DNA of 46,954 nt from a virus (IMGVR_UViG_3300035698_001949:1-46954), one strand, 5' to 3'. Counted from the stretch's first letter, positions 1-46,954 are shown. Numbers and translations are program-made. The notes: generated by a model from the letters alone, not told the origin.

Positions 1-127
1 CGATATAGATCATGATGCTCTTACTAACTTTGTAATAAACGAACATATCGATTGGACTTCTACTTCTAGTAACTTTAGTACAAGTGGTTCTGTAACTGGT
101 ACAGGTGTTGTGGACTTCGGGGGCGCG
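1..127. repeat. Exact 127-bp copy of the window's end (circular overlap)
   Basis: Bases 1-127 are identical to 46828-46954. The repeat lies inside a tail-fibre reading frame that stays open and in frame across the join. This is what a circular or circularly permuted genome gives when an assembler leaves a k-mer overlap (127 is a common k-mer length). It is more likely an assembly overlap than a physical terminal repeat. Confidence 0.95.
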
Positions 128-2275
128 ACGTCCGTAGAGATTCCAAGTGGTACTTCAGTCACTACTAATGCCACGGGTGAGATAGCCCTGGATACTGACG
201 GTAATGGATCTACTATAACCACCGGTGTGTTACAACTCTATGATGGTACACAAAATACTTTCGGGGTTAGTACTACTAACTATCCTACCACAGACAATGA
301 TGTCCCTGCGTATGACTCAGGAACTAATTCTGTAGTCTGGCAGGCTCAAGCAGGAGGAGGTGGTGCCGGGGATATGGTCTTGGCTGACATTCAATCAGTA
401 ACTGGTGCTAAGACATATGATTCAGGTACATTAATTTATGCAGGATCTTCAAGTGGAACAACTGCAGTTAACGCAGCCGCAGCTGCGGGTACAACCACAC
501 TAACACTACCAGCTGCAACTGACACTTTAGTGGGCAAAGCCACTACAGACACCCTCACAAATAAGACTATAAACACAGCAAGTAACACTATAACAATAGT
601 AGAAGCTGACATTTCTGATCTAGGTTCTTATATAACAGCATCTAGCTCTGATGCTCTAACTAATAAGACTGGTAACATTTCTCAATGGACTAATGATTCG
701 GGATATATTACGGCAACCCTCACTGATGAAGAAGTTGAAGACATTGCAGGACCACTTGTAGCTACCGGGGGAACAAAGACGGGTATATCCGTAACGTATC
801 AGGACGGTACGGGCGATATGGATTTCGTAGTTTCAGACTTAACAGTTGCCGGCGATTCCGGCTCTACTGGAATGACTCCCGGAGATACCCTCACAGTAGC
901 AGGCGGCACTAATGCCACTACAGCTATGTCAGGTGATACCCTAACTGTAAACGTTGATGATGCCTTCTTAGCTAACGACGGTGATGTGGGTACCGGAGTC
1001 TACAACTTTGGTGGAGCCACTAGCTTAGAAATCCCCAACTCAGCAACGCCCACAGTGAACGCTGACGGAGAAATTGCTGTTGATACCACTGTAACTGATT
1101 TCTCACACGGGGTAGTTAAGTACTATAGTGGAGAAGAGATGGGTGTAGTTTCTATGCCGATCGCTGAGTTCACAAGCCCTACGGATGGGCACATCGTGTC
1201 TTATAATGGTACTAATGACGAATTCGAGCTAGTAGCCGCTGGCGGCGCTGCCGCTGGAGAGATGTCCACCATACAGCTGAGATCTGCTGCCGGACAGTCG
1301 GCAGACTCTACCACTGCAGCGGCTATCCAGTGGGACACGCAGAATCATAAAGATTCATCAGTATTCACCCACAGCACTGTTACTAACAATACTAGAATAG
1401 AAGTAGAGACTACAGGTAAATATCTACTATCAGGTGTAGTAAACGTTACCGGAACTACAGGCAACTATCGCCTAACCAATAGGGTTGAAATAAGAATAGA
1501 CGGTACTACAACCATGTCAGAGTACTTTGATGCTTCTTACGTCAGAGCAACCTCGGGCTCGGACTTTTCAGGTGTCCCTTTCAGTATCATTCTAGACCTC
1601 ACAGCTGATGAATATGTAGAGGTTATGTTAGATCGAATAAGCACTACCACAGGTAATGGTACTGTTTCTTCAGGTACTAATGTAAGTATGGTTCTGCTAG
1701 AAGGAGTCAAAGGAGACACTGGCGCCGCCGGTGCTGCTGGAGCAGACGGGGCAGCGGGTGCTGCTGGAGCTACTACAATTAAAGAAATTGTATATCTTCC
1801 CGGCTCATTTGAATCTAACAACGCCAACCCAGCATCCTTAGAATACCTGAATGGAACCAACGTAGATACTATGGTTAGGGCATTCGATGATACCACAGTC
1901 GAGTATGTCGAAGGTAAGTTCGTAGTTCCTAGTGATGTAGATACGGCGGGTACTGTTACATTTAGAACATACTCTATGGCAGCTGCTGCTGTAGCTAGTA
2001 GAAATATAGAATATACTTTCGAACATCTTTCTCTGAATGATGGGGAAGATTTTGATCCTACCTCTCCTTATACTTCTGAAGTTTCAGGAGATCTACCGAT
2101 AGATGCAACTCAAGACAATATACAAGAAGACACGTGGACAGAAACGGTTAGTAATCTAGGGTGGGCCGCGAGTGATATAGTCTTATTTAGACTATCTCGA
2201 ACACCTCCAACAGGCACGGATTTGACGGGAGATTCTTATCTCTTTTCACTCTCTGTGGAAGTACCAAGGGCATAA
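1..2275 (+). CDS. Long tail fibre protein, C-terminal part (gene begins at 45359)
   Basis: This is the continuation of the gene that starts at 45359 and crosses the circular junction; the codon phase (codons starting at base 2, 5, ...) is the same on both sides. The joined product is about 1,247 residues. The part here is rich in T, S, G, D and N, with repeated beta-type modules. Two modules (about 95-370 and 985-1250) share the pattern VGTG-Y-FGGAT-LEIP, then GEIA-DT, then a glycine or alanine run. A short collagen-like stretch of Gly-X-Y triplets (GDTGAAGAAGADGAAGAAGA) lies near 1705-1775, a usual trimerisation or hinge element in phage fibres. The last 170 residues form a separate beta-rich tip. 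It probably forms a trimeric receptor-binding or side fibre. The receptor is unknown. Confidence 0.88.
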   Translation, partial: DIDHDALTNFVINEHIDWTSTSSNFSTSGSVTGTGVVDFGGATSVEIPSGTSVTTNATGEIALDTDGNGSTITTGVLQLYDGTQNTFGVSTTNYPTTDNDVPAYDSGTNSVVWQAQAGGGGAGDMVLADIQSVTGAKTYDSGTLIYAGSSSGTTAVNAAAAAGTTTLTLPAATDTLVGKATTDTLTNKTINTASNTITIVEADISDLGSYITASSSDALTNKTGNISQWTNDSGYITATLTDEEVEDIAGPLVATGGTKTGISVTYQDGTGDMDFVVSDLTVAGDSGSTGMTPGDTLTVAGGTNATTAMSGDTLTVNVDDAFLANDGDVGTGVYNFGGATSLEIPNSATPTVNADGEIAVDTTVTDFSHGVVKYYSGEEMGVVSMPIAEFTSPTDGHIVSYNGTNDEFELVAAGGAAAGEMSTIQLRSAAGQSADSTTAAAIQWDTQNHKDSSVFTHSTVTNNTRIEVETTGKYLLSGVVNVTGTTGNYRLTNRVEIRIDGTTTMSEYFDASYVRATSGSDFSGVPFSIILDLTADEYVEVMLDRISTTTGNGTVSSGTNVSMVLLEGVKGDTGAAGAAGADGAAGAAGATTIKEIVYLPGSFESNNANPASLEYLNGTNVDTMVRAFDDTTVEYVEGKFVVPSDVDTAGTVTFRTYSMAAAAVASRNIEYTFEHLSLNDGEDFDPTSPYTSEVSGDLPIDATQDNIQEDTWTETVSNLGWAASDIVLFRLSRTPPTGTDLTGDSYLFSLSVEVPRA

Positions 2276-2276
2276 C

Positions 2277-2963
2277 ATGGCAACAAGTTCATCAGCATTA
2301 GCCTTGTCAGGCACTAGTAGTTATCTAGATACCAATGAAGGCACTATATATGACCTAAATACTACTGACTTTACTATGGGGTGTTGGATTAAAGCAGACG
2401 CCTGGGCTAATGCTTTCGCGATTAACAGCTTTGCAGGCACTCACAACGGATCACTTGCTGGGTACATATGGTACTGTGATAACAGTGGTAATCCAGCCTT
2501 TACTACTGCTGGTGTTGGGGTACGAGTTACTAGTGGTATCTCTCTCAGCACAGGGACATGGTATTTCATATCTGTGGTAATTGACTCTGGTACTGATGTT
2601 ACTTTCTATCGAATGACGCAGGCAGGTGTTATGTCCTCAGAGGTAGAAGCTACTATAAGTGTATCTGCGGGAGCTGATTTCGTTCTAGGAGAAGGAGGGT
2701 CTGGTACAGTAACACTATTTGAATTTGATGGTATCATGTCTCACTTCCAAATATGGGACAGAATTCTCACAGAGTCCGAGGTCTTCAATGCAGCATATCG
2801 CCCAGGAAGTGTATCTCAGAACCTACTTAGCTACTGGCCAATATACGGACAACTAGACCCAGACGCAGATGTAGGGCCTTCGGATATCAATCTAACCCCT
2901 AATGGTGATACAACAGTAACAACGGCAGTGCCGGGTGCAATGCCACAAGCAGGATATTTATAA
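2277..2963 (+). CDS. LamG/concanavalin A-like lectin-domain tail protein
   Basis: The 228-residue product looks like a single laminin-G/ConA jellyroll of the LamG_3 type. It opens with an LSGTSSYLD-like strand, followed by FTMGCWIKAD and GTWYFISVVIDSG, and ends with the typical MSHFQIWDRILTESEV segment and an LLSYWPI strand. Phages use such domains in tail proteins to bind glycans. It starts one base after the fibre stop codon and its stop overlaps the next start (TAATG), so it is coupled to the fibre operon. A role as fibre-associated adhesin or receptor-binding tip is inferred from the domain and position. There is no signal peptide. Fold confidence is high; the ligand is unknown. Confidence 0.82.
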   Translation: MATSSSALALSGTSSYLDTNEGTIYDLNTTDFTMGCWIKADAWANAFAINSFAGTHNGSLAGYIWYCDNSGNPAFTTAGVGVRVTSGISLSTGTWYFISVVIDSGTDVTFYRMTQAGVMSSEVEATISVSAGADFVLGEGGSGTVTLFEFDGIMSHFQIWDRILTESEVFNAAYRPGSVSQNLLSYWPIYGQLDPDADVGPSDINLTPNGDTTVTTAVPGAMPQAGYL

Positions 2964-3358
2964 TGGCAAACGTAGTACACTACAATACAGACACAGGAGC
3001 CGTACTCGGTTACATGAAGTCGGTCAATACCACTTTATATCTTGATAAGAAAGGATACTTAATTAATCCTATTATGCCTCAGGATGTTCCTTTGAAGTAT
3101 CTTAAAGTGATATCAGAAACTGTCTTTGACTCTACCGAGAAAGAGAAGGCTGAGATAGAAGCCAAAGAGAAATTAGACAACTATGCTGAGCTCAGGGCTA
3201 GAGACTATCCTCCAATTGGAGAACAGCTTGATGCTATATTAAAGCATTTAAACTACATGCAGATGCGTGGAGAAACTAATTTAATTACGGAGCTGGATGG
3301 TATTGTAGGTAGGTGGCTCCAAGTAAAGCAGCAATACCCTAAGCCTGAGGATAAGTAA
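2963..3358 (+). CDS. Small tail-region protein with YPPIGEQLDA motif
   Basis: The 131-residue protein overlaps both neighbours by TAATG junctions. The N-terminal half looks like a small beta domain (VVHYNTDTGAVLGYM). The middle is a charged helix, followed by RARDYPPIGEQLDAILKHLNYM, a motif I recognise from many small phage proteins encoded beside tail fibre genes. Those are usually annotated as hypothetical or as tail-fibre assembly-like. A structural or assembly role is inferred from position and motif only. Confidence 0.7.
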   Translation: MANVVHYNTDTGAVLGYMKSVNTTLYLDKKGYLINPIMPQDVPLKYLKVISETVFDSTEKEKAEIEAKEKLDNYAELRARDYPPIGEQLDAILKHLNYMQMRGETNLITELDGIVGRWLQVKQQYPKPEDK

Positions 3359-3714
3359 TGGGTTATCAATCAGGAGACTACTACGTCCTATGTGCCCGGT
3401 GTGGTTGTAAGACATTGCGTAGTCAAACAATACAGGACGTCGGACGAGGACAAGACAGTACTAAACCTCACTGGCTAGTATGTAAGAAACATATGGACGG
3501 TGTCCACCCACAGACTAAGAGGGTGCCCTTTATCGGGGATCCTACCCCGCTACCTTCCTCTGTTATTAGAACAGAGAACGTGGTATTCAGAAGTTCTGAT
3601 GTATGGAACTTTATATGCGAGAACTGGGAAGACATAGAGAGAGATTGGGAAACAATGAATAAGAACGAGAATACAGTAGAAGAAATCTCTAAAACATTAA
3701 ACAGGTCAAATTAG
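3358..3714 (+). CDS. Zinc-ribbon-like virion-operon protein (first copy)
   Basis: The 118-residue protein has a CARCGC knuckle near residue 12 and a second possible metal site, CKKHMDGVHPQ, near residue 42. The VHPQ element matches the KHPQ of the gene just downstream (3716-3991), so the two look like diverged tandem paralogues. Proteins with CxxC plus HPQ beside head-tail connector genes are common in P22-like and marine podoviruses, without a proven function. The tail is acidic and helical. It starts on a TAATG overlap with 2963-3358. Confidence 0.68.
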   Translation: MGYQSGDYYVLCARCGCKTLRSQTIQDVGRGQDSTKPHWLVCKKHMDGVHPQTKRVPFIGDPTPLPSSVIRTENVVFRSSDVWNFICENWEDIERDWETMNKNENTVEEISKTLNRSN

Positions 3715-3715
3715 A

Positions 3716-3991
3716 ATGCCTTACGAAACTAAATGGGTAAGAGGAGAACATCATTTCATATGTGATATTTGTGGACTACAGATGAGATCCACAGACTTGC
3801 TAATCAATTGGAAGAACCAGGCTACATGTCCTGAGTGCTTTGAACCTAAGCACCCTCAATTAGAGGTGCCTCCAACCATCCATCAGGAAGGGGTTCCTAA
3901 GGGGATCACTCAAGGAGAGCCCGAGGATGTCTTCAGAACTGAAGGCGATGTAACAGAAACAAGTGACGAATTAAATCAAAGGGGATGCTAG
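3716..3991 (+). CDS. Zinc-ribbon protein with CxxC / CxxC / HPQ
   Basis: The 91-residue protein has a complete four-cysteine zinc ribbon: CDIC near residues 16-19 and CPEC near 38-41, followed by FEPKHPQ. The C-terminal half is acidic and probably disordered. It sits directly upstream of the gp4-like tail accessory gene, where this small family is often found in podoviruses, and is a likely paralogue of 3358-3714. Metal binding is strongly suggested by the cysteine spacing. Whether it is a virion part or an assembly factor is not known. Confidence 0.72.
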   Translation: MPYETKWVRGEHHFICDICGLQMRSTDLLINWKNQATCPECFEPKHPQLEVPPTIHQEGVPKGITQGEPEDVFRTEGDVTETSDELNQRGC

Positions 3992-3992
3992 C

Positions 3993-4946
3993 ATGGCAGT
4001 ATCAGGAAGCCAAGACTTCAACCAAACAAGAGACGAGATAATTAAAGATGCGCTAATACTTTTAGGGGTAGTGCACGAAGATGAAACAGTCAACAGCTCT
4101 ACTAATAACTTCGCTAACCGCATGTTAAATAAGATGGTCAAGGCATGGAATGCCCAAGGCATCCATCTGTGGGGCTATGACGAAGGCGTGGTCATCTTTA
4201 GTAATGATACTGTAGCATATACGGTAGATACCTCTGTAGATAACAACGTATTTAAGGCCCTCGGATTGGTACAAACTACATTCAGTGCAGATGAAGCAGC
4301 AGCTCAAACTGTGCTTTCTGTGACGTCTAGCGCTGGTATGGTAGCAAGTGATGTTATCCTCTTACAGCTGGATAGCGGAGAACTAGATGAATCCACCATC
4401 GTATCTGTAGATTCAAGTACTCAGATTACTGTTACAGATGCACTGGCTACAGGAGCTTCTTCCGGGAATTATATATATGTTTATACTTCAGCTGCGTTGG
4501 ACGGTATCAGTGGAGCTAAGCAGGTTACTAATGTCCGGCTAAGAAACGAAGACGGCAATGATCGTCGGATGACAGAGATTAGCAGAGAAGAGTATTACGA
4601 CATTAATAACAAGACTGATGAAGCAACTCCCACAAGTTACTATGTGGACCATGAGAGAGATTACCCCGTGATTCACGTATGGCCTGAGCCTAATAGCTTG
4701 AAGGAACAATTAAGATTTACTTACGTTAAATCTCTGGATGACTTCGATTCCAGTACAGATAACCCAGACTTCCCTCAAGAATGGTTAGAAGCCATGACCT
4801 ATCAACTAGCTACACGACTAGCTCCTGCCTATGGTAAGGAAGCCAAGATGCAAGTATTAGCTCCAATTGCTCAAGCATTCTTGGATCTAGCTATGGAATG
4901 GGACAATGAACCTGCGGACTTATCTTATGCTCCGGAGATGAATTAA
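3993..4946 (+). CDS. P22 gp4-like head-tail (tail accessory) protein
   Basis: The 317-residue product opens with FNQTRDEIIKDALILLGVV, then a helical stretch with NRMLNKMVKAWNAQGIHLWGYDEGVV. This is the pattern of the P22 gp4 tail-accessory/adaptor family, which binds under the portal and receives the tail hub. The middle has beta segments (inserted relative to short gp4 proteins) and the C-terminus returns to helices (EWLEAMTYQLATRLAPAYG). Its neighbour at 4946 resembles P22 gp10, the next protein in that tail stack, and this supports the call. It was recognised by pattern, not alignment. Confidence 0.8.
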   Translation: MAVSGSQDFNQTRDEIIKDALILLGVVHEDETVNSSTNNFANRMLNKMVKAWNAQGIHLWGYDEGVVIFSNDTVAYTVDTSVDNNVFKALGLVQTTFSADEAAAQTVLSVTSSAGMVASDVILLQLDSGELDESTIVSVDSSTQITVTDALATGASSGNYIYVYTSAALDGISGAKQVTNVRLRNEDGNDRRMTEISREEYYDINNKTDEATPTSYYVDHERDYPVIHVWPEPNSLKEQLRFTYVKSLDDFDSSTDNPDFPQEWLEAMTYQLATRLAPAYGKEAKMQVLAPIAQAFLDLAMEWDNEPADLSYAPEMN

Positions 4947-6385
4947 TGAGATTACCTATTGTAGGTCCTGCATACGACACAGATATAACTTCTTTCAGCC
5001 AACAGAAGTGCATTAACTGGTACCCTGAGCTAAATCAGACTGCTGCTTCCTTTCATGATAAGTTGAGCCTTCCGTACATATTAAGACCTACTCCTGGGAT
5101 GAAAGCATTTAGTACCTTAGGAAATGATAACACGGTAAGAGCCCTTAGATCTCATAGAGATGTCCTGTACGCTGTGGGAGATAACCATCTATATTCCGTT
5201 AACTCTTCTGGCGGAGAAACTTTACTAGGAACTCTAAACACAGACGCAGTCGTAGACAACTCCATGGCTAGAATTATTACTGGTTCTGACAAGCTAATGA
5301 TTATTGACAGAACTCAGGCATTTGTCTATGATATTGCAAGTGGGGTTCTTACTCAGATTACTGACGTGGACTTCCCACCCTCAGTGGTAGATGGTATTTA
5401 TCTTGATGGTTTCTATGTAGTCATAGAATCAGATACTCAAAAGTTTTATATCTCGGCAGCCGAAGACCCCACTAATTGGAATGGATTAGATTTTGCTCAA
5501 GCCAACTCAGATGGCGACTACCTCAAAGCATGTACTGCTGATCACAGAGAGCTATGGCTCTTTGGAAACTACACTACTGAAGTGTGGTATAACTCAGGTA
5601 ATGCGGACTTCACATTTGAAAGACGTCCTGGCATTATACTCCAGCACGGTATAGCCGCTAAGCACTCTATAATACAATCTTCTAATTCTATCTATTGGCT
5701 TGCTAAAGACCAGTCGGGAGAGAACGTTGTCGTCAGAGCTGAAGGATACGCACCTAAGAATATAACTAGTAAAGCTGTGGCTAACAAGATTAACAAGTAC
5801 ACGACTGTAGAGGACGCCATAGGCTATGTACACAGGGTAGGTAGTCATGAGTTCTATGTACTGACGTTTCCTACAGAAGACCAGACATGGGTGTACGACA
5901 TAAGCAATGACCAATGGCACGAGCGACAGTCAGATAAAGGAGTAGCGTACGGCAGGCACAAAGGTGTAACTTCTGTTTACGAGTACGGCAAGAGCTTGGT
6001 TGGAGATTACAGCTCTAACAATATATATGAGTACGATGAAGGTACTCATACAGAAGGAAGCGATGTCTTAAGAAGACTAAGACAAGGACCAGCATTCTAT
6101 ACGGACAACCAACTAACTAGTATGTATGACGTACAATTTGATTTTGAGCCTGGTGTAGGACTGCAGTCAGGACAGGGAGTTTCCCCAGAGATGATGTTAC
6201 GCGTGTCGAAAGATGGCGGACACACTTGGGGAAATGTTATCAGTCGTAGCATAGGAGCTGTGGGTGTGTACAACACCAGAGCTAAGTACGACTCACTGGG
6301 ACAAGCTCGTGATTGGGTATTTGAAATAACAATTACCGATCCTGTGAAAGCCGTTTTATTATCTGCTACGGCGGAACTAGACTAA
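4946..6385 (+). CDS. P22 gp10-like packaged-DNA stabilisation / tail hub protein
   Basis: The 479-residue protein opens with LPIVGPAYDTDITSFSQQ, then CINWYPELN and LRPTPGMKAFSTL, the signature start of the Phage_stabilise (P22 gp10) family. The body is beta-rich with repeated short blades (VRALRSHRDVLYAVG, LMIIDRTQAFVYD, LWLFGNYTTEVWYNSG), consistent with a propeller-like hub. In P22 gp10 joins gp4 and gp26 to close the portal channel and hold DNA in. It overlaps the gp4-like stop by TAATG. Length is close to P22 gp10. Confidence 0.85.
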   Translation: MRLPIVGPAYDTDITSFSQQKCINWYPELNQTAASFHDKLSLPYILRPTPGMKAFSTLGNDNTVRALRSHRDVLYAVGDNHLYSVNSSGGETLLGTLNTDAVVDNSMARIITGSDKLMIIDRTQAFVYDIASGVLTQITDVDFPPSVVDGIYLDGFYVVIESDTQKFYISAAEDPTNWNGLDFAQANSDGDYLKACTADHRELWLFGNYTTEVWYNSGNADFTFERRPGIILQHGIAAKHSIIQSSNSIYWLAKDQSGENVVVRAEGYAPKNITSKAVANKINKYTTVEDAIGYVHRVGSHEFYVLTFPTEDQTWVYDISNDQWHERQSDKGVAYGRHKGVTSVYEYGKSLVGDYSSNNIYEYDEGTHTEGSDVLRRLRQGPAFYTDNQLTSMYDVQFDFEPGVGLQSGQGVSPEMMLRVSKDGGHTWGNVISRSIGAVGVYNTRAKYDSLGQARDWVFEITITDPVKAVLLSATAELD

Positions 6386-7005
6386 TGGCTTTACGAGAAC
6401 CTCCTTTAGGAGTTAACATTGGAAACAACTCAGGGTTTACCACACTATCTTGGGTTGAGTGGTTTTCTGAACTATTCGCTAATGGGACTACTGGTAGACC
6501 TCTACTAGAGTCTATTACAGTTAGTGACTCCCCTACTTCAGTGGAAGTAACCCAAGAAATTAACGCTACAAAACTGCGTTACGAAATACTTCTAAGCAAT
6601 ATTAAAGTTAGTAGTAATGGGGCAAACATACAGCTGCTAGCCAGCACGGACGGAGGAACCACCTACTTAGAAGATTATGATTTCTTTACGTACAAGGTAC
6701 AATCCTCTACTAGTCTGTCTACTAGTTCAGGAACCGGAGAAGGGGTTGTTGGTTTAGAATCCAGTGGTCTAAGCTCTTCGGAGTTTAAAGAGTGCAATGG
6801 AACTATCACAATAGAACAACCAGCTGACACTGAGACACATAAACAAGTTTATTGGGATTTATATTACTTTGATACAGTAGGCAACAAGACAATAGAGAGA
6901 GGGTACGGAACAATAAATACTATTTCCGCCCTAAACGCATTCAAGATACAGATAAGCAACGGTGTTCTTAAATCAGGAACTGTTGCATTTTATGGAATTA
7001 AATAG
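6385..7005 (+). CDS. Beta-rich tail protein, unknown function
   Basis: The 206-residue protein is rich in S, T and G and starts MALREPPLGVNIG. It ends with FKIQISNGVLKSGTVAFYGIK, a closing strand I associate with small phage tail jellyroll domains. It overlaps the gp10-like gene by TAATG and precedes the ejection proteins. The middle ITVSDSPTSVEVTQEINATKLRYEIL suggests an antiparallel sandwich. A minor tail or capsid-surface component is likely, but I do not recognise a named family. Confidence 0.62.
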   Translation: MALREPPLGVNIGNNSGFTTLSWVEWFSELFANGTTGRPLLESITVSDSPTSVEVTQEINATKLRYEILLSNIKVSSNGANIQLLASTDGGTTYLEDYDFFTYKVQSSTSLSTSSGTGEGVVGLESSGLSSSEFKECNGTITIEQPADTETHKQVYWDLYYFDTVGNKTIERGYGTINTISALNAFKIQISNGVLKSGTVAFYGIK

Positions 7006-7015
7006 GAGAATATAA

Positions 7016-7786
7016 ATGGCATTAGCAGCACTAGGGGTAGCAGCACTAGGCTCAGGAGCAGGTAGTCTACTAGGTAGCGCTATCGCAGGAGATAAGCCTA
7101 CTTCGTCGGCTTCATTCGAAGCTCTTGCTCAGGATCTCACTAAAGCACTTGGCTCTAACAACCAAATAATTATGGATGCTCTTGATTCTCTTAAGAGCGA
7201 AGGACAAGATGTTCTTATAGAACAATTTAATAAAGCCATTGCGGCGTCATCGTCAGGTGCACAAGAGACCACGGAAATATTAGATCCTTTCCGTACGGGT
7301 GGTTTAGAATCCTTTAATAAGTTCTTGGCTAACGAAGGGTTGGGACCTAATCCCACATCACCTGAAGATTTAGAACGTGATTTTCTAGGCACGCCGGGTG
7401 CTCAATTCCAGCTAGACCAAGGAAGGAGAGCTATTGAAAGCTCCGCATCTGCTAAAGGGTTATTAGGGTCTGGTAGACTTCTGAAGGATTTAGAGAGATT
7501 TGGGCAAGGGACAGCAGCGCAAGAGTTTGGTTCTACGCAAGCCAGACTTCTAGACTCAGCCAGGCTAGGAAGTAATGTAGCTATCCAACAGGCTAATTTA
7601 GCTCAGGGCCAAGGTAGAGATGAAGCTAACTTACAAGCTCAATTAGGTTCCCAGCAAGCGGGACTTATCTCTCAAGCTGAAGGCGCTAGAGCTAGCATAT
7701 TTGGCCAACAGTCAAATACTTTATTAGGAAGTCTAATAGATATTCAGAAGAAACGTGCGGAAGACTTTCCGTTTGCAAAAGGGTAA
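7016..7786 (+). CDS. Internal virion / DNA-ejection protein (gp7-like)
   Basis: The 256-residue protein has an Ala/Gly-rich hydrophobic N-terminus (ALGVAALGSGAGSLLGSAIAG), then long helices rich in Q, A and L. The block GTPGAQFQLDQGRRAIESSA and the following AKGLLGSGRLLKDLERFGQG is typical of phage DNA-transfer/ejection proteins that travel inside the capsid and enter the host envelope with the DNA. A clear GGAG site precedes the ATG. It is the first of three consecutive ejection-type genes, matching the P22 plan of gp7/gp20/gp16. Confidence 0.75.
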   Translation: MALAALGVAALGSGAGSLLGSAIAGDKPTSSASFEALAQDLTKALGSNNQIIMDALDSLKSEGQDVLIEQFNKAIAASSSGAQETTEILDPFRTGGLESFNKFLANEGLGPNPTSPEDLERDFLGTPGAQFQLDQGRRAIESSASAKGLLGSGRLLKDLERFGQGTAAQEFGSTQARLLDSARLGSNVAIQQANLAQGQGRDEANLQAQLGSQQAGLISQAEGARASIFGQQSNTLLGSLIDIQKKRAEDFPFAKG

Positions 7787-7790
7787 AACA

Positions 7791-8903
7791 ATGGCATTAT
7801 TAGAAAATCTAATCAAATCAAATGAAAGTAATCTAGGTCGTGCCCTCACGGACGAAGAGAAGGCACAGCTAGGTACTATCGTGGAACGGAGCGGGGATCA
7901 AATTGAAGATCAGATTTCAGCTAGGCAAAAGAATGAAGCGCAAATAGCCCAGACTGGGAAAGGCGTTCCTGTAAAACAATTTATTAAAAATCTTAAAGAA
8001 GAGGCTCCGGCAGGTGGAGGTATCTCCAAAGAACTTAAAGGGGAGTCTAAATTTAGCTCTGATGCTAACAGGCCTGAACTAGCAGCAGAAAGAGTAGTAG
8101 GAAATATTCCGTTAATGGGTATGATGAGTGGAGAGGTTAGGAACCAACTACAGGCAAAAGGTGGGGACATATCTCCTGAACGATCGGTTGCACTCACAGT
8201 GAACGCTTTAAGGGGATTTAAAGATTCAAACTCTCCCCTCGATGCCAATAATATTATTCAGAAGGCTGTTAAGTCCTTTACAGTAGATCCAGAGATAGCC
8301 AAGGCTAATAAGTTAGAGAAGAAGAATAAAGCTCTGCTAGAAGGCAAGATTGCTGATAGTGTTTCTACTTTATCTAATGCAACGGAGATTGCTAGGAACT
8401 TTGATCTAGATGCATTTACTTTACAAGGACGAGCTAGCGAAAAGATAAGTGGCTTCTTAGATTCCCTAAACTTAGCTAGTACATCTGACAAGCAATTAAT
8501 TGAAGGTCGCAGAGCCCAGAAGCAAAAGATTGAAGTTATCTTTCAACAATACAGGAAGATGATCACTGGAGCACAGGCTTCCGTTGCTGAGTTAGAACAG
8601 TTAAAGAAAGCTACATTAAATAATGACTTGAGTCCATCCCAAGCTAAATCATCTCTTAGGGATCTAATGGTTAATCTAATCAGAGATCAGAAAGCTGTAT
8701 CGAATCTCCTAACACAAGGGATTGATTTAAAGAAACTAGCCGGAGAAGACGCTGACTCTGCTCTTATTTCTGAGAGGGTAAAAGTGATGAATGAAAGTAG
8801 AGATGACATAGAGAAAGAGATTGTTGGTATCTTTCCTGGGTTAGCTTCGGAAGAAGACAACCAAGAATTACTAGATGCTCTACGCAGGAAACGAGGACTA
8901 TAA
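7791..8903 (+). CDS. Putative internal virion / ejection protein
   Basis: From the ATG at 7791 the product is 370 residues. An in-frame GTG at 7755 would add 12 residues but lies inside the previous gene, so the ATG is preferred. The protein is highly charged and almost wholly helical, with coiled-coil-like stretches around residues 165-290 and no export signal. The C-terminus NQELLDALRRKRGL resembles the EELEALAKQRGL tail of the next gene. Position between two ejection-type proteins suggests a capsid-internal protein. The stop overlaps the next start (TAATG). Confidence 0.68.
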   Translation: MALLENLIKSNESNLGRALTDEEKAQLGTIVERSGDQIEDQISARQKNEAQIAQTGKGVPVKQFIKNLKEEAPAGGGISKELKGESKFSSDANRPELAAERVVGNIPLMGMMSGEVRNQLQAKGGDISPERSVALTVNALRGFKDSNSPLDANNIIQKAVKSFTVDPEIAKANKLEKKNKALLEGKIADSVSTLSNATEIARNFDLDAFTLQGRASEKISGFLDSLNLASTSDKQLIEGRRAQKQKIEVIFQQYRKMITGAQASVAELEQLKKATLNNDLSPSQAKSSLRDLMVNLIRDQKAVSNLLTQGIDLKKLAGEDADSALISERVKVMNESRDDIEKEIVGIFPGLASEEDNQELLDALRRKRGL

Positions 8904-10639
8904 TGGCTAATAAATTTGATGATATGGGCATAGAAGAGCTCGAAGCTATGGCCAAGCAGAGAGGAGTGGCTCTCCCAGAAGACCAAGAGAAGGATCAAGA
9001 ATCTTTTATAAAGTCTGTTCAAACTGATACTGTGGGCGCCATCGGCGACCTAGCTGTGGATCTTTCTAGAGGTGCTGGACAAGGCGTCAAGAACATCAGA
9101 GCTAATGTAGAACTAAGTGCTAGACAACTGACAGATGCCCTTGGGTTATCTGATTCTAATATTACTGAACAACGCAGGTCTAACATAGCAGAGAACAAAA
9201 GACAATTAACTGACGCTACTAGATTCAAAACAGCAGCCAAGATAGCCGAGAAAGGAACACAGTTGGCTGGTGAAGTAGTTGCTGGTGGTCAAGCATTTAA
9301 AGCTTTACAAGGTATAGGTGCATTCAAAGCAGGATTACTTAGTGCTGGGTTAATTGAGGCAGGTAGAGACGAGGCGAAAGGTCTGCTGTCTAAAGCACAG
9401 AACGTAGGAATTGCTGGAGCTACAGGTGGTTTTGCAAGCAAAGCCCTGTCTCTAGTAAACCTTCCTAGAGATGTTGCGGCGTTCAAGGCGTTCACTAAAC
9501 GAGGAGTTAAGCCTCTTCTGTCGGACGTAGTTAAAGGACCAGAGGCCCAGAGTGCAGCGAGAGCAGTACAAAAGACTCTTGATCAGATACCTGGTATAGG
9601 CATTCGAGGAGCTGTCAGGAGACGCTTCGCCGACGCTGACAAAACAGCTAAAGAATTAGTAAAATCCATTGATGAATCAGTAGAATCTTCTAAGAATATA
9701 AGCCGAGCATTTAATGATGTGTTCAAAGGAACTGATGAGATTGGAGCAATTTCTTTTCCCAAAGCCTCAGCAGCCGGTAAGAATATATCATCTAAATTAA
9801 TAGGATCAAACAAGATATTGAAACTTGACCCTGAAGTTAAGAATACTTTGGCTAGGTTTTCTAATCTAGATGACATGACTTTGAGAGAAGCCCACGGACT
9901 GAGAAGAGAAGTTGATAGCGTCGTATCCAAACTCATGCGTAAGAAATTCCAAGGAAAGGTAAGTCAAGATGAGATTACTAATCTAACCAAACTACGAAAG
10001 AGGTTAGAAGTTTCTATAGAACAACAGATGACTAAAGCAGGTAAAGGCAAAGAATACGTACAGGCTAAGAAAGCTTTTACCGACAGACAGGCAGCTGACA
10101 GTATTGCTGATGCCCTAGAGAATGCCAAGAAGAGTGATATCCTGGATGTCAGTAAGTTTTCTGAAAACATGAAATCTCTAGAAGGATCTATAAAGATACC
10201 TAAAGAATTTAAAGGAGCTGTCAAGTCTATTAAAATTATAGGAGACAAACTCAAGCAAGCCAAGCTGACCCCTAAAGAAGGTATGAATGTCTTCGATATT
10301 GCAATGGGTGCTGGCGCCGGTGGAGGCGCAGCAGTAGGTACTTCTCTAGGAGGAGGAGCTCCTATACTTGCAGCTGTAGGAATGACGCGAGCAATATCTA
10401 AATTAGTAACCTCTCCTGCTGGTATCAAGCTTCTTACAAGAGCAGGAAATGGCGGGCTAGGAAGTAAAGCATGGCAAGAACTGATGTCTGTTCTCCCTAC
10501 CGTTGTCGGTTCACTAACCGCACAAACATTTAAAGAGCGTACAGGACGAGCTGAGGAAGTAAGTAAAGGCACCGCAGGTAAGTTTGATAACATGTCTCTA
10601 GAAGAGCTAGAAGCTCTAGCTAAACAACGAGGACTATAA
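8903..10639 (+). CDS. Large ejection protein with matching N- and C-terminal motifs
   Basis: The 578-residue helical protein begins KFDDMGIEELEAMAKQRG and ends KFDNMSLEELEALAKQRGL, so the same roughly 18-residue motif stands at both termini. Near residues 475-520 is a Gly/Ala-rich hydrophobic stretch (AMGAGAGGGAAVGTSLGGG) that could insert into membranes. This composition and position fit a P22 gp16/gp20-type DNA-transfer protein injected with the genome. The terminal motif may be a packaging or binding tag for the portal or scaffold, which is an inference. No lysozyme or peptidase domain is visible. Confidence 0.75.
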   Translation: MANKFDDMGIEELEAMAKQRGVALPEDQEKDQESFIKSVQTDTVGAIGDLAVDLSRGAGQGVKNIRANVELSARQLTDALGLSDSNITEQRRSNIAENKRQLTDATRFKTAAKIAEKGTQLAGEVVAGGQAFKALQGIGAFKAGLLSAGLIEAGRDEAKGLLSKAQNVGIAGATGGFASKALSLVNLPRDVAAFKAFTKRGVKPLLSDVVKGPEAQSAARAVQKTLDQIPGIGIRGAVRRRFADADKTAKELVKSIDESVESSKNISRAFNDVFKGTDEIGAISFPKASAAGKNISSKLIGSNKILKLDPEVKNTLARFSNLDDMTLREAHGLRREVDSVVSKLMRKKFQGKVSQDEITNLTKLRKRLEVSIEQQMTKAGKGKEYVQAKKAFTDRQAADSIADALENAKKSDILDVSKFSENMKSLEGSIKIPKEFKGAVKSIKIIGDKLKQAKLTPKEGMNVFDIAMGAGAGGGAAVGTSLGGGAPILAAVGMTRAISKLVTSPAGIKLLTRAGNGGLGSKAWQELMSVLPTVVGSLTAQTFKERTGRAEEVSKGTAGKFDNMSLEELEALAKQRGL

Positions 10640-10641
10640 TA

Positions 10642-11931
10642 ATGGCAAAACTAATACCCTATCCGAGGTTCAAAGCTTTTAATTCGGACGGGTCAGCACT
10701 AGCTAATGGTACGGTGGAGGTTAAGCTCGCTGGCACTAGCACTGCTGTGCAAACGTATACAGATAGTGCTGAAGGCACTGACAACGGAGTTACTCCTACA
10801 TGGATTGTATCTCTAGACGCTTATGGAGAAGCAGATATATGGGCTGGTGGGGGGCAGCTCTATAAAGTAATTATTAAGGACAGCGAAGGAACTATAGTAC
10901 AAACAATAGATGATATGGCTCCTTGTGAGACTCCTAATACTCTAGAAGGTAACCTAGACGTTAATGGTAAGTCTATAGTGTCTAGTGGTAATGGAGATAT
11001 TAGTATACTTCCCAACGGCTCTGGTAATATTGTTTTAGACAACCAAACATGGCCTAATTCGGATGGCACAAATGGTCAGGTTCTACAAACTAATGGGTCT
11101 GGTGTACTCACCTGGGTTACTAACGGCAGTGACATTGTTAATGACACTACACCGCAACTAGGCGGTGATTTAGATACCAATGGCAACAATATAGCTTTCG
11201 ATACAGCCCATGGAATACAGGATGAGAATAGTAACGAGCAGCTATACTTTACTACTACTGAGTCCGCAGTTAATTATATAAATTCTACAAATGCTGCTAC
11301 GGGCAACGGCCCTACTCTAGCAGCAGCGGGTGATGATACTAACATTGACTTTAATATTAATGATAAAGGAAGTGGTCATGTAACCATCAGTGGGGTCAAA
11401 TACCCTAATGCTGACGGTACTGCGGGGCAAGTATTAGAGACAGACGGAGCTGGAGTTTTAAGTTTCACTGATGTTTCCGGAACTATAGTACAGAGGGTAA
11501 GGAATACCTATGCTACATATGGATCTCTCACTACAACTTTTCCCTTTGATGATACTATACCTCAGAACACAGAAGGAGATGAGGTAGTAACTCAGGCGAT
11601 TACTCCTCTGAGTACCACTAATAGGCTTAGGATTAAGGCTACTATCCCGTTAGTAACTGCCGGCGGTGCCGGTCAAAATATAGGATTCGCTTTGTTTCAA
11701 GACTCTACTGCTGGAGCCTTATCAGCTTCTGGACAACAGATAGCTGTAGCCGCTGATCACGCCTCGGCTACAGTAGTTCATGACATGGCTGCAGGAACCG
11801 TTTCTGCTACTACCTTCAAATTAAGAGGAGGACCAAGCTCGGGCACGGCTTACTTGTTAGGTACTTCTTCTGCTAGACTGCTTGGAGGGTCTGCGGTAGT
11901 AGAGCTAGTGATAGAGGAGTATATTCCTTAA
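10642..11931 (+). CDS. Short tail fibre / tailspike-like protein A
   Basis: The 429-residue protein has an N-terminal domain (residues 1-95) of the type PRFKAFNSDGSALANGTVEV, continuing KLAGTSTAVQTYTD and then YGEADIWAGGGQLYKVIIKD. This is the usual virion-attachment domain of P22-type tailspikes and related fibres. Then come low-complexity fibre modules (SSGNGDISILPNGSGNIVLD, NDTTPQLGGDLDTNG) and a C-terminal jellyroll-like tip. It has a tandem paralogue at 11931, with a 35-nt perfect match between them. No enzymatic motif is seen; a receptor-binding role is likely. Confidence 0.82.
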   Translation: MAKLIPYPRFKAFNSDGSALANGTVEVKLAGTSTAVQTYTDSAEGTDNGVTPTWIVSLDAYGEADIWAGGGQLYKVIIKDSEGTIVQTIDDMAPCETPNTLEGNLDVNGKSIVSSGNGDISILPNGSGNIVLDNQTWPNSDGTNGQVLQTNGSGVLTWVTNGSDIVNDTTPQLGGDLDTNGNNIAFDTAHGIQDENSNEQLYFTTTESAVNYINSTNAATGNGPTLAAAGDDTNIDFNINDKGSGHVTISGVKYPNADGTAGQVLETDGAGVLSFTDVSGTIVQRVRNTYATYGSLTTTFPFDDTIPQNTEGDEVVTQAITPLSTTNRLRIKATIPLVTAGGAGQNIGFALFQDSTAGALSASGQQIAVAADHASATVVHDMAAGTVSATTFKLRGGPSSGTAYLLGTSSARLLGGSAVVELVIEEYIP

Positions 11932-13217
11932 TGGCTAGACTTTTAATAAATCCTAAGACACCGTACTATGGTTCAGATGGTTCTTTCCTCTCTAACGGGA
12001 CTATAACTACCACTACCACGGGAACCAGTACTAGTATAAATTCTTATACTAGCACTTCTGAATCCGTTATACAAAAAAACCCTATACTAACTAATGATAT
12101 AGGGAATATTACTAACAGTGATGGGCTGTGGTTAGACTCATCCGTTCAGTACAGGTTCGTCGTCAAGGATGGGGACGGTAACACCGTAAAGACTCTGGAT
12201 GGGTTAGAGCCGATGGCCGGCCTAAAGTTCTTGGAGAACAATGTAGGCGTCAACGAGAATGACATAGTGTCTTCGAGCGGTGGTAACATATCCTTTTCTC
12301 CTTCTGGTACTGGTCGCATCCTTCTAGACAATCATTACTGGCCTAGCACTATGGGATTAGCTAATCAAGTTTTCGTAACTGATGGTTCTGGGATCCTTAC
12401 ATGGGAGTATCAATCTGTTCTCAATGACACTACACCGCAACTAGGCGGTGATTTAGACACTAACAGTTTCACTATTAAGATAGATGACATTCACGGTATC
12501 GATGATGAAAACTCTAATGAACAGCTTAGATTTAATACTGTTTCGTCTGCGGTTAACTATGTAGACATTACCAACAGCGACACAGGAAACTCACCGGCCA
12601 TCTCTCCTCTCGGAGACGATACGGACGTGGACTTAAACATCAATGCGAAAGGATCTGGTAATGTAGTTCTTAGCGGATTCAAATATCCTTCTGAAGACAC
12701 TACAACTAGTGACGTACTTACTACCGACGGCTCTGGAAACATTGCACTTCAGCCGAGGTCTGCTGTAGTACAGAGGAAGATAGTAAGCTCCGCAGATTAC
12801 CAAACAATTACGAAGACATTCCCTTTGTCTGACAGTGCTCCTGGATTTACGGATGGGGCTCCTATAGTATCTACAACATTCACACCTCTAAGATCTAATA
12901 CGGTACTTCACATTCAGCTCATTATACCTTTTCTTGAGGCGGGGACTGGTGCTGCTAATTGGCCTATCTACTGGATAGTAGCTGATACTGCCGTCTTAAA
13001 TTCTGGCTTGGCTGATCACAGTACCGCTATTCAGAGCCTACAACCAGCCCCTCTAGAGGCTTGGTATACTCACAACACTACTAGCACCATACCGGTAGAA
13101 GGAAGACTCAGTACTGACAACGTTCTAAGTAATGCCTACGTGAACGGAAATACTTCTACTCGATTGTTCGGTGGAGTGTCTCAAATATTCTTAGTGATAG
13201 ACGAGCTACTTATATAG
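11931..13217 (+). CDS. Short tail fibre / tailspike-like protein B (paralogue of A)
   Basis: The 428-residue protein repeats the plan of 10642-11931: an attachment-type domain (NPKTPYYGSDGSFLSNGTIT, then VQYRFVVKDGDGNTVKTLDG), the SSGGNISFSPSGTGRILLDN and NDTTPQLGGDLDTN modules, then a beta tip ending RLFGGVSQIFLVIDELLI. Protein A ends RLLGGSAVVELVIEEYIP, so the homology extends to the last strand. The N-terminal domains have diverged more than the central modules. It is the last gene before the rightward terminator. Two fibres could form a hetero-oligomer or offer two specificities. Confidence 0.82.
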   Translation: MARLLINPKTPYYGSDGSFLSNGTITTTTTGTSTSINSYTSTSESVIQKNPILTNDIGNITNSDGLWLDSSVQYRFVVKDGDGNTVKTLDGLEPMAGLKFLENNVGVNENDIVSSSGGNISFSPSGTGRILLDNHYWPSTMGLANQVFVTDGSGILTWEYQSVLNDTTPQLGGDLDTNSFTIKIDDIHGIDDENSNEQLRFNTVSSAVNYVDITNSDTGNSPAISPLGDDTDVDLNINAKGSGNVVLSGFKYPSEDTTTSDVLTTDGSGNIALQPRSAVVQRKIVSSADYQTITKTFPLSDSAPGFTDGAPIVSTTFTPLRSNTVLHIQLIIPFLEAGTGAANWPIYWIVADTAVLNSGLADHSTAIQSLQPAPLEAWYTHNTTSTIPVEGRLSTDNVLSNAYVNGNTSTRLFGGVSQIFLVIDELLI

Positions 13218-13241
13218 TACTCTCACACCAACGCATACAAG

Positions 13242-13272
13242 AACGCCAAGACATTTAATCCTGGCGTTTTTT
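13242..13272 (+). terminator. Rho-independent terminator of the late (rightward) block
   Basis: AACGCCAAG at 13242-13250 pairs with CCTGGCGTT at 13260-13268 (one mismatch), followed by a T run to 13272. It lies 25 bp after the last rightward gene and just before the convergent leftward genes. On the other strand there is no good U tract, so it mainly serves the rightward block. Confidence 0.85.
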
Positions 13273-13287
13273 ATGGTCTTATCTTTT

Positions 13288-13515
13288 CTATTCTTCTAGT
13301 AAAAACTTTGCTATCTTGCTCTTGTTCTTCTTAACGGTTTCCTTTGCTTCTCCTAGTAGGTGGTCCGAGTACAACGTCGCACTACACTTATGGTCTATCA
13401 ATATCTTTAAAGCGGTACTTAGTTCTAGAGGGGCAGGCTTGTACACTACCTCCTCAGTGAAGTCCGCTCCCGTGCTCCTAAGTTCATCTCCTGTAATGTC
13501 ATTTCTTGCTACCAT
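13288..13515 (-). CDS. Small conserved phage protein with RNDITGD start
   Basis: The 75-residue product opens MVARNDITGDELRS, an N-terminus I recognise from many small uncharacterised phage proteins. It is helical, with a lysine-rich end. It is the last gene of the leftward operon; its ATG overlaps the TAG of the gene upstream (ATGGTAG). Open frames on the opposite strand here have no ribosome site and oppose the operon. Function unknown. Confidence 0.72.
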   Translation of the reverse strand: MVARNDITGDELRSTGADFTEEVVYKPAPLELSTALKILIDHKCSATLYSDHLLGEAKETVKKNKSKIAKFLLEE

Positions 13516-13658
13516 TCGATACTCCTCTTACATCTATGATCACTATACCCAATGTCTTCACTACCACCGTCCTGGTCGATGAAGATTATTATATCCCCCT
13601 CTTCCGGCTTTATTCGGTAAGACACCTCCTCGCCACACATCATGCAAAGCCCTATCAT
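13509..13658 (-). CDS. 49-residue CxxC micro-protein
   Basis: Reads MIGLCMMCGEEVSYRIKPEE and continues to HRCKRSIEW. It has a CMMC pair near the start and one further Cys-His near the end, so it may be a small metal-binding knuckle. The ATG overlaps the TGA of the upstream exonuclease (ATGA), and its own stop overlaps the start of 13288-13515. This double coupling is the main argument that it is real. No function can be assigned. Confidence 0.6.
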   Translation of the reverse strand: MIGLCMMCGEEVSYRIKPEEGDIIIFIDQDGGSEDIGYSDHRCKRSIEW

Positions 13659-14422
13659 TTTACTTTTACCTTTACGCTCTTATCCGCACCTTTGGATTGG
13701 AACCACTTACCACAATCCTTACATTGGTACCTACGATATCTACTAACTCTAGTTATTGTGTAACCTCTTGACTGGAAGTTCTTGCTGGTACATGAAGGAC
13801 AACCTACTTCGCCAGTGAACAATCCCATATTTAGCTGGGATCCTTGGTCGTATGGTTTTAACTTATCGTAGACATTCTGAAGAACTTCTACATCCATTTT
13901 GTTGTACGTCACCATTTCTCGTATAGCTTTCTTATCTCCTAAATAACATTTGATCCACAACTCATTACTAGTCTTGATCTTACGACCTACTCCTAAGAAC
14001 TTAGCAATGTAATCTAATCTATTACTACTGAACTTAAAAGTCCTCTTAGCCATCTTCAACGTATCTATAGTTTTAAACGGAGGCAAGGGATCTAGCCCGT
14101 GGAAGATAGCTCTAGTATTAAACTTCTTAATGTCAAACTGATCTCCATTATGCGCTACAACGAAATCGGCTTCCTCTAGCACCGAGTGTAACTTTCGTAT
14201 TACAAACTCATCATCATGGTGATTCTTTTCAAATCTCTTCTTGTCGTCTAACAACGACACAGCACTTACCCTCTTCTGCCCTTCCCATCTCCAAGCGGCA
14301 CATATTAAATGCCAGTCTATCATAATGTTGTCTGGACTAATGAAATTAGGGTATAGCGAGAACCCCTGCATTTGCATATAAGAGGTTTCAATATCCCAGA
14401 ATAATATCTTAGGTTTACTCAT
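13655..14422 (-). CDS. DEDD-family 3'-5' exonuclease / RNase H-like protein with zinc ribbon
   Basis: Numbering from the GTG at 14425: the ExoI motif FWDIETS carries D11 and E13, ExoII is AHNGDQFD (residues 92-98), an internal D121 follows, and ExoIII is YNKMDVEV with Y174 and D178. This matches DEDDy nucleases of the DnaQ/RNase_H_2 type. The C-terminal 50 residues form a zinc ribbon (C209-C212, C235-C238). GGGAG lies at proper distance from the ATG at 14422, so that start is preferred. The polymerase already has its own proofreading domain, so this is a separate nuclease for recombination, RNA-primer removal or host DNA processing. Confidence 0.8.
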   Translation of the reverse strand: MSKPKILFWDIETSYMQMQGFSLYPNFISPDNIMIDWHLICAAWRWEGQKRVSAVSLLDDKKRFEKNHHDDEFVIRKLHSVLEEADFVVAHNGDQFDIKKFNTRAIFHGLDPLPPFKTIDTLKMAKRTFKFSSNRLDYIAKFLGVGRKIKTSNELWIKCYLGDKKAIREMVTYNKMDVEVLQNVYDKLKPYDQGSQLNMGLFTGEVGCPSCTSKNFQSRGYTITRVSRYRRYQCKDCGKWFQSKGADKSVKVKVK

Positions 14423-14468
14423 CACTACTTTCTCCCGTTGTGCTATCTAATTCTTTCTTCTCTTTCAT
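14415..14468 (-). CDS. Possible 17-codon leader peptide before the exonuclease
   Basis: A tiny frame, MKEKKELDSTTGESSDE, starts three bases after the endonuclease I stop, with GAGGAA upstream. It ends in TAA overlapping the exonuclease ATG (ATGAGTAA). It could couple translation between the two genes or be chance. There is no homology evidence. Confidence 0.3.
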   Translation of the reverse strand: MKEKKELDSTTGESSDE

Positions 14469-14470
14469 TT

Positions 14471-14872
14471 CTATTCCTCAAACCACGCCTGTGGTATCTT
14501 TCCTTTCGCGTACTGGAAACCGTGCTTGTCACACCATTGTCCGTACGTACTCTTAGCTCCTTTGTATAATTTAGCATTGGGGTTATTGAATACGAATCTA
14601 ATGTCGTACTTGTTTCCCCAAATCTCTTTTATAAACAGATGCTTCATTCTATCAGCAGCAACGAACCTTCCCTTCGTCTCTATTACTATTCCGTTCTTTA
14701 AGATAAAGTCAGGAGTATATTTCCTTTGTTTAGCTGGTTGTGTGAAGGATATCTTAATGTCTTCGTAACGAACCACGCCTTCTACTTCTCTAATTTGTTT
14801 AGAGACGCTGTCTTCAAGTCCGCTTCTATAGCCTTCACGTAAGCCTCTTGGATCTCTTTTGGTATTTCCCAT
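14471..14872 (-). CDS. T7 endonuclease I-like Holliday-junction resolvase
   Basis: The 133-residue product matches T7 gp3 in order and numbering of active-site residues: E20 in RSGLEDSVSKQI, D55 in YTPDFIL, E65 and K67 in VIETKGRF. The C-terminal KLYKGAKSTYGQWCDKHG is also typical. T7 endonuclease I resolves branched DNA and breaks host DNA during infection. Because the catalytic E20 lies in the N-terminus, the early start at 14872 is needed, which forces a 91-nt overlap with the flap exonuclease gene in another frame. Confidence 0.93.
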   Translation of the reverse strand: MGNTKRDPRGLREGYRSGLEDSVSKQIREVEGVVRYEDIKISFTQPAKQRKYTPDFILKNGIVIETKGRFVAADRMKHLFIKEIWGNKYDIRFVFNNPNAKLYKGAKSTYGQWCDKHGFQYAKGKIPQAWFEE

Positions 14873-15534
14873 AACTCCCCCTCCTCTCTTCTAATTCTTA
14901 CGAGCTGTGCCATTTCATGCACCAACTCGAAGTCACACTCGTACGCTTTCACCACCTCATAAAGCATCCCTGCTTCAGTCTTTCTTTTCTTTAAAAGCTT
15001 CTCTGCTTTCTTTGGTCCTATACCAGGTATCCCGGGAATATTATCCGTACTATCCCCTGTCAATATCTGAGTATAAAACACTCGGTCAGCTTCTTCTGGA
15101 GACAGATAGTACTTTGTATCTTTTACGAAGTTAAAGTGCCACCCTGCTATCTGATCCAGATCCTTATCTATAGTAACAATCACTGTAGACTCCGGCTCTG
15201 CTTTGGTTTGTGCTATCCCTAAAGCATCATCTGCTTCCTGTCCACACACCACTTCAGCTCCCTTCACTGTCTCTAGATAACTTCTAATAGCGTCATAGTG
15301 TACGGGCTTAGCTTGGGTTCTATTTCCTTTATAAGGCTTAGCCTTTGCTATCTCGTACCTGTAGTTAGAGTGGTCAGTAGACGTCAGATAAATCTGAACG
15401 TCAGTATACTTACACCTCTTTAGAATGCTACCCAAGATCATCTTACATGCTTGTATGGCATTCTCTACAGGCTCTTCGTTACAAGCAAAGCCAGCCCTGT
15501 ACACTAGGATATCTCCATCAATTAGAAGCTTCAT
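14782..15534 (-). CDS. 5'-3' exonuclease (flap endonuclease family, T7 gp6-like role)
   Basis: The 250-residue protein begins MKLLIDGDILVYRAGFA, the PIN-like core start. It carries VVCGQEADDALGIAQ and VIVTIDKDLDQIAGWHFNF (acidic metal ligands) and the helix-three-turn-helix GDSTDNIPGIPGIGPKKAEK. These are hallmarks of 5' nucleases that remove primers and degrade DNA ends. An ATG six bases upstream (15540) is too close to GAGGAG, so 15534 is preferred. The gene overlaps the SSB-like gene stop region closely and the endonuclease I gene by 91 nt. Confidence 0.92.
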   Translation of the reverse strand: MKLLIDGDILVYRAGFACNEEPVENAIQACKMILGSILKRCKYTDVQIYLTSTDHSNYRYEIAKAKPYKGNRTQAKPVHYDAIRSYLETVKGAEVVCGQEADDALGIAQTKAEPESTVIVTIDKDLDQIAGWHFNFVKDTKYYLSPEEADRVFYTQILTGDSTDNIPGIPGIGPKKAEKLLKKRKTEAGMLYEVVKAYECDFELVHEMAQLVRIRREEGELWEIPKEIQEAYVKAIEADLKTASLNKLEK

Positions 15535-15546
15535 CAACATTCTCCT

Positions 15547-16152
15547 CTAGAAAGGTACTTCGCCGCTGCTCTTTGGGGGTGAGCTAGGCTTCGCTGTCTC
15601 TTCCTTCACCAAAGATGCACCTGTGTTGTCCAGACCCAGTGGCTCCATTAAGAAGGTCGCAAATACTTTGGCGGCTGAGACGGCCTCATCTACGGTCTTT
15701 GTTACTTGTACAGCAGCTCTGAGAGCTTCTTGTCGAGCTACTCTAGCAGTCTGCTGAGGAGTACTAGATCGAGCCTGGCTGCTACTACCACTTGACTTGA
15801 AGCTACCGCCTCCATTGCTAGAACCTCCGGACGAAATCGCTGCTGCAACAGTTACACTATCTGCATCAGTTGCTTCTCTAAATTCCATAACATTCCAGAA
15901 TCCTTTCTCTGTCTTAATCATGTGCATGAAGATAGGAACATTGGACTTTCCCTCTAGTCCTGACAGCTGTCTCTTTAAGTTGTCATCTTTATCCAACACT
16001 CCCTTTACGATTCCCTTCTGTCTCATGTCTCCGTTATCTACATATCGAATGAGAGCTCCCTTGTACGTTCCTTCTTTCTGAGCGTATGGAATGTCAGCAT
16101 CTACCTGTACTCCAATCAACTCTACTATCTTTTTCATTTCATTATGTGCCAT
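15547..16152 (-). CDS. Probable single-stranded DNA-binding protein
   Basis: The 201-residue protein has an N-terminal half with strand-rich OB-like character (GTYKGALIRYVDNGDMRQKG, IFMHMIKTEKGFWNVMEF), a Ser/Gly-rich linker (residues 106-132) and a C-terminus ending SSGEVPF. The last residues resemble the protein-interaction tip of SSBs (acidic, then xPF), although less acidic than usual. It lies next to the exonuclease and has a strong GAGGAGG site. The call rests on architecture and position; a recombination mediator is an alternative. Confidence 0.55.
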   Translation of the reverse strand: MAHNEMKKIVELIGVQVDADIPYAQKEGTYKGALIRYVDNGDMRQKGIVKGVLDKDDNLKRQLSGLEGKSNVPIFMHMIKTEKGFWNVMEFREATDADSVTVAAAISSGGSSNGGGSFKSSGSSSQARSSTPQQTARVARQEALRAAVQVTKTVDEAVSAAKVFATFLMEPLGLDNTGASLVKEETAKPSSPPKSSGEVPF

Positions 16153-16167
16153 TTCTAGCCTCCTCTG

Positions 16168-17634
16168 TTAATACTCTAATTTAATTACCCTAACTAACGG
16201 TTCTCCTTCTGTCTTTGAATCTACATATACTGGCTTTCCCCACAGGGTTCTTATGTGTTTAGCCGTGGCCTTTGCGTATCCTTTATCTAGCTCTACTCCA
16301 TCGTACTGATTGTGTACTAGATGTAAAGATCTGTTCCCTTTGTAATCATAATCATTAATCTCTATGTGAGGCAACCGATCGTGGAATGTGTAATCCTTGG
16401 ACAGCTGTCTACGTATAGCTTGATAGTCCCCGTCTTGGGTAGCTGTTACTTTCAGTACTTTAGAACCACTACTGTCTTCTAGCTTAAACATCTTCATGTC
16501 TCTCATCATAGTAGGTGACAAGTACTGTGCTATGAAACTGTCGTCTCTATAACCTACGGTCGCTTCCTTTATCACTTCTAGCCATGGTCTACCAACTAGG
16601 TCTGGGAACCATCTCTTATCTTCTTCCGTAGGTTCCGTACATATTCTCTGTATGTCTTTGTACATGTTGAATCCTAAAGCATACGGGTTAAAGTGTTGTG
16701 CTTGCTTGTGTTGGCAACACACACCGCTGTGCGACTGTAGGAACTCTAGGTAGTGTCCACTATTTATATATCCTTCTTCCCATAGATCAGTCATCAATGT
16801 GTGGTGCCAGAAACTGGCCCATCCTTCGTTCATGACTTTTGTCTGATATTGGGGATAGAAGTACTGTGCGATCTTCCTCACAATTCTTACCAATTCTCTC
16901 TGCCACTGAGCCAGGACAGGGCTATTCTTTTCTATGAAGTATAGTAGGTTCTCTTCTGGGAAGTCCCAATCAAATCCTTTAGCTTTTCCTTTTACTTTCT
17001 TCTTCTTTGGTATAGTATTCCATACCTCATTGTAGTCTGCGGCTTCTGATCTATGCCGCTCTATATCTTTCTGTATGCTATTAGCTCCTCTCTTTCTTTT
17101 AGAAGTGTTCACCCCAAACATCTGAAGAGCGTGGCATGCATCTAATATCTTTTCCACTGCGCCGGGTCCATACTTGTACTCGCAGTCCTTTACATAGTAC
17201 TTCGCAAACTTTAAATAGTCCAGGATATAGTCCGCGTCAGTATGTTGCTGGAACAGATAATTTATTTTAAAGAAAGATCCGTGGCCACAAACAGCATGCG
17301 CTAATACTAATGCTTGCATAGTCATAGTATTATCTTCCATGATGAAAGCTAGAGTAGGGTTAGTATTGATTATCGTTTCGTACGCCAGAGGCTGTCCTTG
17401 TTCGTAGCTCTTCTTTAGTTCTATAAATGCTTTGCCGAACGACCAATGATTATACATGATAGGCATAGCCCCTGATGCATGTCTAGCTACCATCTGTTCT
17501 GCAGTAACAATCTCGATCTCAGGGTCATAATAATCCAGACCATACTTTTCTTTAGCTATGGTATCGATTGCTTTCCAAGTATTCTCTATCTGTTCTAGAG
17601 TCCACTCAGCACCATGGTATAGTAGTTTACTCAT
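16168..17634 (-). CDS. spoVR: SpoVR/YcgB family protein
   Basis: The 488-residue protein has the conserved SpoVR blocks: YNHWSFGK near residue 62, TNPTLAFIMEDNTMTMQALV, then AHAVCGHGSFFKINYLF near 113-129, followed by MNEGWASFWHH and SGVCCQHKQAQHFNPYALGF. Length fits bacterial SpoVR/YcgB (about 500). The biochemical role is unknown; in bacteria it is linked to spore cortex formation (Bacillus) and to the PrkA/YeaH stress operon (enterobacteria). Here it is the third gene of a contiguous prkA-yeaH-spoVR set, overlapping yeaH by 8 nt. No frameshift or truncation is seen, so it is probably functional. Confidence 0.93.
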   Translation of the reverse strand: MSKLLYHGAEWTLEQIENTWKAIDTIAKEKYGLDYYDPEIEIVTAEQMVARHASGAMPIMYNHWSFGKAFIELKKSYEQGQPLAYETIINTNPTLAFIMEDNTMTMQALVLAHAVCGHGSFFKINYLFQQHTDADYILDYLKFAKYYVKDCEYKYGPGAVEKILDACHALQMFGVNTSKRKRGANSIQKDIERHRSEAADYNEVWNTIPKKKKVKGKAKGFDWDFPEENLLYFIEKNSPVLAQWQRELVRIVRKIAQYFYPQYQTKVMNEGWASFWHHTLMTDLWEEGYINSGHYLEFLQSHSGVCCQHKQAQHFNPYALGFNMYKDIQRICTEPTEEDKRWFPDLVGRPWLEVIKEATVGYRDDSFIAQYLSPTMMRDMKMFKLEDSSGSKVLKVTATQDGDYQAIRRQLSKDYTFHDRLPHIEINDYDYKGNRSLHLVHNQYDGVELDKGYAKATAKHIRTLWGKPVYVDSKTEGEPLVRVIKLEY

Positions 17635-18841
17635 TGTCCCTCTTCTTAAACAATCCCCTCAGTACCGGGAAAACTTGTTCTCTGTTCTGTACTTCATTCA
17701 TCTGGAAATGTTTATGCTTTTCCGTCAGTGGTCTGTACGTATGTAATAGTTTATAGTCCTCATAATCCGCAGGTGAGATTCCCATGTACCCTAGCATATT
17801 CATGTTATTCACTTGTATATATGCCATGTACTGTACCTTTGGTAGTATGTCTACATCTAATGTTTGTACTAATTTCTCATTATCGTACGGCCAGTTATCT
17901 CCATCGCTAGCCTGGGCTACGTATATGTTCCATGAGTTATCCATGTAATCATTCCTGATTATATCATTTACCAGAGTAAATGCAGAGGATACTACAGTAC
18001 CACCTGACTCTCTTCCATAAAAGAATTCTTCTTCTGTTACTTCTTTTGCAACCTCAGTATGCCTTACAAACCTAATGGTTATTGTATCATACTGTCTCTC
18101 TAAGAACAAGTACAACAATAAGAAAAATCTTTTTGATAGATCCTTAAGGTACTCAGTCATTGACCCTGACACATCCATCACGCAGAACATTACGGCTCGA
18201 CGTACGGGATAAGGTCTCTTCTGATATAAGTTATATCTAAGATCTACATCTTCTAAGAAAGGGATGGGCTTATCTCCGTCTTCTTTCCTCTCTTTACGTG
18301 CTCCTTTAAAGGCTAACCTACGAGCAAGTGATTGCATAAAGGTTTTCTTCAGGTTCAGTCTGTTGATAGGTCCTTCAGTAGTGTACCCCGCTCGCTCCCA
18401 CTTATACTTAACATCATTACTGAAGCTCTTCTTCACATAATTTGGTAGTGACATATCTTGAAATACTATGTCTAGGAATTCTTTCTTGGTTAACATGAAG
18501 TCGAAGTTATCGTCAGCACCAGCGCCATTACCACCACCGCTTCCTCCGCCCTTTCCTCCCTGAGGCTTGGTGATACTGTCTCCCGTAGAGTACTCCTCAT
18601 TCCCAGGAAATACTTGTTTTCTATCCCCTGTCTGTGAGTCGTGTACAAATGTAGGCTCGTCCAAAGGATCAGTAGGTATGTCAATCCTCTGCTTGTCTTT
18701 GTCCATGTCCTTTATTTTGTTGCGAGCCAAGGCCTCATCAGCTGCCTTCTTAATAGATTTCTTATATCTATCTAGAAACTTCTGACGGTCGCCGCTCTTG
18801 CGGCTTCCTCCCTGTCCTCTTCTGTCTACTATTTTACTCAT
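17627..18841 (-). CDS. yeaH: YeaH/YhbH family VWA-domain protein (DUF444)
   Basis: The 404-residue protein starts MSKIVDRRGQGGSRKSGDRQ, the conserved RR-x-x-G-K/R N-terminus of the family. A Gly-rich linker (residues 95-108) follows, and then a von Willebrand A domain whose MIDAS motif DVSGSM is at 223-228, with the second metal segment RESGGTVVSSAF further on. Partner of PrkA in bacteria, where the two are co-expressed in starvation. It overlaps prkA by a TAATG junction and spoVR by 8 nt, so the three are translationally linked. Full-length relative to bacterial YeaH (about 420-430). Confidence 0.93.
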   Translation of the reverse strand: MSKIVDRRGQGGSRKSGDRQKFLDRYKKSIKKAADEALARNKIKDMDKDKQRIDIPTDPLDEPTFVHDSQTGDRKQVFPGNEEYSTGDSITKPQGGKGGGSGGGNGAGADDNFDFMLTKKEFLDIVFQDMSLPNYVKKSFSNDVKYKWERAGYTTEGPINRLNLKKTFMQSLARRLAFKGARKERKEDGDKPIPFLEDVDLRYNLYQKRPYPVRRAVMFCVMDVSGSMTEYLKDLSKRFFLLLYLFLERQYDTITIRFVRHTEVAKEVTEEEFFYGRESGGTVVSSAFTLVNDIIRNDYMDNSWNIYVAQASDGDNWPYDNEKLVQTLDVDILPKVQYMAYIQVNNMNMLGYMGISPADYEDYKLLHTYRPLTEKHKHFQMNEVQNREQVFPVLRGLFKKRDNE

Positions 18842-20757
18842 TATTGACTCTTACTAAATCGTGAATGCCACTCAGTAACCAATTGTACTTGTTTCTTAGT
18901 ATAACCCAATTCCATCATGTTGTCAATGTATTTTTGATGTTTCTTTTTGTCGTCCTCGTTACCGTGGCTACCGAAAGAAATAACAGGTAGCAATTCTTCT
19001 GTCTTGCTAAACATATTCTCTTCAATGACTTCCTTAATCTTTTCGTGATCGGTCCATCTAATGTTGTCTCCATTATGTCTGGCTTGGTACCGTACATTAA
19101 AGTTGAACACCTCTTGTCTGTAGTCTTTGGGGTTACTTATGCCTGCAGGCTTCTCTATCTTCTCTAGCTCTTGGTTCAGAGCTTCGAGGTCTAATATGAT
19201 TCCTGTCTCAGGATCCCGGTAGTCTTCATTGTCTAACCACTTCTCTACATACAGGAAGTATCGATCGAACAAGTTCTGTCCATACTCTGAGTAGCTATCA
19301 AGATATGCTGTTTGTATATCTTTACCTATCTTCTTGGCATACTCTTCAGTCAGGTAGTCGTTGATAATACACAAGTACATGGTAGCCTTATCCTCGTCAG
19401 TCCCGAACTCTAAGTTCATTACCGCTGACTGCAGAATGGATAGTAGGTGTACAGGATTAGCTGAGATCTCTTCTACGTCGTAGTTGTACACTTTCGATAG
19501 GATCTTAAAGGCATGTCTAGTAGAGACTCCATCGAATCCTTCGTTAGGAGACGCTAGATCTTTATACTCTTGGAAGGACTTAGCCTTGTTATCCACACCC
19601 TTAATGTCTTCTCCGTTATACACTCGCATCTTAGACTCTAGTGCCGAACCTTTACCTGGGTCTTCCAGTCTGCTCAAGATACAGAACTCTGCCAGCATAT
19701 GCTTCACACCGGGAGCGCAAGAGGAGTTAGCCAGCTTGCTGTTATCTATTAACTTCCTATAAATGTCTACCTCTTCTTCGATACGTAAGCAGTAGGGTAC
19801 CTTCACAATAGATATCCTATCTAAGAAAGCTTCGTTGTTCTTATTGCTACTGAAGTGACTCCACTCTGCTTCATTGGAATGCGCTAAGACGATACCATCG
19901 AAAGGAATGGAGGGTATGGCTTCAGTACCATTGTAGTTACCTTCTTGGGTTGCAGTTAGTAGAGGATGAAGCATCTTAATTGGTGCTTTAAACATCTCCA
20001 CGAACTCAAGCATCCCTTGGTTAGCCTTACACAGCCCACCACTATAGCTATAAGCATCAGCATCATCCTGGGACAAGTGCTCTAACTTTCTAATATCTAC
20101 CTTACCTACTAGAGTAGAGATGTCCTGGTTGTTCTCATCGCCTGGTTCTGTCTTAGAGAGGGCTACTTGATAAGCTTCGCTAGGGTATACTTTCTGTACC
20201 TTGAACTTGGTAAGATCGCCTCCGTACTCTTCCAATCTCTTCAGAGCCCAGGGCGATGGCCGGAACTTAAGGTACCTTTTAGGGACTCCAAGTACCTTCG
20301 CATCTTTCTCGGTGAATAAACCTAGTGGAGATTCGTTAAGAGGGGACCCCTTTATTACATATATTTCTTGCGTTGCCATGAGTTCTTTAAGTCTCTCCGC
20401 TAGGGAGCTTTTGGCTGAACCTACTGGGCCTAACAAGTACAGGATCTGTTTTGATTCCTCTAATCCCTGAGCTGCGTGCTTGAAGAAAGATACAATCTGC
20501 TCTATTACAGGCTCCATACCGTAAAAGTCTTTGAATACATCGTACTGTTTTACAACCCTGTTCCCAAAGATCTTTCCTAGTCTCCTGTCTTTAGAGGTCT
20601 TAATTAATTTAGGATCTCCTATAGCTTTCAACATTCTCTCCGCAGGAGAGGCATACAATTCTGGGTTAGTCTTCATCTTTCTAATGTACTGCTCTAGCGT
20701 CATCTCCTCTGACGTTCTATTCTCAAATTGTTTCTTGTAGTCGGTTAATAGTTTCAT
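18841..20757 (-). CDS. prkA: PrkA serine protein kinase (AAA+ domain), YeaG family
   Basis: The 638-residue protein is close to E. coli YeaG (about 644). The N-terminus contains ASPAERMLKAIGDP and FYGMEPVIEQIVSFFKHAAQ, the PrkA AAA signature. Walker A is GPVGSAKSS at 110-118, and the segment FVEMFKAPIKMLHPLLTATQ followed by EGNYNGTEAIPSIPFDGIVL is highly typical. The C-terminal PrkA domain (GISNPKDYRQEVFNFNVRYQ) is complete. In bacteria PrkA phosphorylates proteins and acts with YeaH in stress and nitrogen-starvation responses. First gene of the three-gene set, with an AAGGGG site before its ATG. A phage kinase of this type would act on host or phage targets; this is inference. Confidence 0.95.
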   Translation of the reverse strand: MKLLTDYKKQFENRTSEEMTLEQYIRKMKTNPELYASPAERMLKAIGDPKLIKTSKDRRLGKIFGNRVVKQYDVFKDFYGMEPVIEQIVSFFKHAAQGLEESKQILYLLGPVGSAKSSLAERLKELMATQEIYVIKGSPLNESPLGLFTEKDAKVLGVPKRYLKFRPSPWALKRLEEYGGDLTKFKVQKVYPSEAYQVALSKTEPGDENNQDISTLVGKVDIRKLEHLSQDDADAYSYSGGLCKANQGMLEFVEMFKAPIKMLHPLLTATQEGNYNGTEAIPSIPFDGIVLAHSNEAEWSHFSSNKNNEAFLDRISIVKVPYCLRIEEEVDIYRKLIDNSKLANSSCAPGVKHMLAEFCILSRLEDPGKGSALESKMRVYNGEDIKGVDNKAKSFQEYKDLASPNEGFDGVSTRHAFKILSKVYNYDVEEISANPVHLLSILQSAVMNLEFGTDEDKATMYLCIINDYLTEEYAKKIGKDIQTAYLDSYSEYGQNLFDRYFLYVEKWLDNEDYRDPETGIILDLEALNQELEKIEKPAGISNPKDYRQEVFNFNVRYQARHNGDNIRWTDHEKIKEVIEENMFSKTEELLPVISFGSHGNEDDKKKHQKYIDNMMELGYTKKQVQLVTEWHSRFSKSQ

Positions 20758-21092
20758 TGTTTTTCCCCTTTGTCTAGTAAAGCTACGGCTAAAGTTAAGC
20801 TACATGCAGCGTGTTTCAAGTGATGTATATGTGATTCTTCGTCTTTCTCTGGTCTGTTCTTGTAGTACACGGAGTCCGTGAACTTAAAGCTATGTCTCAT
20901 AGCAGCAGCTACAAACTGCATCACTAGTTTCATTTCGTCTGTGACCTCAGTTGCAGCCATTCCAGTATACCACATACTAGGATCCTCGTACTTATCGTTC
21001 CCGTATTCTCTTACTTCTGCTATAGCTACGAGTGCATCGTAGGGGATCAGATCTAATCTTGCCTTCCCTTTCACGTCCTTAACTCCTCTCAT
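20754..21092 (-). CDS. dATP/dGTP diphosphohydrolase-like (DUF5664/MazZ-type) protein
   Basis: The 112-residue helical protein has the family pattern KARLDLIPYDALVAIAEVRE followed by YGNDKY, then FVAAAMRHSF and ESHIHHLKHAACSLTLAVALL. This all-alpha NTP-pyrophosphohydrolase-like family (DUF5664) is widespread in phages, and some members (MazZ) hydrolyse dGTP/dATP. I see no PurZ here, so the Z-base pathway is not indicated; a general nucleotide-pool role is more likely. It overlaps prkA and the DUF1937-like gene by 4 nt each. Confidence 0.72.
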   Translation of the reverse strand: MRGVKDVKGKARLDLIPYDALVAIAEVREYGNDKYEDPSMWYTGMAATEVTDEMKLVMQFVAAAMRHSFKFTDSVYYKNRPEKDEESHIHHLKHAACSLTLAVALLDKGEKQ

Positions 21093-21460
21093 TTAAATCT
21101 CCCATTAGCGTCTATATATTTAATAACCATGCGTTCATTTCGTGCCCACTCTAGCTCTTCCTTAACTCCTTTTGATTTCTCCCACCCGTCTAACGTACAT
21201 ACGAAGAGTGCGGTGCATCTTCTCAAAATATTTATATCTTGGTTCATCCACAAGTTATGATCACATTGTATGTCCGGATCCCCTTCTGCTGTCATTGCGA
21301 TAGAGATAGCATGCGAGTGAGCAATAGGACAGTATAACTTATACCCGTCTGCTATTAGAAGTCCGGCTACTCGAGATACCGCATGAGCTCTTTGGTTCAT
21401 CGTCTTAGGCGAACGGTGAGTGTATGGACTCGCTAAGTATACTAATTCATCTATCTTCAT
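21089..21460 (-). CDS. DUF1937-like / nucleoside deoxyribosyltransferase-fold protein
   Basis: The 123-residue protein opens LVYLASPYTHRSPKTMNQRA and has DGYKLYCPIAHSHAI, a DHNLWMNQDINILRRC block and FVCTLDGWEKSKGVKEELEW. This is the Rossmann-like pattern of DUF1937/DUF4406 proteins related to nucleoside 2-deoxyribosyltransferases. Such proteins probably act on nucleotides, which suits its place between the polymerase and the diphosphohydrolase-like gene. It overlaps both neighbours by ATGA. The reaction is unproven. Confidence 0.75.
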   Translation of the reverse strand: MKIDELVYLASPYTHRSPKTMNQRAHAVSRVAGLLIADGYKLYCPIAHSHAISIAMTAEGDPDIQCDHNLWMNQDINILRRCTALFVCTLDGWEKSKGVKEELEWARNERMVIKYIDANGRFK

Positions 21461-23532
21461 TTTGCTTCCCCCCAGTTCTTTCCATAATGTATATCGACTG
21501 ATAGTGGTACATTAAACTTAATGCCAAATGTCTTCTCGAATTCTTCCGGTACCGACTCTAATATTTCTTTTATCTTAGGTATGTATTCATCTGCCTTGTC
21601 TTTTCTACAGTCTAATACAATCTCATCATGTACCTCATTTATTAACAAGCATTCATTGTTACCTAACAGATATCTAAATAGTTTGGCTACTTGCATAGAC
21701 ATAATATCTGCGGCTGTTCCCTGTACTGCGAAGTTATACATGTCTGTGCTCGGGTAGTATCTAAATATCTTATCGTATTTAGTCCATGAGGCTAGCTCAT
21801 TGAAATGATATCTCTTACCTGTAATGCTCTGATAGAACCCCACGTGCCTATGTTCTCCGTCTTTGTTAAACACTACTCCTCTCTTCTTATCTCGTATCTT
21901 CACTAGATCTGGCCTCACTTCTGTAGAGTTCTTAACGCTCTCTACTACTACCTCGTAGAAAGTACCTACTTCTGGGTACTCTTCGTCCTCTCTCTGGAAT
22001 ACTTTCTCCACCACCTCTATAGATAACCCAGTGTCTGCTGCGATCTTACTGGGATGTGCTCCGTATGCTTTCGAGAAAGATATAACTTTAGCCTTGTTTC
22101 TCTTATCTTTCCATTCCTTACTCCCACTAATTAATTGTACCACCTCTTCGTAGCTCTTGTCAACAGCATATGCTAATCTCTTAGCATGGAAGTCTACTCC
22201 ATTTGTTATATCTCGTATCATGTTAGGGCATTGTGATAAATACGCTTGTATTGCTACCTCTAGTTGGCTGTAATCTGCTGCTATAATGACGCCTTCGTCT
22301 CCAAACCTACTGTTAAATAATCTCGTTAGTGATCTTGGTATGTTCTGTCCGTTAGGGTTCCTGCTGTTGACCCTTCCTGTCTTCGTTTGTACGGTGTCTA
22401 ACGAATGATGTATACAGTCATCGGGATGCACCAGTGGGATGAGTCCTGTCTCGATCACCTTAGTCTTAGTCATCCTCTTCTCTCCGTACAGGTAGGTCTT
22501 TAGAACTTTCTCTAGCGCTCTGTATTCCAGCAACAGATCTACAAACTCTCTTAGTTCCGCTCTGGTATCCATGGTTATCAGCTGCTCCAGAACTTTCTTA
22601 CCATTAGAGAAAACTCCTTTCTTTTTAGTCGGCTTAGCGAACACAGCATTTGCTCCTATCCCTTCGTTCTTATACTTGATCTTCTCTCTTCTTGTCTTTA
22701 TCTGTCCAGCCTTCTGGGCCTTGGGGCCGTACTTTAATATTTCCCCATCCTCTCCTTTAAGTTCTACTACTTCTTCAATTGTTACATCTGAATTAAATAT
22801 CACAGCGCTGTTGTGTTCGTCACTCGCCGGGTTATATACTAAAGGGACAGACCAATAGGGTCCCAGGAATGACTCTAGGGACTCCTGGGACTCCTTTAAC
22901 TTTTTCTCATATTCTGAGCGTAATTCCTGAGCTGCCGCTCTATCAAAATGAATCCCATTAAACTCCATCTGACAGAGTGCTAAATAATGATCCATGTAAA
23001 CTAATAGGATGTTCATCATCCCCAGTCTACGGGCTTCTTTTCCCTGCTCCTTAAGGACTATCTCCGTGTTTACTACATCCTGCTCGGCGTAAGGTAGTAA
23101 TTTCTCTGGAGGGATCTCATCTGATCCCATGCCGCTCTTAAAACATTCCTTGATGAAGTCGTCCTTAAGGTCACCGCCATACTTCTCAGATACGTAATCC
23201 AGAGAGGGGTACGTCGTCTCTTGTCCCGACAGCAGGTACTCTGCTACCATGGTATCCCAAATCTTTCCACCGTTCTCTAACCATTTCTGGAAGTCGGGGT
23301 CGTGCCATAAGTACAGTAGATCGAACTTTAGGTTATGTCCTACTATGAAAGAGATATCATCGTAAGGTAATTCTATCTTTTTAATTCCTTTCTGTTCGTA
23401 AACTAACATAGGATCATCGTCTTGCATCAGAGATGCTACTACGATTACCTTATTACGAGGGTCGAACTGATTAGCAAACCTCTTAAAGGATTGGATGCTC
23501 GTTGTCTCTAAATCAAATACACAGTATTTCAT
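21457..23532 (-). CDS. DNA polymerase, family A, with 3'-5' exonuclease
   Basis: Positions count from an upstream in-frame ATG at 23547. The proofreading domain has D12 and E14 (VFDLETT), VGHNLKFD at 69-76, and Y153/D157 (YAEQDVVN). The polymerase domain has motif A IIAADYSQLE (D425), motif B RNKAKVISFSKAYG at 483-496, and motif C EVHDE at 638-642. There is no 5' nuclease domain; that activity is encoded separately at 14782. The residue equivalent to E. coli F762 is Phe491. The ATG at 23532 is preferred because it overlaps the stop of a zinc micro-protein (ATGA) and has GAGG upstream. This is the main replicative polymerase. Confidence 0.96.
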   Translation of the reverse strand: MKYCVFDLETTSIQSFKRFANQFDPRNKVIVVASLMQDDDPMLVYEQKGIKKIELPYDDISFIVGHNLKFDLLYLWHDPDFQKWLENGGKIWDTMVAEYLLSGQETTYPSLDYVSEKYGGDLKDDFIKECFKSGMGSDEIPPEKLLPYAEQDVVNTEIVLKEQGKEARRLGMMNILLVYMDHYLALCQMEFNGIHFDRAAAQELRSEYEKKLKESQESLESFLGPYWSVPLVYNPASDEHNSAVIFNSDVTIEEVVELKGEDGEILKYGPKAQKAGQIKTRREKIKYKNEGIGANAVFAKPTKKKGVFSNGKKVLEQLITMDTRAELREFVDLLLEYRALEKVLKTYLYGEKRMTKTKVIETGLIPLVHPDDCIHHSLDTVQTKTGRVNSRNPNGQNIPRSLTRLFNSRFGDEGVIIAADYSQLEVAIQAYLSQCPNMIRDITNGVDFHAKRLAYAVDKSYEEVVQLISGSKEWKDKRNKAKVISFSKAYGAHPSKIAADTGLSIEVVEKVFQREDEEYPEVGTFYEVVVESVKNSTEVRPDLVKIRDKKRGVVFNKDGEHRHVGFYQSITGKRYHFNELASWTKYDKIFRYYPSTDMYNFAVQGTAADIMSMQVAKLFRYLLGNNECLLINEVHDEIVLDCRKDKADEYIPKIKEILESVPEEFEKTFGIKFNVPLSVDIHYGKNWGEAK

Positions 23533-23621
23533 GAACATGCCTCGCATAGAATTTCGTCTTCAGAGTAATTTCCAAGGTAGTTATCTTCTGTCAGCATTTC
23601 TCCGCAGTTCTCACAACTCAT
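23529..23621 (-). CDS. 30-residue zinc-ribbon micro-protein upstream of the polymerase
   Basis: Reads MSCENCGEMLTEDN and continues to ILCEACS. It has two CxxC knuckles (residues 3-6 and 26-29), enough for one zinc ribbon. Its ATG overlaps the stop of the ClpP-like gene and its TGA overlaps the polymerase ATG, so it is coupled on both sides. Possible roles are a translational coupler or a small nucleic-acid or polymerase-binding zinc protein. Too short for most gene callers. Confidence 0.65.
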   Translation of the reverse strand: MSCENCGEMLTEDNYLGNYSEDEILCEACS

Positions 23622-24229
23622 TTGAAATGCCTCTTAATTCTCTTGTTTATATCTTTGTCATCATACGCTATATAAATGTCGTTATCATTCTTTAACGACT
23701 CTAACTCTTTCTTATCAAGGAAAGGGGAGCATACTCTATTTAGATGTCTGTGGAAGTAGTCATGGTAGTGAGTTACTGCCTTATGCATCTCTGTTCCTTT
23801 ACCCATCTCCACACTGCTATAGTTGTGGAACATTAGAAATGCACCGTTCTGTAGTCGCAAGCTGTCACCAGACAGCGCTAAGATCGCTCCCATACTATAA
23901 CACGGCGCGTCAATTACTACATCTACTCGGGCCTTACATTCTTTGATTGTATTGAACAGCTGGAATCCAGTGCTACACTGTCCTCCGTAGTTTGCTAGGT
24001 ACAAAGTCACCACATTTTCTTTTCCTACAGATCTGAATTGGTGCATAAGGTCAGAGTAAGCGAAGTTATTCTCTACGTTCTCTGATAGGTAAATGCTGTA
24101 GTGACTCACTGTTTTTGGCTTACAATAAATCTTAAACTTCTCGTCTAAGTCCGAGTCATCAGTCGCTGAATATTGATTTGTAGTTACGCTAACTCTTCTT
24201 TTATTTTCTTTGTCTACATTTATACCCAT
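23618..24229 (-). CDS. Cytoplasmic ClpP-like serine protease
   Basis: The 203-residue protein has the ClpP/crotonase core: YLANYGGQCSTG (oxyanion GG near 82-83), the nucleophile elbow CYSMGAILALSGD with Ser112, and LMFHNYSS with His135. The acidic third member is less clear; NDNDIYIAYDDKD near the end sits where ClpP has its Asp region. No signal peptide: the N-terminus is polar. It lies in the replication block rather than beside the capsid genes, so it is unlikely to be a prohead protease. Good GGAG site. Substrate unknown. Confidence 0.8.
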   Translation of the reverse strand: MGINVDKENKRRVSVTTNQYSATDDSDLDEKFKIYCKPKTVSHYSIYLSENVENNFAYSDLMHQFRSVGKENVVTLYLANYGGQCSTGFQLFNTIKECKARVDVVIDAPCYSMGAILALSGDSLRLQNGAFLMFHNYSSVEMGKGTEMHKAVTHYHDYFHRHLNRVCSPFLDKKELESLKNDNDIYIAYDDKDINKRIKRHFK

Positions 24230-24635
24230 CTAAAATATCTCCTATGTGTTGAAAGGAACAATTCATCTTAACTCCTATTTGAGCTAATGTTAATCCTTTA
24301 TCTCTTAATTTAAAAATAGTTTTGTAATCTCTTTTTGATAACTGTTGGTTGCCCACATGTCTCCTCTTCCGCACACAGTCTTTTATGTTATCCGATTGAG
24401 TTCCAGCTTTCAAGTGTCTCGGGTTTATGCATACTTTATTATCGCACGTGTGCATTACTACCTTACCTTCTATTACTTCTTCCTTATGTCTTACGTAGCT
24501 CAATCTATGAGCTAAGACGCATTTTACGCCATTCCAAGCTAGTCCGTAACCTTGATTATTTACTCTCAATTCCCATTCTACGCAGGATCCTTCTCCTTTC
24601 TTGCTTCTAGTCAGTAAATAAGGATCTGTTACCAT
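24201..24635 (-). CDS. HNH homing endonuclease-like protein
   Basis: The 144-residue protein has an HNH_3-type core: CVLAHRLSYVRHKEE, VVMHTCDNKVCINPRHLKAG, then TQSDNIKDC. A C-terminal helix-turn-helix-like region follows (GLTLAQIGVKMNCSFQHIGD). This is the usual layout of free-standing phage homing endonucleases. It overlaps the helicase and ClpP-like genes by 29 nt each, as expected for an insertion that has become fused into the operon. A GGAGG site precedes its ATG. It probably cleaves a site in related phages lacking the insertion. Confidence 0.85.
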   Translation of the reverse strand: MVTDPYLLTRSKKGEGSCVEWELRVNNQGYGLAWNGVKCVLAHRLSYVRHKEEVIEGKVVMHTCDNKVCINPRHLKAGTQSDNIKDCVRKRRHVGNQQLSKRDYKTIFKLRDKGLTLAQIGVKMNCSFQHIGDILDGYKCRQRK

Positions 24636-25863
24636 GAAATGATACCTCCGCTTTTATATTCCTACTGCTCTCATTTCCATCTCCCTCTAACTTGTTTTTA
24701 GGTACGTGTACATACCTGCTTTGTGGATAGTTGGGGTCTCTGCCCAACGTAATAATAAATTCTGCTGCTGCTTGTTTAGCACTTCTAGAATAATCTAACT
24801 GATGCATCCCGATATATCTCTGGAACACGGCTTCTTGTGTGGATGTATCTTTCCACGTCACGCTACCGTCGCACTGGGTGGCTCCGATAACAGGACAATA
24901 CGCTTTACTTATCATCCTTATTTCTTTATATAAATTCTTTAGCCGTATCACCTCGGCCTGTTCCTTCGCTCCGAACTTCAGATGATCTAGCATATCTATA
25001 ATGATAAGCTTAGCGTCATATTTCTCTGCCTTCTCTCTAATTTTAGCTGGGGTGAAGTCTACAGCATCGAAGAATTTTATTCTGTTGACGTCTCCATTCA
25101 TCTTCTCAGTATATTTTGCTAGTGCTCTCTCTGGGTGAGCTGTCAGAGTCTCTTGATCTGTATTTAATGTAGCACACCATACCTGAGCCTGTATGCGATC
25201 TTCGGGTCCCTCATTGTTGAACCATAATACAGATCCTTCCGTCAACTGCTGGGCCATGTAGCTGGCCTCACTAACTAAAAATTTAGTTTTGCCTGTATCT
25301 ACATAGGCAGCAACATAACCGAAGTCTCCGGGTATCAGAGATCCTAGACTTCTATTTAAACAATCTAATCTCCACTCTAATCCTTTCTGACGGGTGTGTT
25401 TGACAAAGATGTTATCAAAGGTATTAGCTACGAAGTCCTCATCTTCAGCTAGGTCCTTATCTTCTTCATACCTAGTTAAATAGCTTCTCAGCTCTTCTGC
25501 ATCTAAATTCTTTTCTAAACTCTGAGCTATCTGATTCTTACAATCTTCTTGTCGGAAGTGATCCATCACTGTCTTGTAAAAGCTAGTGTCTTTGTTTACT
25601 TCTTCTTTCTTAATCTTCTCGAAGACGTAATTATATATTTTATGTTGAGATTCTGGAAGATCTGGATGTCTCACCTGGTGAAACCAAGTAACTAATTCAT
25701 CTACATCTACATCATCACCGTCGAATTCCTCGAAGTAATCTCCAATGTCACGGACTAAAACTTTCGTCTCGTCTTTCAGAGCTTTGTGTTTTATATACTG
25801 TGAATACTGAGTGTAGGTGCTCCTGCATAACAGCATTTTAAGTAATGTGCAATCGGTTATCAT
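24607..25863 (-). CDS. DnaB/gp4-type replicative DNA helicase
   Basis: The 418-residue protein has a RecA-type core with Walker A AAYVDTGKT at 185-193, SVLWFNNEGPEDRIQAQVW, and Walker B LIIIDMLDHL at 286-295. Then VIGATQCDG corresponds to the glutamine-sensor motif H3, and an arginine-rich end follows. The N-terminal 150 residues are helical, without primase motifs; the primase is a separate gene upstream (26020). Together they replace the fused T7 gp4. It overlaps the preceding small gene by 26 nt. Confidence 0.88.
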   Translation of the reverse strand: MITDCTLLKMLLCRSTYTQYSQYIKHKALKDETKVLVRDIGDYFEEFDGDDVDVDELVTWFHQVRHPDLPESQHKIYNYVFEKIKKEEVNKDTSFYKTVMDHFRQEDCKNQIAQSLEKNLDAEELRSYLTRYEEDKDLAEDEDFVANTFDNIFVKHTRQKGLEWRLDCLNRSLGSLIPGDFGYVAAYVDTGKTKFLVSEASYMAQQLTEGSVLWFNNEGPEDRIQAQVWCATLNTDQETLTAHPERALAKYTEKMNGDVNRIKFFDAVDFTPAKIREKAEKYDAKLIIIDMLDHLKFGAKEQAEVIRLKNLYKEIRMISKAYCPVIGATQCDGSVTWKDTSTQEAVFQRYIGMHQLDYSRSAKQAAAEFIITLGRDPNYPQSRYVHVPKNKLEGDGNESSRNIKAEVSFHGNRSLFTD

Positions 25864-26083
25864 GTTTGAATTCCACTTCTATAATATCATTAGGACCATA
25901 TATTTCCAGCACTTGTACAAGGCCTACTTGTTTAAGCGTATAAGGAAACCCCATCAGGCGGGTCATTTCCACAATCTCTTCTAGATTAACACCAGACCTG
26001 GTTCTCCCTTCGCTGGTTGCTATATATCTAGAGCCTCTAATGCTGTTTGCACCAGTGCTTTTATTTCTTCCTCTGTGTAACAT
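25838..26083 (-). CDS. Small protein between primase and helicase, start uncertain
   Basis: The frame is open for 81 codons, but its first third overlaps the end of the primase. A GTG or ATG about 40 codons later (IVEMTRLMGFPYTLKQVG) is also possible. The secure part, LKQVGLVQVLEIYGPNDIIE followed by VEFKHDNRLHIT, looks like a small beta domain. It overlaps the helicase start by 26 nt. Position suggests a replication accessory role. I do not recognise the family. Confidence 0.5.
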   Translation of the reverse strand: MLHRGRNKSTGANSIRGSRYIATSEGRTRSGVNLEEIVEMTRLMGFPYTLKQVGLVQVLEIYGPNDIIEVEFKHDNRLHIT

Positions 26084-26790
26084 TTCGGATCTCCATCCGT
26101 TTTTATTTCCACTGAATTTGCTACTAAGTCTAGTAGCCCCTTGATCTGTTTAGATCCTGTTCTTCCGGCCTTATCGCTATCCAACCATACTATAATAGTA
26201 TCATACTTGTGGAGCAATGTCAATACTTGTTTGTCATTCATCTTAGTACCTAGTAAAGACACAGTCTTGGCGACTGCTCCTACTTTAATAGCACTTAGTA
26301 TATCTTCTACTAAGATAACATAGTTAGTCTCAGCTTGCTTGGACCTGAACATGTATTCCTTGTACCCTGCGGTGTAGTATTTAGGTTCATCATCTTCTCT
26401 TAATGCTCTAGCCTGATAGAATTTAAGCTCAGACATGTCGTAGCAAGGGAGTAGTATTCTGTTGTGGTAATTTACTACCCTTCCATTGTATCCTCGGAAG
26501 CTACCGTGCTGACAATGCTTTATTCCATAGATGTCTATTTGTTCTTCCGTTATTCCGTACTTCCATAACCACTTCATTCCGTCTGGGGGTATCTCTCTTG
26601 TAGCTCCTTTAGGGAGCTTCACTTCATTAGGCTCTAAAGAGACGTCTTCCATCTGAGACCCCATTGAGTTCCCTTGCTTCAGGAATGTGTGTGAGTGGCA
26701 ACTGAAGCAGTATGTGCTTGTATCATACTCTGCTAGAGCATCAGAGCTGCCACATGCATCACAAGGCAAATGACTACTTACTAGTGCCAT
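26020..26790 (-). CDS. DNA primase (zinc-binding domain plus TOPRIM, T7 gp4 N-half-like)
   Basis: The 256-residue protein starts with a zinc-binding domain, LPCDACGSSDAL and CFSCHSHTF (Cys pairs near 10-13 and 28-31), as in T7 gp4. It then has the primase core with ILLPCYDMSELKFYQARA, and a TOPRIM fold with the acidic VLVEDILSAIKVG and WLDSDKAGR (DxD) motifs. It makes RNA primers for lagging-strand synthesis. Encoded separately from the helicase. Its ATG overlaps the end of 26774-26977. Confidence 0.9.
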   Translation of the reverse strand: MALVSSHLPCDACGSSDALAEYDTSTYCFSCHSHTFLKQGNSMGSQMEDVSLEPNEVKLPKGATREIPPDGMKWLWKYGITEEQIDIYGIKHCQHGSFRGYNGRVVNYHNRILLPCYDMSELKFYQARALREDDEPKYYTAGYKEYMFRSKQAETNYVILVEDILSAIKVGAVAKTVSLLGTKMNDKQVLTLLHKYDTIIVWLDSDKAGRTGSKQIKGLLDLVANSVEIKTDGDPKCYTEEEIKALVQTALEALDI

Positions 26791-26977
26791 TCTCTTCTCT
26801 TCTTTGTTCCACCAATGCCGTGAACAATATCTCTGCTAGGTTGCGTTCATCTTTCTTGAAAGCTTTCATAAGCATTTCATCTTTGGTCACTACGTAACCG
26901 TCTCCTCCTGCCGTCCCGCCAGTCATAGTTATACTACTTAGTTCGTTGCCATACTTTTTAATAAATCTCGATCCCAT
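26774..26977 (-). CDS. Small helical protein upstream of primase
   Basis: From the ATG at 26977 (GAGGG eight bases upstream) the product is 67 residues: MGSRFIKKYGNELSSITMTG and onward to NLAEILFTALVEQRREENG. A GTG at 27016 would add 13 residues but has no ribosome site. It has a glycine-rich loop and a charged C-terminal helix. Its stop overlaps the primase start. No recognised family. Confidence 0.6.
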   Translation of the reverse strand: MGSRFIKKYGNELSSITMTGGTAGGDGYVVTKDEMLMKAFKKDERNLAEILFTALVEQRREENGTSK

Positions 26978-27038
26978 AACATTGCCCTCTTTGTTGTTTA
27001 ACGATACCCCGACCACTACAGTCAGGGCACGAGAGATA
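26958..27038 (-). other. Open CxxCxGxG zinc-knuckle frame behind a perfect Shine-Dalgarno, without a start codon
   Basis: The minus strand has AGGAGGTGAT (27047-27038), a full match to the 16S anti-SD. The frame that follows encodes SCPDCSGRGIVKQQRGQCYG, a DnaJ-like CxxCxGxG knuckle, but contains no ATG, GTG or TTG before the first Cys. A GTG at 27030 in another frame meets a stop two codons later. It could be a decayed gene, a non-canonical start or a base error. Confidence 0.35.
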
Positions 27039-27048
27039 TCACCTCCTA

Positions 27049-27432
27049 CTACCCGCGCTTATCCTCATACGTAGCTGGATAAAACACTTCATCGGTTGGG
27101 TGGTTGTTTTCTTCCCATTGTCGAACCTGCTCTTTGTAAGCTTGCTCGTACGTATCTTTAAGCGGATTACTATTTACCATGGCTTCTCCTTCGGTTAGTT
27201 TACTGAATTTATCCCAATCTGCTTCTGCTGTGTTCATGTCTACTAATAGAGCGTCTAGCTTCTCAGCTATACTGCCTAATTCGTCAGCTGCTCTCTCAAA
27301 ATCGTCCTGTACTGATCTTCCAGGAAAGCTAGATAGAGGAGGATAGCCACCAAATAATAACTTGGTTGAGATATCATTTATCTCCTCTACTATATCCCCT
27401 AATTGTTCCTGTGCTGTCTGTTGTCTAGTCAT
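27049..27432 (-). CDS. Helical/coiled-coil protein, unknown
   Basis: The 127-residue acidic protein is mostly helical, with a heptad-like stretch (DDFERAADELGSIAEKLDAL) in the middle and a Glu/Gln-rich second half. There are no cysteines, membrane segment or signal peptide. Its start overlaps the stop of the exported ClpP-like gene upstream (4-nt overlap), so it is in the same operon. No family recognised. Confidence 0.65.
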   Translation of the reverse strand: MTRQQTAQEQLGDIVEEINDISTKLLFGGYPPLSSFPGRSVQDDFERAADELGSIAEKLDALLVDMNTAEADWDKFSKLTEGEAMVNSNPLKDTYEQAYKEQVRQWEENNHPTDEVFYPATYEDKRG

Positions 27433-28022
27433 ACCTGTACTCCTCGTGCTTTGCAGTATCCCTTACCACTCTCAAATATCCTTACTTTAATTCTAGTACA
27501 CAATTGTTTTCCTGTCAAGATAACATCTCCACCTTTTCGCATTTTTCTCACTTCTGCTTTGGTGAACCAGCGCATCATATTCCTCATCTGCTTCTCACTT
27601 TGACGTATTAGTACCTGCTTTCCTCCTCCTTTCTGGGGATAGTAGCCATAATGGAATAATATCCTAGATGTGTGGTTTACCTTAACCACGTCTCCTATCA
27701 TCACCATAACCGCAGCATAGCTTGCTACAAACTTTCTGGATTCAGTAGTCACTGTCGCTTTGGACCGCTGTATGGCTCTTATTAGAGGCTCAGAGACATA
27801 ATCTATGCCTCCTACGTTATTCCTTATAATAATATGTATCTTTTGTCCTTTGCCTGACCTATTCAGATCATTTAGAAGTCTCTGATATTGGTGCTTCATG
27901 AGATCTCCTTCCACAAAGTACACTCTCTCCTGCGGTGTGCTCTTGGTTACCCTCAAGGTAGCTAAAGAGCTCTCTGCTATCATAAAGATTGATAGTGCTG
28001 CTGCTGTAACTAGCTTAATCAT
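27429..28022 (-). CDS. Exported ClpP-like serine protease (second of pair)
   Basis: The 197-residue protein begins MIKLVTAAALSIFMIAESSLA, a good signal peptide with probable cleavage after about residue 21. The mature part has the ClpP fold pattern: IHIIIRNNVGGIDYV (oxyanion GG 71-72), the elbow VASYAAVMVMIGD with Ser101, ILFHYGYY with His124, and the GDVILTG segment near the C-terminus where ClpP has its DxxLTA element. The two cysteines near the end could form a disulfide. ClpP enzymes are normally cytosolic, so an exported form is unusual. The gene overlaps its paralogue at 28019 by 4 nt. Confidence 0.78.
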   Translation of the reverse strand: MIKLVTAAALSIFMIAESSLATLRVTKSTPQERVYFVEGDLMKHQYQRLLNDLNRSGKGQKIHIIIRNNVGGIDYVSEPLIRAIQRSKATVTTESRKFVASYAAVMVMIGDVVKVNHTSRILFHYGYYPQKGGGKQVLIRQSEKQMRNMMRWFTKAEVRKMRKGGDVILTGKQLCTRIKVRIFESGKGYCKARGVQV

Positions 28023-28633
28023 TCTGCTGGCCTCTCTCCAACAATAACACAGTACTCTTCCGTTTCTTCTATCTTTTTCCCTTTATGGCACATGTCTGCT
28101 CCGCTTATGGTAGCAAAATCTCCCATTAAGAACTCGCTCATGTTAATCTTCGTTAAATACTTAATCCATTTCAGGTTGATCATCAGATGACCATAGAAGT
28201 TCCTAACCTGGTTCCGCGCTTCGTTTATGTCTTTCGATCTGTATACTGTCAACAGTCCTACAGTCTTACTGTTTCTACTGCCTAAGTGGATACTAATCTC
28301 TGCATTCTTATATACTCTCAGCTTATCTCCTTCTAGTAGTACGATACCAGCAGCACTGATACAGGTTTCAACACACACTAAGGTTACTTCTCCTTTATGG
28401 CTACGAATACTGTTTACTAGCATATTCAGTGCTGTCAAGGTTCCTCCGTTGTTGTTCTGAATTACAATGTCAATCGGTCCTGTTGTGTTCTCTAGTTTTT
28501 CATACACTGGTGCAATCGTTGCCATCGACACTGAACCATTCAAGTACACCTTCACGGGCACTGTCTTTACTGTATATCCTTGGCTAAGAGCAGCTGAAGC
28601 TGCCATCACCATTCCTATTATATATTCTATCAT
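28019..28633 (-). CDS. Exported ClpP-like serine protease (first of pair)
   Basis: The 204-residue protein begins MIEYIIGMVMAASAALSQG, a short signal-like segment. The body reads like ClpP: PIDIVIQNNNGGTLTALNML (oxyanion GG 63-64), elbow ETCISAAGIVLLEGD with Ser93, EISIHLGSRNS with His116, and FATISGADMC near the end in the ClpP DxxMSAxEA position. Four cysteines (87, 91 and two C-terminal) fit an oxidising compartment. Together with 27429-28022 it could form a hetero-oligomeric periplasmic protease. No Clp ATPase with a signal peptide is encoded, so it may act alone or as a scaffold. Confidence 0.8.
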   Translation of the reverse strand: MIEYIIGMVMAASAALSQGYTVKTVPVKVYLNGSVSMATIAPVYEKLENTTGPIDIVIQNNNGGTLTALNMLVNSIRSHKGEVTLVCVETCISAAGIVLLEGDKLRVYKNAEISIHLGSRNSKTVGLLTVYRSKDINEARNQVRNFYGHLMINLKWIKYLTKINMSEFLMGDFATISGADMCHKGKKIEETEEYCVIVGERPAE

Positions 28634-28842
28634 CCGCCTTCTCCGTTGTGAGCACTAAGCTCATCTTGTTCGACTACTACGTAGCCGTCTATATTACCTG
28701 TCATCTTGGTGTACACAGGGCCTCCGTCGATGCCTATGGCCCCGCACTTACACCACTTGAAGTCATGTCTATGGTGTGACTGTATCACATCATCACACAG
28801 AAGACATCTTACCGCTGGTCCTGGAGTTCCTTTCTTCTCCAC
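28630..28842 (-). CDS. Small zinc-binding phage protein (CLLC...HRHDF...CKCG)
   Basis: The 70-residue protein from a GTG start has CLLC near 13-16, SHHRHDFKWCKCG and AIGIDGGPVYTKMTG. I recognise this pattern from small uncharacterised phage proteins (CxxC - HRHDF - CxCG - DGG). Metal binding is likely. It is cytosolic, standing between two groups of exported proteins in the early operon, and its stop overlaps the ClpP-like start. Confidence 0.68.
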   Translation of the reverse strand: MEKKGTPGPAVRCLLCDDVIQSHHRHDFKWCKCGAIGIDGGPVYTKMTGNIDGYVVVEQDELSAHNGEGG

Positions 28843-28843
28843 A

Positions 28844-29197
28844 TTAGTACCCTTGACGTGTTGCTGAGTCTTCCAGAGCGTCTAACATAGCATCTATCTG
28901 CTTCTGTAAGTCTTTCTGCAGTGCTCTAGCCTGCTTACGCACCTTAGGATCACTCCAATTCTTCTTGTAGTGGTTTATTCTGCGTTGTATTGCATTACCA
29001 CTATCAGTAGTGTAACGCTTAGGTGTGTACAGTCCATCCGTCGTACGTCCTACATTTGGTGTAGTCTTGTACGCTCCTTTGTCTGGAGTCAGTTCATAAC
29101 CACTAGGCTTATTCAGAATATCTGATGCCTTCTGGTTCGCTGATACTGCTCCAGATGCCAAAAATACGGCTGCTATAACCGCTACTGCATAGCTCAT
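28844..29197 (-). CDS. Exported basic helical protein
   Basis: The 117-residue protein has a signal peptide (SYAVAVIAAVFLASGAVSA, likely cut near residue 20). The mature part is basic, with a Tyr/Thr-rich middle (YELTPDKGAYKTTPNVGR) and a C-terminal charged helix (KVRKQARALQKDLQKQIDAM). It is probably periplasmic. It overlaps 29194 by ATGA. No family recognised; being basic and coiled, it could bind a protein partner or peptidoglycan. Confidence 0.68.
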   Translation of the reverse strand: MSYAVAVIAAVFLASGAVSANQKASDILNKPSGYELTPDKGAYKTTPNVGRTTDGLYTPKRYTTDSGNAIQRRINHYKKNWSDPKVRKQARALQKDLQKQIDAMLDALEDSATRQGY

Positions 29198-29388
29198 TTT
29201 TTACCTCTCTCAGACTTCTTAGTCTGCTTACTGTCATGGAATAAACCATCCTTCTTATCGTTTACCTCGTTCGCAACAATTACTACCTTGTATGCTGGTA
29301 ACTTAACCTGACCGGGGAACATCGTGCTCATTGCCATCACGTTCGCCGACGTTACCAACATTACGGCACCTACTAAATACTTAATCAT
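29194..29388 (-). CDS. Small exported protein
   Basis: The 64-residue protein has a clear signal peptide, MIKYLVGAVMLVTSANVMA, with cleavage expected after residue 19. The mature peptide of about 45 residues is polar and lysine-rich at the end (SKQTKKSERGKK). The ribosome site GAGGAGAG precedes the ATG. Function unknown. Confidence 0.65.
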   Translation of the reverse strand: MIKYLVGAVMLVTSANVMAMSTMFPGQVKLPAYKVVIVANEVNDKKDGLFHDSKQTKKSERGKK

Positions 29389-29404
29389 ATCATCTCTCTC
29401 CTCT

Positions 29405-29539
29405 TTATAAAACTACTATTACTACTGCTGTCCAAATTACCATAGCACCAAACCAGATGGCTAGGTTTCTATGGAACTTATTGCCTGGTCGAGTGTGCGC
29501 AATCTCTCGATGTACCCTCTTATTCAACTCATTTGTCAT
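29405..29539 (-). CDS. 44-residue single-pass membrane micro-protein
   Basis: Reads MTNELNKRVHREIAHTRPGN and then FHRNLAIWFGAMVIWTAVVIVVL. It has a basic N-terminus and a C-terminal hydrophobic segment of about 20 residues, so an N-in/C-out tail-anchored protein is likely. GAGGC lies nine bases before the ATG. It fills the otherwise empty gap between two leftward early genes. Short size kept it below usual gene-calling limits. Confidence 0.6.
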   Translation of the reverse strand: MTNELNKRVHREIAHTRPGNKFHRNLAIWFGAMVIWTAVVIVVL

Positions 29540-29555
29540 TTTACACTGCCTCGTT

Positions 29556-29741
29556 TCAATTTTCATCATCTTTCTCCCAATCGTCTACTATATGCTCTAT
29601 CAAATCAGGACAACTTGTAAGTCCTGTTACTATAATCATAGTAGTAACTGCGAGCATTGTCAAGAGAATAAGGGGAATATATATTAATATAAACCCGAAG
29701 AATATAACAATGGACACTCCAATATATCTCAGTATATTCAT
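29556..29741 (-). CDS. Small membrane protein with acidic cytoplasmic tail
   Basis: The 61-residue protein has one long or two short hydrophobic segments (residues 5-41, IGVSIVIFFGFILIYIPLIL and onward to MIIVTGL), then LTSCPDLIEHIVDDWEKDDEN. The start overlaps the stop of 29738-30049. Second gene after the regulator in the early operon. Holin-like or superinfection-exclusion roles are possible but not shown. Confidence 0.62.
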   Translation of the reverse strand: MNILRYIGVSIVIFFGFILIYIPLILLTMLAVTTMIIVTGLTSCPDLIEHIVDDWEKDDEN

Positions 29742-30049
29742 AGCCTTGTAAACACTCTCCGTATTAGATAGTTTACTACCAGTTTTATTGCTGATACTGC
29801 TAACGCAGCATTCACATTCATAGCAAATGATACCTCGGGGAAGAACAACACTAATACTACAATAGTGACCAGTAACCCCGTGATTAGATGTAATGTAACC
29901 TCTAGCGCTGTGTGGTGATGTCTCTGAGGGGGCTTTTTAGCCCCTTTACGGTACTTTCTCTTCTTAACAGTGTGCTTAAGCACCTCTGCCTCGGCAGGCT
30001 GACTGAGAGCGTTGTTGGGGTCTCCACAGCAATTGGGTGGTTTAGTCAT
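29738..30049 (-). CDS. Two-pass membrane protein (DUF7220-like)
   Basis: The 103-residue protein has a polar, basic N-terminus with NCC near residue 7 and KKRKYRKGAKKPPQRHHH. Two membrane segments follow, ALEVTLHLITGLLVTIVVLV and NVNAALAVSAIKLVVNYLI, ending RRVFTRL. The layout (E-x-x-x near the first helix, FP between helices, Y-x-x-RR-x-F at the end) resembles small phage membrane proteins of the DUF7220 type. First non-regulatory gene of the leftward early operon. Function unknown. Confidence 0.62.
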   Translation of the reverse strand: MTKPPNCCGDPNNALSQPAEAEVLKHTVKKRKYRKGAKKPPQRHHHTALEVTLHLITGLLVTIVVLVLFFPEVSFAMNVNAALAVSAIKLVVNYLIRRVFTRL

Positions 30050-30383
30050 ATATTATTAATGATGACAGCTTATTAGGCATTGTCACTTTCCATTCTAGTT
30101 TAAGCCCTAAGTACTGGGCTACGTCAATCAATAATGCTAGACCTATGCCAGCATCGCCTGTTATGTACTTCCCTACATTACCCAGCATTTTAGAAGATAG
30201 GTCCGGTCTATTGGCGTACTTTGCTACTAAAATGTCTTCTAGTACAGCCTTTAGGCTCTCATTGCGCAATCTCTGCGCATGACCATCCAAACACTCAATC
30301 AGTCTCTTACGATCCGATTTCGTGATGATCTTAATACCTTTACCACGTATGTGGAACTTACATATAAATACTTCATTACTCAT
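30042..30383 (-). CDS. Possible early regulator translated from a leaderless mRNA
   Basis: The product from the ATG at 30383 is 113 residues: MSNEVFICKFHIRGKGIKII and onward. An upstream ATG at 30419 lies in the -35 box of its own promoter and is rejected. The C-terminal third (MLGNVGKYITGDAGIGLALL, then IDVAQYLGLKLEW) resembles the last helices of Xre/Cro-type DNA-binding domains, weakly. The ATG begins about where transcription should start, as for lambda cI from PRM. Being first in the operon and next to palindromic sites, it may be a transcriptional regulator, but this is inference. Confidence 0.55.
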   Translation of the reverse strand: MSNEVFICKFHIRGKGIKIITKSDRKRLIECLDGHAQRLRNESLKAVLEDILVAKYANRPDLSSKMLGNVGKYITGDAGIGLALLIDVAQYLGLKLEWKVTMPNKLSSLIIYD

Positions 30384-30389
30384 AGTCCA

Positions 30390-30419
30390 ACTATAGCACA
30401 GATGGATAGGTGCTGTCAA
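30390..30419 (-). promoter_or_regulatory. Leftward early promoter
   Basis: Minus strand: TTGACA (30419-30414), an 18-bp spacer, and TATAGT (30395-30390), with TGC before the -10 (extended -10). Only six bases separate the -10 from the ATG at 30383, giving a leaderless transcript. It drives the whole leftward operon of more than 16 kb. Confidence 0.8.
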
Positions 30420-30559
30420 GCACTAAAGCTCTTACATCTCTCATTTTAGCAGTAGACCACTAGATTGCTATATATAATAACTATAGTACTAAGTACTAGA
30501 GCTACAGTAAGCTCTATGAAGCTCTGTTAAAGAGCTATGAGCTTATAGTACTTAAGTAC
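30420..30559. other. Palindrome-rich divergent control region / candidate origin
   Basis: No gene. It lies between the divergent early promoters and is A/T-rich. It holds AGTACT-A-AGTACT (30485-30497), AGAGCT/AGCTCT pairs (30498-30503 with 30510-30515; 30520-30525 with 30531-30536) and a perfect 14-bp palindrome AGTACTTAAGTACT (30547-30560) abutting the rightward -35. These are candidate operators and, with the A/T-rich DNA, a candidate replication origin. Confidence 0.55.
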
Positions 30560-30588
30560 TTGCTAAAGTGTAATTACTAGGCTATACT
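30560..30588 (+). promoter_or_regulatory. Rightward early promoter
   Basis: TTGCTA (30560-30565), a 17-bp spacer, and TATACT (30583-30588). The first base of the -35 is the last base of a 14-bp palindrome, a good place for repressor binding. It reads into the 24-residue membrane peptide gene at 30620. Confidence 0.7.
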
Positions 30589-30619
30589 GGAAGTAACAGA
30601 GATTAGGAGGTTAATTACT

Positions 30620-30694
30620 ATGTTATTTACTTTAGGTTTAGTTGTGTTTGTTGGAAGTATAGTATTTATACTGTGTATGGCTAGTTCTAACTAA
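30620..30694 (+). CDS. 24-residue membrane micro-protein
   Basis: Encodes MLFTLGLVVFVGSIVFILCM then ASSN: essentially one transmembrane helix. It has a very strong AGGAGG (30605-30610) nine bases before the ATG and its own promoter 32 bp upstream, which argues that it is real in spite of its size. First product of the rightward early transcript. Confidence 0.6.
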   Translation: MLFTLGLVVFVGSIVFILCMASSN

Positions 30695-30899
30695 AGTTAG
30701 TCGCTTCTGCCGATAGGTAGCTAAAAAGCACTTAGTCAGGGCCTTCTGTATTAATCTTAGTCCTAAGCCAACAAGGGGCCGTCATCTAGACGGTTAGAAT
30801 GCCTCCTAGAGGCACACAGAGCTTACAGGAGAAGAGATCAGAGGTAAGGTAGTAGGATAGGATAGGTTAGAGTAATAGAGAGGCATAGAGAGGCTTAAA
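30695..30899 (+). other. Untranslated stretch with two small hairpins
   Basis: 205 bases without a convincing gene. It contains CCGTC-ATCTA-GACGG (30779-30793) and TGCCTC-CTA-GAGGCA (30800-30814), then a purine-rich run ending in a tandem repeat before the next ATG. It could be a structured leader or small RNA. Confidence 0.4.
30875..30894 (+). repeat. Tandem 10-bp repeat containing ribosome-site sequence
   Basis: ATAGAGAGGC occurs twice in tandem (30875-30884 and 30885-30894), six bases upstream of the ATG at 30900. Each copy has GAGAGG, so the repeat may duplicate the Shine-Dalgarno. Confidence 0.7.
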
Positions 30900-31184
30900 A
30901 TGATTGGAAGAGTTAGAAGTAGATTTATAAGATGGAGGATAGGTGTAATTAGATTACAGCTGTTCTTGATAGAGAATGAGTTGTTATTACTGAACAATAG
31001 ATGTAAGATAGCCCCTGGAGGGTATAAGACGTTCGATTCGTCTCAGGATGCGGCTGCATCAGGAGTACTTAAGCATGAGAAGGTTAAGTATAAGAAGAAA
31101 CTAGTGTATTGGGAAGATCTTCTAGATTATTATCTAGCAGTACAGTCTTTGAAGAAGTATGAGAGAGAAGAGAGAGATAAATGA
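30900..31184 (+). CDS. Basic helical protein, unknown
   Basis: The 94-residue, strongly basic protein is helical at both ends (IRLQLFLIENELLLLNNRCK; KKLVYWEDLLDYYLAVQSLK) with a middle of KIAPGGYKTFDSSQDAAASG. It is probably nucleic-acid or protein-binding. In the rightward early block after a tandem SD repeat. No family recognised. Confidence 0.62.
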   Translation: MIGRVRSRFIRWRIGVIRLQLFLIENELLLLNNRCKIAPGGYKTFDSSQDAAASGVLKHEKVKYKKKLVYWEDLLDYYLAVQSLKKYEREERDK

Positions 31185-31187
31185 GCT

Positions 31188-31421
31188 ATGTATGAACTAA
31201 TAGAAGCGATAATCTTTTTGACCGGATGGGCTACTTTATGCGCGCTATCTTGCGCATTAATATATAACATTGGTACAAAGATAACTAATAAAGCGCAGAA
31301 GAAGGATAAGAGAACTAGGAAAGAGCTAATAGAGCTTGACCCAACTCCTCCTGTATGCTATAATAGAACTAAGGCTAAGGTATATTCCTTTAGTGAACAT
31401 AAACGTAGACTGAGAGGATAA
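31188..31421 (+). CDS. Small membrane protein with basic cytoplasmic tail
   Basis: The 77-residue protein has a hydrophobic N-terminal helix (residues 4-28, LIEAIIFLTGWATLCALSCA), then a lysine/arginine-rich tail ending KAKVYSFSEHKRRLRG. The last element resembles the end of 31601-31849 (KAQVYNLDDYRK), a short C-terminal motif shared by two otherwise unrelated neighbours. An internal promoter-like sequence lies within its codons. Confidence 0.6.
   Translation: MYELIEAIIFLTGWATLCALSCALIYNIGTKITNKAQKKDKRTRKELIELDPTPPVCYNRTKAKVYSFSEHKRRLRG
31336..31364 (+). promoter_or_regulatory. Internal promoter with extended -10
   Basis: TTGACC (31336-31341), a 17-bp spacer, and TGC-TATAAT (-10 at 31359-31364), entirely inside the coding sequence of 31188-31421. 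It would transcribe the small genes from 31428 on. Confidence 0.6.
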
Positions 31422-31427
31422 TTAGAG

Positions 31428-31547
31428 ATGTTTGTAGAGTATCCAGCAACTATGGTTGCAGTAGCCATCATATATGGGTCTATGTTAGCAGTATTAGGTC
31501 TGATTATGTTCTTAGAGTGGTTATTCCCTAAGAATGACTCAGATTAA
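31428..31547 (+). CDS. 39-residue single-pass membrane micro-protein
   Basis: Begins MFVEYPATMVAVAIIYGSML and ends FLEWLFPKNDSD. It has one transmembrane helix of about 23 residues with a short polar end. GAGAGG lies about ten bases before the ATG. A hairpin follows its stop codon directly. Function unknown. Confidence 0.58.
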   Translation: MFVEYPATMVAVAIIYGSMLAVLGLIMFLEWLFPKNDSD

Positions 31548-31562
31548 GGTACTAATAGTACC
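31548..31562 (+). other. Small perfect hairpin after a membrane micro-gene
   Basis: GGTACT-AAT-AGTACC begins immediately after the TAA at 31547. There is no T run, so it is not a classical terminator. Its AGTACT arm is the same half-site as in the 30.5-kb palindromes, so it may be an operator. Confidence 0.5.
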
Positions 31563-31600
31563 ATGATGTGATTAATTATAAACTATGAGAGGATAGAGAG

Positions 31601-31849
31601 ATGAGTATAGGTAATTGTAGATGTCCCAAGTGCTTGGAGTTCAATAGCGACGCAGACACGGCGTATGCTTGGTTGAGTATCAACCCAGATCACTTAGTGC
31701 CCGATATAGAAGTGTACATTAGAGCAATATGTACTCCATCTAGCCAAATGTCCTTAGATGGTGAGCTTTGGTGCGATACATCCCAAGATGGTGCGAATGA
31801 TACGAATATCAAAGCACAAGTATATAACTTAGACGATTATAGGAAGTAA
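31601..31849 (+). CDS. Small CRCPKC protein, unknown
   Basis: The 82-residue acidic protein starts MSIGNCRCPKCLEF, a cysteine cluster that may hold zinc, with two later cysteines (ICTPSSQ, LWCDTSQ). It ends KAQVYNLDDYRK. A purine-rich SD (GAGAGGATAGAGAG) precedes the ATG. No family recognised. Confidence 0.6.
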   Translation: MSIGNCRCPKCLEFNSDADTAYAWLSINPDHLVPDIEVYIRAICTPSSQMSLDGELWCDTSQDGANDTNIKAQVYNLDDYRK

Positions 31850-31850
31850 T

Positions 31851-32000
31851 ATGAATAAATATACAACAAAACGTATAAAGAGGTATTATAATGACCAACC
31901 AGCAGGTATTCTGCTCATGAAATGGGCGTATTATGACAGTAACAGGCAGTATCTGCATAGCACAACAGTAGAGGATAAGAGCAATGATAAGAAATCGTAA
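31851..32000 (+). CDS. 49-residue basic micro-protein
   Basis: Reads MNKYTTKRIKRYYNDQPAGI and onward to TTVEDKSNDKKS, Tyr- and Lys-rich. It starts one base after the preceding stop and overlaps the next small gene by 17 nt. It lacks a clear SD, so re-initiation after the upstream gene is likely. Function unknown. Confidence 0.45.
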   Translation: MNKYTTKRIKRYYNDQPAGILLMKWAYYDSNRQYLHSTTVEDKSNDKKS

Positions 32001-32163
32001 GATCATAGGAGATATATTGTATAAACTAGGAGTCCTTAATAGGTTTTATCTAAGACGTGATAATGCCTATATGTATCTATTGTGTGTACCTGGACAACCC
32101 GGCTTAAGGCTACGCCCTGTAGGTGTGTTCTATATGAAGTACATACACAAGTATGGACTATGA
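31984..32163 (+). CDS. 59-residue basic protein, unknown
   Basis: Reads MIRNRKIIGDILYKLGVLNR then FYLRRDNAYMYLLCVPGQPG, basic and Tyr/Leu-rich. It overlaps 31851-32000 in another frame, and its TGA overlaps the ATG of the ligase-domain-like gene (ATGA). This coupling supports the reading frame. No family recognised. Confidence 0.48.
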   Translation: MIRNRKIIGDILYKLGVLNRFYLRRDNAYMYLLCVPGQPGLRLRPVGVFYMKYIHKYGL

Positions 32164-32408
32164 CCAAGGACCATATGCGTACATTAGGAGTACGTCTATT
32201 GTTCTATAGGTATGCCTACTACGTACATGCATGCCCATTGATTAGTGATAGTGAGTACGATAAGATAGACAGAGAGCTATGTACATTGAACAATGAACAC
32301 AGAGAGTGGATATATAACCCATGTGTTACACTGAGTGTGGGCTCAGACCTAGAGTCCGACTATCCTGGCTTCATACGTGGTATGTATCTACATCATCTTA
32401 CATTGTGA
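32160..32408 (+). CDS. Stand-alone NAD-dependent DNA ligase Ia-like domain
   Basis: From the coupled ATG at 32160 the product is 82 residues. The core LFYRYAYYVHACPLISDSEY followed by DKIDRELCTLNNEH matches the start of bacterial LigA (YYv-d-P-iSDaEYDal-reL--lE--hP), i.e. domain Ia, which binds the NMN half of NAD+. The adenylation, OB, zinc and BRCT domains are absent. A further in-frame upstream extension (to 32082) lacks the coupling and is not needed. It may bind host LigA or NAD, which is inference; the match is by pattern only. Confidence 0.6.
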   Translation: MTKDHMRTLGVRLLFYRYAYYVHACPLISDSEYDKIDRELCTLNNEHREWIYNPCVTLSVGSDLESDYPGFIRGMYLHHLTL

Positions 32409-32744
32409 TGCAACTAAGATAATCCCTACAGCTGGGTCCCCTATTACCTTTATTCCCCCATTGTATACACCACATCTCCCCTTTTATACCTGTTGACACA
32501 TGTAGGATATGTCCATTATTACAACTCGATAAATAAGCCCCCCCCTCATGCTACGCCGCTGCATAAATTGCCCAGTTCTGGAGGGACCTCTATTGTCCCA
32601 GGGCCTGGGGCCCCTAAAGTGTTACTCCACTGTAACTTGTACCCGATAGGACCCGTCCCCTCTTTTACGGGACCCCTGTATATAGGAAGGGCCCCCTATA
32701 TATAATATAGAGCACTCATTTCAGCAGAACTGTCAGGTAATTGC
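32409..32744 (+). other. Gene-free, C-rich and palindrome-rich region
   Basis: About 336 bases without a convincing gene. It has an unbroken run of eight C (32538-32545) and a series of inverted repeats: GGGAC/GTCCC (32583-32599), CCCAGG-G-CCTGGG (32597-32609), GGGGCCCC (32607-32614), GTTAC/GTAAC (32621-32636), CCCGT/ACGGG (32652-32671) and TATATAGG/CCTATATA (32679-32702). Its composition differs from the A/T-rich genes around it. It may be a replication origin, a packaging-recognition region or a structured RNA. Confidence 0.5.
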
Positions 32745-32773
32745 TTGACATTTCAGCAGCAGGGTGCTATACT
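32745..32773 (+). promoter_or_regulatory. Promoter of the micro-protein / DsbD-like pair
   Basis: TTGACA (32745-32750), a 17-bp spacer, then TGC-TATACT with the -10 at 32768-32773. Same extended -10 form as the promoters at 30390 and 33512. Confidence 0.82.
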
Positions 32774-32798
32774 TAAAGGTAAGATAGGAGAGATAGAG

Positions 32799-32882
32799 AT
32801 GAAGAGTGAAGACATAGTAACGTTGTTCTTAGTAGGGGCATGTATTGCAGCTATATTCCTGATGCTAGGGTCGATGCCTTAA
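32799..32882 (+). CDS. 27-residue membrane micro-protein before the DsbD-like gene
   Basis: Reads MKSEDIVTLFLVGACIAAIF then LMLGSMP: a single transmembrane helix with one cysteine inside it. GGAG lies eight bases before the ATG and a consensus promoter 26 bp upstream. It ends two bases before the start of the DsbD-like gene. It may be an accessory subunit or translational leader of that transporter. Confidence 0.6.
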   Translation: MKSEDIVTLFLVGACIAAIFLMLGSMP

Positions 32883-32884
32883 TC

Positions 32885-33499
32885 ATGGATGAGATGATAT
32901 GGACGCTGCTAGGCAGCTTTGGAGCAGGAATGCTCCTGAGCTTAACGCCATGCGTATTGCCTATGGTACCCATTTTAGCAGGGATCGTAGCCCAATCTAA
33001 GGGGATAGGGCCTATATTAGCGTATGTGGCGACCCAAATGGTCGTTTACGCCCTAATGGGCTTAGGCATCGCCTACGTGGGCGTAGAACTAACGGTTTAT
33101 TTGCAGTCCTGGTATATGATATGGATAATGAAGGGATTATTGGTATTCATGGGGCTCTGGATGTTAGGGGTGGTCAATCCTGTGATACCCACCCTACAGT
33201 ATTCCCCCAAAGGGATGAATACATACATTTCAGCAGTGGTTATGGCGATTATGAGCATTTTAGTATTATCCCCCTGTATTACACCTGCATTAATAGGAAT
33301 TATTATATGGATATCCACGGCTAAGCACCTGATAACAGGCACTTTGGCCTTAATGTTGCTAAATCTAGGTATGAATATCCCTCTATTAGTATTTTTCACC
33401 GTAGGGAAGCGGTTCTTGCCAAAGAACGGCCCTTGGATGGTAAAAATTAAAGCATTATTGGGTACTTTACTGCTAATTATGGCGTTTATTGCGGTATAG
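32885..33499 (+). CDS. DsbD/CcdA-like transmembrane thiol-electron transporter
   Basis: From the ATG at 32885 the product is 204 residues with about six membrane helices. The two repeats each carry the key motif: SLTPCVLPMVPILAGIV with Cys23 and VLSPCITPALIGIII with Cys131, exactly the TPC/SPC pair of the DsbD beta domain that moves electrons from cytoplasmic thioredoxin to the periplasm. LGMNIPLLVFF, then KRFLPKNGPWMVKIK, also matches the DsbD end. These are the only two cysteines. The periplasmic alpha and gamma domains of DsbD are missing; the exported thioredoxin-like protein at 35077 could take their place. An earlier in-frame ATG at 32840 overlaps the micro-gene and is rejected. Confidence 0.88.
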   Translation: MDEMIWTLLGSFGAGMLLSLTPCVLPMVPILAGIVAQSKGIGPILAYVATQMVVYALMGLGIAYVGVELTVYLQSWYMIWIMKGLLVFMGLWMLGVVNPVIPTLQYSPKGMNTYISAVVMAIMSILVLSPCITPALIGIIIWISTAKHLITGTLALMLLNLGMNIPLLVFFTVGKRFLPKNGPWMVKIKALLGTLLLIMAFIAV

Positions 33500-33511
33500 G
33501 GACGAAAGTAC

Positions 33512-33540
33512 TTGACAAACGATGAAAAGTGTGCTATACT
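33512..33540 (+). promoter_or_regulatory. Promoter before the lysis and morphogenesis genes
   Basis: TTGACA (33512-33517), a 17-bp spacer, and TGC-TATACT (-10 at 33535-33540). Nearly identical in form to the promoter at 32745. It precedes the holin and probably the late block. Confidence 0.84.
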
Positions 33541-33570
33541 TATAATAATGAGTAGGGGAGGACACAGAAT

Positions 33571-33999
33571 ATGGGCATAGCCACAATCATAGCTTCAATA
33601 GTATCCGGAATCGGTTCAGCCGTCTCTGGTTTTTTTGGCTTTAAGAATAAACAAGGTGATGTAGTAGCTACGGCTATTGAGACTATTGGCGGAATGGCCA
33701 AATCGGACTCAACAGCAGCCATGGCAGCAGCTTTAGCTATCGCGTCTGAAACTAGCAACGGTTCATGGATGGCAGCCAACTGGCGCCCTATGTTCGCTAT
33801 TGCTTGTGGGGTGATGATAGTAGGAAGATGGTTCGGGTATGTACCTGAAGGCATCAGCCCTGAAGAGATAGATCACGTATACACACTGATGGAGATCATG
33901 ATTGGTGGTTATGTTGGCGGTAGAAGCTTAGAGAAGATCATAAGCAGCTTCAATATCGGAAAAGTACTACAAACTCTTATTAGCAAGAAGATACTATGA
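33571..33999 (+). CDS. Holin (3-TM phage holin family-like)
   Basis: The 142-residue protein has an N-terminal hydrophobic segment (IIASIVSGIGSAVSGFFGF), the typical SWMAANWRPMFAIACGVMIV (aRPa-like) segment near residue 65 and a third hydrophobic stretch (IMIGGYVGGRSLEKI). This matches holins of the GTA_holin_3TM type. The amidase gene follows one gene later. It forms the inner-membrane lesion that lets the endolysin through. GGGGAGG precedes the ATG. Confidence 0.75.
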   Translation: MGIATIIASIVSGIGSAVSGFFGFKNKQGDVVATAIETIGGMAKSDSTAAMAAALAIASETSNGSWMAANWRPMFAIACGVMIVGRWFGYVPEGISPEEIDHVYTLMEIMIGGYVGGRSLEKIISSFNIGKVLQTLISKKIL

Positions 34000-34289
34000 T
34001 GGATATTGATATCTCCGTATTAGAGGAGAAGCTGAGAGAGTGGACAGATGCTAAGTTCAACGTAGAACAGACTAAAGAGAACTCCGAAGGTGTTAAGACG
34101 TTTATGATAGCGTCAATTAACCTGAAAGAGATGGAACAGACCTACTACCAACAGATGATGTACAACTCCCCAATAGACAGGAAGGAAATGACGTACATAC
34201 AGAGAACTCCCCCACAGTTTGATATAGACAAAGAAAAGAAGCTATTTACTTTAACTTGGAGAGGTGTTTGGCGTGAAAATAAGAAATAA
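33996..34289 (+). CDS. Lysis-cassette protein of unknown function
   Basis: The 97-residue soluble protein reads MDIDISVLEEKLREWTDAKF, then KTFMIASINLKEMEQTYYQQ and onward to FTLTWRGVWRENKK: a helix followed by strands. It overlaps the holin stop (ATGATGG) and the endolysin start. There is no signal or membrane segment, so it is not a spanin. It may regulate holin or endolysin; not recognised. Confidence 0.6.
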   Translation: MMDIDISVLEEKLREWTDAKFNVEQTKENSEGVKTFMIASINLKEMEQTYYQQMMYNSPIDRKEMTYIQRTPPQFDIDKEKKLFTLTWRGVWRENKK

Positions 34290-34779
34290 ACACGGAATAT
34301 TGCCATCAGCTAGTATGAAGTTACCTAGACGTAGGGTCATCCTACACCATACGGTAACCCCGACGGTTAAGAGCGCTGAGAATGCGTTAAAGCAGAGAAG
34401 ACTGTCTTATCACTACATGATTGACAAAGATGGTACAATATATGAATATGTAAGCCCTAAGAGACGTGCATTCCACGCTAAGGGCTACAATTATGGTAGT
34501 ATCGGTATCGCCTTTATATGTGGCGGTAAATATGGTCCTACGAACGACGCTCAGATTAATTCTTGCGTCAAACTACTTAGAGTGCTTAAGATGGACTTCC
34601 ATTTCCTTACTAAGGTAACAGGACACAAGCATGCCACTAAGAGCGGGAAGATAGATCCCACATTTCCGGGAGAACCGGCACAAGACGTAAATTGGAGGAT
34701 TGATATGCAATATATGCAAATTATAGCAGAGCAGTCCGGATTAGAAGCAGAATTATTAAGGGGGCCTTATGCTCGATAA
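34273..34779 (+). CDS. Endolysin, N-acetylmuramoyl-L-alanine amidase (Amidase_2)
   Basis: From the GTG at 34273 (GGAGAGG nine bases upstream) the product is 168 residues. RRVILHHTVTP holds the first zinc histidine (25/26); RLSYHYMIDKDGTIYEYVSP and FHAKGYNYGSIGIAF are core strands. VTGHKHATKSGKIDPTFPG holds His118 and Asp128 in the positions of the remaining ligands. It cuts the amide bond between MurNAc and L-Ala. There is no signal peptide, so it depends on the holin. Two cysteines (83 and 98) are present, which matters given the neighbouring redox genes. Confidence 0.88.
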   Translation: MKIRNKHGILPSASMKLPRRRVILHHTVTPTVKSAENALKQRRLSYHYMIDKDGTIYEYVSPKRRAFHAKGYNYGSIGIAFICGGKYGPTNDAQINSCVKLLRVLKMDFHFLTKVTGHKHATKSGKIDPTFPGEPAQDVNWRIDMQYMQIIAEQSGLEAELLRGPYAR

Positions 34780-34873
34780 AATGAAAGAGTTCGTGATGAA
34801 CATGTCAATGAAAGAGAAAGTATTCTATTGCGTTGTCTGCGTAGTAGTTGTAATGTGCGTGGTAATGTGCTAA
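34769..34873 (+). CDS. 34-residue cysteine-rich tail-anchored micro-protein
   Basis: Reads MLDKMKEFVMNMSMKEKVFY then CVVCVVVVMCVVMC. The last 14 residues are a hydrophobic segment with four cysteines (two pairs: CxxC and CxxxC). Its ATG overlaps the endolysin end and has AGGGGG six bases upstream. The segment is short for a full membrane span. In the lysis cassette next to redox genes it could be a redox-sensitive or membrane-modifying peptide; this is speculative. Confidence 0.55.
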   Translation: MLDKMKEFVMNMSMKEKVFYCVVCVVVVMCVVMC

Positions 34874-35076
34874 ACTTACATTAGATCGCTACCTTAGGAT
34901 CTGTGTGATAGCAGCTGTCGAAGCAACGCCATCGGTGCAGAATCAAGGAAAACATGGATTTGGAGTTTACCATGCAAAAAATAACTCCACTGAACGCATG
35001 GGCAGTGTGCATCGAATGGCTATCGCGATACAAAATAAAGGATAGCTCCGGTTTATGTCTCTTGAGGAGGGGAAAG

Positions 35077-35445
35077 ATGATCAAGTCATTAGTAGTGGCC
35101 TTAGCATTCCTATTTGGAACGTGGGCACAAGCAGCGCCAGACAAGCCCTTAGTGGTTATGTACTGGGCTACCTATTGTAGTTACTGCAAACAAGAGATTC
35201 CCATACTGAAGAAGTTAGTAAGAGAAGGAAAAATAAGAGCTATAGGGGTAGTATTAGATCCCCAGAGTATGGCCAAAGTAAGATTGATTCTGGAGCGCTA
35301 TAAGCCTAACTTCAATCTTAATGGAAAATATAAAGCTCCTGGAAAGATATACGGAGTTCCTACTATCTTCATCATAAAGAATGGAAAGGTAGTTAAAGTA
35401 TTTAACAGGTCGACAGCACCTGGAGAAATTGAGAAGTATTTATAA
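35077..35445 (+). CDS. Exported TlpA/DsbE-like thioredoxin
   Basis: From the ATG at 35077 (GAGGAGGGG upstream) the product is 122 residues. Residues 1-20 (MIKSLVVALAFLFGTWAQAA) are a signal peptide. The mature part is a thioredoxin fold: LVVMYWATYCSYCKQEIPIL with active site C34-S-Y-C37, IRAIGVVLDP, and the cis-proline YGVPT (P95) followed by FIIKNGKVV. This matches TlpA/DsbE-type periplasmic oxidoreductases. The frame is open upstream to 34954 but without a reason for an extension. Bases 34874-35076 hold no convincing gene, only an AGATC/GATCT hairpin. Probable partner of the DsbD-like protein at 32885. Confidence 0.88.
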   Translation: MIKSLVVALAFLFGTWAQAAPDKPLVVMYWATYCSYCKQEIPILKKLVREGKIRAIGVVLDPQSMAKVRLILERYKPNFNLNGKYKAPGKIYGVPTIFIIKNGKVVKVFNRSTAPGEIEKYL

Positions 35446-35702
35446 GAACCCCTCCCTACTACGAGCGGAAGCTACGACTAGTATAGGGCCATCAGTGGTT
35501 GGACGCGGTGCCACTTTAAAGATCGGCGAGATCCTCGATAACCCCCAACACCAGGAAAGAAGTAAGGCTGAAATCCCTCGGGACACATTGTAGGCATCAA
35601 TACTTCTTATATAAGGAAATAAAAGAGTTCTGGGCTATCACCGGCTCCTAGAGCAAAGAGCCCACCCCTTCTGGGGGATAACAATAATAATCGGATAAGT
35701 AA
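35446..35702 (+). other. Gene-free structured region before the terminase genes
   Basis: 257 bases without a gene. Hairpins: AGTGG/CCACT (35494-35515), CGAG-ATC-CTCG (35527-35537), GGCTC/GAGCC (35643-35662) and CCCC-TTCT-GGGG (35665-35676). No T runs follow them. It could be a structured mRNA leader, a small RNA or the packaging recognition region, which in many phages lies in or near terS. Confidence 0.42.
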
Positions 35703-35981
35703 ATGGAATGGCAATACCTAGCCCTCGTCATGAATCTCTTAGTACTCCCTCTTATGGGAATGCTGAGCTTCATGCTCCGACGAATGTCAATTAAACTGGA
35801 TCAAACCATGTCAAAACAAGAAATAAGACAAACCGTGGATGATAAGTTAGAACCTGTAAGAGTCGAATACCAGCACGTACACGAGCGCTTGGTTATGATT
35901 GAGAAAGAACTAGCACTAATATTACACGAGTTACGAAATGAAAGAAAAGAAGAAGAAGCAAGGCGTCATATTAGAAGGTAA
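35703..35981 (+). CDS. Membrane-anchored coiled-coil protein (spanin-like layout)
   Basis: The 92-residue protein has an N-terminal membrane helix (LALVMNLLVLPLMGMLSFML) and a long charged helix (residues 35-92, ending KEEEARRHIRR). The layout fits an inner-membrane spanin or a related holin-associated protein, but no partner lipoprotein (outer-membrane spanin) could be found nearby. It overlaps terS by 44 nt. Confidence 0.58.
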   Translation: MEWQYLALVMNLLVLPLMGMLSFMLRRMSIKLDQTMSKQEIRQTVDDKLEPVRVEYQHVHERLVMIEKELALILHELRNERKEEEARRHIRR

Positions 35982-36432
35982 AGTAATACCAGCTAAGAGA
36001 GGCCGCAAGACTCTTTATAAAGAACATTACAAAGATGACTTGGTTGACTTGATGCGTCAAGGCAAATCTGCTACGCAAGTGGCAGCAGCATGGGGAATAT
36101 CCAGACAGACATTGCATACGTGGTTAAAGGACAAAGAAGATCTTAAAGAAGCTTATCAGACTGCTAAGACAGCAGGTGAAGCGTTCTGGGAAGATGTAGG
36201 CAATGCAGCCGTATTCGGACAAATAAAAGGATTCAACACCAAAGTATTCGAAATGAATATGCGTAATAGATTTGGTTGGGGTGTAGATAACCAAACTAAT
36301 CAAACGATCAATATAGAGAACATGCAAATTAATAATATGAGCGAAAAAGAGCTAGATGCTCAAATTGCTTTAAAGATCAAAGAATTGGGGCTAGAGGATG
36401 GCAACGAACAAGACGAAGATAGCGAAGCTTAA
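35938..36432 (+). CDS. Terminase small subunit
   Basis: The 164-residue protein has a lysine-rich start, then a helix-turn-helix (KSATQVAAAWGISRQTLHTW) for DNA recognition. An oligomerisation region follows (KEAYQTAKTAGEAFWEDVGN) and an acidic C-terminus (ELDAQIALKIKELGLEDGNE). This is typical of TerS proteins. It overlaps terL by 35 nt, which supports the pair. It recognises the packaging site on the concatemer. Confidence 0.85.
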   Translation: MKEKKKKQGVILEGKVIPAKRGRKTLYKEHYKDDLVDLMRQGKSATQVAAAWGISRQTLHTWLKDKEDLKEAYQTAKTAGEAFWEDVGNAAVFGQIKGFNTKVFEMNMRNRFGWGVDNQTNQTINIENMQINNMSEKELDAQIALKIKELGLEDGNEQDEDSEA

Positions 36433-37885
36433 AGAGCTACATTCTCTCCTAGAGGAGAAGAAGCAGAGACGTAAGTATAACGCTATTGATCAGGTATTTA
36501 TGAAAGAAGGTCCTCTTAGAAGAGAACTATACCCCAAACAGATAGAATTCTTCAAAGCTGGGAAAACCATTAAACAACGAGCGATGATTGCGGCCAACAG
36601 GACAGGTAAGTCATTTGCTGGCGGTTGTGAGATGACATACCATTTAACTGGGCTATACCCAGATTGGTGGGAAGGAAGAAAGTTTGATCACCCTATCGAC
36701 GCATGGACAGCAGGCGTAAACAACGAAGCTACTAAAGATGTAATTCAGAAGATACTCCTAGGAGACTTCGCAGATATGGGCACTGGCCTAATACCTAAAG
36801 ACTGTATTGTAGGAAAGTGTGTTAGTCGGCCAGGTGTACCAGAAGCCGTACTAACAGTAAGAGTAAAGCATTTCACGAACGGAGTAGAGGACGGCGTTAG
36901 TGTTCTAGGTTTTAAATCTTACGATCAGAAGAGGCCTTCATTTCAGGGAACGTCGAAAGACGTTATATGGCTGGATGAGGAACCTAGAGATCAGGGAATT
37001 TATTCAGAGTGTATTACAAGGACTATGACAACAGGTGGTTCTATATACTGTACATTCACACCGTTATTCGGTTTATCAGATGTTGTAGAAAGTTTTATGC
37101 CGGGAGGCAAAATTCCGAAGAGAGGGATCTCAGGAAAAGTGGGTGATAAGTATATCGTGCAAATAGATTGGAATGAAGTTCCACATCTACGAAACGATGA
37201 AAAAGAAGCCCTCCTCGCTACTTATACCCCCTACGAGCGTGATGCTCGATCCAAAGGGATCCCTCAACTCGGTTCTGGTGCTATCTTCCCTATATTAGAG
37301 GATGAGATATTAGTAGAACCTTTTGAAATACCCCACTACTGGCCTAGAGTATATGGAATGGATGTGGGTTGGAATAAAACAGCTTGTGTGTGGGCTGCCA
37401 TTAATCCAGAGACCGATCAGATATACCTGTACTCAGAACACTACAGAGGGAAGTCAGAACCCCCTATACATGCAATGTCAATCAAAGCCAGAGGTAACTG
37501 GATACCGGGAGTAATTGATCCAAAGTCAAATGCTTCTAACCAAGTAGATGGTAGCAGATTGTATCAGATGTATGTGGAACTTGGATTAGATTTAATACCT
37601 GCAGACAATGCAGTAGAGACAGGACTACTATTAATGTGGCAAAAGCTGTCAACTGGACAACTAAAAGTTTTTAGCACATTACAAAACTGGCTATCGGAGT
37701 TCAGAGTTTATCGAAGAGATGAAAAAGGCCACATCGTCAAAAAGAATGATCACTTGATGGATGCAACTAGATATTTAGTAATGTCTGGATTACCCTGCGC
37801 TGAGATAAAACCCGATGAAGATGATCGAGATGACGAATACCTAAATGGCCCCAGCGAAGGCGGATCCTCAGTATGTGGGTATTAG
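36398..37885 (+). CDS. terL: Terminase large subunit
   Basis: The 495-residue protein has an ATPase domain with Walker A AANRTGKSF at 65-73 and Walker B VIWLDEE with D193/E194. The C-terminal RNase H-like nuclease has acidic residues D322 (YGMDVGWNKT), D374 (GVIDPKSNAS) and D452/D455 (DHLMDATRY). It drives DNA into the prohead and cuts the concatemer. Complete in length. The P22/Mu-like capsid set agrees with headful packaging, but the packaging type cannot be proven here. Confidence 0.95.
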   Translation: MATNKTKIAKLKELHSLLEEKKQRRKYNAIDQVFMKEGPLRRELYPKQIEFFKAGKTIKQRAMIAANRTGKSFAGGCEMTYHLTGLYPDWWEGRKFDHPIDAWTAGVNNEATKDVIQKILLGDFADMGTGLIPKDCIVGKCVSRPGVPEAVLTVRVKHFTNGVEDGVSVLGFKSYDQKRPSFQGTSKDVIWLDEEPRDQGIYSECITRTMTTGGSIYCTFTPLFGLSDVVESFMPGGKIPKRGISGKVGDKYIVQIDWNEVPHLRNDEKEALLATYTPYERDARSKGIPQLGSGAIFPILEDEILVEPFEIPHYWPRVYGMDVGWNKTACVWAAINPETDQIYLYSEHYRGKSEPPIHAMSIKARGNWIPGVIDPKSNASNQVDGSRLYQMYVELGLDLIPADNAVETGLLLMWQKLSTGQLKVFSTLQNWLSEFRVYRRDEKGHIVKKNDHLMDATRYLVMSGLPCAEIKPDEDDRDDEYLNGPSEGGSSVCGY

Positions 37886-37888
37886 CAG

Positions 37889-38317
37889 ATGTTACGTATA
37901 TGCAGAGACTGTAAGTTGATTAGACACCATACATATATGGTTAAGAATAAAATATCCAAGCACGGGATAGACACTTTATGTCTAGTCTGTAATAGGAAAA
38001 GAGTCAAAGACTGGAGAAAAGCTAATCCTGTGAAGAAACGTAAATGGGATAGAGAAGTTGGATACTGCCGAGATAAAACTAGAAACCATAGACAAGCTAA
38101 AAGAAGAGCTGCTATAAAGAAGAGAACAGTTCACTGGGCGAACGAAAATGATATAAAGAACATGTACAAAGATTGTCCGGAAGGATATCATGTAGATCAT
38201 ATAATCCCTTTGAGAGGCAAACTAGTGTCTGGTTTACATGTAGAGAATAATTTACAATACTTACCGGCCAAGGAGAATTTTTCCAAAGGTAACAGATTTA
38301 GGGTATACGATATATGA
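37889..38317 (+). CDS. HNH endonuclease between terminase and portal
   Basis: The 142-residue protein has two CxxC knuckles (ICRDCK, LCLVCNRKR), a basic linker and a C-terminal HNH core: YHVDHIIPLRGKLVSGLHVE followed by NNLQYLPAKENFSKG. In many phages an HNH protein next to TerL aids packaging cleavage; it can also be a homing enzyme. It overlaps the portal start (ATGA). Confidence 0.87.
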   Translation: MLRICRDCKLIRHHTYMVKNKISKHGIDTLCLVCNRKRVKDWRKANPVKKRKWDREVGYCRDKTRNHRQAKRRAAIKKRTVHWANENDIKNMYKDCPEGYHVDHIIPLRGKLVSGLHVENNLQYLPAKENFSKGNRFRVYDI

Positions 38318-40371
38318 AAGAATTACACAAAAAGTTAAAGATAGAAGATATCATTGCTTTACCTAATGTGGTAGAGGTAATGGACGAGAAAGACGTAGGT
38401 ACTATAGCTAGAGAAGTAATCGAAGGTTTTCAGAGTGATAAGAACAGTCGTATGGACTGGGAGCGAGAGACAGAAGACGCACTAGAACTGGCAGGAATGG
38501 CTAGACAGAGAAAAAACACACCATGGCCCAACGCATCTAATGTAAAATACCCGATCATCACTACGGCTGCTATTCAGTTCGCCGCTAGAACTTACCCAGA
38601 GATTATACGAAACGGTCGAGTAGTTGAGGTAGCCGCAATTGGCTCCGATCCAAACGGCGAGAAAGAACAGAGAGCAAAGCGAATATCCCAACATATGTCG
38701 TACCAGCTACTAATTGAACATAATGAATTTGAAGACGCTACAGATCGATTACTGCAAATGCTACCAATCGTAGGAACAGTATTCAAAAAGACATACTTCG
38801 ATTCTGTACAACAACGAAATATAAGTGAACTTTGTCTACATGACGAGATCTTCGTACACAATGATATAAAAAATATAGAGAGTGCTAGAAGAGTAACGCA
38901 CAAGTTAAACCTACATAAGAATGATATTGTAGAACGAATTAGAGCAGGTATCTATACAGACGTTCCAGAAGCATCCCTAAGAAGCGGGCTGGAAGAAGTC
39001 GTTAATGACTCAGAGCAGCTTGAGGTATTAGAACAGCACAGATACTTAGACTTAGATGGCGATGGATACGAAGAACCCTATATTGTGACAGTACTGAAAA
39101 GCAGTGCTAAAGTACTAAGAATTGTTGCTCGGTACAATGAAGACGATATAGAGCTAAACGACAAAGAAGAAGTAATGAGGATTAAACCTATACAATACTT
39201 CACAGACTACCACTTTATCCCGTCACCAGACGGAACATTCTATAGCCTTGGCTTCGGTAGACTATTACTGGCCCTGAACGAATCTGTTAATACAATTCTA
39301 AACCAATTGATTGATGCAGGGACACTAGCCAACATGCAGAGCGGTTTCTTAGGCAGGGGGCTGCGTATTAAGAGCGGTCAGCTAAGAATGAGACCAGGCC
39401 AGTGGCATAAGCTAGATTCAGCAGGCGTAGACGACATTCGAAAACATATTGTACCTATGGACTATAAAGAGCCTAGCGCTGTTCTATTTCAGCTATTAGG
39501 TACCCTGGTACAAGCAAGTAAGGAACTATCATCATCTACAGACGCCCTAACAGGCACTGAGCAAGCACAGAACGTCCCTGCTACGACTATCTTGGCTCTC
39601 ATAGAGCAGGGTAGTAAGGTGTTCTCTTCTATCCAAAGAAGGCTCTATAGGTCCCTTAAGAAAGAATTTGAAAAGATGTACGAATTAAACAGAGTATTCT
39701 TAGACCCTCAAGAGTATGCTAATGTTCTGGATGATCCTGCAGCACAGTTTGCGGATGATTATGAAGATCTTAGTATGGACATTAAACCAGTAGCAGATCC
39801 CCATATGTCTTCAGATGCTCAGAGGTTAGCTAGGTCACAAGCACAATTAGCCCTTATAGGACAACCTGGAGTCAATGCACACGAAATTATAAAAAGATAC
39901 TTAGAAGATTTAAATACCCCGAATATACAGCAGATCTTACCACCACCTGATCCTAATGCTCCACCTCCAATTGAGGTTATTGAGACTATGGGTAAACTGG
40001 ATGCCGAAGGTAAGAAACTACAATTAAAAGCTATGGCCGGTGAAGTCAGAGAAAGAGATACAGCTACAAGGGAATATAAGGCAGAGTTTGAAGCTGAAAG
40101 AATGAGAGCTGAGTCTATTAAGATGCTAGCCGAAGCTAAGAGAGCCTTAGCAGAAGCACAAGCAACTAATATGAATACAGCGTTAGCACCGCTGATTGCG
40201 AAAGTTGATGCTTTAGCACAAAATGCACAGTTCGTACAAGCAGAGGGCCCTAGCCCACAAATACCAGAGGAGGTAGTAAATGAAATCGGAAGTGTACCGG
40301 GATTGGAAGAATCACCCAGTGACGGATCAGTTGTTCAAGATGCTGGTGGAGAAACGCCAGAACTTGGTTGA
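38314..40371 (+). CDS. Portal protein (P22-like)
   Basis: The 685-residue protein has MDWERETEDALELAGMARQR, then TPWPNASNVKYPIITTAAIQ, a usual portal start. QMLPIVGTVFKKTYFDS follows in the middle, with VRERDTATREYKAEFEAERM plus a Gln/Ala-rich coiled-coil C-terminus forming the barrel-like end. Length is near P22 gp1 (725). The dodecamer forms the DNA gate. The last 92 nt overlap the gene at 40280. Confidence 0.92.
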   Translation: MKELHKKLKIEDIIALPNVVEVMDEKDVGTIAREVIEGFQSDKNSRMDWERETEDALELAGMARQRKNTPWPNASNVKYPIITTAAIQFAARTYPEIIRNGRVVEVAAIGSDPNGEKEQRAKRISQHMSYQLLIEHNEFEDATDRLLQMLPIVGTVFKKTYFDSVQQRNISELCLHDEIFVHNDIKNIESARRVTHKLNLHKNDIVERIRAGIYTDVPEASLRSGLEEVVNDSEQLEVLEQHRYLDLDGDGYEEPYIVTVLKSSAKVLRIVARYNEDDIELNDKEEVMRIKPIQYFTDYHFIPSPDGTFYSLGFGRLLLALNESVNTILNQLIDAGTLANMQSGFLGRGLRIKSGQLRMRPGQWHKLDSAGVDDIRKHIVPMDYKEPSAVLFQLLGTLVQASKELSSSTDALTGTEQAQNVPATTILALIEQGSKVFSSIQRRLYRSLKKEFEKMYELNRVFLDPQEYANVLDDPAAQFADDYEDLSMDIKPVADPHMSSDAQRLARSQAQLALIGQPGVNAHEIIKRYLEDLNTPNIQQILPPPDPNAPPPIEVIETMGKLDAEGKKLQLKAMAGEVRERDTATREYKAEFEAERMRAESIKMLAEAKRALAEAQATNMNTALAPLIAKVDALAQNAQFVQAEGPSPQIPEEVVNEIGSVPGLEESPSDGSVVQDAGGETPELG

Positions 40372-40513
40372 GATGGTCGCTAAAGGGGCACATACCCCAG
40401 AGACCTTACATCAGATGAATAGGTTCGCAGGAGCTATCGACGTCATAGATGACTTCTTATCTGATGATATTAAAGATTTTATGAGTTCTGAGGAGGAAGA
40501 GAGTGATGACTAA
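40280..40513 (+). CDS. Small conserved protein overlapping the portal 3' end
   Basis: The 77-residue protein starts MKSEVYRDWKNHPVTDQLFK and has an acidic tail ending MSSEEEESDD. Small helical proteins with the DWKNHPVT-type start beside the portal are familiar from podoviruses. A GGAGG site precedes the ATG inside the portal gene, which supports the 92-nt out-of-frame overlap. Perhaps a portal or scaffold assembly factor. Confidence 0.68.
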   Translation: MKSEVYRDWKNHPVTDQLFKMLVEKRQNLVEMVAKGAHTPETLHQMNRFAGAIDVIDDFLSDDIKDFMSSEEEESDD

Positions 40514-41027
40514 GGAAGAAGCAGCATACGAATACTCAGATTATTTAAATGAAATGATTAATGGCTATCCTTTGAAAGCGACAATAAAGTCTAAGGAGGC
40601 TACCCCAAGAGTATGTTATAAGGGTAAACAGCATTACGCAGGGATTAAGAAAATCTCCATACTTGTAGAACAGGCCTACGGCAATATAAGAGAAACAAAT
40701 TTCTATAGCTTTATAAAGAAATTAGAGAACCTGGAATTTGGAACAAATATTATTTTTGTTAGGGAGTCTTTCAAACCCGTCCTATCAGATCATGAAGGAC
40801 CTACAGGAGTTCATAAATGGTATGTGCAAGGAGAAATGGGAATAATGACGCTAACTGAATCAGAGGAGAGGAAAAGTGAGTCGAAGAGTAGTACCGTTGG
40901 GACACAGAGTCCTAGTAGAGTTGGACAAGGTAGAACAGACAACGGAAGCAGGGATTATCCTGAAGATAGACGTAAAGAGAGAACAAAAGGGAATGGAAGC
41001 GGGAACCATAGTAGCTATGGGGCCTAA
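40503..41027 (+). CDS. Unknown protein overlapping the GroES-like gene
   Basis: The 174-residue frame starts MMTKEEAAYEYSDYLNEMIN (GTG at 40503 or ATG at 40506). The first 120 residues look like a folded alpha/beta domain (KKISILVEQAYGNIRETNFY, GTNIIFVRESF). The last 50 are a Ser/Arg/Gly-rich, low-complexity tail that overlaps the GroES-like gene by 152 nt in another frame. This tail may be a by-product of the overlap. No family recognised. Confidence 0.58.
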   Translation: MMTKEEAAYEYSDYLNEMINGYPLKATIKSKEATPRVCYKGKQHYAGIKKISILVEQAYGNIRETNFYSFIKKLENLEFGTNIIFVRESFKPVLSDHEGPTGVHKWYVQGEMGIMTLTESEERKSESKSSTVGTQSPSRVGQGRTDNGSRDYPEDRRKERTKGNGSGNHSSYGA

Positions 41028-41202
41028 TGCTTTTGATATCCACGGCGGAGCCAAGCAGTGGGGAATTAAGGAGGGGGATCGAGTGTATTTCCCAAGGTAT
41101 GAAGGAAAGTATATAGCACCCTTCGATGATGATGATGAAAATCATTCTGGATACAGAGTAGTCGAAGACGAGCTTATATACGCAAAGGAGATTGAGTCAT
41201 GA
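40876..41202 (+). CDS. GroES-like co-chaperonin
   Basis: The 108-residue protein from a GTG start (GAGGAGAGG upstream) reads VVPLGHRVLVELDKVEQTTE, then AGIILKI, matching GroES (PL-DRV-V---E-e--taGGI-L). EAGTIVAMGPNAF, then IKEGDRVYFPRYEGK and YRVVEDELIYAKE, match the rest of the barrel. Like T4 gp31, a phage GroES would work with host GroEL to fold capsid proteins. Position just before scaffold and capsid genes fits. The mobile loop (KIDVKREQKGME) differs from GroES. Confidence 0.88.
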   Translation: MSRRVVPLGHRVLVELDKVEQTTEAGIILKIDVKREQKGMEAGTIVAMGPNAFDIHGGAKQWGIKEGDRVYFPRYEGKYIAPFDDDDENHSGYRVVEDELIYAKEIES

Positions 41203-42017
41203 GTGACGAAGAAGTAAAGACCGTAGAGGTTGCTGAGGAGAAGGCACCAGAATACACAGAAGAAGAGCAGAGAGCAGTAGATTTAGGATGGAATCCTAAT
41301 GAAGGTGATCTGCCCGAAGGAAAGACATTTGTAACCGCAGAGACTTTCTTAGATAGACAACCCTTATTTGAAAAGATTGATGATATGAAGAAACATCATA
41401 AATCAGAGCTAAGGGATTTAAAACAAACCATACAAGAGATGTCGGGTCGTATAAAGTCTTCGGAAGAGCGTGGCTACATTAAAGCTATGGAAGATCTACA
41501 ACGAGAGAGGTTGACAGCGGTCGAAGAAGGTGATACTATCGCTTTCGCTGAAGCAGATGCTAAGTATGCGGACCTACAGAAGAAAGTCCAAAAAGAAGAT
41601 ATACAAGAGCAGGAACCTAGTCTTCCTCCAGAAGCTCTCGACTTCAAAGAGAGAAATCAGCAATGGTTTAACTTCGATTCAGTAGAGAACGCAGAAATGG
41701 CTATGGAAGCTGAGACTTTTGATCAAAAGCTGTACAGCGCAAGACCCAATATTGCACCAGGAGAAGCTGCAGCTATGATTGAAGAACATGTACAGAAGAA
41801 ATACCCACATCGCTTTAAGAACATGGCTAGGAATAAGCCTAGCAGTGTAGAAGCAGGAAGTCCCGCGAGAGCTAAGTCAAAGAGTAGGAATGAGTACTCT
41901 GATTTGTCTCCCAATCAAAAAAGGATATGTGATAAACTAACAAGCAGCATAAAAGGATATACTGTAGAAAAGTATATTGAGGGCCTTAAGGGTGCCGGCG
42001 CTAAAGTAGGAGAGTAA
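41199..42017 (+). CDS. Capsid scaffolding protein
   Basis: The 272-residue acidic protein has an N-terminal EEEQRAVDLGWNPNEGDLPE (common in P22/marine podovirus scaffolds), a long coiled coil (residues 60-140) and a basic C-terminal helical segment (SSIKGYTVEKYIEGLKGAGA) of the kind that binds coat protein. It lies two genes before the decoration and capsid genes. It overlaps the GroES-like stop (ATGA). Confidence 0.82.
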   Translation: MSDEEVKTVEVAEEKAPEYTEEEQRAVDLGWNPNEGDLPEGKTFVTAETFLDRQPLFEKIDDMKKHHKSELRDLKQTIQEMSGRIKSSEERGYIKAMEDLQRERLTAVEEGDTIAFAEADAKYADLQKKVQKEDIQEQEPSLPPEALDFKERNQQWFNFDSVENAEMAMEAETFDQKLYSARPNIAPGEAAAMIEEHVQKKYPHRFKNMARNKPSSVEAGSPARAKSKSRNEYSDLSPNQKRICDKLTSSIKGYTVEKYIEGLKGAGAKVGE

Positions 42018-42019
42018 TT

Positions 42020-42442
42020 ATGTCAGTAGAAGACAAAAAGCAGGCTGAGAAGCCACAACCAGTAGAAGATAAACAGACTCGTAGAGAGCGCTTAAGACGG
42101 AAAATCCGCAAGCATCTTAGAAATAGAGGACCTTTAATCGTCAAAGAAGAAGATAAAAAGGCTAATTTTAAGTACCGATGGGTGAATGACGTCACATCTC
42201 GATTAGAAGATAAAGTAGACATTGGCTATACATTTGTTATAGACGATGAAGGAAAGAAAAGAAGTAAACTAGTTAGTAAGACTGACAAAGAACTTAGGGC
42301 ATATCTAATGGCCGTTCCAAAAGAAATCTACGACGAGGTTCAAGCAATTAAGGCCGAAGACAACTCTCAGTTGGATAAGGCTATGGGCCGTGATTATGAA
42401 TTAACTAATGACGGGCATGTTGTTAAAAAAGTATATAACTAA
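42020..42442 (+). CDS. Conserved capsid-region protein
   Basis: The 140-residue basic protein has a charged N-terminus (RRERLRRKIRKHLRNRG), then KYRWVNDVTSRLEDKVDIGY, a pattern I recognise from small proteins encoded between scaffold and capsid genes in P22-like phages. The C-terminus is MAVPKEIYDEVQAIKAEDNS. Possibly a head-assembly or scaffold-associated protein. Confidence 0.68.
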   Translation: MSVEDKKQAEKPQPVEDKQTRRERLRRKIRKHLRNRGPLIVKEEDKKANFKYRWVNDVTSRLEDKVDIGYTFVIDDEGKKRSKLVSKTDKELRAYLMAVPKEIYDEVQAIKAEDNSQLDKAMGRDYELTNDGHVVKKVYN

Positions 42443-42455
42443 GGAGTGACCAATT

Positions 42456-43088
42456 ATGGCAAATCCAGGCGCTAACGCCGATATACGATATGGACTCAGA
42501 CCAGTGAAACATCAACACGGGGCACCTTACAATGGTGAAGCTAACTTATACTACGTTCCGGCGGGGTATGCGACAGCTTTATTTATAGGTGATCCAGTTG
42601 TAAAAACAGGTACGTCCAACACAGCTAAGGTAGTTACCGGCGCTGGTGAATATGCAGCAGGTACTTTACCTGAAATCAATAAAGCAGGAGCTGGCGATGA
42701 TAATGCCACTACAGGCGTTATTGTTGGCTTTTTACCAAAACCTAACGATCTTGAGACTGTGCATAGTAAAGCATCAACGGAAGATGTCGCTGTTGTGGCA
42801 GATGATCCGATGCTTATTTTCCATATCAGAGACGATGGAGCGTCTGCGTTAGCAGCCACTTCAGTAGGACTGAATGCCGTGTACATATACACCCATGCGG
42901 GTGATGCTGCTACAGGTATCTCAGGAGTAGAATTAGACACAGCAAGTGATGCACCGGCAGCGGACGCATCTAATCAGTTGACTATTTTACGCCTTGCTTC
43001 AATGGAAGGTAACGAAATCGCAGCCAGAGCACAATGGGAGGTTAGAATTAATAACCACACAGAAGCTCATGGCACACTCGGCATTTAA
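42456..43088 (+). CDS. Capsid decoration-type structural protein
   Basis: The 210-residue Ala/Gly/Thr-rich protein starts with RYGLRPVKHQHGAPYNGEAN, then LYYVPAGYATALFIGDPVVK, and carries ATTGVIVGFLPKP and VAVVADDPMLIFHIRDDG. This is a very common partner of Mu gpT-like or P22-like major capsid genes and is usually a virion (decoration) protein. AAGGAG precedes the ATG. Confidence 0.78.
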   Translation: MANPGANADIRYGLRPVKHQHGAPYNGEANLYYVPAGYATALFIGDPVVKTGTSNTAKVVTGAGEYAAGTLPEINKAGAGDDNATTGVIVGFLPKPNDLETVHSKASTEDVAVVADDPMLIFHIRDDGASALAATSVGLNAVYIYTHAGDAATGISGVELDTASDAPAADASNQLTILRLASMEGNEIAARAQWEVRINNHTEAHGTLGI

Positions 43089-43106
43089 TCTAAAGGAGAA
43101 TAAAAA

Positions 43107-44021
43107 ATGGCAGGTTTAATCGTAACCGGTTCTCACGCTAAGGATCTCCTACCAGCCGTCAATGAATGGTTTGGTGATAGATACAATGAGTTTGAGACTC
43201 AATATGACAAGATTTTTGAGATTGTCAGTTCGGACAGATCGTTCGAAGAAGATGTACTAAGTGCAGGTTTAGGGTTGGCGAAAGTCAAGTCTGAAGGTGC
43301 TGCAGTTCAGTACGACTCAATGAAGCAAGGTTATACCAAACGGTATACCCATGTAGTATACGCTAATGGTTTTATCATTTCTCGCGAAGCTATGGAAGAC
43401 GGTCAGTCTGAAGTATTAGCTCGTAAGAAATCTAGAGCTATGGCACATTCTATGAACAGCACTCGAGAGATCGTCGCAGCTAACGTGTTAAACAACGCGT
43501 TTGACAGTGGCTTTGTTGGTGGTGATGGTAAGGAATTATGTGCTACGGATCACCCAACTCAGGACGCAGATTTGCGTAATGAGCTTGAAACGCCAGCTGA
43601 TTTATCAGAGTCCGCTTTAGAGCAGGCTATGATTGATTTAGGTGACTTCAAAGATGATCGTGGTCTTCGGATCAAGGCCGTCGCAAGGAAGTTAATCATT
43701 CCGAAAGAACTACAGTTTGAAGCAGAACGAATTTTGAATTCTGTTCTACGTCCAGGTGTAGCGGATAATGATGCTAATGCAATGAAAAACATGGGTATGA
43801 TTCCAGAAGGTGTTATAATGAATAACTATCTTACTGATACTGATGCTTGGTTCTTAACTACCGATGTACCTGATGGTCTGAAGTATTTTGAACGGCGTAA
43901 TGTGGAAGTAGGTATTGATAATGACTTTGACACTGAGAACGCTAAGTTCAAAGCTACGATGAGATTCGCAGCCGGCTGGTCCGATCCTCGCGGTATCTTG
44001 GGTAGTGCGGGTGCTGCGTAA
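43107..44021 (+). CDS. Major capsid protein (Mu gpT-like, HK97 fold)
   Basis: The 304-residue protein has LPAVNEWFGDRYNEFETQYD, then KRYTHVVYANGFIISREAME, the block LCATDHPTQDADLRNELETP and the C-terminal KATMRFAAGWSDPRGILGSA. These are the marks of the Mu gpT major head family. GGAG lies eight bases before the ATG. Its good ribosome site and the structured RNA just after it fit a very highly expressed gene. Confidence 0.9.
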   Translation: MAGLIVTGSHAKDLLPAVNEWFGDRYNEFETQYDKIFEIVSSDRSFEEDVLSAGLGLAKVKSEGAAVQYDSMKQGYTKRYTHVVYANGFIISREAMEDGQSEVLARKKSRAMAHSMNSTREIVAANVLNNAFDSGFVGGDGKELCATDHPTQDADLRNELETPADLSESALEQAMIDLGDFKDDRGLRIKAVARKLIIPKELQFEAERILNSVLRPGVADNDANAMKNMGMIPEGVIMNNYLTDTDAWFLTTDVPDGLKYFERRNVEVGIDNDFDTENAKFKATMRFAAGWSDPRGILGSAGAA

Positions 44022-44161
44022 GCTAGCATCTAAATAATCCTCTAAGGGTGTGCTTCAAGGAACGAAGTACATCCCCTAAGGGGTTAAACAACTATTAATT
44101 AGACGCAAAGCGACAGCCAAGGAACGGAAGACTAATTAAGAAGTAAACAGGAGGCCATATA
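44022..44161 (+). other. Structured RNA region after the major capsid gene
   Basis: Hairpin 1: GGG-TGTGCTTC (44046-44056) with GAAGTACA-T-CCC (44064-44075). An alternative hairpin CCCC-TAA-GGGG (44073-44083) competes for the same C run. A third pairing is TTAATTAG (44095-44102) with CTAATTAA (44132-44139). CAAGGAACG occurs twice (44056-44064 and 44118-44126), starting in a stem and in a loop respectively. No long T run. Possible attenuator, mRNA stabiliser or protein-binding RNA. Confidence 0.6.
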
Positions 44162-44668
44162 ATGGCAACAACACATTTTCAAAATAGTGTAGATATTAAA
44201 GATCATGACGGATCTACAAAAGGATTAACGTTAGGCGGTACATTAGTTACAGCCTCAGCAGCAGAGATTAACGCAGCAGCAGATACCTCATCTAATGTAG
44301 AATTAGTAACCACTACTAATGTATTAACTGCAGAAGAAAGTGGCAAAACATTAGTTCTTAATAGTGCTACAGCTTTTGTAACAACACTTCCAGTAGTCGC
44401 TTCAGGCTTACGATATAAAATTTATTGTGGTGCTGCAGAAGTCACTGGTGGTAACCATACAGTTGTCCCTAACGCAGCTAATGATAATACTGTTTTCGGA
44501 CAGTGCATAGCAGCAGGCGTAGTGGTAGCGGCTGATGCAGAAGGAAGTATAAACCTAATCGCTGATAAGTTTACAGCAGGAGACTACATTGAAGTATTCT
44601 GTGATGGCACTAATTGGTATGTTAGTGGTATGGTCGCTATCGCAGAGGGTTGTACATTTACTACATAA
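44162..44668 (+). CDS. Head fibre / decoration-like protein
   Basis: The 168-residue beta-rich protein starts HFQNSVDIKDHDGSTKGLTL, then GGTLVTASAAEINAAADTSS (the VTASAAEIN motif is common in phage fibre and head-decoration proteins). A second beta domain (LVTTTNVLTAEESGKTLVLN; DYIEVFCDGTNWYVSGMV) follows. AGGAGG precedes the ATG. A virion surface protein is likely. Confidence 0.68.
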   Translation: MATTHFQNSVDIKDHDGSTKGLTLGGTLVTASAAEINAAADTSSNVELVTTTNVLTAEESGKTLVLNSATAFVTTLPVVASGLRYKIYCGAAEVTGGNHTVVPNAANDNTVFGQCIAAGVVVAADAEGSINLIADKFTAGDYIEVFCDGTNWYVSGMVAIAEGCTFTT

Positions 44669-44676
44669 TAGTTAGA

Positions 44677-44702
44677 CACGAGGCTCTACGGAGTCGCTCG
44701 TG
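44677..44702 (+). other. Stable UNCG-type hairpin
   Basis: CACGAG-G-CTC-TACG-GAG-TCG-CTCGTG: two stacked stems closed by a C(UACG)G tetraloop. It lies between two structural genes without a T run, so it probably protects or punctuates mRNA rather than ending transcription. Confidence 0.6.
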
Positions 44703-44728
44703 CAAGAATTTACAAATGGAGACAAATA

Positions 44729-45121
44729 ATGGCAAACGTCGTAACACAAAGAACACTGTTTGGTGGTGCTTCAAGCAAGAACATAATAAGACACATAAAC
44801 GTCGCGAGTGACGGGACGGAAGAAGCCAACTTAATAGTATATAATAACTCCGATTTCGTTGCGGACGCATCTAAAGGCAAAGTGCTACGTATGACTGTAG
44901 CAGGAAATTATACAGGAAGTATAGTTTTAGCTTTCGATCAGAACACTGATTCTCCTATTATCTCTTTAGGGGAAGGTAGTTGCGGAGATTACGACTTTAG
45001 ATCATTTGGGGGTATTTCAAACCCAGGTGCAGCAGGAGCTACTGGAGATATCTTACTAACAACTAGAGCTCTGGCAGCCCTGGATGACTTTACCCTTATC
45101 TTAGAAATAGCGCAGAATTAG
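44729..45121 (+). CDS. Virion-associated conserved protein
   Basis: The 130-residue beta-rich protein starts MANVVTQRTLFGGASSKNII and has EANLIVYNNSDFVADASKGK. Small proteins with this kind of start after capsid genes occur in many podoviruses, without known function. It is preceded by an intergenic hairpin with a GGAG site. A structural role is inferred from position. Confidence 0.66.
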   Translation: MANVVTQRTLFGGASSKNIIRHINVASDGTEEANLIVYNNSDFVADASKGKVLRMTVAGNYTGSIVLAFDQNTDSPIISLGEGSCGDYDFRSFGGISNPGAAGATGDILLTTRALAALDDFTLILEIAQN

Positions 45122-45253
45122 ATGAAGCGTAGGAAGGACGGTTACATACCCAGTAGTTATAAAGGATCGTCGTTACAGGTTAAGAAACTACCATTAAAGA
45201 TTAGGATACAAAGGTACATATATGAGCTATGGCGCAAACTTACTCGTAAGTGA
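45122..45253 (+). CDS. 43-residue basic micro-protein
   Basis: Reads MKRRKDGYIPSSYKGSSLQV and onward to YELWRKLTRK. It is highly basic and starts directly after the TAG of the previous gene, so re-initiation is likely. It overlaps the next small frame by 32 nt. Function unknown. Confidence 0.48.
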   Translation: MKRRKDGYIPSSYKGSSLQVKKLPLKIRIQRYIYELWRKLTRK

Positions 45254-45353
45254 AGGAATCCTATCGGGTGAGAAAACTATATCCTTTTCACAAAGCTTCC
45301 GAGAAGTTATTATAACAATATTAGGGTACTACGTACCAATAAGAACAGGTTAA
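45222..45353 (+). CDS. 43-residue small protein before the long fibre
   Basis: Reads MSYGANLLVSEGILSGEKTI and onward to ITILGYYVPIRTG. AAGGT lies about seven bases before the ATG. It ends five bases before the fibre ATG. It may be a small tail protein or a translational leader. Confidence 0.45.
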   Translation: MSYGANLLVSEGILSGEKTISFSQSFREVIITILGYYVPIRTG

Positions 45354-45358
45354 GATAT

Positions 45359-46954
45359 ATGACGACCTTGACAGGAAAGACGGTAGCTAGTACTTACAGG
45401 GATTTACTCCAGGTAAGTAATTCTAATACCGGCATAGATGGTACTTTAAGGACTATATCCGATGGCGAAGCCACAGCTAGTGTTCTAGCACTATCAACGG
45501 CCGCTGTCAGTATTAACGGCCTAACATACCCAACATCTGATGGAACTAATGGACAATCCATTGTTACCAATGGTGCAGGCACTCTTAGCTTTGGTAACCC
45601 CACGGCTACTGTTGCTTCTTTAGGAGACGTAGGCGATGTAACTATAACATCGATAGCTTCTGGAGAACTTCTTAAGTGGAACGGATCTGCGTGGATAAAT
45701 AATACTATAGCAGAAGCTGGAATTATAAACCAGACTGACGAAGAGATCGAAGATATAGCAGGTGCCTTAGTTGCCACAGGAGGAACTAAAACAGGCATCA
45801 CGATCACCTACCAAGATTCTACAGGAGATATAGACTTTGTCGTCTCTCCAGTAGTTTTGACCGGTAATTCTGGAGCTCCACAGGAATTTGGGCCAAGTGG
45901 GATCTTTAGTATCGATGGCGGTACTAATTGTACAACTGTTATGACTGCAGATACCCTGACTATTAATGTCGATGATGTCTTTATTAAGAATACAGGAGAT
46001 GTAGGAACAGGTACCTACGATTTCTCAGGAGCAGGTGGATTCCTACTCCCCGCTGACAATGGTTGGACATTGACCACTGCCGGTGAATTTGTTATGGATA
46101 CTGATGGAGACGGGTCAACGGTCACTACCGGAGTAATGGCTGCCCATGATGGTACTAACCTGCTGTTTTTCTTTGGTGCTACTAACTACCCATCGTCTGA
46201 TAACGACGTCATGGTATATGACAGTGCCACTAACGCAGTTAAGTGGGAAGCAGCATCTGGGGGTGGTGGAGCTAGTGCTATAGACGATCTTACGGACGTC
46301 ACTATTACGAGCGCTGCTGCTGGTGAAGTTCTAATTTATAACGCCACCTCAAGTCAATGGGTTGACGCGACTTTAACTGCAGGTGCTGGAATAGACATCT
46401 CAGAAGGTGATGGGTCGATCACCATCGACGGAGAAGCAGCCAGCCTAACTAATGCTGGTATCGTCGAGATAGCCACAGTAGCTGAAACCAACACGGGTAC
46501 AGACGCCACAAGAGCAGTCTCTCCGGATGGTTTGGATGGATGGACTGGATCAGCTCAAATAACGACCACAGGTACGATTTCTTCCGGTACATGGCAAGGT
46601 ACTACGGTTGCAGTCAACCAAGGTGGTACAGGGGCTACAAGCCTTACTGACGGGGGTATTCTGTTAGGCTCAGGCACGGGAGCAATCTCTGCACTGGGAG
46701 TAGCCACCAATGGACAAATCCCAGTAGGAGACGGTACAGGGGATCCTGTATTAGCTACTATTACTGGAGGCACTGGAATTACAGTGACCAATGGAGCTGG
46801 TACTATCTCTTTAGCTACTACTGACGGCGATATAGATCATGATGCTCTTACTAACTTTGTAATAAACGAACATATCGATTGGACTTCTACTTCTAGTAAC
46901 TTTAGTACAAGTGGTTCTGTAACTGGTACAGGTGTTGTGGACTTCGGGGGCGCG
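45359..46954 (+). CDS. Long tail fibre protein, N-terminal part (continues at base 1)
   Basis: Starts ATG at 45359, MTTLTGKTVASTYRDLLQVS, and stays open to the end of the window; the same frame continues at base 2. The first 60 residues are of the attachment type seen in marine-phage fibres (STYRDLLQVSN, then SALALSTAAV-like GEATASVLALSTAAVSINGL). Modules with ATVASLGDVGDVTITSIASG and DEEIEDIAGALVATGGTKTG recur later in the gene, as does GGTGATSLTDGGILLGSG (the GGTGA motif). The total product is about 1,247 residues. It has a weak SD and lies directly after two micro-genes. Confidence 0.88.
   Translation, partial: MTTLTGKTVASTYRDLLQVSNSNTGIDGTLRTISDGEATASVLALSTAAVSINGLTYPTSDGTNGQSIVTNGAGTLSFGNPTATVASLGDVGDVTITSIASGELLKWNGSAWINNTIAEAGIINQTDEEIEDIAGALVATGGTKTGITITYQDSTGDIDFVVSPVVLTGNSGAPQEFGPSGIFSIDGGTNCTTVMTADTLTINVDDVFIKNTGDVGTGTYDFSGAGGFLLPADNGWTLTTAGEFVMDTDGDGSTVTTGVMAAHDGTNLLFFFGATNYPSSDNDVMVYDSATNAVKWEAASGGGGASAIDDLTDVTITSAAAGEVLIYNATSSQWVDATLTAGAGIDISEGDGSITIDGEAASLTNAGIVEIATVAETNTGTDATRAVSPDGLDGWTGSAQITTTGTISSGTWQGTTVAVNQGGTGATSLTDGGILLGSGTGAISALGVATNGQIPVGDGTGDPVLATITGGTGITVTNGAGTISLATTDGDIDHDALTNFVINEHIDWTSTSSNFSTSGSVTGTGVVDFGGA
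46828..46954. repeat. Second copy of the 127-bp circular overlap
   Basis: Identical to bases 1-127. The base before it is 46827 and the frame of the fibre gene continues at base 2, so the true unit is 1-46827. Confidence 0.95.

Follow-up and report, generated by a model that had tools for sequence, protein, structure and literature searches.

The closest described counterparts of the phage locus considered here are the bacterial thiol relays that pair CcdA with ResA, CcsX or StoA in cytochrome c and spore maturation. In these systems, a membrane-only core with one cysteine each in TM1 and TM4 works with a separate exported CxxC thioredoxin. CcmG and ResA are known partners of CcdA or DsbD, and thioredoxins of the CcmG/ResA/StoA type carry an N-terminal beta-hairpin ahead of the core. 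CcdA, which comprises the membrane part only, maintains separate thioredoxins of the CcmG type in their reduced state in bacteria (PMC4460558). A glutamate at +6 from the first active-site cysteine, combined with no acidic residue at -6, marks the reductant-provision thioredoxins CcmG, ResA and StoA, unlike cytosolic thioredoxin and the gamma domain of DsbD (PMC3961690).

Cytosolic thioredoxin of the host is known to serve phages, and disulfide regulation is known for one phage lysozyme; for P1, no membrane electron transporter is known. The nearest precedent in kind is the BdbA/BdbB pair of prophage SP-beta, phage-borne thiol-disulfide oxidoreductases of the envelope encoded in the sublancin operon, of which BdbB forms the sublancin disulfides and BdbA is dispensable for sublancin (PMC6391423). 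Thiol chemistry is also tied to phage lysis in the disulfide-regulated SAR endolysin Lyz of P1 (PMC3556154).

The window analysed here spans an entire virus record of IMG/VR (46,954 bases), and it encodes a DsbD membrane core together with an exported thioredoxin. This is a known cellular kind of system in a new, viral, domain-stripped form. Unlike the CcdA relays, it is viral, its two genes are not adjacent, and it comes without cytochrome or spore genes; its core is of the DsbD type in sequence, and its thioredoxin has no N-terminal extension. Unlike SP-beta BdbA/BdbB, it is expected to act reductively, and the phage showed no bacteriocin operon. None of the sources searched describes a virus with its own route for electrons through the inner membrane, and no report of a phage-encoded DsbD or periplasmic thioredoxin emerged from the literature searched; the original prediction, which knew of no phage system of this kind, agrees with these literature and database searches. 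If the relay works, phages would be acting directly on periplasmic redox state, and a minimal DsbD core with a detached thioredoxin would be a compact experiment of nature on the domains that DsbD requires.

The membrane core and the exported thioredoxin

The gene at 32885-33499 (+) encodes a CcdA-like DsbD membrane core of 204 residues with exactly two cysteines, C23 in a TPC motif (TPCVLPM) and C131 in an SPC motif (SPCITP). The protein matches Pfam DsbD_TM (PF02683) over positions 2-213 of 219 (7.1e-40, 137 bits against a cut-off of 27). Among NCBIfam models, it matches DsbD (3.6e-35) at positions 167-379 of 574, the membrane part only, rather than any CcdA model. Structurally, the AlphaFold2 model (pLDDT 84.8, pTM 0.78) contains six membrane segments, with predicted helices 1 and 4 interrupted at the two cysteine motifs, and the top-ranking PDB structure is that of CcdA (5vkv; probability 1.00, TM-score 0.66/0.61, Foldseek E 0.018). 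The six-helix, DsbD-like protein of the original prediction, with its only cysteines in TPC and SPC, is thus borne out by both the family match and the CcdA fold.

Nearly all positions conserved in cellular homologs are preserved: 24 of the 25 columns with at least 95% conservation in 37 cellular DsbD cores are kept in the phage core, and P22, C23, P26 and C131 are invariant in the 38 aligned sequences. The motifs TPCVLPM, SPC and LPK-G-WM are shared with DsbD of the E. coli type, and identity to the nearest cellular DsbD cores is 33-39%. All 80 of the nearest cellular relatives found lie within longer, multi-domain DsbD proteins (open frames of 439-854 aa). Unlike DsbD, the phage protein begins at TM1, without the N-terminal periplasmic alpha domain, and stops after TM6, without TM7-8 and the C-terminal gamma domain, a thioredoxin domain. 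Lysine and arginine counts of 1, 1 and 5 in the predicted cytosolic loops, against 0, 0, 1 and 0 outside, fit an N-out/C-out topology. Sequence and model together suggest an intact-looking DsbD/CcdA core that has been trimmed to the CcdA architecture and is predicted to transport electrons.

Immediately upstream, a short frame (32799-32882, +) encodes a 27-residue single-helix membrane peptide, MKSEDIVTLFLVGACIAAIFLMLGSMP, which is preceded by a Shine-Dalgarno-like AGGAG and stops 2 bases short of the start codon of DsbD. The peptide is unmatched in the relatives.

The gene at 35077-35445 (+) encodes a thioredoxin of 122 residues, with C34 and C37 in a CSYC motif and a cis-proline at P95 (GVP). 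The product matches Pfam Thioredoxin (1e-8), its model shows a thioredoxin fold (pLDDT 75.7 overall, ∼90 across the CxxC half), and its N-terminus, MIKSLVVALAFLFGTWAQA, resembles a Sec signal peptide as judged by eye. A signal-peptide thioredoxin with CSYC and cis-Pro is therefore present where it had been proposed, and each of the two proteins, modeled alone, takes the expected fold, CcdA-like for the core and thioredoxin for the exported partner. In alignment, the phage thioredoxin is 19-31% identical to cellular TlpA/ResA/CcmG-type proteins. It carries E40 at +6 and a non-acidic residue, M28, at -6 from the first active-site cysteine, an active-site signature like that of ResA, CcmG and StoA. 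However, the GVxGxPET motif of CcmG is absent (IYGVPTIF versus GVYGVPETF in CcmG-like cellular sequences), and so is the N-terminal extension of TlpA/ResA/CcmG, the mature protein starting at the thioredoxin core; for these two reasons the protein is not filed as CcmG or ResA proper. It also has YC instead of WC.

A candidate reductive relay

The best explanation of these two accessory genes, and one that we hold to be reasonably probable from sequences and models, is a two-protein reductive relay from cytosol to periplasm. By analogy with the family, host cytosolic thioredoxin would reduce C23-C131 of the phage core in the inner membrane. The core would then hand electrons to C34-C37 of the exported ResA/StoA-like thioredoxin, which would substitute for the missing gamma and alpha domains. 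In the third and weakest step, the reduced thioredoxin may open disulfides of envelope proteins during infection, acting against host DsbA.

Besides the family match, the CcdA fold, the retained conserved residues and the loop charges, further considerations argue for this relay. A core that lacks alpha, gamma and TM7-8, and whose nearest cellular relatives are multi-domain, would need a separate periplasmic acceptor, like CcdA in bacteria (PMC4460558), and an exported thioredoxin of the right class sits 1.6 kb from the DsbD gene. In addition, viruses seldom carry either kind of gene, so their joint presence within 2.6 kb is unlikely to be due to chance. Possible clients are at hand in exported proteins of the phage that have an even number of cysteines. 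Of the electron path originally envisaged, both protein identities stand, as do an intact-looking core and a reductant-type thioredoxin as its possible partner; the partnership itself is what we infer. Against the relay stand its occurrence in a single genome, the separation and unlike codon usage of the two genes, the missing N-terminal extension and YC motif of the thioredoxin, and the fact that no client was identified.

The thioredoxin's clients would be proteins of the host envelope or cell wall, or exported phage proteins such as two ClpP-like ones, rather than the endolysin. The first of these possible clients (28019-28633, -) has four cysteines and matches Pfam CLP_protease (4e-6) and PHROG 1827 (5.6e-9), its export signal being judged by eye; the second (27429-28022, -) has two cysteines and matches PHROG 1827 (6.6e-15), with a Pfam value of 0.012 that lies below the cut-off. 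As clients, the ClpP-like proteins would be as plausible as host envelope proteins. Loss of DsbA in Acinetobacter raises phage sensitivity via capsule regulation (PMC10249906), which shows that thiol chemistry in the envelope can affect phages, in that case by another route. A more far-reaching proposal, that the virus-encoded pathway shifts the host periplasm to reducing during infection and controls the exported ClpP-like pair or disulfide-dependent envelope proteins, thereby readying the envelope for lysis, appears improbable.

The exported ClpP-like genes form an overlapping tandem at 27429-28633 (-), and one of their products has a cysteine two residues before the presumed catalytic serine. 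Further ClpP-like proteins are encoded at 23618-24229 (-) in this phage and at 5284-5814, 8585-9229 and 19616-20254 in the IMG/VR relative G003, amounting to three per phage; one of the G003 proteins starts with a hydrophobic stretch and carries YCYSMC where its active site is presumed to lie. A single-protein scan with a ClpP-like sequence gave no match. Two small proteins with signal-peptide-like N-termini (28844-29388, -) have no database match.

The pair might instead provide metabolic support, feeding host cytochrome c maturation, DsbC/DsbG-type isomerases, or the repair of periplasmic peroxide or methionine-sulfoxide damage, so that the infected cell keeps respiring. CcdA/DsbD and CcmG/ResA serve exactly such pathways in bacteria (PMC4460558), and the phage carries other host-type accessory genes (PrkA, DUF444 and SpoVR). 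However, the thioredoxin lacks the GVxGxPET of CcmG, and no cytochrome or peroxidase gene appears among the phage annotations made; we consider such a role fairly unlikely.

The two genes look like separate accessory insertions. In codon usage, the DsbD gene scores lowest of 45 genes (z = -3.34, with high GC3), whereas the thioredoxin gene is typical (z = +0.57), and this difference suggests that the two were probably not acquired together; the argument is a modest one, since the coat gene also scores -2.88. Genes at 30.9-33.5 kb have no counterpart in the relatives, which fits an accessory-gene spot. Put forward with corresponding modesty, the simplest history would be the later capture of a cellular, probably proteobacterial, DsbD core beside an older thioredoxin. 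An assembly chimera is unlikely, since even the closest cellular cores reach just 33-39% identity and belong to multi-domain proteins, and since a 12-base element recurs in the promoters of DsbD and the holin.

Differing codon usage and non-adjacency, together with absence from relatives and a fragment devoid of alpha and gamma, would also suit two unrelated accessory genes, namely a host DsbD fragment that drains or blocks host DsbD and an independent exported thioredoxin, with no pathway between them. This is quite unlikely, given that the core keeps nearly all conserved residues, is trimmed to an architecture that is functional in bacteria as CcdA, and shares 2.6 kb with a second gene of a rare kind.

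The lysis cassette between the redox genes

Between the two genes of the proposed relay lie a holin, an unassigned protein, an amidase with two cysteines and a 34-residue peptide with four cysteines, all as originally described. The holin (33571-33999, +) is of the GTA_holin_3TM type (Pfam 1.2e-5, PHROG 3427 2.7e-12) and has a homolog in relative L004. It is followed by a 97-residue protein without cysteine or assigned identity (33996-34289, +), a soluble Amidase_2 endolysin (34273-34779, +; Pfam 1.3e-24) and the membrane peptide, which appears tail-anchored (34769-34873, +).

Consensus matches alone place a sigma-70-type promoter, TTGACA-17-TATACT with an extended TG, at 32745-32773 (+), before the 27-residue peptide and DsbD. 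A second TTGACA-17-TATACT match at 33512-33540 (+), before the holin, has the same extended -10, and the 12-base element GTGCTATACTTA is common to both. Further extended -10 sites of similar kind occur at 30419 (-) and 31336 (+), so that the promoters are members of a larger group that is not specific to lysis. Within 30390-33540, four strong promoters with an extended -10 (TGCTATAnT) cluster around the point where the two transcription directions diverge.

The bracketing of the cassette by the redox genes, the extended -10 common to the DsbD and holin promoters, and the cysteines of the amidase and the peptide in this phage are the points in favor of a relay that controls lysis, either by setting when lysis occurs or through activation or protection of the endolysin or the small peptide. 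The cysteines themselves, however, are not retained: the amidase homolog of relative L297 (43-44% identical) has other residues at both positions, and the counterparts of the 34-residue peptide in relatives L002 and L297 have none. Non-conserved cysteines have likewise been used as an argument against disulfide control of the phiCbK endolysin (PMC3556154). Unlike P1 Lyz, the amidase has no SAR segment, and it has neither a signal segment nor a catalytic or conserved regulatory cysteine. No cysteine excess is found in the phage's shared proteins (98 versus 98 in aligned positions).

The relatives tell against a lysis role as well. In the nearest phages (L002 and G003), the holin, endolysin and small membrane peptide lie directly before TerS or a TerS neighbor and are accompanied by neither redox gene. 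More broadly, DsbD_TM and thioredoxin genes are absent from all 40 TerL relatives and from all 3 amidase relatives. With no co-occurrence in relatives, the link to lysis is one of position, and the suggested part in lysis timing or endolysin activation is not supported. Control of lysis by the relay is thus distinctly unlikely, and redox activation of the amidase was rejected as the main reading on account of the non-conserved cysteines.

Distribution among viruses and genome context

The pair is recorded from a single metagenomic genome, and no other virus searched carries it. The 79 thioredoxin-bearing viral records examined contain no DsbD_TM, and among the 79 thioredoxin loci retrieved from viruses a signal-like N-terminus occurs in only ∼8, nearly all of the loci appearing cytosolic. 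Two alignment-based scans of IMG/VR returned no second DsbD core, within the reach of the short exact peptide patterns on which they rest and which can miss divergent members. In BFVD, no similar fold was found (best probability 0.13), and no credible viral DsbD emerged from INPHARED, BFVD or the IMG/VR pattern scans.

Among the phage records with DsbD-like matches, the regions read for Pseudomonas phage Y11, Acinetobacter phage MD-2021a and two fecal clones lie in bacterial gene neighborhoods, and, where read, their DsbD/CcdA genes are complete and of the cellular type. Salmonella records with such matches were judged from their labels, being named Salmonella or annotated dsbD, and all of these matches were treated as bacterial DNA instead of phage genes. 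The entries OQ572412.1, CAKLQH020000008.1, MT835550.1 and MT836548.1 of the phage collection carry bacterial DNA, including DsbD or CcdA genes with bacterial neighbors. PHROG 33510 matches the phage core and also 11 of 14 cellular control genomes, which marks it as a general CcdA/DsbD profile; a few catalogued phage or prophage members may exist within it.

The two ends of the record are identical over 127 bases. The end overlap of G003 is likewise exactly 127 bases, and on account of this equal length the identity is probably the assembler k-mer overlap of a circular assembly, not a true terminal repeat. The TerL/portal/coat module is kin to that of EBPR podovirus 1 (TerL 51%), and the replication set is T7-like, with a DNA polymerase, a 5'-3' exonuclease, endonuclease I, a DnaB-type helicase and a Toprim protein. 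A role for the thioredoxin as a T7-type polymerase processivity factor is ruled out by its signal peptide. No integrase was found among the scanned proteins of this phage, PADLOC gave no match, and Rfam gave none over 30000-38500. L002, L003, L005 and L297, the closest relatives by TerL and amidase, all come from IMG/VR sample 3300035698, which suggests the same origin for the window. A tRNA-Ser gene (TGA anticodon; 30962-31051, +) overlaps a spurious ORF.

The replication region also contains a complete PrkA kinase/DUF444/SpoVR trio (16168-20757, -), with Pfam values of 1.5e-155, 7.9e-129 and 6.7e-140, respectively. In bacteria, these three proteins form the yeaG-yeaH-ycgB stress set, and the trio is kept in relative G003 at 40-56% identity.
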